Positions 1 through 64,000 of a DNA stretch of 64,000 bases are shown here, one piece after another. The notes beneath the pieces were generated by a model that was not told where the DNA came from, searched no databases, and saw only the letters and a list, made by a program, of their open reading frames with translations. The stretch spans positions 642,628 through 706,627 of the forward strand of contig JAQGDQ010000051.1 of the NCBI GenBank assembly GCA_030141605.1, given 5' to 3'. The DNA is from Tubiluchus corallicola. Its lineage: Eukaryota > Priapulida > Priapulimorpha > Priapulimorphida > Tubiluchidae. Numbering within the stretch: the stretch's first letter is position 1; each line of letters starts with the position of its first letter. A program made the position numbers and the translations under genes.

Positions 1-3000
1 AGATATACAGGCATCCTGAAACATCTAGTCAGAACGCACTTAGAATAATCTCTAGCATCTAGACTGATAAAGTCTATTTCGAATCTCAGATACCTAACCA
101 GACGACCTGTACAGGCAATGTTATACAATGAGAGAACACCTCTCATATCTAGTTAGAAGGCATCCACGTCCAATTCTATTAATTTACTAAGATATATAGA
201 CGAACTGCAGCATCTAGTCAAAACTCATTTAGAGCAGTCCCAAACATATACAAACAATCCGAATGTCAATCTCAAGCATCTGGCAGAAGACGTCTACGGG
301 CAATGTTAAGCATATGAATAGGGAAGTACACAGAAAGCCTCAATTAGCTTGTTAGAAGACACGCACATCTAAGATCCACAGAAATCCTGAAACACCTACC
401 AGAACTATTTGAACAGTCCCCAAACATATACCAACCCGGAACATCTAGTCGGAACTCACCCAGACAATCAACACATGACAGAAACATCTAGTCAAAACTC
501 ATTTAGAGCAGTACCAAACATCTACAAACAACCCGAAACATCTAGTCAGAAGTCATGAGCAATATAGACAAAATGCATCTAATGAGACCATTTAGAGCAG
601 TCCAAACATATACAAACAACCCGGAACATCTAGTCAGAAGTCACTTAGAGCAATATCAGGCATGTAGGCAGAAATATCTAGTCAAAACTCATCTAGAGTA
701 ATATCAAGTATTTGGACAGAGGAAATTCGATTGTCAATCTCAAGTATCTGGCAGAAGGCTTCTATAGGGAATGTTAAGCATCTGAACAGGGAAGTACACA
801 GAAAGCCTCAATTAGCTTGTTAGAAGACACGTACACCTAAACTCAAGCATCTGGTAGGAAGATTCAACCGTTTGGTAAGACTGTATATATGCAGTCTAAA
901 TGATCTACTAATACATCAAGTCTGAAGGCACTTCCTCTGAACCCAATAATCTGTTAAGATATACAGGCATCCTGAAACACCTTATCAGAACTCGCTTTGA
1001 GCTACCTGAAACATTTGACACCTACACAATTCTATTCATCTATTGAGATATATAGACAAAATGCAGCATCTAACCAGAACTCATTTAGAGCAGTTCCAAA
1101 CATATACAAACAACCCGGAACATCTAGTCAGAACGCACTTAGAGTAATCTCTAGAATCTAGACTGATGAAGTCTATTTCGAATCTCAGATACCTAACCAG
1201 ACGACCTGTGCAGGCAATGTTATACAATAAGAGAACACCTCTCATATCTAGTAAGAAGGCTTCCACATCCAATTCTATTAATTTATTAAGATATACAGAC
1301 GAACTGCAGCATCTAGTCAAAACTCACTTAGAGCTACCTGAAGCATTTGACACCTACACAATTCTGTTCATCTCTGGAGATATATAGACAAAATGTAGCA
1401 TCTAACCAGAACTCATTTAGAGCAGTCCCAAACATATACAAACAACCCGGAACATCTAGTCAGAAGTCACTTAGAGCAATATCAGACATGTAGGCAGAAA
1501 TATCTAGTCAAAACTCATCTAGAGTAATATCAAGTATTTGGACAGAGGAAATTCGATTGTCAATCTCAAGTATCTGGCAGAAGGCTTCTATAGGGAATGT
1601 TAAGCATCTGAACAGGGAAGTACACAGAAAGCCTCAATTAGCTTGTTAGAAGACACGTACACCTAAACTCAAGCATCTGGTAGGAAGATTCAACCGTTTG
1701 GTAAGACTGTATATATGCAGTCTAAATGATCTACTACTACATCATGTCTGAAGGCACTTCCTCTGAACCCAATAATCTGTTAAGATATACAGGCATCCTG
1801 AAACACCTTATCAGAACTCGCTTTGAGCTACCTGAAACATTTGACACCTACACAATTCTATTCATCTATTGAGATATATAGACAAAATGCAGCATCTAAC
1901 CAGAACTCATTTAGAGCAGTTCCAAACATATACAAACAACCCGGAACATCTAGTCAGAACGCACTTAGAGTAATCTCTAGAATCTAGACTGATGAAGTCT
2001 ATTTCGAATCTCAGATACCTAACCAGACGACCTGTGCAGGCAATGTTATACAATAAGAGAACACCTCTCATATCTAGTAAGAAGGCTTCCACATCCAATT
2101 CTATTAATTTATTAAGATATACAGACGAACTGCAGCATCTAGTCAAAACTCACTTAGAGCTACCTGAAGCATTTGACACCTACACAATTCTGTTCATCTC
2201 TGGAGATATATAGACAAAATGTAGCATCTAACCAGAACTCATTTAGAGCAGTCCCAAACATATACAAACAACCCGGAACATCTAGTTATAACTCACTTAG
2301 AACAATATCAGAAATGTAGGCAGAAACATCTAGTCAAAACCCAGCTAGAGTAATATCAAGTATTTGGACAGAGGAAATTCGATTGTCAATCTCAAGTATC
2401 TGGCAGAAGGCTTCTATAGGCAATGTTAAGCATCTGAACAGGGAAGTACACAGAAAGCCTCAATTAGCTTGTTAGAAGACACGTACACCTAAACTCAAGC
2501 ATCTGGTAGGAAGATTCAACCGTTTGGTAAGACTGTATATATGCAGTCTAAATGATCTAGTAATACATCAAGTCTGAAGGCACTTCCTCTGAACCCAATA
2601 ATCTGTTAAGAAATACAGGCATCCTGAAACATCTAGTCAGAACGCAGAGCAGTCCCAAACATCTACAAACAACCCGAAACATCTAGTCAGAAGTCACTTA
2701 GAACAATATCAGAAATGTAGGCAGAAACATCTAGTCAAAACCCAGCTAGAGTAATATCAAGCATCTGGACATAGGAAATTCGATTGTCAATCTCAAGTAT
2801 CTGGCAGAAGACGTCTACGGGCAATGATAAGCATATGAATAGGGAAATACACAGAAAGCCGCAATTAGCTTCTTAGAAGACACATACATCTAAGCTCTAC
2901 AGAAATCCTGAAACACCTAACCAGAACTCATTTAGAGCAGTCCCAAACATATACAAACAACCCGGAACATCTAGTCAGAAGTCACTTAGAGCAATATCAG

Positions 3001-6000
3001 GCATGTAGGCAGAAACATCTAGTCAAAACCCAGCTAGAGTAATATCAAGCATCTGGACAGAGGAAATTCGATTGTCAATCTCAAGTATCTGGCAGAAGGC
3101 TTCTATAGGCAATGTTAAGCATCTGAACAGGGAAGTACACAGAAAGCCTCAATTAGCTTGTTAGAAGACACGTACACCTAAACTCAAGCATCTGGTAGGA
3201 AGATTCAACCGTTTGGTAAGACTGTATATATGCAGTCTAAATGATCTAGTAATACATCAAGTCTGAAGGCACTTCCTCTGAACCCAATAATCTGTTAAGA
3301 AATACAGGCATCCTGAAACATCTAGTCAGAACGCAGAGCAGTCCCAAACATCTACAAACAAACCGAAACATCTAGTCAGAGCTCACTTAGAGCAATCAGA
3401 CATGTAGGCAGAAACATCTAGTCAAAACTCGTTTAGAGCAGTCCCAAACATCTACAAACAACCCGAAACATCTAGTCAGAAGTCACTTAGAACAATATCA
3501 GAAATGTAGGCAGAAACATCTAGTCAAAACCCAGCTAGAGTAATATCAAGCATCTGGACATAGGAAATTCGATTGTCAATCTCAAGTATCTGGCAGAAGA
3601 CGTCTACGGGCAATGTTAAGCATATGAATAGGGAAGTACACAGAAAGCCGCAATTAGCTTCTTAGAAGACACATACATCTAAGCTCTACAGAAATCCTGA
3701 AACACCTAACCAGAACTCATTTAGAGCAGTCCCAAACATATACAAACAACCCGGAACATCTAGTCAGAAGTCACTTAGAGCAATATCAGGCATGTAGGCA
3801 GAAATATCTAGTCAAAACTCATCTAGAGTAATATCAAGTATCTAGACATAGGAAATTCGATTGTCAATCTCAAGTATCTGGCAGAAGACGTCTACGGGCA
3901 ATGTTAAGCATATGAATAGGGAAGTACACAGAAAGCCTCAATTAGTTTGTTAGAAGACACGTACACCTAAACTCAAGCATCTGGTAGGAAGATTCAACCG
4001 TTTGGTAAGACTGTATATATGCAATCTAAATGATCTACTAATACATCATGTCTGAAGGCACTTCCTCTGAACCCAATAATCTGTTAAGATATACAGGCAT
4101 CCTGAAACATCTAGTCAGAACGCACTTAGAATAATCTCTAGCATCTAGACTGATAAAGTCTATTTCGAATCTCAGATACCTAACCAGACGACCTGTACAG
4201 GCAATGTTATACAATGAGAGAACACCTCTCATATCTAGTTAGAAGGCATCCACGTCCAATTCTATTAATTTACTAAGATATATAGACGAACTGCAGCATC
4301 TAGTCAAAACTCATTTAGAGCAGTCCCAAACATATACAAACAATCCGAATGTCAATCTCAAGCATCTGGCAGAAGACGTCTACGGGCAATGTTAAGCATA
4401 TGAATAGGGAAATACACAGAAAGCCCCAATTAGCTTGTTAGAAGACACGCACATCTAAGATCTACAGAAATCCTGAAACACCTAACCAGAACTCATTTAG
4501 AGCAGTCCCAAACATATACAAACAACCCGGAACATCTAGTCGGAACTCACTTAGAGCAATCAGACATGTAGGCAGAAACATCTAGTCAAAACTCATTTAG
4601 AGCAGTACCAAACATCTACAAACAACCCGAAACATCTAGTCAGAAGTCACTTAGAGCAATATAGACAAAATGCAGCATCTAACCAGGACTCATTTAGAGC
4701 AGTCCCAAACATATACAAACAACCCGGAACATCTAGTCAGAAGTCACTTAGAGCAATATCAGGCATGTAGGCAGAAATATCTAGTCAAAACTCATCTAGA
4801 GTAATATCAAGTATTTGGACAGAGGAAATTCGATTGTCAATCTCAAGTATCTGGCAGAAGGCTTCTATAGGGAATGTTAAGCATCTGAACGGGGAAGTAC
4901 ACAGAAAGCCTCAATTAGCTTGTTAGAAGACACGTACACCTAAACTCAAGCATCTGGTAGGAAGATTCAACCGTTTGGTAAGACTGTATATATGCAGTCT
5001 AAATGATCTACTACTACATCATGTCTGAAGGCACTTCCTCTGAACCCAATAATCTGTTAAGATATACAGGCATCCTGAAACACCTTATCAGAACTCGCTT
5101 TGAGCTACCTGAAACATTTGACACCTACACAATTCTATTCATCTATTGAGATATATAGACAAAATGCAGCATCTAACCAGAACTCATTTAGAGCAGTCCC
5201 AAACATATACAAACAACCCGGAACATCTAGTCAGAACGCACTTAGAGCAATCAGACATGTAGGCAGAAACATCTAGTCAAAACTCATTTAGAGCAGTACC
5301 AAACATCTACAAACAACCCGAAACATCTAGTCAGAAGTCACTTAGAGCAATATAGACAAAATGCAGCATCTAACCAGGACTCATTTAGAGCAGTCCCAAA
5401 CATATACAAACAACCCGGAACATCTAGTCAGAAGTCACTTAGAGCAATATCAGGCATGTAGGCAGAAATATCTAGTCAAAACTCATCTAGAGTAATATCA
5501 AGTATTTGGACAGAGGAAATTCGATTGTCAATCTCAAGTATCTGGCAGAAGGCTTCTATAGGGAATGTTAAGCATCTGAACGGGGAAGTACACAGAAAGC
5601 CTCAATTAGCTTGTTAGAAGACACGTACACCTAAACTCAAGCATCTGGTAGGAAGATTCAACCGTTTGGTAAGACTGTATATATGCAGTCTAAATGATCT
5701 ACTACTACATCATGTCTGAAGGCACTTCCTCTGAACCCAATAATCTGTTAAGATATACAGGCATCCTGAAACACCTTATCAGAACTCGCTTTGAGCTACC
5801 TGAAACATTTGACACCTACACAATTCTATTCATCTATTGAGATATATAGACAAAATGCAGCATCTAACCAGAACTCATTTAGAGCAGTTCCAAACATATA
5901 CAAACCCGGAACATCTAGTCAGAACGCACTTAGAGTAATCTCTAGAATCTAGACTGATGAAGTCTATTTCGAATCTCAGATACCTAACCAGACGACCTGT

Positions 6001-8768
6001 GCAGGCAATGTTATACAATAAGAGAACACCTCTCATATCTAGTAAGAAGGCTTCCACATCCAATTCTATTAATTTATTAAGATATACAGACGAACTGCAG
6101 CATCTAGTCAAAACTCACTTAGAGCTACCTGAAGCATTTGACACCTACACAATTCTGTTCATCTCTGGAGATATATAGACAAAATGTAGCATCTAACCAG
6201 AACTCATTTAGAGCAGTCCCAAACATATACAAACAACCCGGAACATCTAGTTATAACTCACTTAGAGCAATCAGACATGTAGGAAGAAATATCTAGTCAA
6301 AACTCATCTAGAGTAATATCAAGTATTTGGACAGAGGAAATTCGATTGTCAATCTCAAGTATCTGGCAGAAGGCTTCTATAGGGAATGTTAAGCATCTGA
6401 ACAGGGAAGTACACAGAAAGCCTCAATTAGCTTGTTAGAAGACACGTACACCTAAACTCAAGCATCTGGTAGGAAGATTCAACCGTTTGGTAAGACTGTA
6501 TATATGCAGTCTAAATGATCTACTACTACATCATGTCTGAAGGCACTTCCTCTGAACCCAATAATCTGTTAAGATATACAGGCATCCTGAAACACCTTAT
6601 CAGAACTCGCTTAGAGCTACCTGAAACATTTGACACCTACACAATTCTATTCATCTATTGAGATATATAGACAAAATGCAGCATCTAACCAGAACTCATT
6701 TAGAGCAGTTCCAAACATATACAAACAACCCGGAACATCTAGTCAGAACGCACTTAGAGTAATCTCTAGAATCTAGACTGATGAAGTCTATTTCGAATCT
6801 CAGATACCTAACCAGACGACCTGTGCAGGCAATGTTATACAATAAGAGAACACCTCTCATATCTAGTAAGAAGGCTTCCACATCCAATTCTATTAATTTA
6901 TTAAGATATACAGACGAACTGCAGCATCTAGTCAAAACTCACTTAGAGCTACCTGAAGCATTTGACACCTACACAATTCTGTTCATCTCTGGAGATATAT
7001 AGACAAAATGTAGCATCTAACCAGAACTCATTTAGAGCAGTCCCAAACATATACAAACAACCCGAAACATCTAGTCAGAAGTCACTTAGAGCAATATCAG
7101 ACATGTAGGCAGAAATATCTAGTCAAAACTCATCTAGAGTAATATCAAGTATTTGGACAGAGGAAATTCGATTGTCAATCTCAAGTATCTGGCAGAAGGC
7201 TTCTATAGGGAATGTTAAGCATCTGAACAGGGAAGTACACAGAAAGCCTCAATTAGCTTGTTAGAAGACACGTACACCTAAACTCAAGCATCTGGTAGGA
7301 AGATTCAACCGTTTGGTAAGACTGTATATATGCAGTCTAAATGATCTACTACTACATCATGTCTGAAGGCACTTCCTCTGAACCCAATAATCTGTTAAGA
7401 TATACAGGCATCCTGAAACACCTTATCAGAACTCGCTTTGAGCTACCTGAAACATTTGACACCTACACAATTCTATTCATCTATTGAGATATATAGACAA
7501 AATGCAGCATCTAACCAGAACTCATTTAGAGCAGTTCCAAACATATACAAACAACCCGGAACATCTAGTCAGAACGCACTTAGAGTAATCTCTAGAATCT
7601 AGACTGATGAAGTCTATTTCGAATCTCAGATACCTAACCAGACGACCTGTGCAGGCAATGTTATACAATAAGAGAACACCTCTCATATCTAGTAAGAAGG
7701 CTTCCACATCCAATTCTATTAATTTATTAAGATATACAGACGAACTGCAGCATCTAGTCAAAACTCACTTAGAGCTACCTGAAGCATTTGACACCTACAC
7801 AATTCTGTTCATCTCTGGAGATATATAGACAAAATGTAGCATCTAACCAGAACTCATTTAGAGCAGTCCCAAACATCTACAAGCAACCCGAAACATCTAG
7901 TCAGAAGACATTTAGAGCAATATCAGACATGTAGGCAGAAATATCTAGTCAAAACTCATCTAGAGTAATATCAAGTATTTGGACAGAGGAAATTCGATTG
8001 TCAATCTCAAGTATCTGGCAGAAGGCTTCTATAGGCAATGTTAAGCATCTGAACAGGGAAGTACACAGAAAGCCTCAATTAGCTTGTTAGAAGACACGTA
8101 CACCTAAACTCAAGCATCTGGTAGTAAGATTCAACCGTTTGGTAAGACTGTATATATGCTGTCTAAATGATCTACTAATACATCAAGTCTGAAGGCACTT
8201 CCTCTGAACCCAATAATCTGTTAAGATATACAGGCATCCTGAAACATCTAGTCAGAACGCACAGAGTAATCTCTAGAATCTAGACTGATGAAGTCTATTT
8301 CGAATCTCAGATACCTAACCAGACTAACTGTGCAGGCAATGTTATACAATGAGAGAACACCTTTCATATCTAGTTAGAAGGCATCCACATCCAATTCTAT
8401 TAATTTGTTAAGATATATAGACGAACTGCAGCATCTAGTCAAAACTTATTTAGAGCAGTCCCAAACATCTACAAACAACCCGAAACATTTAGTCAGAAGT
8501 CACTTAGAGCAATATCAGACATGTACGCAGAAACATCTAGTCAAAACTCAGCTAGAGTAATATCAAGCATCTGGACAAAGGAAATTCGATTGTCGATCTC
8601 AAGTATCTGGCAGAAGACGTCTACAGGCAATGTTAAGCATATGAATAGGGAAATACACAGAAAGCCACAATCAGCTTCTTAGAAGTCATCAGTGACCAAA
8701 CTCAAGCATCAGGTAGGAAAACTCCCTGAGTTTAGAAAAGTCCCACTCATCTACAAACAACCTGAGCG
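1..8768 (+). repeat. Higher-order satellite array (~34 bp monomer, ~826 bp unit)
   Basis: The stretch is built from variants of a ~34-35 bp monomer whose best conserved part reads catctagtcagaa or catctggcagaag. The monomers form a higher-order unit. The marker segment tctgaaggcacttcctctga occurs at about 921, 1746, 2572, 3262, 4051, 5023, 5714, 6535, 7361 and 8188. The spacings are therefore 825, 826, 690, 789, 972, 691, 821, 826 and 827 bp, all close to whole multiples of ~34.4 bp (20, 23, 24 or 28 monomers). Units at 1081, 1907, 5875, 6696 and 7522 are nearly identical over at least 300 bp. Short frames of 73 and 79 codons recur in each unit, but only because the DNA is repeated. No gene is seen. 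The array continues past the left edge. Confidence 0.95.
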
Positions 8769-9881
8769 GACACTTGAAATGGACAGCAGATATCTCCTGA
8801 CTAGAATCTTAAGAGCGCCCGTGCACACCTTCTGGCCTGATACTTTATATTTTCATTAGATACCCTCTCGCTAGTTGCCTGATTACCTGTAGAACTTTTC
8901 TGGCCAGATAATTGTAAGTGGTTATATGCCTAACAATGTGCTCAACATTGCCTGTATAAGTTTTTTGCTCTCTGACTTGCTAATGGCAGTAGATGTTTTG
9001 TTGAGGTTGCTCTACATGTATACTGGCCAGCTACTTTTGGATTTCTGTATATATCTTCTGGCCAGGAATTTAAGCGTGCCTGTAGAACTTTTCTGGCCAG
9101 ATACCTGAGATTCTCAGTAGATACCGCCTGACTAGCTGCTTAAGACTGCCTACTTATCAGATGCTTGCAATTCGTTGCAGATGATTTCTTTACAGTTGTC
9201 GAGGCTGCCAGGATATGTCTTTTGGCCAAATACTTCAGATGCGTTAATATCATTTGTAGACGCCTTCTGAGCTGATACTTGATATTGTCATTAGATGTCT
9301 TCTCCCTAGTTGCCTACGATTACTAGTAGATCTTTTCTGGCCAGATACTTGAGATTCAGAGTAGATACCTCCTGGCTAGCTGGTTAAGACTGCATGTAGA
9401 TGTCTACTTATCGGATGCTTGCAATTCGTTACAAATGATTTCCTTACAGTTTGTTGTGGCTGCCAGGATATGTCTCTTGGCCAAATGCTTCAGATGTGTT
9501 AATATCACCTGTAGACGCCTTCTGACTTGATTCTGACAATGTACATTAACTTTGCCTGTAGACATCTTCTGGACGGGTGCCTGCGATTAGCTAGAGATGA
9601 TTGAAATTGCCAGTAATTGCCTTCTGACCAGATTTATAGTCTACATATAAGATGCTTGCAGTTCGTTGCAGATGATTTCTATACAGTTTGTTGAAGCTGC
9701 CAGGATAAGTCTCTTGGCCAAATACTTCAGATGCGTTAATATCATCTGTAGATGCCTTCTTTTTGATACTTGATATTGTCATTAGATGTCTTCTCACTAG
9801 TTGCCTAAGATTACTTGTAGATCTTTTCTGGCCAGATAATTGTAAGTGATTATATGCCTTCTAACAATGTGACAATTACTG
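8769..9881 (-). repeat. Satellite block in inverted orientation
   Basis: Here the monomer appears as its reverse complement (ttctggccagatacttgaga, tagatgtcttctg) instead of the forward form (ctggccagaagacatctaca). The switch lies near 8768, where forward monomers ending in caacctgagc give way to cttgaaatggacagcagata. Two inverted sub-units (about 8897-9340 and 9345-9840) are reverse copies of units in the next forward block, for example around 10463-10996. They share the odd segment aattgtaagtg plus ttatatgcc. Confidence 0.88.
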
Positions 9882-12800
9882 GCAGCCTCAATCATCTGTT
9901 TAGGACAGCAGCTGTGACTAATCACAAGCAGCTAGTCAGGAGTTAGGCAAACATCTGTAACTAATCACAAGCAGCTAGTCAGGAGATACCCACTATCAGT
10001 CAAAAATATCTGGCCAGAAAAGATCTACAGGTAATCTTAGGCCACTAGTGAGAAGACAGCTAATGGCAATATCAAGTATCCAGTCAGAAGGCGTCTACAG
10101 GTGATATTATCACATCTGAGGTATTTGGCCAAAAGACATATACTGGTAGCCTCAACAAACTGCAAGGAAAACATCTATAACTAATTGCAAGCATCAGATA
10201 AGTAGACATCTACGGGCAGTCTTAAAGAGCTGGTCAGGAAGTATCAACTGTGAATCTCAAGTATCTGGTCAGAAAAGTTCTACAGGCATGATCAAATTCA
10301 TGGCCAGAAGACATGTACAGACAAACAAAAGCAGCTCGCCAGTATACAAGTAGAGCAATCTCAAACATCTCAACAAAATATCTACTGCCATTAGCAAGTC
10401 AGAGACCAGAAAACTTCTACAGGCAATTTCGAGAACACTGTTAGAAGACATAATCACTTACAATTATCTGGTCAGAAAAGATCTACTGGTAATCTTAGGC
10501 AACTAGTGAAAAGACAGCTAATGACAATGTCAAGTATCAGGTCAGAAGGCGTCTACAGGCGCTCTAAAGCATCTAGTCACGAGATATCTACTGTCAATAT
10601 CAAGTGTCAGCTCAGGATGCGTCTACAGGTAACATTAACACATCTGAAGTATTTGGCGGAGAGACGTATGCTGGCAGCCTCAACAAACTGTAAGAAAAAG
10701 ATCTATAGCTAATTTCAAGCATCAGATAAGTAGACAGGCAGTCTTAAACAGTTAGTCAGGCGGTATCTACTGAGAATCTCAGGTATCTGGCCAGAAAAGT
10801 TCTACAGGCACGCTTAAATTCCTGGCCAGAAGACATATACAGACAACCAAAAGCAGCTGGTCAGTAAACATGTTGAGCAATCTCAAACATCTCAACAAAA
10901 CGTCTACTGCCATTAGCAAACCAGAGACCAGAAAACTTCTATAGGCAATGTTGAGCACATTGTCAGAAGACATATAATCACTTACAATTATCTGGCCAGA
11001 AAAGATCTACAGTTAATCTTAGGCAACTAGTCAGAAGACAGCTAACGACAATGTCAAGTATCAGCTCAGAAGGCGCCTACAGGTAATATTGACACATCTG
11101 AAGTATTTAGCCAAGAGATGTATACTGGCAGCCGCAACAAACTGTAAGGAAAACACCTATAGCTAAGTGCAAGCATCAGATAAGTAGACAGGCAGTCTTA
11201 AACAGCTAGTCAGGAGGTATCTACTGTGACTCTCAAGTATCTGGTCAGAAAAGTTCTACAGGCACGCTCAAATTCCTTGCCAGAAGACATATACAGACAA
11301 TGAAAAGCATATGGACAGAATACACGTATACGCAATGATAATAAGCACTGGGCCAGAGGACATCTATAGACACCATTAAACTTGGTCAGGAGACCATTAC
11401 AATCAGCCTCAATCATCTCCTAGGAAAGCGTCCATAGCTAATCGCAAGAACGCGTCCAGAAGATGTCTGCAGGCAACGTCATGCACATTGTCAGAAGGCA
11501 TACAACCACGGGTGATATTAACACATCTGATGTATTTGGCCAGGAGATATATACTGGCCACGTCAACAAACTGTAAGGAAAACATCTATAACTAATTGCA
11601 AGCAGCAGATAAGTAGACATCTACAGGCAGTCTTGAACAACTAGTCAGGAGGTATCTACTGTGAATCTCAAGTATGTGGCCAGAAGGCTTTTACAGGTAA
11701 TCTTAAGCGCCTGGATAGAAGGTATGTAATACCAATCTCAAGTATATGGAGAGAGGACATCTACAGGCGATATTAAGCACCTGGCCAGAAGCCAATTACT
11801 GGAAACTTCAATCATCTCCTAGAAAAACATCTATAGCTAATCGCAGGCACCCGTCCAGAAGATGTCTGCAGGCAATGTTAATGCACATTGTCAGAAGACA
11901 CAACCACTCAGAAGTATCTGACAGAATACTTGTACAGGTAAGACATCTACAAGCAATATTAAGCACCTGGCCAAGAACATCTACAGACACTATAAATCTG
12001 GTCAGAAGACAATTACTGGTAGCCTCAATTATCTCTTAGGAAAACCTCTATAACTAATCAGAAGCAGCTAGTCAGGAGATATGCACTATCAATCTAAAGA
12101 ATCTGGCCAGAAAACTTCTACTGTTGCTCTGAAGTTTCTGATCAGAAGACATCTACAGGCAACGTAAAGTAACCGGTCAGGAGACATTTAGAGCACTCTG
12201 AAACATCACAACAAAATGTCTACTGCTAACTCCCAAGTATCAGATCAGAATACATCTACATGCAACAATATTAAGCACTGGACCAGAGGACATCTATAGA
12301 CACCATTAAACTTGGTCAGGAGACCATTACAATCAGCCTCAAACATCTCCTAGGAAAACATCCATAGCTAATCGCAAGCACCCGTCTAGAAGATGTCTAC
12401 AGGCAACGTTATGCACATTGTCAGAAGACATACAACCACTCACAAGTATCTGACAGAATACGTCTACAGATAATCTTAAGGTCAGGAGACATCTAGCTCA
12501 ATCTCAAACATCTCAACAAAGACATCTGCTGTCTATGTCAAGTATCAGACTAGAAGACTTCTACAGGCAACGCTAAGCACATTGTCAGGGGACATAGAAC
12601 CACTCACAAGTATCTGACCAGAAGACTTTTACAGGTGATATTAAGCAACTGGCCAGAACACATCTGACTATATATCTGGTCAGAATACAATTACTGGCAG
12701 CCTCAACAAACTGTAAGGAAAACATCTATAACTGATTGCAAGCATCAGATAAGTAGACATCTACAGGCAGTCTTAAGCAGCTAGTCAGGAGGTATCTACT

Positions 12801-13276
12801 CTGAATCTCAAGTATCTGGTCAGAAAAGATCTACTACAAGTAATTGTAGGCAACTAGGGAGAATACATCTAATGACAATATCAAGTATCAGGTCAGAAGG
12901 CGTTTACAGATGATATTAATGCATCTGAAGTATTTGGCCAAGAGACATATCCTGGCAGCCTCAACAAACTGTAAATAAATCATCTGTAACGAATTGCAAG
13001 CATCTTATACGTAGACTATAAATTTGGTAAGCAGACAACCACTGCCAGCCTTAATCATTCGCTAGGAAAACATCTATAACTAATTACCAGCTGCTAGTCA
13101 AGAGATATCCACTATCAATCTAGGACAAAGTATCTGTCCACAAAACTTCTACTGTCGCTGTCAAGCTTCTGGCCAGAAGACATCTACAGGCAACCTAAAG
13201 CAATTGGCCAGGAAACTATCTCAAACATCTCAACATAATGTCTACAGGCAATGCTAAACATATTGTCAGAAGACAT
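9882..13276 (+). repeat. Older forward satellite block, 35 bp monomer
   Basis: This block consists of tandem ~35 bp monomers of the type ctggccagaagacatctaca followed by ggcaatattaagcac. Copies are much more diverged from one another than in the left array. Irregular higher-order units are visible: the segment around aagtagacatctacaggcag recurs near 10205, 10727, 11185, 11607 and 12757, with spacings of about 522, 458, 422 and 1150 bp. The 97-codon and shorter open frames here are repeat artefacts. Confidence 0.88.
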
Positions 13277-14150
13277 GTTTTTGTTGAGATGTATGAGATT
13301 GATCTAGAAGTCTCCTGACCAGCTGCTTTAGGTTGCCTGTAGATGTCTTCTGGCCAGAAGTTTTAGTGTGACACTAGAAGTTTGCTGGCCACATACTTTA
13401 GATGGATATCTCCTGATTAGCTATTACTTATAGATGGTTTCCTAACAGATTATTAAGGCTGCCAGTCACCGTGTCCTGGCCAGTAATTGTCTCCTGATCA
13501 GATTCATAGTGATTGTAGATGTGCTCTGACCAGGTGCCTATTATTGCCTATAGATGTATTCTGCCCAGATACTTGAGTTTAGTTTTGGCTACTTTCTGAA
13601 TAGGCGCTTAAAACTACCTGTAGCTGTCTTCTGATCAGATGCTTGTGATTACAGATGTTTTCACAACAGGTGTTTGAGGCTGCTAGTGGTTGTCTCGTGG
13701 CCAGATTTATAGTGCCTGTAGATGTGTACTGGCCAGGTGCTGAATTTTACATGTAGCATCCTGGCCATATACTTGAGATTGGTATTAGATACCTTCCGAC
13801 CAGGTGCTTGAGGTCTTTTGGTTTGGTACTTGATATTGGCAGTAGATGTTTTTGTTCAGACGTTTGATATTGATTTACATGTCTCCTGACAAGCTGCTTT
13901 AGGTTGCCTGTAAAGGTTTGCTGACCACATACTTTAGATGGATATCTCCTGATTAGCTATTACTTATAGATGGTTTCCAAACATTTTGTTGAGGCTGCCA
14001 GTATGTCTTCTGGACAAATACGTAATGTGTTAATGTTGCCTGTAGACGTCTTCTGGTCTGATACTTGATATTCGCAGTAGATATTTTGTTGAGATGTTAT
14101 TGCTCTAGATGTCTCCTAACCAGTTGCTTTAGGTGCCTGTAAAGAATATT
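13277..14150 (-). repeat. Second inverted satellite block
   Basis: The orientation flips again near 13276, where agaagacat runs straight into gtttttgttgagatg. Monomers then read as reverse complements (tctcctgaccagctgcttta, gatgtcttctggccag) until the field ends near 14150. A small hairpin with 7 bp arms (attctgc and gcagaat, 14148-14166) sits exactly at the satellite border. Confidence 0.85.
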
Positions 14151-14202
14151 CTGCTATAAGCAGAATCTTACTTATATAATAGTCTTTTGTATAATCAGTA
14201 TG

Positions 14203-15552
14203 TAAACTGTAAACAAAAATAATATTAAGAAGCAATGGAGTACAATTAACAGCTTACTGAAAATTAAAAGTAAAACACAAGTTGTCCCTTCCTCTGTAGA
14301 TAGCAATGGTCATGCTACAAGTGACCATCTCTCTATTGCTAATGCATTTAATAAATTCTTCCAGTCTGTAGGTAGTAATATGGCCAATAAAATCCCACCC
14401 ACTTTGAAGACATTCTTCAATGATACAAAACTAAGTATATGTTAATCAGTAGGAACCTTTCACAACAAGACTCTTCCACATTCGCACTCAAAATTGGCGA
14501 CATAACTTTAACACAAAGTAGTAGTATAAAATACCTTGGGTTGCATATTGACAACAATATGAAGTGGTCTACCCATATTTCCTCTACAGTAACAAAATTA
14601 AACAAAACAGCTGGTATTTTTGCAAAGTTAAGACATTTTATTAATTTCCCTGTTTTGAAAATGATCTACCATGCATTAGTCTGTCCGTACCTCCAATACT
14701 GTGTGTTGTCATGGTGGCAAACAAAAAAATACTTATTACAACCACTATTATCAGTTCAGAATAAAATAGTTAAATACATGACTTTCGCCAATTACAGAGA
14801 CCATGCAACACCATCGTACATACACCTTGGTTTATTGAAAATAGAAGATATTTATAATCTTAAATTATTTAAATTCATATATAAGTATAATAACCGGCAG
14901 TTGCCTGAATTGCCTTATATACTAACTACTTTACCTTAATCAAAGATGTTCACTCTCACTATACTAGGTCTTCCAGTATGTGACACTATTTTCAATCACG
15001 ATTTAACACAGCGTATGGCTTAAATACCTTACAGCACAATGGAGTTATTTTGTGGAATAGTGTACCCAATACAATCATTTCCTCTCCTTCTTTAAAAATA
15101 GCTAACAAACAATATAAGATATTTTTACTTAGTAAATATTCATTGGCGTAGAAAACCAGAGGTTTTTTCTCTTTTTTGTGCACGTGTGTCTTTTTGCACT
15201 AATGTTTTTCTTTTACTAATAGATATCATTACGACCTTTGTTACTTTATTAGTAAAAGGTATAAATTAATTTAAATGAAATTATTCATTCATCGCAGCCT
15301 ATGTCAAAATCGTAATTTCATATTATGTTTCCTTGCTATTATTACATCATTTACTTTATTACATCAATTACATTAAGTCATCTACAAAAGCACGCATAAC
15401 TTTAATAATTTTTCATTTAAGTAAGGTGAGTGTGTTAATGACCGTATGGTCGTACACTCACTTCGCACTACTCAAATAATTTTATTTATTGTTTATTAAT
15501 GTGTACAATATTGTATTTTGTTGTGTGAAAATAAATTCATAGTATAGTATGC
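14203..15552 (+). mobile_element. CR1-like LINE copy with reverse transcriptase core deleted
   Basis: The fragment has two joined coding parts. At about 14215-14440 one frame reads like the linker between endonuclease and reverse transcriptase (KKQWSTINSLLKIKSKT, then SIANAFNKFFQSVGSNMA). At 14439-14939 a 166-codon frame matches the region after the catalytic core (MLISRN, IKYLGLHIDNNMKWSTHI, FAKLRH, YPYLQY-like CPYLQYCVLSWW). The RT motifs that belong between them are absent, so an internal deletion joined the halves. A frameshifted tail (LWNSVPN) follows, then a 3' untranslated region with a stem-loop at 15426-15461 and an end of the form gaaaataaattc plus short atagt repeats. The terminal layout matches the copy at 22326-24175. 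It is non-functional. Confidence 0.85.
15426..15461 (+). other. 3' stem-loop of CR1-like LINE
   Basis: Arms gtgagtgt (15426-15433) and acactcac (15454-15461) pair perfectly. The loop holds a nested gacc-gtat-ggtc. The copy at 24041-24083 has different arm sequence but the same nested apex. In LINEs of this group such a hairpin is usually the site where reverse transcriptase recognises its RNA. Confidence 0.7.
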
Positions 15553-18500
15553 ATTTGATTTGTAGTTAGTGCTTACGTAACATTATTTTAATTGCAAAAT
15601 TATCTTGATATCTGTACAACGTTTTAAATGGTGTTTAATTTTGATCAAATTGGTAAGCACCTGATATTGTTGTCACCTCTTTTTTAGCATAAATATATAT
15701 GTTTTCGTTCGTACTTTAAATAGTTTGTCATTTGCGTTTTCCTAATCTTCACCGTTTCCACTAATTATGTGCTACCAGCAACTTAATACATTAGGTGACC
15801 TTACATACGCCCGCTTCTTAGGTCTCCTGGGAATTTAGCAATACTGCACTAATGACATAACTTAGCATTCAGTACTATTAATCATTATAAATTTTGATAT
15901 GTGAGGTTATAACAATTACATACGTGCATTTTATTGCCAATTCTATCGACCTGTAACTGCTATAAGTGTACTTAAATATTGGTCCGCAAATAATCTTGTG
16001 GCATGCAACGTACTTCTGTATGTTGATATGGTACGGTATTACTCTAGCTAGTATGTGAGTACTGTAAAACCCTGGTCGGGAATTGTGTCTGTAGTAAATG
16101 TACTGTGTATAGGACACCATCTTTGTCTTAAATGAAGCTGCATCATTTGTATGAATTAAACTTGTATGAATAAATGTATTGAATTTCGAGGCGATCTATA
16201 CATACATAAAACTTGGTAGCTTGTGACCACTTTAACTTGAATGCTCCTTTAACTTAGGTGACAATAACGTACTTAGCTTGTCTGTGTACGTGGTAAATAC
16301 TTTACGTAAGACAATAATTGACAGTTTTTCCATGCTGATGATGTATTTTGGTAAAACCACTTTTTTATGCAAACCTGGTCTCTGATTTACAGATCTATTT
16401 TAATATTACGAGGCTAGCCTATTCTTTATTTGGACTTGCTTATCAATAATTTAAGCTGCTTTTCTTGATTATTTTCATGAACAAAATTGTCTCGAGTGTA
16501 GAGATCATACTCAATAATTAACAGTCGTACAAAAATATGGTTATGTCAGATACATCCATAATTATGTACTGATGAGTGTGAACTTCTTTAACTATAATTA
16601 TTTGCATCTATAGTGTTTTGCTTTCCATAATCATTTTGTATAAAAATGTGCTATGCAGAAAATGTGCCATCTTACTGTGTTGATGCTACATACATAAGTT
16701 ACATTTGTCAAGAATGCCATGTAAAAAACAAATGTAAAGTTTTTAAGATATGCATGAACAGAAAGATTTATTTCATATTAGGAAGTCCAGCTGACATTTC
16801 ACAAATAAATAGATAAGTAAAAAAGAGAATAAAACTGCATTAAAATCTCATTACCCTCGGAATCTTTACAAATACATATCTACAATCAGCATTTTGCCAT
16901 CTGCACAGGTGCATGAGGAAAACAAGGCCATCTGTGAAAATCTATAATTTTCAATTGTTGTTAATTTCACATGCTTTTACAGTGTACACTATACTACTGA
17001 ACTTTGTGTCACTTCTCAATAACAATATGCCACTCTGGGCAAACTAAGTCAAGCTTTCTCCTGTATTATAATGATAGCATACAACAGAGGTAGCAAAACG
17101 ACAATGTAATGTTCACCAACATTGCACCAATTAAATTGCAATAAAATGTTATCTACAATTATTATTTGAATTTCTAGTGATGTACAATAAAACAAATAAT
17201 GCTTCTTTTTTTCAGACAACAGTTAATTTAAGACCACTCCTCTTGACTGACAATACCTTCAGGTCACAAATGCCCTACAGCCCACAAAACTATACATTGT
17301 TTGTATACTACTGCTCTATTATGTCAGAAATGTTTAACCAACGATCTCACCATTAAATTGGTAACTTCACAAACTTTTAATAAATAAACCTTACACTTAT
17401 TTGAGTTTAGCTTGTAGAAAAAAGTTAAACAGTTGTAGTTAGTGAACATGTTACCATGGAGCAATGTTAACAATGAGGTTTATGAAAGGGTATAAGAATT
17501 GAATGATAATAATCTACTGAACTGAATGAATAAGATTAGTTTGCATCTATTCTCCATAAATTCATACCATCAGTGGATAATCAGTTCATGGGAATTGGGA
17601 TACGAAGCCGATCCACACAGCTTTCGGGCTGTTTACTGCTGTTTCAGGAGAAAGCAGGGCGCCCATGAACCATGAAGGCTTTCTAAGGAACCTTTGCATC
17701 TAAGTGTACGAAATTACTGCACAAAGATAATGTCATATTTGATTTTAGTTGCTCTATGTTTGTAACAAATAAAAAGGGTCCACGAGATGGTGATGATGAT
17801 TATGACGAGTATTTGTCGGGGAATTTGTAGATTTTCCGAAAAAGAAGTTGAGTGGCATTGGCAATACAATCAATTTGCATGAGCCACAGAAAAAATAATC
17901 TGTGATCAAAAATAGAAGCCCAATAAATTATAATCAATTAAATTAAGATTGGTTCTGCTAATACTTCTTCTGCAAAACTGTTTTTAAAACATACTACTAT
18001 TAGTACAGTCAACATATAAAACAAATTGTCCAGCTACCAAATGTGTCATAACTGAACCATGTCTGAAACAGTTCTCGAATGTGTGCACTATACATCTCTG
18101 AAACAATACCTATTTTTCATGTAACATGTTTCCGTGATGCAGTGTACATTCAACTAGCGAATGGCGAAATGCATGTCATAGCAGAGAACTAGCAGCGTGA
18201 TGTGAAATTACATTTCTGTGGTAATAATTCTTTCACGTAAGTCATTCTTGAAAAAATAGTTATGTTCCCTTTCAATTTTTTATAGGTTGATTAATCGTCG
18301 GTTGATTAATTCTGGATAAGGGGATAATCGAGAATTTAGTATGGGAGCAGTCAAGATGGCCGATAAGATGGCTGTTGCCTCATAAGGGCCATATCTTTTT
18401 GAAATGATCTCTTTTGGCCTTCCTTTCTTTGTGAACAAAGTCTTTAAATGTTTTATCAACTAACACACATGTATAGTATTATGTAATTTGTTAGATACAT

Positions 18501-18690
18501 TGCTACACGCTGCAACAGGCAAGTAGCTTAGATAGATCACCATTCATTTAATTTTTTTTTCAAATATTGCCCTGTTCATAGTTTGTCACTTGGGTTTTCC
18601 TATCTACATTTTTAATAATAGTCGCCTCTTCTACTAATTATGCGTTACCAATCTCTTAATACTTAGGTGGCCTAGCATAAATCCGCATCT
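15553..18690. other. No recognisable gene
   Basis: This is AT-rich sequence between the LINE fragment and the repeat family at 18.7 kb. Open frames are short (80 codons or fewer), lack recognisable motifs and lack splice-site support. No tRNA-like promoter boxes or terminal inverted repeats were identified by eye. Confidence 0.6.
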
Positions 18691-19040
18691 TGTCAGTTCT
18701 GTCAGCCTTTACTGGTAGCGACCAGAATTCAGATTTTGCCAGGAGAAAAAACGACAGCCAGTCCACATGGCACGTGTTTGAAGAGGTACCAGAAGAATTT
18801 GGTGACTCAAAGCATTATTTCTAGAGCTAAGCTGCTGACTTGCCTCATATTTTTGCTTGTACGTTTTGCTGCACTCTGGTATAACAAAGCCGCATGCATA
18901 ATTGTGACAGTTGACAAAGCACCTAAAGACTTGTCCACAAGGAAAAGAGTGTCATTAAGTGCAAGATTTGGTTGTAACATCGAGTAGAGCTGTTGGGACC
19001 AGGTACTGATCCTTACCCTAAACTTTTCCGTCACCATGTG
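18691..19040 (+). repeat. Degenerate transposon-associated coding repeat, copy 1
   Basis: The region matches the reverse complement of about 57530-57840 for more than 250 bp (shared segments gaagaatttggtg, gagctaagc, cgttttgctgcactct, acagttgacaaagca, aaaagagtgtcatt). Broken frames read like one protein: HVFEEVPEEFGDSKH, then RFAALWYNKAA, then TVDKAPKDLSTRKRVSL. From memory, the pattern resembles an uncharacterised protein common among invertebrate repeats (FVVLLYDRTS followed by AR..LF..K). I cannot assign a transposon class. An 83-codon open frame at 18736-18987 covers only part of it and is probably not a gene. Confidence 0.6.
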
Positions 19041-19475
19041 ATTGAGGCTAGAAAAATGATACTGAACTGATAAGAAAATCACAGTAGATCTTGCATTCTG
19101 ATGCCAAGTGAGTGTCCATAACTTATTAAATGTTGTTGCCAGAAGAGAAAGGCATACATTTACTGTGGCAGGTGTAAATGTATTCAAAAGCAAGTACTGT
19201 TTGCACCACGCAAATGTGGTGGCAAATGTGACAGAATGTTTAGAAGCAATGTTATTATTAAAAACCTACCTATTATTTATTTATAATAAAAATTATATAT
19301 TCATTCTATTTATATTATTTTTAAAACTTATCTAGACACTAAAATCATTCTACCTGCAGTAAAACATGCAAACGGCAAATAAATTACATGAACACCAGTA
19401 TTTGCAGTCATGGTGAAATCCTAAATAAGGCAGGTTATACATGCATATAAGCATCCAACACGGACTTCGTGCCAT

Positions 19476-19606
19476 TTGAAAACCTATATTTAGACACCAA
19501 AATTATCATCCTATCTGCTTTTGTAACTAAGATATGACCCTTATATTCTGGCAACAGCAATCTTGCTGGTCATTTTAAATTGTGGCCACAATGGGCAACT
19601 TACGTA
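19476..19606 (+). repeat. Unnamed interspersed repeat, copy a
   Basis: It starts ttgaaaacctatatttagac, continues accaaaattatcatc and aagatatgacccttat, and ends in tggtcattttaaattgtggc plus cacaatggg. The reverse complement of 62830-63010 is clearly the same sequence (ttgaaaatctatattaagac, accaaaattatcatagtagc, gatatggctttcaaaatag). Confidence 0.65.
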
Positions 19607-19730
19607 ACCAAGACTAATCATTTTAATGGGTTTTAGCTTTTAAAGTAAAGTGAGCAATTCTGTAATTTTGTGTAACATTTACAGTCATTTTCAAATGGGG
19701 TGATGTTACAGTGGCAATTAAGTATCAGAT

Positions 19731-19892
19731 TTGGAACCCTTGACGCAGAAAATCTATATTTAAACGTCAAAAAAACATCAAAGTCGTCATCCTACTAGCT
19801 ACTATAAGCTGTTTACTAGTCCAGATATAGCCCTTATAAGCCGCCAACAGCCATATCGTTGGTTTCTTGAAAATTAGGGCCATATTGGACAA
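19731..19892 (+). repeat. Unnamed interspersed repeat, copy b
   Basis: A second copy follows 125 bp after copy a: gaaaatctatatttaaacgt, gtcatcctactagctac, ccagatatagcccttata, cgccaacagccatatcg, then gggccatattggacaac. The order of blocks is the same as in copy a. Confidence 0.6.
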
Positions 19893-22159
19893 CTTTTGAT
19901 TGATTCCATACACAAAATTAATTGAATAAGTGGGTTCTAGCACTTCTGCAAAGTTTCATGCTTTCAAGTCAAAATAAGCAATTTTTTACCATTCAGGTTG
20001 ACTAAATATTCTACCAATTGATTTTGGTCCAATGGTTGCCACATTTTTTGACATCACAGTTAGAACCTTTGTGATACTCCATTTTTGGCCTGTTTTGGTA
20101 TATTATTCTCTGGATTAAATATTACAAGAAAACACCATAAATCGTTTTCTTGCAATTTTTTGGGGTGTCAGCAAATTGATCCTACTATATGTATAACTGA
20201 GAAATGATGAATCATCAATATACTAGGATTATTAAGCTTGCACAATTTATTATAGTTGTACTATGCTGGAGTAACGAGCACTTCCATAAATATTAAGAAA
20301 TTATCAGTTTTTGTCACTCACAAGTCTGTTTTTAAAAGTGTCACTGCAGATGCCAACATTTTTATACATAATTACATTTTATATGGTACACTTTAGCAAG
20401 TGCATTACTTTGAGGAACAGCATGACAGCGAAGTACATGGCATTGTTAGTTGCAAGTTTCCACTTAATTCTTATTATTCTGAAAGATGGATGCCCACGAG
20501 GTGGTGGTGTTTTCTGGCTGATTAGTGCAGCCACTGCTCCAGATGTTCCGCAAGCTTGACATAGACCAGGTAGAGAAGGGATCAAAACGTGGTTCCTATA
20601 AAAATAATTCAAAAACATCATGAACAGTGCAGTTTGTAGTGTAATAACTAACTTAGTAGCACTGCATAAGAGACTTTCGCTTATAAGAGACTACATTTTT
20701 AGGTCTCCCATGCAATAGAAATTATTATTTATCTACTATATCGTATATATTAATTTCGGTGGTGTATATATATATGATATTATATATATGGATATATAAC
20801 TGATGAAGCTACAGCTCCAATGACGGCACCATTTTAGGCAATCAAACGAAAGGTCCGGACCCACAGATTTGCCATTGGGGTTTTATTTTTCGAATCGGGT
20901 CCACCGGGATGAACGAGGAGCAAAAAACCTCCAGAAAACGCCCTTTTCGGCCATCTTTTGCAAAACTTATGCCTCTTATTTCTAGAGAATAGTCATATTT
21001 AGATATCGCATGATTTCAACAAAGCATATGAACCAGCAAAATGAATGACACAGGTGTAATTAATCTGCTTTTTGGAAGAAGTTGCAATGTCGATGGGTTT
21101 ACTTGAAAAACCAGTGGGTCTAAGGTTTGATGTTACATTTTACACGGGTCTGCTTAGGCATTACGGTTTTTCACGTTAACTAAAGCAAGTGTTGGTTTTA
21201 TTCATAGCATGAAATAGAAGGCAGGATTATGATTAATTTTACTATTTTTATTGACTTTTTAGCTCTCTTAGAAAACCAAACATTACACCATAATAAACTA
21301 TAAGTAACAGTTTAAAAGGATAAGCAATAACAACAAAACGAATCAAAAGGCAAAATATTGACTTTCAATCTGTGAACCCTTCCCCCGAAAGGATAAGGAA
21401 ATGGAAGACGAATCGAGACGTAGCTCACTGCTAATACCAGCAAAAAACACTGGCACGTTCAGTTCGTATACACAAGTATCAGTGGTGACGATGACAGCTC
21501 GAGCATTTAGCAAACATAGACTAGAAAATGACTTTCACATGCCCTCCTTGTTCACGATCGGCCTAAGATAGTCTCAAGCACCCGGCTAGTTGTGGCGAGT
21601 CACCTTTCTATTTAGCTAGGCTTTGGATTAAGTACACAGCATGATCAAAGCTCCAACCAAACTTCATTGGTTTGGTATCACAACTGCGTCTCTTCATATC
21701 AGGTAAACAAACAGATGTGCACAGGTTTAAGCAAGTTTAGATAACCATTTTTAGTTAATAAAAGTAAAAGCATTTTTAGCAAAAGTAATCACAGAGGTAT
21801 AAAATTTGAGGTCTAAAACAGTTAAGATTAAGTTTGTGAGATAGAATAAATTATTTTCACCGATTTCCAAACATCATAAACAGACAAACTTTTTTTTGGC
21901 TTTAATGCAAGAAACAATTCAACTTTAATAATAAGCCCACAAAAATTATCATTAGTAAGATCATGCAATATCCTGATCTTTAAATAATTAATATGTTCAA
22001 TTAAGTTCCCTCGTTCACATTTTACTCTAGCAGCTCGAAAAAAATCAACAAAGAAAATAACATGTATAAGAGTAATCCAATCAATTGATCGAAATGAACA
22101 CTCCCATATAAAAAAAACAATACGAAGGCTAATTCAAAAAATTTAAAGCAAAGCTAACA
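19893..22159. other. No recognisable gene
   Basis: AT-rich spacer. It includes a short alternating TA stretch near 20766-20800. Overlapping 80-82 codon frames lie at 20311-20621 on both strands, with no recognisable domain and no splice support. Confidence 0.55.
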
Positions 22160-22229
22160 GGTTATGCAACAATAATGCATATTGTTGACAAACTGGTTAT
22201 GCAACAATAATGCATATTGTTGACAAACT
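22160..22229 (+). repeat. 35 bp tandem duplication at the left BEL LTR edge
   Basis: Two perfect 35 bp units (22160-22194 and 22195-22229) each hold 26 bp of flanking DNA (ggttatgcaacaataatgca, then tattgt) and the first 9 bp of the LTR (tgacaaact). The duplication therefore arose after, or during, insertion of the LTR element. Confidence 0.85.
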
Positions 22230-23652
22230 GCTCGAACTCATTTGTAACTTATTTTTAAAACTTTATTTTAATTCAAAGAAGTATCATGACGGTATAGAAA
22301 AAATTATAACAGCAATATCTCAGCCTGGCAATTACAGACCAATATCTCTCTTATCACCAGTATCAAAAGTTTTTGAGAGGCTAATTTACAAGAGATTATA
22401 CCAGTTTGTTGTGAAAAGTAATATCCTAAGTAAATACCAGTTTGGTTTCAGAAAAAATTATTCAACTGTCCTTGCTGTATCCGAATTAATAGACACGACC
22501 TCTCTAGACACTGACAAAAAATTACTGAATTGCGGAATATTTTTAGACTTATCAAAAGCTTTTGATACCGTACAGCATAGTATACTAATAGCCAAATTAA
22601 ACCATTATGGCATCAGAGGTCTACCTTTGCAACTAATTCAGTCATATCTAACTAACAGAAAACAATTCATATCTATTAACAATGTATCATCAGACTATAA
22701 ACACATATCGTGTGGAGTGCCACAAGGCTCTTATTTAGGACCTCTTCTATTCTTAATTTATATTAACGATCTTCCCACATGCAGCAACTTTCGAACCCGA
22801 ATATTTGCTGATGACACTAATTTGTTCATGTCTGACTCCAATATAAATAATCTGCAAAAATCTGTTAATGACGAAATGAAAAAAATAGACCTGTGGATGA
22901 GGGCAAACCAGCTATCAATTAACTACAAAAAAACCAAATTTATGATAATCAACAATAAGCAAATTAACAATGCTAATAATCCAAAATTTCATATTATAAT
23001 AAACAAACACAAAATTGAAGAAACAGACAACATCAAATACTTGGGCCTACTCATTGATAATAAATTAACATGGGAACCACATATAAAACACATAACATAC
23101 AAATTAAGTCGAATTACTGGAATAATTTTAAAAGTAAGGCACTACGTTGACCAATATATTCTGAAACTTCTATATAATTCGTTAGTTTTCCCTTATTTAC
23201 AATATTCCATCTTAACATGGGGTACGGCTTTTGCATCAATTCAAAAATTAATACAGACACAACAAAACAAAATAGTAAAACTAATAACTTTTGCTCGCAA
23301 ATATGATCATGCTACACCATCGTTCGTAAAATTAGAAATTTTAAAAGTAAGAGATATTTACAATCTTGAGTTGTTCAAATTTATGTATAAATTCAATGCT
23401 GGTTTATTACCTGAACTTTTTAGTGAATATTTCACTAATGTTTCTGATATACATTCCTTCTCCACAAGAGCTGCTTCTAATGAAAAGTATTTTGTGGAGA
23501 GATTTTTTACCCGACATGGTTTCAATAGCTTAAAATCACGAGGAGTTAAATTATGGAACTCGTTGCCAAAAGATACCTTTGGAGGTAGCTTATTTTCTGC
23601 TTCCAAAAAATACACAAAATTCTTACTAAATGAATATACCTGTAATACATAA
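22210..23652 (+). CDS. CR1-like LINE reverse transcriptase, 5'-truncated, chimeric start
   Basis: An uninterrupted 480-codon frame encodes a non-LTR reverse transcriptase that copies element RNA at a nicked target. Motif A is LDLSKAFDTVQHSIL (from residue 112), motif B is SCGVPQGSYLGPLLFLIYIND (from 167) and the catalytic motif C is FADDTNLF (199-206). After these come the thumb and C-terminal region (IKYLGLLIDNKLTW, PYLQYSILTWG, LWNSLP). The endonuclease domain and ORF1 are missing through 5' truncation. Roughly the first 38 codons are not LINE sequence: four come from flanking DNA and the others from the BEL LTR read antisense. Native LINE protein resumes at PGNYRPISLL. The intact frame suggests a fairly recent insertion, but without endonuclease it should not move on its own. 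Confidence 0.85.
   Translation: MHIVDKLLELICNLFLKLYFNSKKYHDGIEKIITAISQPGNYRPISLLSPVSKVFERLIYKRLYQFVVKSNILSKYQFGFRKNYSTVLAVSELIDTTSLDTDKKLLNCGIFLDLSKAFDTVQHSILIAKLNHYGIRGLPLQLIQSYLTNRKQFISINNVSSDYKHISCGVPQGSYLGPLLFLIYINDLPTCSNFRTRIFADDTNLFMSDSNINNLQKSVNDEMKKIDLWMRANQLSINYKKTKFMIINNKQINNANNPKFHIIINKHKIEETDNIKYLGLLIDNKLTWEPHIKHITYKLSRITGIILKVRHYVDQYILKLLYNSLVFPYLQYSILTWGTAFASIQKLIQTQQNKIVKLITFARKYDHATPSFVKLEILKVRDIYNLELFKFMYKFNAGLLPELFSEYFTNVSDIHSFSTRAASNEKYFVERFFTRHGFNSLKSRGVKLWNSLPKDTFGGSLFSASKKYTKFLLNEYTCNT
22221..22325 (-). repeat. BEL 3' LTR, outer part (split by LINE insertion)
   Basis: The sequence from tgacaaactgctcgaact to gcaatatctcagcc aligns with 29930-30034 of the other LTR with a few substitutions. 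The rest of this LTR lies at 24182-24274, beyond the inserted LINE. Confidence 0.88.
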
Positions 23653-24175
23653 CTTGTAAGACTAATAAGCAAGCTATCAAGTGTTTTTTTTTCTCATCTC
23701 CTAAGTAATTGTTGCTCTTTCTTATACTTACTTTTTCTCTTAAATTTTCTATATTACACTTTTTTTGATACTTATTTTATCTCTCCATACAGTCAAAATC
23801 CCCTGTCAATAAGGCCCCTATTTGAAAATACATGTAATAATCATAATTACTTGTATTAATTGTATTGTTTTGTTTAGATTTAGGTGTCATCTAACTTTAT
23901 TATTTTTTGTTTTCACTTATACTGTTTTCATTTATACTTTGTTTTCATTTATACTGTTTATTATTATTATTTTTTTCCTATTTGATTTTGTTATCCGCAG
24001 TCTCACCATTTACTTTTAATATACTAATTTAATTATAAGACAGGGCAGGAGACTAGATGACCCTATGGTCCTTCCCTGCCCTGCTCCACTACTATAATTA
24101 AGTAATATTTAAAAAAACTTGTCATGTCAAACAAATGGAGAAAATAAATGTTCTATGTCTATGTCTATGTCTATG
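22326..24175 (+). mobile_element. CR1-like LINE nested in the BEL 3' LTR
   Basis: This 1850 bp insertion interrupts the LTR. The LTR hexamer tcagcc is present on both sides (22320-22325 and 24176-24181) and acts as the target duplication. The 5' end is truncated inside the reverse transcriptase domain. The 3' end has a hairpin, gaaaataaatg, and a tail of four tctatg repeats (24152-24175). Microsatellite tails of this kind (ttctatg) are typical of CR1 elements, which end in short direct repeats instead of poly(A). Confidence 0.9.
24041..24083 (+). other. 3' stem-loop of nested CR1-like LINE
   Basis: Arms cagggcagg (24041-24049) and cctgccctg (24075-24083) pair perfectly. The loop holds gacc-ctat-ggtc (24059-24070), the same apex as in the copy at 15426-15461, although the arms differ in sequence. 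Confidence 0.75.
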
Positions 24176-24181
24176 TCAGCC

Positions 24182-24274
24182 CTGCTTCGTATGTATAGAG
24201 AGAATCCAGCCGTGACGTCACATTCATACTTTTAAAGTTTAAATTATTGGCCTACTACAGTACATTTTTTAACA
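24182..24274 (-). repeat. BEL 3' LTR, inner part
   Basis: It resumes with ctgcttcgtatgtatagag and ends tacattttttaaca. It matches 30035-30170 apart from a deletion of about 36 bp (caaaaccggaactgacttgc and following) relative to the 5' LTR. On the minus strand the LTR starts TGTTAAAA, and together with the 22221 end (ATTTGTCA-type terminus) gives TG...CA ends. Confidence 0.88.
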
Positions 24275-24288
24275 TTTCCCTGCCTCAC
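24275..24288 (-). other. Polypurine tract of the BEL element
   Basis: On the minus strand GTGAGGCAGGGAAA directly precedes the 3' LTR start TGTTAAAA. A purine-rich run at this position primes plus-strand DNA synthesis in LTR elements. One pyrimidine interrupts it. Confidence 0.7.
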
Positions 24289-24646
24289 AATGTGCAACCT
24301 GTTTAACAAATATTTTGCCTCATAGCAAATGAAAATTTATCTGATTTCTACACAAACGTTCTATGCTTAATGATTGCTTAATGTTACACGTTTATGATAG
24401 CAAACATTTTCTCAATGAACTATTTGTAATGAAAAAGTATTTAATCGCTGCTTTTCTTTGGGTGTTTAAGACATGGTTCTAAATCCCATTCTCAAAATTT
24501 AACAAAAATTAGCTAGCTGCCTATGACAATGAAATAACTAAAATTAGTTTACTTCTACTTTACACCTTTAACTTCAACTTTAACATAACATGAGTAAGTA
24601 AAATTGATATAAGACAGTTATCTAAACTATGCAAAACTAAACTTAA

Positions 24647-25918
24647 TTAAATTCTAGGGGCATAGCTTATTGGCTGATTTACGTAGAATTTTTTTCCGGT
24701 TAAGACATCAATGACACGTACTAATCCGTCGCTTCCTGGATAGGTGTCCACAATGCGTCCGAGTTTCCATTCTCGTCTGGATGTATCCTTGTCTATTATT
24801 AGTACAGTATCGTCCACTTTCAAGTTTGGGGCATCTGAAAAACACTTTTTTCTTGAACCAATAATGGCAAAAGTTCTTTCATCCATATTTGTCAGAAATG
24901 TGAAATGAGTTCTTGAACACGTCTCCATCTTTTTCTCGGATGAAATGGTTCTTTGTCCACGGATTCTCGCCTCCAATTTGTCCCTGTAAAAAGTGGTTTT
25001 GAGTGATGATAGGCTCATCTTGTCGCTAGGTGGTGTTAGTGGCCGTGAGTTTATCAAACTTTCTGCTCCTACTATTGCCATGTGTATCGTTGATATCAGC
25101 ATTATCCAAAACAGCTGAAATGGCACGTGTTGCTGATTTGATCAGTGATTCAAACACTCCAGCAAAATATGATGCTTTAGGTGGATCCCAAATTCACTCA
25201 ACTCCACTATTGACTAACCTGCATTGTACCATCTCCTGGTCAAAGGCTGACATTAATTCTCGGATTTCTTTTTCTCCTGTTGTGAAGTTTGTAGCATTGT
25301 CAGACAAAATTTTCTTTGGCCTTCCTCATCATGACACCATTCTAGTAAATGCATTCAAGGATGCATCTGTATCCAAACTTTTAGCTATTTCTAAATGTAT
25401 CGCCCGAGTTTGTAGACAGGTGAATAAACACAAATATCTCTTTGCTCGTACTTTTCCTCGTCCTTGTTTTGTGATGTAGGGTCCTCCATAATCAACTGCA
25501 ACATTTGTAAATGCTATCAGTGTTGCACCTAACCACAGCTTTGGTAGAGGTGCCATTGTTTGATGTACAGGCTTAACTCTGAATAGTTGTTGTTTGCATT
25601 CATTGCAATGCAATTCTATCTTTTTATCAGTCATCTTGATCTGACTATCTAATATTTTTCTAGTAGTCGACTTTGCGTGCAAGAGGTTCCTATATCATGA
25701 TGATCTCGTTCATGATAGTCCTTTACGATAAGCTGCATGATCCAACTTTTTTGTGGTAGCATGATAGGATATATAGTGCTTGTTTTTAGGAATTTACCAT
25801 TCTGTAGTTGACTGTTTGCCTTCATTATACCATCTTCAGCATCGATGAATGGATTCAAGTTCAAAATCTTGCTGCATTTTGGTAGAGGGTGGCCTTTGCA
25901 GAATGCTAACCATTCCAC
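24647..25918 (-). pseudogene. BEL/Pao integrase region
   Basis: Three overlapping frames make up the integrase, which inserts element DNA. Residues encoded at 25918-25649 look like the zinc-binding domain (HERDHHD with LLEKY after it). Those at 25682-25329 hold the start of the catalytic core (CNECK, MAPLPKLWLG, VAVDYGGPY, KRYLCLFTCLQTRAIHLE, SLDTDASLNAFTRMVS). Those at 25126-24647 hold the end of the core and the basic C-terminal domain (AESLINSRPLTPPSD, then LKVDDTVLIIDKD, REWKLGRIVDTYPGSDG, VRVIDV). At least two frameshifts separate these parts. The region around 25130-25330, which should carry the second catalytic acidic residue, is open only in a shifted frame. Confidence 0.88.
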
Positions 25919-26201
25919 TGCGAATTTGTAATGATGGTTTTCTCAGCCGAATCCAGTTATTTGGCTGTAAGTTTGTCTCTCATTCGCTCTTCGTTTTTGT
26001 GTTGGCAGTTAAAGTAAAATCTTTTTACCCATGCGAGGACTCTGACAATTGACCATCCTATGATATTGTAAAAAGTTTTGGGTGTAGCTTTTAGCCATGA
26101 CGAATATTTTGCTGGTTCTATAATCCATTCAGAACTTGCACAGCTATTTTTGTTGGTAGAATACATTGTTACTTCAGCTTTTTGCAGCTCTTCATCTTAC
26201 A

Positions 26202-26414
26202 TTATGTTTCTGTTTGCACATTTGTTTGGCCATTAGATAAGCATTTTAGTGGCGCTAACCTGACTTTAGCTGCAACTAGTCGTACCGAAATTCGCTCATC
26301 TTTATACGTGTATCTTCCGTATATTGCTGCAGCATAAGCATCTTCCGATGCATCAACGTATGTGTGAATTTGAAAGTTGACTATTGTGCCTTCATCATGT
26401 AAGCATTTGGGCAT
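26202..26414 (-). pseudogene. BEL/Pao RNase H region
   Basis: The frame contains IHTYVDASEDAYAAAIY followed by ISVRLVAAKVRLAPLK, the typical Pao RNase H signature with the first catalytic aspartate in YVDASE. RNase H removes the RNA strand from the RNA-DNA hybrid. The frame is closed by a stop soon after. A further Pao-type segment (EPAKYSSWLKAT, IGWSIVRVLAWVKRF) continues in another frame at 26166-25957. Confidence 0.85.
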
Positions 26415-26703
26415 ACTGCACTAGAATCTCTAGTTCAGCAAACCATCTTGCCATCTTTCTTTCATGTCTGGAAGCAGCTCGTCATCTTATGCTAAACCCT
26501 TTAGCCATGTTTGCTGCATCATTATTTTCGCTCGTACGATGAAAGGCGATAAAAAGCCCAATGGGTCAAAGCTTGAGGCTAAGATCCGCAAGGTAGTCCT
26601 CCTCGTTAGCGTGATGTTGTCAGATGAAGTTTGATTGTAAATGCATCTGTTGTGGGATGCCACATTATTCCTAATGTTTTGGTTGATGGCAGTTTCTCGC
26701 TGT

Positions 26704-27749
26704 CTAAATAACCTCTGCTGCTAAATCGGATGAAGGTATGCTTTCCATCAGCTTAGTAGAGTTCGACAACATTTTTTTGAGATGAAAATTGACTTCGACA
26801 CTCAGCTGGGTTAGTTCCTTTCGTAAAATTAACATCTCTTCTTTGTCATGTCTGGATTCCATGACGTCATCCATGCAGTATTGATTCAGTATGACTTCTG
26901 ATGCCATTGGGAATTTTTCCTTATTGATTTCTGCATAGTAATGTCAAAAGCTTGGCACGCAACATGGAGAGTAAGTTGCTCCAAAAATGTATCTCAGAAA
27001 TTCGTAAACTTTGGGTGCTTTATTTGCATGTACATCTCTCCAAATAAAACGATGAAACTGTCTATCTTCTTCTTTCAAGGCTACTTGTTAATACATCTCG
27101 GATATGTCGCCTATGAGTGCTACATTACCTCTTCTAAATCGCACTAAAAGTTTGAATAAGTCGTTGAGTAGTGCCGGCCCTGCATAGGCTTCACTATTTA
27201 GACTTTTCCCTTCATGTTCTGCACTAGCATCAAAAATCACTCCTACTTTTGTTGTAGTTCGCTCAGGCTTCGCTATGCAGAAATGAGGAAGAAGCACTGT
27301 GCTTCAGGTTCTTCTTCTTCGGGAAGTCGTCATATGTAGCCTTTCTGTTCGTATTGAATAAAAACGTTGCTATATTCTGTCGCTATTCCTGGCTTGTGTT
27401 TAAGCGATATTTCCAAGCAATGCAACCGTTTCTCTGCCAATGGTCGACTGTTTTTTAGATCTGGTCTCTCTTTCTTCCATGGTACTGCCACTTCTTATCT
27501 GTCATTAACCATTTTTCTCGAGCTTGTAATTTTTCTCCATGCTTTTCATTCGTCTGGTGTCATGCTAACGTCTTTGCCTGTCCCCGCTTCATTTAGCTCC
27601 CAGAATCGTCGAGTAATTACATTTAAATCTTCATCTATCTCTGTGAAGAAGTTTGACTGAATTTTCATTTGTATATAATATTGCGAGGATTGATTGCTGC
27701 AAGGGTATGGTGTTCCTACAGCTGTCCATCCTAGTGGAGAACCCAGCAA
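26704..27749 (-). pseudogene. BEL/Pao reverse transcriptase region
   Basis: The region is split over three frames. At 27749-27546 lies the linker before the RT (RRFWELNEAGTGKDVSMTPDE). At 27297-27088 are the fingers and palm (VGVIFDASAEHEGKSLNSEA, LLNDLFKLLVRFRRGNVALI, GDISEMY), with the first catalytic aspartate in GDISEMY. At 26907-26704 is the catalytic motif in QYCMDDVMES. Stops and frameshifts lie between them, so no full polymerase can be made. Confidence 0.88.
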
Positions 27750-27891
27750 ACGAGAGGTTCTCCTGGATTGCCTACAACTTCTCTTACTGAACAGGTCAAA
27801 CCTGCATTGCCCAAATCAATAAGCTTGTCCACTGATGTTCTTTTTCCAATTGATGTTTTTTTAAATGTTTCCACTTATCAGCGTAGTTTGC

Positions 27892-28230
27892 TCAATTTAT
27901 GGCTTCTAAATTTCCACAAACTTTGTCTGCAGTGAAGGCTTCAATGTTTTTTGTAATCTTTCTGTCTAGTGATTCCAGCGACAATATTGCAGGCATTGTT
28001 GTGAGAGTGGTCATTGTTCTGTTCATTGTCCCTACTTTGATAGTTGTGAGCTTGTCAGTTAATCTAAGTTCTTCTGCTACTTCTCTGTTGACGTACAATG
28101 CTGAAGAGCCGTCGTCTAGTAGTGCGTTTACCATCATCTTTTTCCCCTTTGTGCCTTTTAATATAACGTGTATTGTATGTAAAATTATTCTGCCTTCATA
28201 CCTTCGTGTTGACATCATGCATGCATACAA
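27892..28230 (-). pseudogene. BEL/Pao aspartic protease region
   Basis: A 112-codon frame carries VNALLDDGSSALYVNREVAE, the retropepsin-like active-site context (LLD.GS) of Pao polyproteins. It is followed by VGTMNRTMTT and LSLESLDRK, typical of this domain. The protease cuts the element polyprotein. It is out of frame with both neighbours. Confidence 0.82.
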
Positions 28231-28329
28231 TTATCCCCGCCTGTGATAGAAGTGTTCTTCAACCGAATGGTCAACAGAATTTAGCGATTGTGGCCGCTAG
28301 ACATCGCCTCTGCTTTGCTGGCTTCATAT

Positions 28330-29921
28330 TCCATGTAACAAGCGATGGTGAGTTTCGAGGCAGCCTTGTTCACCACAGGCGCGAAATGTAGTACACTTGG
28401 AGCCCACGTGACCTCTGCCCAGGCATCTGTAACACAGTCCTATTTTCTTAGCAGTTTGCCATCGCTCTGAAACATCTCTTGACTGGAATGCTTCATAGCT
28501 TTGTGTTCGATGGTTTTCTCCACAAATAGCAAGCCCGTTTCTTGGCTTGATTTCCCCCTGTTTTCATATACTATTACTGTTGTCTGTTAAAAACGTTTTC
28601 GACTCTTTTTTCTGATCAAAATTCCTCGTTCTCTCGAAGTTTGGCTGTTCATCAAAACCATGTATGCCTTCGTGCACTTCTGTCTGGATTCTGACTTTTC
28701 TTTCAATCTACTCTGCCAACGAGTTGAGATTCTCTTCTCTGTTGTAGTCAGATAACCATCCTTTGTATTCTTCCAATTTTTTCTCGCCTAGTTTTTTCTT
28801 CATCAAACAGTAAAACGTGGACTGTCTTTCGAATTCATCCACCCGTCCTTGGTCAAGCGTATCACCATAGCAGTCTCTAATTTCTCGTAATAGTTTTCTA
28901 AATCGTTGCATTTTCCGTCTCGAATTGTTCATGTTCACGCATTCATCTATACGAAGCAATGTCGCTCTACATTCTCTACCATTGTTTTCCAGTCGACTTT
29001 TGCGACGTCATATGCTCCTGTAGAATAACATAAACCGTCCACGATTTTCAAGGCTTCCCCTTTTAAGCACTCCTGTAAATGTAACATCCTATATTCTGGG
29101 TTGGCTGGGGTACGATCAATGCATGTAGAAAAAGCTGTCCACCATCTCTCGTAGTCTTTTTTCTCACCCGAAAAAGTTGGAACTGGGACTCTCTTCAATA
29201 GATGTTGCCACTTATCTCTGCTGGTAGAATTTGCTGTGAATGGAGTGAACGTGTTGACGTAGTCTGCGTCTTGAATGAACAAGTAATCATCATCAAATGG
29301 ATTCATAGTGTTTCGTACGGGCGTTGTATTTTGAAACCCTGCTGTATTGTTTACATCAGTCGCACCTGTAGTACGTCTCACAGTAGCGTTCGGGTCAGCT
29401 GTAACGTGACAAATTTACTGGCCTAGATTTCAGACGAGCTGAAGGTTGATCTTTGTACAGCAATAGACACTAATACTTTTTGAGCCTGGTTGATTATTTC
29501 GTTTGCATTTTCGAAAACCAGTTCTGCCTCATTTTCGAATTGTTCAATTAAGTCTGACCTCTTCTCGCTTATTCTCTATCTCCGTTACTAATGCGCTGAT
29601 ATCTTTATCGTCTGCCAGTAACAAAACTGTCGCTAATTTGCTGCACATTTTGCTGAGCAAAATTTTAACGTTCTTTTTTTCCCGGATTCGAACTTGGTAT
29701 GATTCATCTTTGCTTCGGTGGCTGACTTCATCATGAACATCAGTTTCAATGCTTGTTTGAGCAGACGCTATCGTAATTTCGAAGTAGTTTCACGCGCTGC
29801 ACCTGATCTACTCACTGCTACCATTTAATTCTTGACAAACTGCTCGAACTTGTTTGAGCAGACGCTATCGTAATTTCGAAGTAGTTTCACGCACTGCACC
29901 TGATCTACTCACTGCTACCAT
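28330..29921 (-). pseudogene. BEL/Pao gag region with zinc knuckle
   Basis: Gag forms the particle that packages element RNA. A likely start is the ATG at 29919-29921 (MVAVSRSGAARETTSKLR), which is duplicated 97 bp away at 29822-29824. The central frame at 29381-28947 has VPVPTFSGEKKDYERWWTAF and LKGEALKIVDGL, the Pao gag pattern. The next frame (28959-28708) continues it after a frameshift. Near 28390-28435 a CX2CX4HX4C knuckle (CYRCLGRGHVGSKC) remains intact, preceded by DVSERWQTAKKIGL. Confidence 0.85.
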
Positions 29922-29949
29922 TTAATTCTTGACAAACTGCTCGAACTCG
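29756..29949 (-). repeat. 97 bp tandem duplication across the 5' LTR/gag border
   Basis: The segment from gagcagacgctatcgtaatt to ttgacaaactgctcgaact occurs twice with a 97 bp offset (for example gcagacgcta at 29761 and 29858, and the gag ATG at 29822 and 29919). Each copy contains the gag start, the leader and about 20 bp of LTR terminus. The copies differ at about one base (gcgctgc versus gcactgc). Confidence 0.85.
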
Positions 29950-30170
29950 TTTGTAACTTATTTTCAAAACTTTATTTTAATTCGAAGTAGTATCATGACG
30001 GTATAGAAAAAATTATAACAGCAATGTGTCAGCCCTGCTTCGTATCAAAACCGGAACTGACTTGCTAGCCTGTTTAGGTATAGAGAAAATAGAGAGAAGC
30101 CAGCCGAGACGTCACATTCATATTTGTAAAGTTTAAATTACTGGCCTACTACAGTACACATTTTTTAACA
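29930..30170 (-). repeat. BEL 5' LTR
   Basis: This 241 bp direct repeat of the split left LTR runs from tgacaaactgctcgaactcg to acacattttttaaca and has TG...CA ends on the plus strand. It should contain the element promoter, but I see no unambiguous TATA or initiator. Confidence 0.88.
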
Positions 30171-32414
30171 ATGCCTGTCTGGAACTAGAAGACTAACACG
30201 GATGGGTTAGTACTTTCCTACCTGGTCTCCCTAATGGCGTGCCAAAGTGAGACTCATAACATGTTCTGCACATCATTCACAATATAACGATGCGGAGAAA
30301 TTAACGTGACATGTCAAAAATTTAACTATCCTTTACAAAACAGTTAGGTCAATTGCACAAACTCAATCTTCAGCTTTAGATTAAGTCCTTAGAATTCCTT
30401 CATAAACAGTTACGTCCACTTCTAACAGACAAAAACAGTGTTAATGTAACTTATAGTCCCAGTGTACACAGGTGTCAAAGAACATCGGATTCCCTGTTCG
30501 TATTACTACTTCTTGCTGTCTCTCCTCTCAATAGACAGACAGGGTAATTTGCGAGTTTTTCCAGACTTTCACTACTTTTCCAGAAATAACTAGGAATATC
30601 GCAAGTTCAGTACAGATTATAAAAACATCTCTGCTTTACACACTACCTCAAGCAAGCTCACAGTTTTTACTGACCTATAGCACAGAAGTTTACTGCATTG
30701 GCGTGATATGTGACTTCAGATCTGAAATAACCATGTATATTCTCTACGGCATTAACATTTTATAAAAAATTTCCGGAAATACCCAACCCAGGTCACCTAT
30801 TGTTAGTAGCTAACTAAAATGGACACAAGAATAGTTATTATGAAAGAGTTAAACAATTTAATATTGTATTAGTGGAAATATCAAATGTATCAACAAGAAG
30901 GAGTTTTAATATTTGCACTTTTAGCACTTCATTGGGTGGATCCAAACATGACACCAATGATGCTATCGTAAGTTTTTTTTAGACTCAGGTGCAATGAACT
31001 TAATGTGGGGTGAGATTGTTAGATTTTGTGATTGACATTTTCCTGGTCTAGCATTAGCACATTTCTTGAGTGAATTTTCCAACTTTTGGATAAAGTCTGT
31101 AAAATTACATCTCTTCCCCCCCCCCCTCTCTCTCCCTTCGCGTTTTCTCTTCCTCGCCCCCCCTCTCTCTCTTTTCCATTCTTATGTCACTTTTGTTTAC
31201 TTGTTTTACTCAATATCGTGTGAGGCCACAGTTATAAGGATGGAATCACCCCTTTTCTCACATTTTTACAAATATGGCACATATTTGAGCAACGAATACT
31301 TGCTTTCCGACAACTACACACCTTTTGGCAACTATCAGGTGCGGGTTGCAGAACAGTTATCATGGTAACTAATAGTCCATCAGCCATTTAGCAACCAAAC
31401 ACTGGAGACATCATATCTATGCTTTCAACCTAAACCTGCATGTGACGTAACCTAAGGGAATGCCAAAATGCTACCAAAAGGCGTGCATGTTATTGCACAT
31501 TAGTGCACAAATGTTATTGATTGTGAAATTGAAATGGGTGATTCCATTCCTATCACACTGTGACTTTACACGATTGTGAAATATGTATGTATGAATAAAC
31601 AAAGGTCAAAGTCATGTCTCCTTTAGCCTTCTAAAACATTTTGGTGTCCGAAAAGCTTGAATCACTTTATGTTATGCACACTATTCGTTTACTGAAGCCA
31701 TAACGTGACACTAGATATGACATCACTGCTAGATTTGTACAACTTTGAAACATATAACTTCTCAAAGATAGCATTTTGTGTGAGCTTGCAATACTTTTTT
31801 GGGACCCACATGCTTCTATCTGGATGTTGCTTAAACTTTTTCGTTTAGTGATGGTATGTTGTGTTCAATTAACATGTCATAATAATGTCACTACTGACCC
31901 TGTACAACCTTGAATTGAAATACAGTTAAGACTTGAGTTCTTACATTCATATCAGAGGCTTGAATTCTTTTTGAATGAGAATGCTTGCTCTGAATACCCC
32001 TCAAATGATCAGCGCCACCTAGTAAAGATGTTGACTCAGTCATCATATTTACTAAAAGGAAGGGGAAGTTATTGTTGCCTTGCTCAATAATTTGTCACAG
32101 TAAATTCTGACCCATGGTATGTGTGTGTTACATGTAGTAATAATTTTCAGAGTTTAAGTCGTCCACATTTACATAGTTTAATTGCTGCACCAGGTCCACA
32201 CCGTGCCATATCAGCAATGCAAATTTTAAAATGCGTAGTAATCGTCAAAAAACCTAAATTGTCTCAATTTTCGTTCTTTTGTGCTTAGCTGTTGCTGAGT
32301 CAACGAAATTCACAAAGAAATCCTCAGATTTTGACTCTGCTCACCTCATTATCTGCATTACATTTTACCTTCAAGTCACAGTAGATTGACGTATTTTGTA
32401 TTACAGGTCTAAAG
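30171..32414. other. Intergenic sequence, no gene seen
   Basis: The region lies between the BEL element and the hAT element. It contains a pyrimidine-rich low-complexity tract at 31111-31180 (C runs and CT repeats). The 100-codon open frame at 31066-31368 is mostly a translation of that tract and is not supported as a gene. Confidence 0.6.
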
Positions 32415-33130
32415 CAGTGGTTCCCAACCGGGGGTACGGGTACCCCCTGGGGGTACGCAACAGCAATGCCAGGGGTATGCAGAAGGTGTGTCAGATCGAC
32501 AAATTTTTTTCTTTCTGTAGCCGGTGAAAAGGGTAAAATACACCAAGTTGCAGCATCGTGATATTCTTTCTACAGGTTAGGCAATATTTCACAAACAATT
32601 CCTGCGCAGTGCGCTAGAAAATACTTTTACCCGCCCACGAAAAGCTTATATTTTGTTGCTTTGTTTGTGCTGTATTTGGCTTTCGAGGTGTTGGTTCCAT
32701 TTGTGACAACATACAAATGTGAGCTAGGCTTCAGTGCAAAGCTACATTTGAAGACGAAGGCAAGAAACCGTTTGGATTTGAGGAGCGACATGCGAGTCGC
32801 AATATCAACAATTAAACCTGATATAAAAAAACTTGTTGATAATCATCAAGAACAGCGTGCGCATTAATTATGACTGCTGTGAAGATCGCGTTTCCTTGTA
32901 TTGATGTTTTCATATTCGAGAAAGTTGTTCAAATTACATATTTCTTAATAATCAGTGATAAAATTCATGTTTTCAAAAAAAGTTAAAATAAAAAAATGTC
33001 GATAATATTAATCGTTGTTTTCTGGAAACTGGTTTTTCAAACGATTTGTTGAAAAATATCAGGTGGGGGTACGCTGAAGATCGCCACATTTAGAAGGGGT
33101 ACTTGGCAAGGAAAAGGTTGGGAACCACTG
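32415..33130 (+). mobile_element. hAT element, internally deleted, 8 bp target duplication
   Basis: The ends are perfect inverted repeats cagtggttcccaacc and ggttgggaaccactg. They are flanked by an exact 8 bp duplication gtctaaag (32407-32414 and 33131-33138), the diagnostic size for hAT. The 716 bp element keeps only the last part of a transposase and is therefore a deletion derivative of a longer autonomous element. Confidence 0.96.
32661..32867 (+). pseudogene. hAT transposase C-terminal dimerisation fragment
   Basis: The frame reads FEVLVPFVTTYKCELGFSA, then KARNRLDLRSDMRVAISTIK and PDIKKLVDNHQEQRAH to a stop. This is the C-terminal dimerisation segment of ZBED5/FAM200-type hAT transposases, where LPF.TTYLCE.GFSA and R.RL....DLRVALS are hallmarks. 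The zinc finger and catalytic core are absent, so no transposition activity is expected. A start at the listed ATG is arbitrary. Confidence 0.85.
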
Positions 33131-33511
33131 GTCTAAAGTCTTTCAGACATGCATGTTGTCCTCCTTGTAAATGTTTTAAAATTATTCTTTGTTAGTGTTA
33201 CTGATTTTTTTCTACAATCTTGTAGATTTCAGTTTTATATTCAAGCTTTTTTTCTGTGGGAATGCAAACTAAGGCTAAGGTAGATAACGTGGGACTTCTA
33301 GGCAATGGCACCAATAGCTTTCTGCAAAGCTTAAGCTTCACAGACTACTATTTATGTGGAATGGCAATTTATCTCGTGCGTGTTGTAAAATTTGCCACAA
33401 ATTTGAATAGAATTACCCAGTGATGTCATCAGTTACTTTGTTTGACCTTGAGACACTGCCGAAAGGCCAAGTTTATATCAGCTTGCATTTCATTTTAATG
33501 ATCTTGAAATC

Positions 33512-33517
33512 TTTATT
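33512..33517 (-). promoter_or_regulatory. Candidate poly(A) signal for the TMEM131-like gene
   Basis: On the minus strand AATAAA lies about 245 bp after the stop codon at 33760. It is the nearest canonical signal noticed. No other evidence supports its use. Confidence 0.35.
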
Positions 33518-33759
33518 TGGGTGTTAATTTAAACTTTTAGTTAACAAAGCAAGTAGTAAAACAGCATAAGGCGCGTTAATAGAATCGCTAGTAGCTCATA
33601 ACGGCTAAAATGGATTGCTCGGAAATTTTTGGATAATGACGCTGATGTACTTGGCAAGCTTTGTGCAAAGTTTAAGCTTTTATCTGGAGATTTATTACAT
33701 AATTGATTTAACTAATCACATGGTGAAAAAAAGCACATATAGTTACTGTACATTTCAAT

Positions 33760-33990
33760 TTAAATTTGTACCTGCTCGGAAGATGCTTCAACACTCTCTG
33801 CAGTTTCAACTTCTGTCGCATCCCACAAATCTGTATTCAGTCCTGCACTCCAAGTATCACCAACAGGTAGAGGATCCCACACAGTGCTGGATGTAGTAGG
33901 GTTACTCCATCTGTCACTGGGAGAATGGGCAGAATTATCCCAAAGCGACTCAGAAACACTGGGCATGTTATAAGTAAGCCATTCTTCACC
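33760..33990 (-). CDS. TMEM131: TMEM131-like terminal exon (tryptophan motif array)
   Basis: After acceptor AATTGTAG the frame encodes GEEWLTYNMPSVSESLWDNS, then SPSDRWSNP, STVWDPLPVGDTWSAG and LNTDLWDATEVETAESVEAS, ending SSEQVQI and TAA. Five Trp motifs (LWDN, RWSN, VWDP, TWSA, LWDA) are spaced 9 to 14 residues apart in an acidic setting, like the tryptophan-rich end of vertebrate TMEM131. CAG|GTACAA just before the stop could be a donor to another 3' exon. I prefer read-through because the stop follows after three codons. Confidence 0.85.
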   Translation of the reverse strand, partial: GEEWLTYNMPSVSESLWDNSAHSPSDRWSNPTTSSTVWDPLPVGDTWSAGLNTDLWDATEVETAESVEASSEQVQI

Positions 33991-36900
33991 CTACAATTAA
34001 ATATTTAGGAAATGTACATATATTAGTTACAAGTCTGAGTAAAAATTGAATAACAATAATGGGGCAGATAATAACATCATCATGAATGAACCTTTACTGA
34101 GTCACCAAAACTCTTTCATCATTTGTTAACTATACTCATGCAACAGATTTATGAAAAGAAAACTGCAGCATGATCGAAGTAAAGTGTAGATGCACATATT
34201 AATGACTGGTGTCTTATTTTAATGCCATAAGTTACAAATCCTTGTGGGTATTTTATAATACAGTAGGTGCCCCATTTATTAGACTCATGGTTAATAGAAT
34301 CAGTTGCCTAATTGACTCAAGAATACCTAATACGGGCTGCTTCTATTCAAATGTATATAAAAACTGCGAATAAAAGACTCCATATGTCTGCTTCACGTTT
34401 TTCAATAAGGACACATTAGTGTGACCAATAAGCTTTTATGACTTTCATGTCATCTTTGTTTGCTTTTGTGCTCTAATATACGTAGAAACAATAATGTTAA
34501 GTATTGTTTTGTTTGTAAGCAGGAGCGTTTACCATACACTAATATGCTTTGACCCATCCGTCCACGCGTCCACTGCTATTAACCTCGTTACCCAGAATTT
34601 CTGGAAGCTAAACACTCAATCACTTGCTTAGTGTTTGCTGTTGCTGTTTGCCAGGGATACAGGTACAGTATAATAAGGTGTAGCAAAGTTGCTGGTAGAT
34701 AACCGTGCTTGGACGACAACTGTGTTGTTTAATGAAAGGTTAGTGAAAAAGAGGTGTGAGCTTGAAAGCCAAACATGGGCATCACAACAACAGATCAAGC
34801 ATGCGCCAAGCGCTAACTATTTCATGAGAATTTGTGCATCATACAGCAACAGATTTTCAACGGCTTTGTTATTATGAGAACTTTGTCACCCAATTTCTTC
34901 GCAAAAAATGAAGCAGCCGACTTTAAACGAATTTTTGAAAGTAAATTGACTCATGTCATTTAGAAAAGTAAAGTTTTTTATTTTCTTTTTTATATTAATT
35001 CACTTTATAAATTAATATTTTTAAATATAAAATAATAGCTTAGGAATTTAGGCATTACTTCATTTACAAAATTCATTAAAAGCCTTTGCAGTGTATACTA
35101 AGCTGATGATTCATACTTCTATACTAGTAATACCACACTGTCGGTTAATTGGGGCAAAACACTTCCGTCACAAAGTGAGTCTATAAAGCAGCACCTACTG
35201 TACATAATGTTTTTTAGAATGTCTTGCTATCCAATAAAATTTACTGGCCCTTTCAAAACATCTAAAGCGTATTCAATAATTTCCAGAAAAACAGGTGAAT
35301 AAAGCAGGAATGACTCTACCTGCACGTTTTGCTCAATTTTACGCTGATTTAGTTTCTGTTGCCTCTGTGACACATTGTTTTGCATCATAGATGGTTGCCA
35401 GCAAACAGAATATCCAAGTTGATCTGAAGTTTGCATACCTGTTAAATTTTACAATATTAGCTAGATGCCATCAATAAAAAAACTTTTGCCTGAAATGCAG
35501 TACTATAGCATCACTCACAAATGTTCTACACAAGTTTTCAATTCTAGGCTGTAAATACTTTTTGTGTAAATAATAACAAAGTACACTAATTTGTATGTTA
35601 CAGAAATATCCCTGGCATGGTGATTGAACTGATAGTTAAAGAATTTGCAAATAGGTTTACTATGAGCAACCTTTAGTTTGTTTAGATTAACATTATGACA
35701 GTGCTGCCAGGTGGCTACACAAGAGTAGATGCTATTACAATAAGAATTAAACAAATTGTTTTTAAAGCATTAGTGAACTAGTAAAATTTACGGCATAGCC
35801 TAGTTGCTCTAGAGTAATAGATGCCTACTTGTTTTATGACATGCGCATCATCTCTGTTATCCCTAGAGATGATGTGGCCAACATGATTTTCATTTTCAAT
35901 AGCTCAATAACGACCCAACTAGCATAACTGTTCCAAACTCAAAGTGCTCATATTAGATGGCACTGTAGTCAGAAGCTTAGTTTTCTCAACTTTAATTAAA
36001 TATCAAATTTCGCTGCATAGTCAACATAAAATCATGAATTATCATCACTATTAATTTACTTACTAAATTTGCTAACTATAGAGAAGTGTGCAGCCAGATT
36101 TACATTAAGTTCTCTAAAATAGTAGAACAGAAGAGAAGACATCTTTCTTTCCTACCATGCACCTTAAAAATCTTGACCAACCTTAAAAATGTTTGAGTTA
36201 GAGCTGCCTCATCTCAAAAGCATACCTTGATGGGTGTAATAAAAATTGGCAATAATGCTTTGTTCATGGTGCCTACATTCGCACAAAGCTTATTTAAATT
36301 GTGCACTTGTTTGGAACACCACACTGGCTAAAAGCCCAAAATGAGGTTTCCCGTTCAAGTACCAGTTGCAGTAGCACTGGTGCAGAAACTTTTCCTTGTC
36401 AGCAATAAACTCATTACAGCCAAGAATTATTTTCTTTTTAATTTTGTTGCCCTCAGTTCAATGTTCTCAGTTCTCAGCGAACTTGCCATTACTAGGAGTG
36501 GATAGGGGCGGATTTGTTTGGGATCGGGGCTGCCACGATCTTGACCCCCGTACATCGATACTGAACTTTTCTTAAACCCGTTTCCGAACATTCAGTCTCG
36601 TCCCATCCCGACCCTGACTCCAAACTTTAAGTTTATAGAATTTGAAAAACAACCTTGACTTCAAGTTTTCGAGGCATGTAGAAAAAAATGAGCCATTTAA
36701 GAAGTTACTTAATTATTATTACCTAATTATTCATTACTTAAATTCCGTGACACATATTTTGTACTGAGATGTTATTAATTACAGCTGCATTGGGTGATTA
36801 ACAGCTGCTATTATTTTATTAAAAGGTCTTGTAAGCAGTTCTAAGTCATAGAATGATTTCCTTTTCATGGCACATACAGAGAAAGTGCATTTGGCCATCT

Positions 36901-38093
36901 GTAAGAGTGACTAAGGTTATTCTGGTGGGATGTGACTTGCCAATAATGTTTGCAAAAAAATATATAAAAGAATGACACCATCTTAAATAAAATATTTTGT
37001 GATTTTCATCCCTTTGCTATTAGTATCTCCTCTGTTTAATTCAAAGCAGAGTCAGTATGTATTATTATTCTTTTTAAATTTCGTAGGAAAGAGATTACCG
37101 TTACGTTTACTTTACATTTATTTAGCATAGTGAAATATACAGACTGGCTTTATCTACATTTTTTGTCAGGCTTTATCTACAGTTTTTCAGCTAGGGTCAC
37201 AATCTTTGATATGTAATTAGATGGACTCAAGTTCTTATGCACGACTGAATTTGGATAGTAAAAAATTCCGCTAGGGGCCAAAAACCAATATTTATTGTAC
37301 ACGGGTAATTAACAATTAGCAAGCTAAACGTTTTAGGCAACTTGTTTCATGGACAAATCATTGCAATCGTACACCCAATTGCCTAGTCACCTATAGGTGG
37401 TTTAATTTAACAACAAGGTTTAATTTAACAACAATCCTGTTAACACCGTACATTACTGGAACAGGTTAGTGTCGCTAAACCCAACATATAAAATGGTAGG
37501 TGAGTAACATACAGCCTAAAAGTTACAAGACATAGATGCACTATGTTATATGAACTTCACCAGCTTTTTAAAAGTTTTAACAAATAATTGTTTTTGTTTT
37601 TATAAAAGTACCATCACAAAATTTTTCTAGTAAAAAATACCTTTTAATCCCAAACTTTCAGTACTGCTGAATCCGTTGAAGTGTGGCATTGTACTTTCCA
37701 TTATAGGTTGCAAACTGAACAAATTATCAGTATTGAACTCCAGTGTTTTTGGTGAATGCAAAGGGTTTCCTTCTCCCCACGGTGAAGCAGTTGGATTGAG
37801 AGGTTTTACAGCTTTTGGAGCTGTAATCTTTGTCACTCCTTTGAATTACAATTAATTAATTCAAATCAACAGACACAAGTGGCTTAATGAGTTGGAGTTT
37901 TAGTTATTAGAACATGGACTCGTTTTCTTATGTTTTCATTACTTTCTTGTAAACAAAAAGAAAATATTATGTAAACATAATGTATAATATATATACTACT
38001 ATATACTATTATATAATAATAGAATAGTATAGTATAATTATATATTATAATATCACTATTAGAATAATGATAGTATAATGTATTCTATCATTG

Positions 38094-38151
<58 letters not shown>

Positions 38152-40994
38152 TTATTTGCCATAAAACAATGATAGTATAGATTATACAATGTGAAATATC
38201 ATTCAGTGATTGCCTGGGCTACACTGCTAATAGGCAAATGTGTCTGGTGCAAAAAATTAGAACTACGACAGTGGTAGGGGTGCATAAAAAACACAAGTAA
38301 TAAAGTAAAAAAAAGATATGAGCTACAATAAATACTCCTACCTAAAAAAAAACTAAAGCACACTTTTACAAATACAATCTCATATAAAATACTACATATC
38401 ATAGACATAATTAACACACGTATGTTCACATAGACACAAAGCCATCTCATGGTATAATTAAACATCCGAACAGTACAATAATTTGTGTTTATATATAAAG
38501 CAATAGGCTATATATCGTATGTACACATACATGTACATAGCTTCAAATAAACACGACAAATAGAAAACATTACAGATATTACACTACCCAAGTCTTACCA
38601 AAACGTTCAAGTACTACAGTAATACACTTAAATTTTAATGAACAACTGAATACACATAACTTTGCTTTTAATGAATTTGCGGGTAAATAAAGTTAGAATT
38701 CGAGCTGATATTATCATTTTGATGGGCTGGATATTTGAATCTTTCCATTGTGTGTTTTCTAATTAATGTTTTGAGTTTTGCTAGTGATTCAGCTCTTTTA
38801 ATTTCGACCGGTAATGAGTTCCAAAGATTTACTGCTTGCTTAGTAAATGAGTTATGACGATAAGAGTTGTTAGTCTTAATTTGCTTAATATTATGTGTTC
38901 TGGAATTTAAAACAGAGATCGCAAGAAAAGATAATTTGTTGTACCAGAATTTACGTTATGAACGTATTCGTACAGAAAAATAAGAGTGAAATAATCCTTA
39001 TGTGACTCAAGAATAGGAAATTTTGCAGCTAACCTCAATTCAGTTGCTGAACTGTACGGATTATATGACGATTTCTTATGAGACTTTTTCGTCGACTTTT
39101 GTCATTACATTTTTTACATACTGAAAGTTTGATTTTTTGTTCCTTCACCGGCTTTTTCGATTTACATAACTCACAGCTTTTCCTGCTATTGCTTGCCATT
39201 ATTACTTTCCTGCTACTCATTTTGTACGCCAAATTTACATGCGTAATTAACTCTAGCCTCGAAGCTCGTTAGGAAATGAGGCACACTCTACGACGGTCAG
39301 TACTTATCAATTCGCCGTTAAAAGTATGATGTGCTTTAATCTCCGTGGTCTTTGTATTATTATTTTAATACGTTCCATAGCACAACAAAACTTCAATGAG
39401 CCACTGCTGACTATTCACAAAATAAATCAACTTCATGGTAAAAGAACACGCAGTAAGGATGCTTATAAACATCAGCTACTTGCCAAACCCAAATGATGAA
39501 CACATTTTGAAAAAGATATACATAAAAACACTTACCACTGCCTGGAGCTTTGTCCCCAATGATTCCTTTGGTGTGACTATTGCTCTTTTCAATTGCTCTA
39601 CTGCTTACAATACTGCTGTAGCTTGAAACATGATCTGAAACTTTTGATGGAAATGTGGCAGAGTCCATGTGTCTTACAGCAAATGACTCAGTCTGGGCTG
39701 CCAAGTCAGTTAAAAAATCATCTATAAATACAACCACATAAAAACACATTAGCTTAAAGATAAAAGTGTATTCCACTACTTAAGCAACCTAAGTTATAAA
39801 CAACAGAACTGAAGACAAAATTTTAAATGCATTTATTTTACAATTCATTTGTCGCCACACACAAGTCAGGTTTGCAGCGAGTAGTTTCTAAGACCAGCAT
39901 CAGGCTTGCTAGAAGATAAATCAGAATGTAGCTCAGGTGGGAGTGGAAGACAAAAGTAAAAAAAAGTGATTAATCAGAAGAAAGGGGTAACAGAATATAA
40001 GCAAAAGTCAAAAGATCAAACACAGTAAGAGGTTCACTTAACATGTTTCAGCCAAGAATTTAATATAAGAACAATATTTAGAATCTGCATAATTCCATCT
40101 AGTGGACAATTCTTTTCCAGAATTTCATGGTGTCATACGAGGATGCAAGCATTCAACATAAAGGAAAGATGCAGTTTACAGCACATAAATGTATAGCCGA
40201 AATGAAGGACTTCGTAATGAACGACTGCAGAGTTAACAGTGAAGTATATCATGGTATGAACTGCTGCATGTTGTAGTCAAACAGTAAACTTTGTGACAAT
40301 TAATTTTGTTAGTTTAGGCAAGGCAGAAAATTTGTACGGGTGAAAACTTGTTATCCTAAGTGAGGTGCTTTGCTGATTTTTGACGAATGGCACAATAGAA
40401 GCCTTAAAGCAGGTGGAACTGTTTTTATATACCCGAAAAGACAAAAGAACGCTTGCAGTAATCATGTGCTGATTAAGCACGCATAGGTGAAAAACAGTCC
40501 TGGCAATCGCTCACCTCAACCCCAGGTCTGCTTACAAGCTGAACTGCAACCTATATCGGAGGTTCTAAATGAGTTAAGTGATAGCGACAAAGAGCATCTG
40601 AAATATGAAGCGAATTTTAAACCTTTTTTGGCGATTTTATGCAGAGCAGATTTCATGTATCACGCAAATAGTAGTATGATCTGTAATTTTGGTTTTGTAA
40701 ATAGCCAAACCAAAATGAAAATTTTCAGGACTTATTGTCACAGTTTATATAGAAGCTAGGTATGGCGTCTAGGTAATTATAATTTTAAATTTATCAATAT
40801 TTCCTAGAATACTGCCATGAGTAAGTTATGGTGCCTCCCATAGTGAGCACACACATGTATTTTTTATATTGCCAATAATATACATCCCAGTCAAAGGTTT
40901 GTCAAGTGTTTTATTAAATACTATGTTAGTCGTATGTTAAGTTTTTGGCACACCGAGCGCAATTTAATGTTAAATCACCAATGACTTTAATTCG

Positions 40995-41039
<45 letters not shown>

Positions 41040-44000
41040 ACTAAGCTGTGGTACTTATCAGTTAAAAAAATGGATATAAAATTTTTGCAAGAAGATCAGT
41101 GAGAAAAAATGCTATGATAAGAAACTAAAAGACAATTGTTAATATGGCCAGAGACTGCATCAAATTAGAAAGCAATGATTTTTATTTTTTAAACCAAGCA
41201 CAACTGCAATCAATATTAGATTACATTATTACATGTTAATCAGTAAGAATGTACTGCTTGTATATTTTATAAGAATTATTTGGTTTTATTGTGATTTGAT
41301 ATTACTGATTAGGCTCATTACTTTTTGATTATAGTTTTCATTACTAACTGTGTGTCGTATCATTATCTGTTTTCTTTGTTTATCCCTCTATAATTATTTT
41401 GATTGATAACGTTTTTTTAAATGAAATACTTATGTATGTATATTAAGAATGTTAGAAATAAAATTACATTAGTAATAACAACTTATGAATACATTATGAT
41501 TATTTTTAACAGGTTACAGCATTACAAATAGACAAGTTCTTAATTTATGTAGTTGCATGCCCTATACTCCGTTGCAAAAATACTGAACACATTACTCAAT
41601 GTTACTGTGATGACATCACCAAGTTAAAGGTCACATGATCAGAAAACTATGTGGTGCACTCGGAAAAGCAATTAATTCTAGGTAAGTTCATACATTTGCT
41701 CACTTAATTACGTGATTATTTCACAAAATCAGTCAAAATGTCATTCCAGGATATGTTCCTTGAAGTTTTGCTGAAAAACTGAGTGAGACTGGGTTTTTAA
41801 TTTACGGGAATACTAAAGTGTAAAACAATGTAAGTTTAGAACATTTGCTGTGTCTTATTAAAGCGATTTCATCGACAATTTTTAATCGATATGTTTCACG
41901 AACTCCTAAAGGTGAATTTTTATGTTTAAGAATTCCTGCTTTCACCCTGTGATCGGTTTTCACAAGCGCTACGCCATATTTGGTACATTTCTTTCCATGG
42001 TGGCATAAGCTATGACATCATCTCGTCCTCACGTATAGCCTGAGCAATTAAATACTAGTATATGCAGAAAACAGTGCAGTTTCTCACTGTTTTTAGGGAA
42101 CAATGTCTAAGTTGACTGCTAAAAATCAATACATACAGTAAATAGCAGGAACACGGAGAGTAATAGAATAATTTTACTAATTTGTAAACAGCAGAGCTTC
42201 TCTGCTAGAATTCAATGTTTGCGTACTTTTCCTGTCTTAGTTGTTAACACTTGGCCTCTAACAACATTCATCCATTTTCTTGTGATATAAAAATGTAATA
42301 ACTTGCTCCCTCAATGCTACCCATACTTAGTTGCATATATTACGTGAAATTCCTAAAGCCATTTACACAAGGATTTACCATCATTAAATGCACAACAGAA
42401 AGTAGTAGCCAGCTGGCCAATATTCATTTATTCTCAGGAAAATAATATGATGATTGTATGTGAAAATCATTCACAAACATGAAAATGTGAATGAGACATG
42501 GAATTTAAAAAATAGAGAAAATAAAGTATTTTTATTAAGTCAAGCTTATTGGCATAAAATAAATGAAATTTATTAAACCTATAATGATGGTCTTTCTTTA
42601 CCTGCTAATCTTAAATCATTTAATTTTGGTTTTCAGTGGCATTGTGAAAGCATTTACAAAGAGGTGGCTATGGGTGTAGAAGCGCCCCCTACCGCCCTTT
42701 CCCCAAGCTTAGGGTGTGATTTTTCTTGCACCCAAGGCATTTTAGAGGTGGCCTAAAATGAAACAAATTGTAGAAACTACGTTATGGAATCATGAGTAGA
42801 CAGTGTAGATAGCTAAAAATAACGCTACTGTTGCTTTTATATGAATTCTAAACTACTAAGCAAAGCACCACACTTGCTACTAAATGATCAATCAATGATC
42901 ACTGAATGTGGGTGACTTAGTAAGCTTGGAGATTATGCTTAGTTTTATACATGTAAGTATTGGAATTAGATCAATTAACAGGATACACTTAAACCAGTTT
43001 ATAAATATAACACAGCAGTAAAGTAATTCCAGCCTTGCAACCACAGCCAGGGTCTGAATTACAGTCACTGTTCACTGTTCTGTAATCAGTGCAGTCCCTT
43101 TTCGCGGACAGAAGCATACTGAGAGCTGGTTTAAATGCTTTTATAGGCAGTGTGTCCAGTACTGTGACATCAATGATCACAATGAGTGATCCCATTCTCC
43201 AGACCAAAAAATGCACTGGAAAATGATTCCTCAGTGTGATCACCATTACTGTGACAGCTGTATGGGAAGCACACATGTCTCCTTGTGTGGCCTATATAGT
43301 AGGTATCGCAGCCTGGGCAGCAATATTGGTAGATCACCTAGTAAGTACATACAGCATCACAAACTTTAGGTATCAGAGCCTAGCATAACTTGTGCATTGG
43401 AATACACCATTCTAAGACTGAGAACACAGACCACGTTTACATGTCATAGCAGACTGAGCAATAATCAAGAGAAAAAAGGAAGAATAATTCATTACTTTAC
43501 TCAAGAGCACCACTGTGGACCATAAGAGAAAATGTGATGTAACTTTTTTTACATAAAAAGCTTTTTTAATAGAGGATAATTTCTGGAAACAGACAGAAAT
43601 TAGAATATTACAGCTTAGCATGAGTTTCAGAGAATAGAGTGGGTTTTTGACGTGCTCAGCAATGCGATAATTAAGCTGGCCAGAAGGTTTTTCTAATGTA
43701 CCGGCTGCCACATTTGTGGCATTATATTTATAGATTCCCCATAATAGCTGCTCACTACCAGATCGCTCAAATGCAGAATTGAGCACAAGCTACAAACACT
43801 TGTAAACACTGGAGTGGTAGATGCTTTCCTAAATATTAGACTAATACTTTTTACATGATTGCTGGTTATGTACTGTAACTTGACAAGCCTCTTGCTATTT
43901 TCTGGATTAGAATCATTTTCAAGATGAGTACTATTACATTTAGGTGGTGAACTACTTTCCACGATAATTAAGCTCAAACGACATCAATACCTTAACTTCA

Positions 44001-47000
44001 CTCGTTTATTTTTGTATAAAATTCTGTATCACTGTTGAGGCCGAAGTTGCTTGCTTTGTTAGTAATATTTTTTATTTCACAATTCAAATAGTGTTTTGAG
44101 GAAGACAACAGGATAGCCCTATGCACCAACAAGTTTACGGAAGCACATCTGTATTTGTTAACTACACAAGACCGTTTATTACATAAAGATAAAATGGATT
44201 TTCTATAAACCAAAAATTATTAATGCTTACTATTGTCAAAGTCGACTAGCCCATTGAAATTCAACACATTGGTGTTGGTTGTTTAGTACATAAATCGTAA
44301 GCTGAGGTTTAAATGATTTAACGTAAACTAACATGAATATTCTCACTGAAAGCCAAGAATGTCTTACGAACGTATCACCTGTAAAATCAGCAATCAACTA
44401 CTATGGGAAGCCTAATGTGATTTATAAGTGAAGAGCATGCCACTTATAACTGTCACGGATGTGGCATCCACTATATAAGGCAAACTGCCTGCCAGTTTAA
44501 TTATCACACTGATGAACACAAGTCAAATATTGTCTAAAGCTCATGCTATGCTCTGTGCTGCCACCAGGTTAGTTACAAGAACAAAAAAAAGATAACATAT
44601 CTCCAGCTGTTTTGCAAACTACACGAGACACCCATTTAACAAAGAATCAAATTTAAAATTTAAAACCAATTATAAATGTTAGAGCACAGAATTTTTAATG
44701 ACAAAGCATCAGCTTATCTTAAGGAACTGATTTGCAAATACATCCTCGACACACCCATACATCAACTAACAAGTTCGAACTTGTTGTACTGCTCAATAAG
44801 CACAATAAAATGTAAACCAATGGAGGTTTCTCTGTGACTGCTCCAGTCCTGTGGAACAAAATTCCAGTACCGACTGCTTAACTGTAGTAATGTAGAAACT
44901 TTTAAAGCTAAATTTAAGATGTATATTTTCTATGAATATTTCACTTAATCAGTTCATTTATAAGGAATTTTACTACACTATGTATTATTAATGTTTTAAC
45001 TTGTTTGTATCTCATGATGTAACTTTGCAAGTTTACCTAAGTAAATTTATCATCAATGTCTTAACATGCATTTCATCGTGCTTTTATATATCAATTGTAG
45101 GCCTTTAGGTATTAATTACTTTTACTTGCAAGCAAAGCTGTGTAGTGCAGTGTAGCACTGTAAAAATCAATAAATATTATTATTATAACTTCTTCTGATG
45201 AATTGATAAAGCTACTACCAGATAAGAACTGCTTATAAAAGAAGCATTAAACACAAAGGAGTTACATCCTAACTTGATAGTAAGATTTGAGGTCAAATAT
45301 ATAAATTATTGTTATAAAATTTAATGTTTTTTGCTGACTTCGGTTACTCTCTTTTGCAAGGAGTAATGCTTGTGGATTAAGTAGCAAATTGCTTTTCTTT
45401 CTGTTTCAGATTTTTTAATTATTCATATTGTTCAATCTTTGATAGCATGTAGAAATGTTTTAACATTCAGCTAAATTTGATAAAATGCGAAGTTTGGAAA
45501 GATTCAAATGTATAAATTAATGATGATCATTAACAAGTCTGATGTGCTAATGAAATATAGATTTATACTGCTCCCTTCATGTGTATATTTGAAACTGTAG
45601 CCACACTTTATTAATAAAATAATTAATTTTCTAGTAAATTAGAAGTTTACATACTTGTAATCCAGTAGACAAACTTGACAAAGTTTTTTTTATTGAATTT
45701 GTTTGTTCATTACGCGTACTTGATAAAAGCCAAGCTAGCAAGGTTAAGCATTTTTGTAACAACAATGATTTAAAACTTGATGAAACTTGTGCCAACATTG
45801 TTTAATTTAGTGCACATTTTAGTAGTTTATAACTTCCAAATTTTTCTTTATACATGGACGAAGTGAATCGTACATGCTTATTACTCAGAGCGTGATGAGT
45901 AATATCACTGGATGTGATGAAAATGAAACAATAATTGAATCCAATAAGAAGTGAAATGATAATTTTCATAACAGGCTGCAAGACCCTTTGAATAAAAACT
46001 CAAAATTCACTATCAAGCTCCATAGTACTTGTGTAACAAATTATACATAGAAAAGCCATATTAACAAGGACTTGAAGAAGAGGACTGGGTGTGATGCAAC
46101 AGAATCTTAAACTGAGCTTGAGTCCTAAAAGGCATTCATAATAACCATTACTTAACTTTCAAAACTGATTTTAATTTTCGGGGATAATTGTATTCCAAGG
46201 GACCCTAAAAATCAGTGCAGAGCAGTTGAGTTGAAGTCAAAACTTTTAAAAATTTTTAGGTACAAACTGATAAGCAAGCATCAGAGGTGCAGCTTTGTAT
46301 TACTTAAGCATTTCTGATTTACATGCAGCAGGTGCTCAACATCACAATGATTTCTTTAAGTCTTTCACTGCACAGTGACATGTTATCTTGGCAGCTGCAA
46401 ATGTCGTCGGAGATAAACCTAGCTTTCGTGATGATGTGCTTTTAAAATGTCCTATAATGGCAATAGAGAAAGACCCTAACGAGCATGGAATTCACTTGAT
46501 ATCTATTCAACAAAGCCTTAAGAGCTCTTTGCAAACTCTTACAAGAACTTTTGAAAATATAAACTCACTCCTGTGCCTGCTTCCTTATTTGGAAATCATG
46601 AGAAAGGGAAGAGTGTTCTGTTGACAAAACTACCATGATATGCTTCAACATGTCTGGGACTAACAGAGCTGGAAATCATTGATAGCAGAAATACATTACA
46701 TCATATAACTTGGTCAATGAGGGTACAGCAAAACACCTCAGACTTTCCCTTTGTCACTTTCTCAATGTAACATCCAACCTAGATAGCATTTGACAAATAC
46801 TTGCCAGGTTCAGTCAAATCACATGAAAGGAGATGATGTGCCACTCCACAACACCACAAACTATTTTGTGATTCTCCTCTCCAACAACAAGACACTCTGA
46901 TGAAGAGTGACTACAAGAAGCATAATCAAAGTGCTGTGCGGCATTGGTCAGGAATCCCCACTTCTGCATCTGATTGGTGAAGAACACTGTCAGTGCGACA

Positions 47001-50000
47001 GTAAGGAAAAAACTCACATTAGCATTGTGAGCTACCTTTTCTTGATTCATGAGGATAAAAGCTATATGATCTTACAATATAGAAAAAGAACCTTAACTGT
47101 GTTGAAAATTGCTTCAAAAGGTGCATATTAAGTTCAAAACTAGAGGCTACAATTTTGCAAATTAAAAAAATTGCACAAGTTTGCTAGCTAGGCATTAAGA
47201 ATGTTCTTGAAACGGATATCCTGATACACATATTTCAGCAAAAACTGTTGTTCATACTAATTTTGATGGTTACTTAAAAGTTCTACTGGATTATTGAGTA
47301 GAAAGTATTTTAAAAATTGAACCACCTAATTTTCCCCAAAGTAAAATTTGCAAGGTCATACTATATGTTACAGGGGTTTTTAACCATAAAATGCCTAGAC
47401 TAAAAGGCAAAATAATAAAAGTTTTCAATAAAAGCCATTATCATTTCATATTTTTCCAACAAATTATTCTATTCCATCTGGCATTAGAAATGCAACAACA
47501 AAGCTTTTATAGTAACTTTGTATAGTAACCAATGGCAATAATGCATTGTTGATAAGGACAAAGGCATCTGCATGCAAGCAAAAAAAAAAAAAAAAAAAAA
47601 AAGAAAATCATAATACCAGACAGATATCAAACCTATATTACTGTCCAAAAATATGCAAAGATACATTCATATAATAAAAATGTTAAATGCTAACCAGAAT
47701 TTGCTGTTTCACTAGGATGGTCCCAAATGATTGGTGGAGACTCTTTACCATGGTCACTAGAGCTGCTGGACACTGGACTAGCTGTGTAAATTCTATGATG
47801 CCAGGCTATTAACATACAAAAAGCAATCATGCAATACAGTAAACATAGAAAATATCTTTAAATAAGCAAGCAACATACACTTATACATACTGAACGTGCA
47901 GGAACATGTAAGCAAGTGCACTCTCAATTACAAAAACATGACTTGCGTGGTTTCCTCATGAAACTAGAAGGGCACTCATCAAAGAGCAGACCTCTGTCAA
48001 AGGCTGCACAGTATACCTACTAATTACACAGCCTCTCAGTTAAGAAGTCACCAGTAACTGCTTCTATGTTTTACTCGAACCATTACAGTAACACAATTAT
48101 ACACATGTAAAGTGAGCAAAGGTTCAAAGTATAAGTGATGACATTACTACAATAGGCATTCTTAATTATAGCTTCCAAGAGGAAACTCCTCGAAAAAGCA
48201 CCTAGAAATAATCCATTGTCATTTATTCTGCTGGGCGTGCTTTCCTATCTTTTAGCTTAAAAAAGATCTATCCTATCTTGTAGTCTAATTCAATTCCTGT
48301 ATGTTTCTTTTTCCAAAGAGGTATAAAACTCCCTCCAACACCCAAGACATCCTGCAGGAAAGTTTTTTCTACATCGCATTTGTCAAGTTTTTTTAAAATG
48401 GGCCTGTGGAAAAAATTAAATGCATTCTTCCCTGCCGTATGTCACCCCCCCCCCCACAAAGTTGTGAAAAACGGTGAAGCAGTCTTTGCTCAATTTTAGT
48501 AACCAGCTAGTTAACTGACAAACAAACTAACTGCGATGGGAACATAATCTTCTTGGCAGAGTGTAATAATCCAATGAAACTTTAAATAGATAGTGTCAAT
48601 TTAGTACACAAAATAATACAAAGTAAGAAATTGCAAGTAATATTAACTGAAATGAGCCCTACTTTATTCTGGTTTCAGAAGTTTGTGATTTGAATCATTG
48701 AGAATTATAGAATAAAAAATATACCTACATGATTAATCACGTTATGAGTGAGAGTTGATGCTGTTGCTATAGTTATTGTATATTTCACTATAATACGTCT
48801 GTGTTATGACTCTCCAGGTTGAATTAAACAGCTAAAGTCAATAACACAAAAACTGTAGTGTCCTGAGCCCCAAGGTGGGTATTTGATGTAATTTGAAGGT
48901 TTGCATAATTTATAAGGTCACTCATGGAAGATGCTAAAAACTATATCAGGAAAAGTCATCAGCTAAATCAAAAATCAGTAGATGGATTACTTTACGAATC
49001 TTAAAAAATGACAGTTCCACTATTAACGAATTATTAAATTTATTTAGGAAATGTTTTGAAAGTGGCCTTACTCCTGCAACATGGAATAGTTCCATAATAA
49101 ACTACCTTTTGTTGTTTTATAGACTTTTATAAAGTTTTTGATAGCACTGACAAAGACTTTTTTGTTTTATAAGAAATGCAGGGTAAACTGGAAAACTGTA
49201 ATGCTATTAAATCTTTATATAATGATCACGTGTTAAATTAAATAATAAGCTCTTGGCACGGTTCTTCACGGAATTAGGTGTTAAACAAAGAGATAACGTT
49301 TCTATACATAAGCGGATTGGCTGAAGAAACAAAATGCTCTCAGCTTCGTGTTAAACTAACTGAAAACCTTTTTGTTGATATACTACTATATACTGATGAT
49401 ACTGTACTTACAGCTGAGTCACCTGAAAAGTTGCAAAAATGTTAGCAAAGAATGGCGACTAAATTTGAATGAAAAAAGACCAACGTAGAGCATTTCAGAA
49501 GCAAAATGATGCCAAAAACTCAATTCTGTTTTACTTGTGGGTCTAGTACTTTATCAGTTAAAACTCAGTACAAGTAAACAAGAGCTATTTTGGCCGACTC
49601 AGTTAGTCGTGCTTTAGGGTCAATCATTGCCAAATTATATACGTACAAAGGATTATATTTGTTTGATGTAAGTATTTCCTCAATACTTAATTATGTGCTG
49701 GTATATGGGTTTATAGGTTTCAGTCCATGTGAAAAGATTGATGCTATCCAAAATAGGGCCATTCTGTCATGGGGGTTCACAGGTTCACCCCGAATAAGGC
49801 AGTTAACGGTGAAGCCAGTTGGACTCCTAGTACCATAAGGAGAAAAACTAATATACTTCGATTTTGGAATAGAATGATGAAATTTGATTAAAACCGATTA
49901 ACTAAAACAGTTTTCCACTGGGATTGGAATTTGTGCGTCAACAAAAATGTCAAAAAATGGTCCTATGATGTAAGAGATTTTCTCTGACTGTAGCTTGCAA

Positions 50001-53000
50001 TTAGTTACTGGTGTTACAAATTCAGTAAATATCTTGCAAAGTAAACAAAAGCTTTTCAAACTGTTTAAAGCTGAATGGAATCACCAGGTTAATATTGAAC
50101 CAAGATTGAGCGTTTAAACTTTTTAAGCAAAGTTTTCATGTGGAACAATTTTTTTAGATCACAAAGATCACTTTTATCCCAATTTAGAAGTGGTGTTTTG
50201 CCTTTAAATATTGGGACTGGCTGATTTCACAGGTTTGCTTCACAGGAACCAATATTTACAGGCAAAATAGAAAACGAGATGCATTTCCTTCTTGACTGCC
50301 CATTTTACAATACACAAAGAAGGTATTATTTCAAAAATGTTGTCACATTGAACAGGAACCATAACAATCACTTTGTGATTTAGCTTACTCTGTTTTTAAA
50401 TGACGTTTGACCTCAATTCATTTGGCACAGTTCAAACTTCAAGGTGCCTTCTGTAAGTTTTCATTATATGTATGGAAAGCAGCAATGAAGCACAACTATG
50501 AGACATATTTACAGTTATGAGTCAGCTTTCAATTAATCCAAAATTTTTGCAATAGGACACACAGCGAATATATAGCATATACATAGTCTGAAAAGTTAAG
50601 TCCTGCAATGCCACACATCAATTATTAGACAACTAACTCAAAAGCAGTAGTAGCAAGTAACAAATGCAAATTCTTTATAGAAACAAAGTTAACCTGTTTC
50701 TTGGATATAGTGAATCTGAAATTCTCCTGTTGTATGCATACCCCTTTCATAGCTTTATCATGTTTATGACTACTACTAAAAAATTCTTTACGTCGAGAAT
50801 GAACCAAGTTTTATTAATAATTGGTTATTTTATAAAAAAAAATTATTGGTGTTTATTAAGTGCAGACAATCGTTTCGACAGCAACTGTCATTATCAATGC
50901 TAGAAATCAAGCCAAAACAAATGACTAATATATTTACGGCACTAAAACCAAAGCACAATATGTAGTTACAAAATCAAAAGAGTGAAATTTGAATTGTCAA
51001 AATACAAGTAGAAATAAATAACTAGAAAGAGGTTCACGAGAAAATGTAAAAAGCCGTACCTCATACATGAGATTCAGGCGAAAAACACAAAAGCAGCAAA
51101 CAATTAACCTAACACAAGCAAAGTCTACTTAATGGGAGAAACCTGCCTCATAGTAATGGGTGCTAGGAGAATAAAATTTTTCACAACCAAGAGGAAACAT
51201 AATATGAGAAACCTACATCTGTTCAAAGCAACACAGAGACACAGTAATTCATAAAGACTAATATAGGACCAATAAAACACAGAATAATTTACAAAACAGA
51301 AATATATAGAGTGCGACATGGTGCTATCAATGATAGTTGGGTGTTGAGAATTGGGCAGGGCTTCATAATTCTTCATACCCACTATCACCTTCTTATGAAC
51401 TTCTTTCCAGTTATTTCTACTTGTGATTTCAACAATTTAAGTTTCACTCTTTTGAGTTTGCAACTGATTTGTAACTGTTTTGGGTTTGTTACTGAGTAAC
51501 TATATTTTGTGATTGGTTGTAGTGTCAAAAATGTATTAATTATTTGTTTGGCTTGATTTCTAGAATTGAAAATGACAGTTGGTGTCGAAATGATCTATTT
51601 GCACGTAATAAACACCATGTTGATTCCTAGAGGCTAGACAGATAATGATGCTATCACGCCAATTTTACGTATTACACAGTGCGCTGTAAGTTTGGTACTA
51701 GTACGTTTGGCACTTGTACTAGGAAAATTCAGTGCACGCACGCACACACACACACAGACACACACACATGTATACACATACAAACATGCATATATACCCG
51801 CACACGCGCGCGCACGCATGCACACACACACACACGAACACACATAAACATATAGCGATATGCACATATATACATATACACACATATGCACATATGACTA
51901 CACACACATAAATATAAAAGCATGGTTGTCATGTGTGAGGTAGGTTGGACACATTTAGCAAATTTATCCGTGAACCCCCCCCCAATTTTTTTGTAACGTC
52001 ACTCTGTAATTTGCAGGAGTTAGTGCAACCTAGCACTTTTGTTTGTAAATTTTCAGTACCAGACGAAATTATTTTGTAACAGCTTCCTGCACAGATTTTT
52101 TTAAGACTGATTGATTGTTGTGCTTAATGTCTTTTAACACAACTTCTATTCTAGTTGGAGAGCAGTAAGCTTTTGATCATGTAGGCCCTCCACTCTCTGC
52201 AATACCTTATTCAGCCAGTATAGCAATTTCATTGTCCACAGAGCAATTGCAAAAATACACACTTAGTGCCCAGGCCCAACAAAGCCAATTGTACAGGAGA
52301 TGTCTTCTCCATCAATCACAAAGGCTTGTGCACTGAAAGTTCCTGAGAGATAAGTTTTCTCATTTTTTTATAGAAAATGATTTCTTCAAAGTTAGGAGGG
52401 CTGAGGAAATATCATCTTGTAGTTTTAAATTTATGTGCGTACTTTGACACTGACATCACATTTCCTTAGTGATTGACTGAACTAGTAAGGTTTCAAATAA
52501 GTTGAATATATTATTGTATTGTTTCTAGATCCCTGAGGTGTACAAAAATATGTATCTGATGAGTAAAATTTTAGTTAAGAACACTAAAGTTCTAATCATA
52601 ACCATTGGCCCTACCTAGGTTATACTAATCTGTATAAAAAGGTAGCATGATCTCACATTCTGTAAGCAACAGCAAACTCATAGGGAATACAGTCAAGCGA
52701 GAGCACGAGATGGAATCACAAACTGCTGAAATGATTAATCTGCCGTAAAATAGCACATATATCACTTAGTACTTACTTTGACTTTTATTGACCGACTTCT
52801 TTTTTAGCGACTTTGCTCTAACATTTACTTCTCGATTTTTGTTTTCAAGCTTGTATGGTAGCTCAAGTGTGCTAAAATATAACAAAAAGTTGATGAAAAT
52901 GAAATGCCTTTTGGCAATGCCAAACCTGAAAAGTTCTAATAACAGCAATAACAGCACTTGCTATTTCTCACCTTGGCTTCATAATATCACCACCAAAGGC

Positions 53001-56000
53001 TCTATTAGGATCAATCTTGAACCGTCTGTGAGCTTTAGATCGTGTGCTTAATTCAAATTCGTTGTCAGCAATTGTGGTACCCTTTCCAGCTTTACCAGTT
53101 TTGAGTTTCTGCTTTCTGTTGATGGAAGTATTTAATGTGTTACTTGTTACAACATCTGGAGTTAAATCACGCACATTCATCAAAATCTGTGAAAACAACA
53201 AGATAAATTATAGTAATAGATTAATGAAATGGAAATCGGAAACACACAAATCCATATCTATATTAGGTTTCACTTTGAATCTAGGGCATCATCAAAGGAT
53301 CAATAAGACTTGTACCTTTTTTATTAATGACACATTTCTTCCATTTCAGAAGAGATTCACAAACTTCCTATACAAACTGAAAACCCTATATTGCGGTTCA
53401 GTTTCAAAGACTATTTTTTCATTTTTGAGACACTATACTAGACAAATACAGAAACTCTAAGGAAAAATTCCTTAGTATAGGTATGGTAGCTATTTCTTTT
53501 GTTCTAAAATAAAACATTTCTCCCAGAAAAACACTTTACTATATTTAGTCACTTTTGGACATGGATCGCTATATCTACTAAACAGTAGAACCTCCAGGCC
53601 CTTATTCGAACGAGCACTTCTTATTTTTATCGAAGTTGCATATCAACAAAGATAACATATTAAACCATTTTTCAAGCTGCAAAAAGCCTGAGTGTATTCT
53701 GTTCAATGTGTACAAACTGTACATGTTTGTCAACTATTTGTCAGTAGTGTAAAACGTAAAACAAAAAAAAAGAATTAATAAATTATCCTAAACAATCTTT
53801 TTGCATTTACAGGTAGGCACATTTACAATATTTAATAAACACATATGCTTGCAGGCTAATCTGATTGCAGAATGAGTAGCAGACTGATACTTATAGCATT
53901 TTTCAATACATCGATATGCACGCGGTATTCAATGGTGATTATATATTTTTTTATTTTGTTTCTTAGGATGCTTATTCAGATGGGCCTTTCATTAAACACA
54001 TGTCCTAAAGTGAGCAAATATCATATACAAGTTTAACCATTAATAATGACAATTTCTAAACCACAAAAGTCAAGCTTACATCAGAATCAGGAGAAGAACA
54101 TTCTGTGGTTGTAGAAGAGCTGTCTGATTCTTCCATGTGCTGAACTAACCGTTGCTGCTTCTTTGCTTGTTTAAGTGCTAAATTAGACATAAAATTAGAG
54201 AAGTGTTTAAATTATTTTAAAATGTGCTGAGATACAATGTACACAAAATCAAAAAGTTTTGTTGTGAAAGTTTTTCTAGATTTTTTATTATTTACAATCT
54301 TAAATTTAAGATTTTCAATAAAGATGAAGTAATGATGACTTAGTTCAATTTTAATAGCTCATCGAACAATTCAAATATTACCGTATATATGTGTGTACAA
54401 GTCGACCTTATGTACAAGTCGATGTGCATTTTAAGACCAAAAATTGGACCATTTTATATATTACCAGTGTACAAGTCGACCATAAAATATTAAGATCTTC
54501 CAGAGTGAACGATGTCAACAATGGCCAAGTAATAAGTCAGTAGCCTACTGTGTTAGTGTGCAAGATACGTGTATGCTGGTAATCGATATTTTGTCAATAA
54601 AACACGCATATAGAAGGCCAGTGTAAAACTTCCCACGGAAGCCAGCAGGCGGCAGCACCTGCACAATATTGTCCATTTCCGTGTTCTGATCGAGCGCTAA
54701 TTTGTTAATTTTGAGAAGTAATGCCAAGAGGCGAACATTCTCTGATGTGAAGTATCACAGTATAAGTGTTCATTCAGCCCAGCGTATAATGAAGGATTAT
54801 TTCTTTACATATTCGTATTGTAGATGACTCTTTAGCAGCATCTCCCAAAAACATATAGTAAGTATAAGTCGACCCCAAAAATTCCACCTTAAAATCGCCT
54901 TACAAAAATTAGACTTGTATATAAGTATATATGGTAAATTACTTAAGCTAGAGGCACTACTAATAATTATTAGATTAGTTTTCATAAATAAAGCTTAGTA
55001 ATATCCAAGAGTATTTAAATAATTAGTTACACCTATACCTCAAAGTTATGAATTACTGATGAAATAAATTGAATATTTTGACATTAGTGTGAGAACCTAA
55101 TTTAAATCTACAAACTCACTAACCAATGCAACAGTTGCAAGTATTAAGAAATGTAAGTTAGATTTTTCCTGCACATCGGCAAATGTTCTTAAGCAAGTAG
55201 ACTACGAGAATTTATTTGGTGCCGTGATAAATGAATTCAAAATAGTTAATAAAACTCAAAATAAGCCTTTTCACAGTTTCGTTGTGCTCACGCACAGTTG
55301 TTGTAGGTCAAACGCTTAGTGAACTCCAGCAATAAGTCTTAACTACAATCGCCACGTGGGTAAAACAAAGCCGTCTGCCACATCAGTTCAGCAACTCGAG
55401 TTGAGGTACCATTTCCTTGTTATTTCACGTGGACTTACTTAATTATGCATTAGTCTGTACAATGTAGTGCGATTTAGTATCTTCCTTGGGAAGGAAGCTA
55501 GCTGCTAAAACTGTTACTATTACAATAGCATGGGCTGCGAGACGTTGTCAAGTGTACATAAATGCATTGTCTGGTTCACTTGGACTTTTCACAATCATCA
55601 GTAATCGCTGAAACTGTAAAAGTGCTTATTGGTTCCTTTCATACATTGCAGAATAGAAAAATAGAAAATGATGTAAAATGACGGCTTCAAAAACTGTCGA
55701 CTCAGTCAGTCCACAAAGGACATGATGTTAGGCATACATCTGAGGTGCACAGCCTTGCTATTTCATTGATGAAATTCTTTTTATGAAAATTCATGCACCC
55801 AGTGTGACAAAATGCATAAACCTGCTTGAACAAATTCACTTCTATTTAAAATGTCTAAGACCTTTGTTTAAGGGTTTCAAAAGCTGCAGCATGGTTTCGT
55901 GTACGTAGATGACAACTAAGTATACTCTGATATAAGAATACAAGATATTCATCTAGATCAATTGAGGGCAACTATCTACTTATATCTCTACATGATATCA

Positions 56001-59000
56001 AACACAAACTGTAAAACTTTCGAAACAAGATCTTGTACAATAGACTTAAGAATAGTGACCAACGACTTGCAAAAATAATTTCAAACTGAATTCACTTTCA
56101 TGCATTCATTTTATCAGACTTTTAATTTAGCACAAGGGCTATCTTTGCCTTAGTTTTGTTAAGTGTTAATTGTCTTTGGTTGACAGAAAGTTTATATAGA
56201 TATAAGCAATTTAAACTTTAAAAAATAACAATTCTAACAACAACAGCGGCGCCAGCAACGACGACGATGACGACAACAACAACAACAATAAAAGATAAAA
56301 CCACAAAAGTGAACAGAGAAGCAAGGTACATATTTCTCTGAGAAATGCTAGCTTAGGAAATTAAACAATTTAAATTGTACAGCATATGCTCTATTTCTTA
56401 TCTACCTTCACTTTTTTCTTTGTTCCGATCTCTTCTTTCAGATGATGGGCTCATGTCTCGTTCTAAATAGGTTTCTTTTGCTCGTTCAAGATTCACTCGA
56501 TTCTCCATGGTACACCTTACATCATCACTGCCTTTTTCAAAAGATCGTTCTTCTAGGTCTAAACGTCGTTGTTTTAGCTTTGATTTCCTGCTTTCAAAAT
56601 CAGTTGTACAATCACAAATGACATTGTTATTTTTGACATCCTTCTCTTTTGGTTTCTCAAAATTACTCCCTTTCAGAGTCCTTAAAAAATTGTTAACTGC
56701 AGATATGCTGGAGCTGCGAGGCTTTTCTTTTTCTACCTTTAAACTAAAAAAAGAAGAAAATTAGCACACATATATAGAAGTAACGTGTTTCAACCCTCAT
56801 TCATATTAATGAAAATCCTAAAAGAAGTTGTGCGTGTAAAGGCTTCTTTAATGATGGGTCAGGAACTGAACCTTCAAGAGTGAATTTACTTCTTTCTGAG
56901 GATCAGCTCTGCCTGGTACGATGGCTCATTGCGATCACTTATTTTGTTCAAAAATAAGAGTAGTGAAATAAACATGTCTAATTTATTAGTTTGACCCACA
57001 GCAGACTGTACTCATTATGCAGATTCTTGTAAGAGGACCAGAACCTAATTCATTATTGAGATTATACCAGTAGGTGAGATGTTAAATAGACAGAAATATC
57101 TTAGCCTTATTAGGGATAGACATAGACATAGGGAACACGACACACAAAACTGCCTAGAAGCGAATTTTCTGACAATCATGCAATCCTTTACTACTATGCC
57201 CCATCATTGCTTAACTTCAGGTGCTAACCACACAACTTGCACAATCCCAATATTAAGACTACTATCATTACTTCAATTAATTGTTAATATAACTGCTATA
57301 AAATTGTTAATATAACAAAATAACCTATGCAATTGTTAACCAGCAGTAGGTATATCAATAAGCAATAGGCATATAATTAAAAACTAGACTGCTGTTTCAG
57401 ACCATGGCTCAATATTCTGTAACTGAAACTGCAAGATGAAGTTGTGACCAGATTTCAGATTTTGTCGAGAGTGGAAAAAGATAGCCTGTTCTACATGGTA
57501 AGTGTTGAAGAGGAAACACTTGTTGCGGCACACCAAACAGGTCGTGCATCAAGCATATCTGTTGGGACCAGGCACTGCATCCAATGACACTCTTTTTCTA
57601 GGGGACAAGGAAACTTTACATGCTTTGTCAACTGTCTTAGTTATGCATTTATTGGCTTTGTCAAAATAGACCTAATAGAGTGCAGCAAAACGTTCAAGCA
57701 CAAACACGTGGTAAGTCAGCTGCTTAGCTCTAGGAATAATGCTTAGAGACACCAAATTCTTCCGTTTTCTTTGCAACACTTACTATGTAGAACAGGTTAT
57801 CTTTTTCCTCTCTCTACAAAATCTGAAATCTGGTCACAACAAGAAGCTGACAGAACTGATTCTCTTCAGGGCCTACGTCATTTGCAATTTCACAAAAAGC
57901 TATGTACTTAAGGTATGTGCCTGTTCCAGACATTAAGCAGTGTAGCGATGTAATATTCATTTGAGAAACCACACAAGCATTCAAACACAACCTTGCTACA
58001 TTGTGACAGTATGTTCATGTTAGTTGACAAAACAGGTAGACTTTGTTCACAATTCCTAAAAGATATTGCCATTATGAATTGGAAACAGCTATCTTGTCAG
58101 CCATCTTGAATGCTGTGGCCACATTGGATAATATTCGATTGGCACCACACCAAAAATTACTTTTAAGGCTAAATGAGCAATTCCGTCATTTTGTAGAATA
58201 CTTGCAGCCATCTTAGCAACCGAGGTGATATTATAGGGGATTTAAGCATCTGATATGGATTCCTTGACCTTGAAAACCAGACACCAATACATGGCTAGAT
58301 GTGTTCTATACAATAACCCCTAGATCAGTTCAAGCAAGGCAGATACCTCCTCCCTGCCATTATGTTCAGTTTTGTAGATCGAAATGCATAGAGAAGTTTT
58401 TCCTGTGTCTGTATCAGTGTCTGTTTTGGGCAACTTGGCCAACAACACTGTAACATCATCACTGCCAGAATCATTACCTGCACAAACTACATGTGAATCG
58501 CAGTCAGAAAAATGATCTGCTTCTTCTCCACTCCTACCTCCTTATCATACTCTGTGTGAATCGGATCTAGACCGGATTCGTCGCCCGTATCAATGTCTGA
58601 ATTGTTACTGCCAATGTACAATCCAACAGCAGCACCTGTATCCATGACAGTATCAATACTTTCCCAAATTAACATGAAGATCATCCCTAGCAAGACATCT
58701 ATCACCTAAAAGCTGGCTATAGAAATCGCACAAAATAAAACTTCCTGCTTCTGCCGAACTTTATAATTCCTCATTAAATAAACAAATTAGCTCATTTAAT
58801 GTTTCAATATCACCAGTTTTAGAATTACAGCGCTTATTTCTAGCTACTTGAGATACATTATGCCAGTGGTGCACAATTCATTTCAGCCTCATTCGTACTC
58901 CGATGACGTAGCAAAATCTCGTTCGCACCTTGCCAAATGGGTGGCAGCAAACACAAAAAACACACATTATTGATTGCAATGTGGCTCTCTGATGTAGCAT

Positions 59001-62000
59001 TAAGCATTTCTATTATTATTTTGCTTAGCTTACTTAGTTAGTAATTAGTTAGTACAGTCAAACCTGAAACCTTGTTATGCCGCCCCCCCCCTGCCTGCTT
59101 CCCCTAATGCCAACTTTTGCCCTGTCCCAATTTCCATAATGTTTTAAATACAGATATATAGGTAATACTGCCTACCCAGGCTACTGGTATCCGCCAACAC
59201 ATTTACACTGCCAAATTTCTGTTTTACATAATAAATTAACCCCGTTCTAACGCCAGACAGTGCACAATGAATTACCAACTGAAAGATGCCATGGTATTGC
59301 AAAAACAATGGCTTTTAACATAAAAACAATCATGATATTTAAGAATTTAAATCTTGTAGCAAATGACTATAGGAAAGTAAATTAATGTGGATATTTTAAG
59401 CTGACTAGAAGCATGGACGAGAACATGAATTTCATAGCTGCCGCATAGAATTAACATGAATGTGCTGCATATTCTACTGCACAAAAGAAGCAAATTTGTG
59501 AATTTGCCCGAGAAAACAAAACAAGAGCTGTCAAGGCACTGCAAACTAATTTTCCACTAAGCGGGATAAAGAGGTTAAATGACGTACAATCACTGATATT
59601 ACCAAAGAATCTAAAAAATGGCTAGGGACTGACGATGCATCACAGTCAGCCAAAAAAGTCGTCAGGTAAAACATCAAAAATGAAGAAAACCTTGTTTATC
59701 TGACTTTCAAATGTTTGCTAAAAAAGCAAGCCATTAACACAAGATCTTTTGAAATTTTTGGTGACAGGTTAGAACTGCGAAAGTTTGTTTATTCTAGTGG
59801 CTGGCTTCAACGTTTTAAGTTGTGTGTTGGATTTTCCAACAAAACGATAACTCGAGAAAGTGCTGGTGATCATCTACTAAATATTTTGGGAGATGTTTAA
59901 CTTCATGACAACTCAAGCAAGCATGCACCGTGTGACCACTCAGCTATTTTTCTTTCCAGTACCGAAAAAACAGTGCTTCAAAAATAATTCACTGATTAAT
60001 TATTATAAGCATTATTATAAATATGGCGTCTCTTTTGATGCGATATAGCATGCAATGAATACACCATTTGGAAAAGTTTTCACTCTGAACCAGACTTGAT
60101 ATTTTGACTTTTCAATGGTGTATACACGAGACCTTGAATAGCACTGCAGCACCTCCATGTTTTTCTTTTCCTTTAAAAATTTTTGGATGTATGCTCATGA
60201 AGCCCGCCACAGAGAACAGAGGATTATTTTTATTTCACATACACACATAATTTTGTGTGTATGTGAAATAATAGTAGGCGTACATGACATTGAATCCGAC
60301 TTGGTTACATTGCTGTTTGGATTAACAGATAATTGAGACAACATCTTTACACATCTCACTCCGCTGTTCAAAAAGACTTGAAACTCGTCAATTACTTGAC
60401 AACAAGGGTGCATCTCACTTTATTATCATATCGTATTGTACAGCCCTGGTTTTCTCAGGCTTTGAATTTTCTTCTTTTCCACTTTTCTAAGCCTAATAAA
60501 TTCACTGTGAATTCAGAGTTGCTAATCTTTCTTCACATACATATTCTTGAAAGAACAGCATTTTTCAAATTTTTGGCTTTTTCCAAAATTCTAGTTCAAT
60601 CATCCTTATTCTCAATAAAACAGTGAGTGGGCAACTTTTGTAGAACTGCACACAGTTTTCTAGACGTGTACACCACAGTCTTTACATGTTTACTAATGCG
60701 TGTTACCTCAACTGAAGTTAAATTTTTCTCTGGTACTCCAAACAAGATTATATTATGAACTCGAGTACTGGCTTTTATGGATTCTAGATACCATCGATGT
60801 TGTAGCAAACAACTTTTCAAACCAGCCTTGTCCTACTCCAACTTGCAAATTTTCCTTCCCATTTTTCTTGAAAAGAAGTAATTTGCTTCTCCTGTTTTTG
60901 ATGATGTCTCCTTTCAAAGCATCAAACTTTCTTTTGAGGCACTCTGCGTTATGGCACCAAAAAGTTCTGTTGTGTGGTCTGTAGTTTCCGATTGTAGCAG
61001 GCTACTGACAGCTGAAACCAAGTCTTCTTTATCCAATTTGGATATTTGAATGAGGATAATTTCCTTATCTTCTCCACTGAACATTTTAACTAATCATCAT
61101 TTTAAATAAATTGGAATTAATGTTGCAGTTTTCACCATTATAGAGTAGTCTACCGACTAACTAATATATTATGTACAGCACGTCTTAACTGTTAGAGCTT
61201 TCTCAAAACACGCCTGACCAGTTTAACAGTCTAGGCACACTAAAACTATCCAATCTTAACTTCTCTATCACTCACCTAAGTTCTACCAAATTATTATTGA
61301 AGCCTAGGAGGAGACAGCTTACAAAACTTTTTGAGAAAAATGACATTTGATTTGAACCACACACCCAAGGTTGCCAAGTACTAAACAGAAGTCACTCCCC
61401 ATGTGGGCCTCGTTTTCCAACTTTCTACTTTCTGAGATGTTAATCGAAATAAATAAATGAGAAACTCATCCAAAAGCAAAGATACATTGAAACAGCATTG
61501 AAATAGCGATAATAAAGAAATGGTTCGTAAACAAGAAGATTCTGCATATATTAAAAATCATCAATATTATTACTTTGATTTTTGGTGATCGAAAGTCTTC
61601 GAGCCCACAGGCTTAAGGTCAAAAACTTTACTTCTATCAAATGTTTGTCCGTTTAATGTAGAATTTTGTACAGGAGTAATGTACGATTGAAAATACTTCT
61701 TTCTTCTGTGATCTGACCATAATCTGCAAAAATATATTAATAACACCACTTACATGTATCAGGTAAATTAGAAAGACATTAAACACAAGAATAATAAACC
61801 TAATAGTAATAATATTCTAGTAAGTAATTTATATAACAGATTATGCCAAGATATTTAATTTACGATAAATGCAATAAAAACAAAAAGCAATGCAAACGTT
61901 AAACAGACAATTATGTTTAAAATCAATTATACTGATTTGTTTATCCTTAGGAAACAAAAACACAATTCTCAATTATTAAATTCTGCAAAACAAAAAACCG

Positions 62001-62242
62001 ATTTATACCTGTCAGATTCAAAATACGAAGCAGCAAGAATGCAGAACAGTAGAACAGCCATAAATGTAACTGCAGCATAGTAAAGAATTGGTTCCCAATG
62101 TGGCCGAGGTAGTATTCGGGCACATCTGGCTATCATCAGGCTCGGAACTGATGCAATGATAGTAAACATAAGTGGCTCTTCAAGACTCGTATAGAATATT
62201 AATGTCCGTTGAATTCTCGACATTGTAAAATCAGGAGTAAAA
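33760..62242 (-). CDS. TMEM131: TMEM131-like gene, 3' portion (11 exons)
   Basis: Eleven exons on the minus strand encode the last luminal residues, one transmembrane helix and the complete cytoplasmic tail of a TMEM131-family protein. All introns have GT-AG ends. Phases agree across all ten junctions, giving one split first codon plus 657 codons to TAA. Recognition rests on the membrane region (MSRIQRTL, ARCARILPRPHWEPILYYAA), the FDLKPV motif just after it, the acidic SSSTTTE segment, LELPY, SPPIIWDHP and a tryptophan-rich C terminus, all in the order seen in animal TMEM131. In vertebrates and worms TMEM131 sits in the early secretory pathway and helps collagen secretion: its luminal part binds collagen and its tail binds a TRAPP tethering subunit. 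The 5' exons lie beyond the right edge. Introns range from 100 bp to 8 kb and are full of transposons. Confidence 0.9.
34261..35200 (+). mobile_element. Pogo/Tigger-like element, internally deleted, in intron 10
   Basis: Inverted ends cagtaggtgc and gcacctactg are flanked by TA on both sides (34259-34260 and 35201-35202), the TA target duplication of the Tc1/mariner-pogo group. The inner part of the ends also agrees: ttattagactcatgg against the reverse complement of tgagtctataaagc. The 940 bp element keeps a transposase C-terminal frame ending KMKQPTLNEFLKVN (about 34905-34950). It fills about 70 percent of a 1.33 kb intron. The 62-codon frame at 34689-34877 is a decayed piece of the same transposase or noise. 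Confidence 0.85.
35320..35438 (-). CDS. TMEM131: TMEM131-like exon 10
   Basis: The 119 bp exon between TTTAACAG and GTAGAGTC encodes MQTSDQLGYSVCWQPSMMQN followed by a Gln/Lys-rich stretch (SQRQQKLNQRKIEQNVQ). It leaves phase 0. The sequence is not closely matched to family members I can recall, so its assignment rests on phase and position. Confidence 0.75.
35439..37640. other. Intron 9, no element recognised
   Basis: AT-rich intron sequence. A GC-richer patch at about 36495-36630 (gatcggggctgcc, cccatcccgaccctgac) stands out in base composition but is not recognised. No open frame is supported. Confidence 0.5.
37641..37838 (-). CDS. TMEM131: TMEM131-like exon 9
   Basis: The 198 bp exon between TTCAAAG and GTATTTTTT encodes VTKITAPKAVKPLNPTASPW, then GEGNPLHSPKTLEFNTDNLF and HFNGFSSTESLGLK. 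A tryptophan motif (SPWGEGN) and an F..F patch lie in an otherwise polar sequence. The acceptor lacks a strong pyrimidine tract, so this boundary is slightly less certain. Confidence 0.8.
38095..39000 (-). mobile_element. L2/CR1-like LINE 3' end with (TA)n tail
   Basis: On the minus strand about 38960-38700 encodes SFLAISVLNSRTHNIKQIKT, then NNSYRHNSFTKQAVNLWNSL and PVEIKRAESLAKLKTLIRKH, the classic C terminus of L2/CR1/Rex-type LINE polyproteins (VNLWNSLP). The untranslated region then runs to GGCAAATAAAGATATATA and a pure TA run of about 55 bp (38095-38149) that is the expanded tail of the LINE. It is strongly 5'-truncated and lies in intron 8. Confidence 0.78.
39035..39232 (-). other. Short frame with two CxxC pairs, unassigned
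   Basis: A 65-codon frame reads SRKSCELCKSKKPVKEQKIK followed by LSVCKKCNDKSRRKS. The C-x2-C, 16-residue gap, C-x2-C pattern is that of a small zinc ribbon. It sits directly upstream of the LINE fragment on the same strand, so it may be part of a LINE ORF1 zinc finger. An independent small gene is less likely, because I see no splice or promoter support. Confidence 0.35.
39536..39721 (-). CDS. TMEM131: TMEM131-like exon 8
   Basis: The 186 bp exon between TATTTATAG and GTAAGTGTT encodes DFLTDLAAQTESFAVRHMDS, then ATFPSKVSDHVSSYSSIVSS and a polar end. The SYSSIVSS stretch recalls the SYSSIVNSSSS segment of vertebrate TMEM131. Phase 1 in and phase 1 out match the neighbours. Confidence 0.84.
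40999..41035. repeat. (TA)n microsatellite
   Basis: A pure alternating AT run of about 37 bp in intron 7. No LINE coding sequence was seen next to it. Confidence 0.9.
41036..42980. other. Intron 7 spacer, nothing recognised
   Basis: AT-rich sequence with no supported frame. A CCCC-rich patch at 42680-42745 (gcgccccctaccgccc, ttgcacccaagg) differs in composition but was not identified. Confidence 0.5.
42989..44213 (-). mobile_element. Penelope-like element fragment (RT end and GIY-YIG)
   Basis: Three successive minus-strand frames fit the C-terminal half of a Penelope-like polyprotein. The frame at 44213-43998 has VNLLVHRAILLSSSKHYLNC followed by EIKNITNKASNFGLN, the segment after the RT core. 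The next (43977-43693) covers KRLVKLQYITSNHVKSISLI and a spacer. The third (43786-43412) has QLLWGIYKYNATNVAAG with RIAEHVKNP, a decayed GIY-YIG endonuclease (GIY, then RI.EH; the YIG residues are lost). A final frame at 43276-42989 (IKAFKPALSMLLSAKR) may be the tail. Frameshifts make it inactive. Confidence 0.65.
44350..44535 (+). mobile_element. Second Penelope GIY-YIG fragment, opposite strand
   Basis: On the plus strand a frame reads SEEHATYNCHGCGIHYIRQT followed by ACQFNYHTDEHKSNIV. C..C...YI.QT and R/H..EH are hallmarks of the Penelope GIY-YIG domain, where the Cys pair belongs to an upstream zinc motif. It is head to head with the minus-strand fragment that starts 140 bp to the left. 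Confidence 0.55.
44536..45186 (+). mobile_element. L2-like LINE 3' end with ATT tail
   Basis: Broken plus-strand frames give ARLVTRTKK-like and NDKASAYLKELICKYIPRTP, then FSVTAPVLWNKIPVP and FKAKFKMYIF, the standard C-terminal blocks of L2/CR1-type polyproteins (YLKEL, F...AP.LWN.LP). The 3' end has a small hairpin (agtgc 45144-45148, gcact 45155-45159), then taaaaatcaataaat and a short ATT repeat tail. It starts immediately after the Penelope fragment on the same strand. Confidence 0.72.
45187..47579. other. Intron 7 right part, no element assigned
   Basis: There is a 78-codon plus frame at 46388-46624 and a 78-codon minus frame at 47050-46814. Neither has a motif I recognise. The region 46370-47060 is somewhat less AT-rich than its surroundings and could be a decayed transposon of unknown type. 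Confidence 0.4.
47580..47602. repeat. A23 homopolymer run
   Basis: Twenty-three A in a row, just downstream of exon 7 in the gene's reading direction (a T run on the transcribed sense strand). Confidence 0.9.
47695..47805 (-). CDS. TMEM131: TMEM131-like exon 7 (IIWDHP motif)
   Basis: The 111 bp exon between TTAATAG and GTTAGCATT encodes WHHRIYTASPVSSSSSDHGK followed by ESPPIIWDHPSETANS. The serine cluster plus SPP..WD is shared with the family. The acceptor has a weak polypyrimidine tract. Confidence 0.82.
47806..48959. other. Intron 6, left part, nothing recognised
   Basis: AT-rich sequence with a C9 run at about 48446-48454. No supported frame. Confidence 0.5.
48960..50520 (+). mobile_element. 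Decayed LINE polyprotein (RT to C terminus)
   Basis: Interrupted plus-strand frames follow the order of one LINE polyprotein. ELLNLFRKCFESGLTPATWN is at about 49029-49092. A fragment around FYKVFDS (motif A) is near 49130, CNAIKSLYNDH near 49200, and LLYTDDTVLTAESPEKLQ (motif C region with TDDT) near 49385. SRALGSIIAKLYTYKGLY is in the frame at 49590, followed by ILRFWNRMMKFD, WDWNLCVNKNVKKWSYDVRD, SQFRSGVLPLNI and ENEMHFLLDCPFYN. Stops and frameshifts are frequent. The FRSGVLPLNIETGR-like end is typical of a LINE group widespread in invertebrates and fish and distinct from the CR1-like copies in this window. Confidence 0.8.
50521..51730. other. Intron 6 spacer, nothing recognised
   Basis: AT-rich sequence with short, motif-free open frames on both strands. 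Confidence 0.5.
51731..51913. repeat. Imperfect (CA)n / (CATA)n microsatellite
   Basis: About 180 bp of ca, cg and cata dinucleotide-rich repeats. It creates overlapping 62-85 codon cysteine/valine-rich open frames on the minus strand that are artefacts. Confidence 0.92.
51914..52776. other. Intron 6 right end, nothing recognised
   Basis: Ordinary AT-rich intron up to exon 6. No supported frame. Confidence 0.5.
52777..52871 (-). CDS. TMEM131: TMEM131-like exon 6 (LELPY motif)
   Basis: The 95 bp exon follows the shortest intron (100 bp), with acceptor TATATTTTAG and donor GTAAGTACT. It encodes TLELPYKLENKNREVNVRAK and SLKKKSVNKSQ. LELPY followed by a basic segment is conserved at the same place in vertebrate TMEM131. 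Confidence 0.88.
52972..53186 (-). CDS. TMEM131: TMEM131-like exon 5
   Basis: The 215 bp exon between TTTTCACAG and GTGAGAAAT encodes ILMNVRDLTPDVVTSNTLNT, then a strongly basic middle (NRKQKLKTGKAGKG) and RSKAHRRFKIDPNRAF. It enters in phase 0 and leaves two bases. No domain is recognised. Its lysine-rich composition fits the disordered tail of the family. Confidence 0.85.
54080..54177 (-). CDS. TMEM131: TMEM131-like exon 4 (SSSTTTE segment)
   Basis: The 98 bp exon between TAATTTAG and GTAAGC encodes LKQAKKQQRLVQHMEESDSS followed by STTTECSSPDSD. The basic run followed by an acidic serine/threonine cluster is one of the clearest matches to the TMEM131 tail, and the cluster looks like a casein-kinase-type phosphorylation region (inference). 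Confidence 0.88.
54381..54934. mobile_element. 554 bp inverted-repeat DNA element, TA target site
   Basis: The ends match as inverted repeats: ccgtatatatgtgtgtacaa against the reverse complement of the right end ccatatatacttatatacaa, followed by gtc on both. Both ends are flanked by TA (54379-54380 and 54935-54936). Inside are several tacaagtcgacc or tataagtcgacc repeats near both ends. No transposase frame remains. The TA site suggests mobilisation by a Tc1/mariner or pogo-type enzyme. Confidence 0.8.
54937..56234. other. Intron 3 right part, nothing recognised
   Basis: AT-rich intron sequence. No frame or repeat structure stood out. Confidence 0.5.
56235..56290. repeat. Trinucleotide-rich tract (AAC/GAC)
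   Basis: A tract of aacaacaac, agcggcgccagc, aacgacgacgatgacgac and (aac)n, ending aataaaag. It is an imperfect trinucleotide microsatellite in intron 3. Confidence 0.85.
56406..56743 (-). CDS. TMEM131: TMEM131-like exon 3 (charged tail)
   Basis: The 338 bp exon lies between a T-rich acceptor ending TTTTTTTAG and donor GTAGATAAG. It encodes a hydrophilic, probably disordered stretch: KEKPRSSSISAVNNFLRTLK, then a Lys/Glu/Arg-rich part (SRKSKLKQRRLDLEERSF) with coiled-coil-like character and a serine cluster MSPSSERRDR. The SSSISAVNNFLR segment corresponds in position to the SSEDSDITSLIEAMDKDF region of vertebrate TMEM131 only loosely. Confidence 0.85.
57441..57840 (-). repeat. Foldback copy of the 18.7 kb repeat family
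   Basis: Arms at 57441-57507 and 57774-57840 are inverted copies of 67 bp with four mismatches, around a 266 bp centre. On the minus strand the right arm plus centre is collinear with 18691-19040 (gaagaatttggtg, gagctaagc, gttgacaaagcatgtaaag, aaaagagtgtcattg). The left arm is thus a partial inverted duplicate of the element's own start. The 65-codon plus frame at 57739-57936 is antisense to the family's coding sequence. Confidence 0.85.
58030..58330 (+). repeat. Unnamed interspersed repeat, copy c
   Basis: Segments gctatcttgtcagccatctt, gtggccacattggataat, gagcaattccgtcattttgt and atttaagcatctgatatgga correspond in order to the 19540-19740 stretch (gcaatcttgctggtcattt, gtggccacaatgggcaac, gagcaattctgtaattttgt, attaagtatcagatttgga). 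In both places it follows a copy of the 18.7 kb family. Confidence 0.6.
58487..58705 (-). other. Acidic open frame, unassigned
   Basis: A 72-codon minus frame rich in Asp/Ser/Gly (SNNSDIDTGDESGLDPIHTE), with more Asp-Thr repeats in the next frame downstream. It lies within the stretch that carries the 57.4-58.3 kb repeats and may be part of the same decayed element. No family is recognised. Confidence 0.3.
59055..59900 (+). mobile_element. Pogo/Tigger-like remnant
   Basis: The sequence begins cagtcaaacctgaaaccttg after TA (59053-59054), a pogo/Tigger-type inverted terminus. A weak partner (cgggataaagaggttaaatg before acgta, near 59562-59584) may be the other end of a short derivative. At 59715-59900 a frame reads KKQAINTRSFEIFGDRLELR, then SGWLQRFKLCVGFSNKTITR and ESAGDHLLNIL. 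This is the second helix-turn-helix (CENP-B/Tc5 type) of a pogo transposase, where S.GWL.RFK.R.G and GE(S)A are signatures. The catalytic domain is missing. Confidence 0.68.
60230..60271. other. Perfect 18 bp-stem hairpin
   Basis: Left arm ttatttcacatacacaca (60230-60247) and right arm tgtgtgtatgtgaaataa (60254-60271) are perfect inverted repeats with a 6-base spacer (taattt). It lies between the pogo remnant and the ORF1-like fragment. Confidence 0.85.
60272..61085 (-). mobile_element. LINE ORF1-like fragment (decayed)
   Basis: Minus-strand frames read FSGEDKEIILIQISKLDKED, DLVSAVSSLLQSET, then STRVHNIILFGVPEKN near 60770-60720, and RILEKAKNLKN plus TVNLLGLEKWKRRK further on. The block NIILFGVPE after a basic coiled region, followed by a late basic segment, resembles the RNA-binding ORF1 protein of invertebrate LINEs (R..NI.I.G.PE). 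Stops interrupt it repeatedly. The assignment is tentative. Confidence 0.45.
61086..61573. other. Intron 2 left part, nothing recognised
   Basis: AT-rich intron next to exon 2. No supported feature. Confidence 0.5.
61574..61723 (-). CDS. TMEM131: TMEM131-like exon 2 (juxtamembrane)
   Basis: The 150 bp exon lies between TTTTTGCAG and GTAATAATA, 285 bp after the membrane exon. It encodes basic LWSDHRRKKYFQSY, then NGQTFDRSKVFDLKPVG. The F.....FDL segment just inside the membrane is conserved in animal TMEM131. The donor was chosen because it avoids an in-frame stop and fits the phase of the next exon. Confidence 0.88.
62009..62242 (-). CDS. TMEM131: TMEM131-like exon 1 of 11 in window (membrane segment)
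   Basis: Acceptor TTTTTTGCAG and donor GTATAAATC bound a 234 bp exon. It encodes FTPDFTMSRIQRTLIFYTSL, then VPSLMIARCARILPRPHWEP, then one hydrophobic helix (ILYYAAVTFMAVLLFCILAA) and SYFESDR. The PRP.WE motif just before the helix is characteristic of TMEM131 and its paralogue TMEM131L. The exon begins one base into a codon, so an upstream exon must exist beyond 64000 or in unseen sequence. Confidence 0.92.
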
Positions 62243-62529
62243 CTGCAAAAAATTGTCAACTTCTGTCAACACTATGTGACAAATGCACATAAAAAATTAG
62301 CAACATCACCTGAAAACTACACAGTCTAGTCCCATTTTTTGAAAAGTGTAGCCCTGTAGGTGTTTTTTTTCTAAAAGTGGGCAACATAGCCAATCTTATC
62401 AATTTGACTATGCTGAATTCGAAAAACACTGCTGTCACCTATTAGCAGAAAGGGGTTAGAAATGCAAAAAATGGACTCTAGGCTTTTGCACAACGTAAAT
62501 TAAATTTTTTTTTAGAAAATTAACATTAA

Positions 62530-63060
62530 GAAGCCAATATGACATCAATTCCAGAGTAGTTGATCCAAGGAACCCATTTCTGTCAATTTCATTTCAAAAA
62601 TGACAACTATTTTCAAAATGGTTGCCACGTGATTACGAAATAATATGTCGCTCATGCAGATTACAGATTAAGATTCATTTGCAAACAAAAAACAATCAAC
62701 TGGATCTTCTTGAATCCAGAAAGCTGCTACTAGCCCAAAATAATGCAAAGCGATTCACATAGCCCAATGTGTAAAAAGCATAATGGCCAACTGGATCCTG
62801 ATATAACTGCCTAGCCGAACGGTGAGGCACAACTTTGTACAACGTTAATCTGAAGTCAATCAAACATCATCCAATATGGCTGCCATTTTCAAAATGGATG
62901 AACAAGATCGATGTCTGTAATAGCTATTTTGAAAGCCATATCCTAACTGTTGGTGCAGCTACTATGATAATTTTGGTGTCTTAATATAGATTTTCAATTT
63001 CAAGGAATCAATTTCTGATGCCCAGAATTTCAAGATGGCTGCCAAAACACTTGTAACCAC
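62530..63060 (-). repeat. Unnamed interspersed repeat, copies d and e
   Basis: Read on the minus strand, 63010-62830 gives ttgaaaatctatattaagac, accaaaattatcatagtagc, ggatatggctttcaaaatag and gaaaatggcagccatattgg, the same order as copy a. A weaker second unit (62640-62540) repeats the tail (gcaaccattttgaaaatagt). Confidence 0.62.
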
Positions 63061-63754
63061 TTTTGTAATATGTTAGCTATATTGCCTGACCTAAGGAAAA
63101 TAGGACAATGACATTAGTATTTATATGTAGGTTTTAAAGCACAAGAAAACCCTCCACTTACTACCTTTTCGTATGCATGGCTTGCATTGGTAACGCTGTA
63201 TAAAACGTGTAAATTTAAACTCACACGATGACCATTAGGCACAGCCATTTTAATGGTAAGTTGTTTGAAATAAGTTTTGATAACATTAAGTAAGGTTTGG
63301 AAAAATAATCAGAGCATTCGTAGCATACATGTTGCTAATTAACTAAAATTTTAAATTAGTGTATTTTGTCAAAAAGATTAAAAATGCGTTTTTGGCTAGT
63401 AAGTGGCGCACCTTGGAGGGGGAGTCAGCGACATTTTACCAACTGGTACAAACATTTTAAATTATTAGTCTAGTTACATAAGTCTTTCCAGCAGGTAAGT
63501 GAAATGCTAAGTAATATAGATTTGCACGGAAAGCTTTTTGGGTCATAATTTAACATTGCCTTGTCTTCCCGATTTACGTGGCGTAGTGACGTCATGTAAT
63601 GGCGCAGTTGGAACAGGACTACGGAAGATTTAAAATAAAAACAAATGCCTTTCAACGCGAATACGACATGTGCATAAAATTGCTGTAAGGTTGTATAATT
63701 TTTTAAGGCGATTTTTCTGAAACCTACTGCAGGTGCCCCTTTTCTTGTCCTTGA
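63061..63754. other. Intron sequence, nothing recognised
   Basis: No exon of the TMEM131-like gene could be identified here or anywhere between 62243 and 64000. The 61-codon minus frame at 63470-63655 has no fitting splice sites or family similarity. Confidence 0.5.
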
Positions 63755-63905
63755 AAGGTCAAGGATTTAAGGTAGTACCAATATGGCTAACATTTTCCAA
63801 ATGACCGAAAAGCTGTTGCTAGAATATAAAAGCCATATCTTATGCTAAATGAAAATGTGAATGCCAGTGATTTTAGCTCTGTGAGCAATCCAGAGTTTGC
63901 TAAAA
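63755..63905 (-). repeat. Unnamed interspersed repeat, copy f
   Basis: On the minus strand the blocks gataagatatggcttttata-like, ttctagcaacagcttttcgg and tcatttggaaaatgttagcc plus atattgg match the middle and tail of copies a and d. The copy starts near the window edge, in the intron upstream of the membrane exon. Confidence 0.55.
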
Positions 63906-64000
63906 CTGTTTGAAACTAGACTTCAATTTTTGTAGAAAGATACAAAAGGTGACTTGGCCCACATAACAGAAGTACTTGTACCTTTAAAAACACTACTAGA

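Follow-up and report, generated by a model that had tools for sequence, protein, structure and literature searches.

A group of LINEs in the priapulid Tubiluchus corallicola carries near the 3' end a two-helix hairpin whose lower arms differ in sequence between subfamilies and remain paired, and this hairpin is in our view very likely the 3' recognition signal of a 'stringent' group of CR1/L2-type LINEs. The hairpin is present across the family, holds its position, covaries, and is the part of the 3' UTR on which conservation between subfamilies centres; the linker between endonuclease (EN) and reverse transcriptase (RT) is conserved as well. We have high confidence in the structure, and the grounds for the mechanism are good but indirect.

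Two LINE copies and their 3' hairpins

The window, meaning the whole 64,000-nucleotide stretch that was analysed, holds two LINE copies with the following features.

14427..15148, + strand: RT remnant of LINE copy 1 (subfamily F, class I hairpin), with a frameshift near 14912
15425..15464, + strand: 3' hairpin of copy 1, arms GGTGAGTGT / ACACTCACT, internal loop GTTAAT / GT, inner helix GACC / GGTC, loop GTAT
15465..15550, + strand: 3' tail of copy 1, GTGTGAAAATAAATTCATAG end; the end is approximate; the homology of relatives stops about 118 nt past the apex
22321..23652, + strand: RT domain of LINE copy 2 (subfamily E, class II hairpin), 5'-truncated
24041..24083, + strand: 3' hairpin of copy 2, arms CAGGGCAGG / CCTGCCCTG, internal loop AGACTAGAT / CTTC, inner helix GACC / GGTC, loop CTAT
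24084..24178, + strand: 3' tail of copy 2, AAAATAAA, then (TCTATG)n

That both copies are LINEs, as an earlier note on this DNA had proposed, is borne out by an RVT_1 domain in copy 2 (E 6.8e-35; 98% identity to other copies) and by the remnant of copy 1, which contains an ORF at 14439-14939 and which tblastn aligned in two frames to the intact relative L123 with 92% identity. The two RTs belong to different lineages, copy 2 being 53% identical to an intact relative of copy 1. The note had also described a hairpin at the end of each copy with arms unrelated between the copies yet paired, and both helices can be seen in the window. In copy 1, GTGAGTGT (15426-15433) pairs with ACACTCAC around GACC-GTAT-GGTC at 15440-15451, in a helix one G-U pair longer than first described, and in copy 2 the arms enclose GACC-CTAT-GGTC at 24059-24070. 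Both hairpins fold better than dinucleotide shuffles (z -4.4 for copy 1 and -3.8 for copy 2, with 0 of 200 shuffles as good for each). Their placement needs one correction, since the hairpin is near the 3' end but not at the very end; in five subfamilies the distance from its apex to the 3' end is 109-118 nt. In the genome (343.5 Mb) there are 1466 occurrences of the apex GACCNTATGGTC, many of them within tandem arrays, and 119 of the reversed control.

Several other features were observed around the two copies. Positions 2646-14134 are taken up by a long, degenerate stretch resembling a satellite, whose units are close to 35, 70, 100 and 288 bp; part of it, from about 13280, is inverted, and LINE copy 1 starts just downstream of it. 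Adjoining LINE copy 2 is a 159-aa ORF on the minus strand (24647-25126) with a match to DUF5641 (PF18701, E 3.8e-12), a domain that occurs in Pao/BEL-type LTR retrotransposons. At 29752-29953 a stretch of 97 bp has recently been duplicated in tandem (2.1 copies, 98% matches).

The hairpin across the LINE family

Picking copies by their apex would have biased the sample, so the family was sampled with no hairpin requirement: the genome was searched with the RT proteins of both copies, and the DNA downstream of diverged matches was taken. Sixty diverged RT matches were taken, two of which were too short, and 58 regions were used. About 55 of these 58 carry the hairpin, downstream of RTs down to about 42% identical, in about 12 types (A-K and M). 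Family members whose arms do not pair were what the earlier note had named as evidence against its claim, and with this outcome the claim was not refuted. When 3' ends were read and folded, the two-helix hairpin recurred across subfamilies.

A covariance model of 16 types matches 46 of the 58 loci, although eight of the 46 (L039, L044, L050, L055, L073, L078, L079 and L085) supplied model sequences and match by construction. Every best match is on the LINE sense strand, and the one weak antisense match falls on the same hairpin as a sense match. Among the loci brought in by the RT of copy 2, 27 of 29 have a model match. In the window the sole match is at 24038-24087 (model R1, E 1.4e-12), and copy 2 is itself among the 16 training sequences. 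The model is blind to class I, and class I hairpins, some of them decayed, are found in nine further loci (L069-L072, L076 and L081-L084), the hairpins of L069-L072 and L076 being of the copy 1 type. In three old copies among the 58 regions (L086, L088 and L092) no hairpin was visible. Types N, P, Q, R, S and T come from core patterns, and some of them rest on one copy; the genome-wide pattern samples used shorter patterns and the first 100 places listed. For type N, there is no RT in the 1500 bases upstream at L003.

The hairpins fall into two classes that share the inner helix RACC/GGTY. In class II, to which the hairpin of copy 2 belongs, the arms are AAGGG-YRGY / GCYRCCCTT, with the variants GTGAG/CTCGC and GCAGG/CCTGC, and the internal loop has TGACTNGAT on its 5' side and TTTC or TTTTC on its 3' side. 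The apical loops are 3-5 nt long (AATT, TCCT, TTT, TTCTT, TACG, AATA, CTT, TAC and CTAT). In class I, GT on the 3' side of the internal loop faces either GTWAAW or GCAGAA on the 5' side, the apical loop is GTAT, and there are at least three unrelated arm pairs: GGTGAGTGT/ACACTCACC in type F (copy 1), GGAAAGGGA/TCCCTTTCC in type N and GGGCAACAT/ATGTTGCCC in type K. The fixed apex claimed earlier thus holds in part. The inner helix, itself covarying, and the internal loop are constant; the NTAT loop is not. An NTAT-type loop is constant within class I and is one among many loops in class II, and we rejected it as a family-wide constant given that AATT, TCCT, TTT and TACG also occur. Because copy 1 and copy 2 represent the two classes, the contrast between their arms overstates the usual pace of change.

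Within the family, arm pairs can be seen to swap in step, as in GCAGC/GCTGC, GTAGC/GCTAC, GTGGC/GCCAC and GTGAG/CTCGC. After manual setting of the pairing register, 141 of the 144 arm pairs in 18 types are canonical, against 106 +/- 4 when the 3' arms were exchanged, and none of 20,000 exchanges scored as high. In a MAFFT alignment that was not fitted to the structure, double changes are found in 10 of 14 pairs (27 cells), and the covariation score is 0.453, compared to 0.256 +/- 0.025 for shuffled alignments (0 of 500 as high) and 0.09-0.17 for slid partners. A pattern made of the core alone, with the arms left free, has 347 matches in the genome and none for the reversed control; in the first 100 copies found this way, pairing is kept in 199 of 200 cases at two pairs that vary freely, where shuffling gives 156 on average. 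Mapped onto a maximum-likelihood RT tree, the ten tabulated pairs of nine class II subfamilies require at least 17 changes of pair state, with no unpaired cell; the tree was built on one protein region, and the hairpin types are not fully independent.

The pairing might, alternatively, be a by-product of sequence descent, or of inverted repeats at the level of DNA, with no selection on RNA. Many copies are indeed related, and tandem hairpin arrays exist. However, the slid controls preserve relatedness and the double changes still exceed them, the changes on the RT tree leave no tabulated pair unpaired, and the flanking 3' UTR is mostly unconserved between subfamilies. Where the 3' UTRs of different subfamilies are similar (E below 1e-4), the similarity is over the hairpin, in most cases between about -20 and +30 relative to the apex, and wider matches are those of simple-repeat tails and of the closer type pairs A/C, E/P, F/N and J/R. 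We regard a by-product as very improbable. Selection on RNA structure, as proposed from the two window copies, is supported across many subfamilies, against both shuffled and slid controls and on the RT tree.

The selected structure could also be the precursor of a microRNA or some other structured RNA already known, and there are weak matches to miRNA families in Rfam. These are far under the gathering scores, no Rfam family matches at its gathering score, and nearly every locus sampled downstream of RTs has the hairpin at a LINE 3' end. With only sub-threshold matches we rejected identity with a miRNA or other Rfam family, and the chance that such a reading is correct seems to us the slightest of those considered here.

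The encoded protein and probable recognition of the hairpin

In intact relatives a PHD-like finger, an APE-type endonuclease and an RT are encoded in a single ORF of about 1100 aa. In L119 and L121 the PHD, Exo_endo_phos and RVT_1 domains are in one ORF; the PHD matches of 17.5 and 17.7 bits are below the Pfam cut-off of 24, yet span the entire domain. By their sequence the elements are classed as PHD-endonuclease-RT LINEs of CR1/L2 type, which may be of the CR1 or the L2 clade. Their domain layout is the same as that of CR1 subgroup 6 and L2 subgroup 4, which have an N-terminal PHD followed by endonuclease and RT in one ORF (Metcalfe and Casane 2014, PMC4120745); the word 'hairpin' is absent from that paper. 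The linker between EN and RT reads KPWxTxGILxSI(K/R)xxS...K...Y.NKLN...(S/A)K(K/R).Y, is basic and is strongly conserved in seven subfamilies, with no obvious change among these seven that tracks class I versus class II.

We propose that the hairpin, which would sit roughly 100 nt from the 3' end of the LINE RNA, is read by the element's own protein. The lower helix of about 9 bp, which could be of any sequence that pairs, would present a fixed asymmetric internal loop (TGACTNGAT / TTTC in class II, GTWAAW / GT in class I), and above it a 4-bp inner helix RACC/GGTY would be capped by 3-5 nt. The protein would bind this structure, probably via the basic linker, and binding would place the RNA 3' end for target-primed reverse transcription. 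From the well-studied relatives ZfL2 and UnaL2, and with the help of the conserved linker, we infer that the protein binds the hairpin and that retrotransposition needs it. On the other side stand the lack of an obvious linker change that goes with hairpin class, the small sample in which no SINE with this tail turned up, and the three old copies with no visible hairpin.

A close parallel is with ZfL2-1 and ZfL2-2 of the zebrafish L2 clade (Hayashi et al. 2014, PMC4176376), which likewise have two stems, an upper and a lower one, close to the 3' end. In these LINEs stems can be swapped between elements and loops cannot, and the region between EN and RT of ZfL2-2, which starts with Pro-Trp and is rich in basic residues, binds the 3' stem-loop (PMC4176376). 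An exchangeable stem, a specific loop and a basic, PW-containing EN-RT region are all shared with the family described here, where the linker was equated with the ZfL2-2 region by position and motif, without profile comparison. The ZfL2 mechanism predicts a free stem and a fixed internal loop, as found here. The N-terminal PHD-like finger in the single ORF sets the elements here apart from ZfL2-1 and ZfL2-2. For ZfL2, binding and retrotransposition were assayed directly; the present family was analysed from its sequence. UnaL2 (Rfam RF00436) is likewise a short 3' stem-loop of a stringent LINE. We rejected membership of our hairpins in that family, as RF00436 had no match in a genome search whose controls were also empty, and none on the hairpins at permissive thresholds.

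The hairpin might instead be selected for another role in the RNA, for example in forming its 3' end, or in its stability, export or translation. In favor of such a role, the subfamilies read have an AATAAA-like element downstream of the hairpin, close to the 3' end. Against this, a conserved internal loop, an exchangeable stem and a fixed 3' distance make up the layout of RT-bound LINE 3' stem-loops (PMC4176376), and the basic EN-RT linker is conserved. We consider such a role unlikely and favor recognition by the RT. At their 3' ends the elements have short tandem repeats in place of poly(A) (TCTATG, TTGAAT, TTA, ATTACT and TTCATAG were seen directly), like stringent CR1/L2-type LINEs.

Covarying 3' hairpins of LINEs have been found before. 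A hairpin shared by plant L1 LINEs and monocot SINEs has compensatory changes in its stem with a conserved loop and flank, and stringent recognition was proposed for it (PMC3747384). The variable stem with compensatory mutations resembles the one here, but those elements are of the L1 clade, and their hairpin is common to SINEs; here no SINE partner with the same tail was found, ARAGORN, a weak test for SINE heads, having reported no tRNA-like head in a small sample of 28 loci. Since covarying LINE 3' stems were known from that work, recognition by the RT has been shown in zebrafish L2 (PMC4176376), and no Rfam family fits, the hairpin described here is a new instance of a known signal. Its use lies in the series that one genome provides, in which at least a dozen variants of one hairpin accompany the RTs that are presumed to read them.

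Class switch and tandem reiteration of the hairpin

On the maximum-likelihood RT tree, subfamilies F (that of copy 1), J and K group together with 100% support, J and K being sisters whose RTs are 65% identical (support 100). The hairpins of F and K are of class I and that of J is of class II, and the class I of copy 1 is nested inside class II. RT and tail were read from contiguous DNA both for J (C977: L125, L079) and for K (C2314: L135, L084), and these sister RTs with different hairpin classes suggest exchange or repeated switching of the 3' tail. J may have swapped its 3' tail, or class I may have had more than one origin. The switch between J and K offers a natural experiment in the joint change of a LINE protein with its 3' signal.

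Hairpin units are also repeated head to tail within LINE 3' ends, with units of 137 bp (F), 48 bp (N), 76 bp (Q) and 77 bp (J) and from 2 to about 40 copies per array. The arrays are at the following places.

C5, C21, C29, C53, C62, C74 and C106: tandem arrays (L006, L128-L133, L137, L138, L118)
C1594:113281-115233: tandem array (L113, L134), the N array with about 40 copies
C105:20290-20700: tandem array (L114)
C1255:188900-189700: tandem array (L136)

F copies with 2-4 units are at dispersed loci that share a common LINE 3' end and have different sequence beyond it; because the flanks differ in this way, these copies were evidently retrotransposed as multi-hairpin RNAs. It is conceivable, though we give the idea little weight, that reiterated hairpins are selected since a multivalent RNA would capture the RT better, and that the arrays then seed satellite DNA. 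Tandem-hairpin copies do suggest one route from a LINE tail to satellite DNA. On C106, two arrays are present in opposite orientations.
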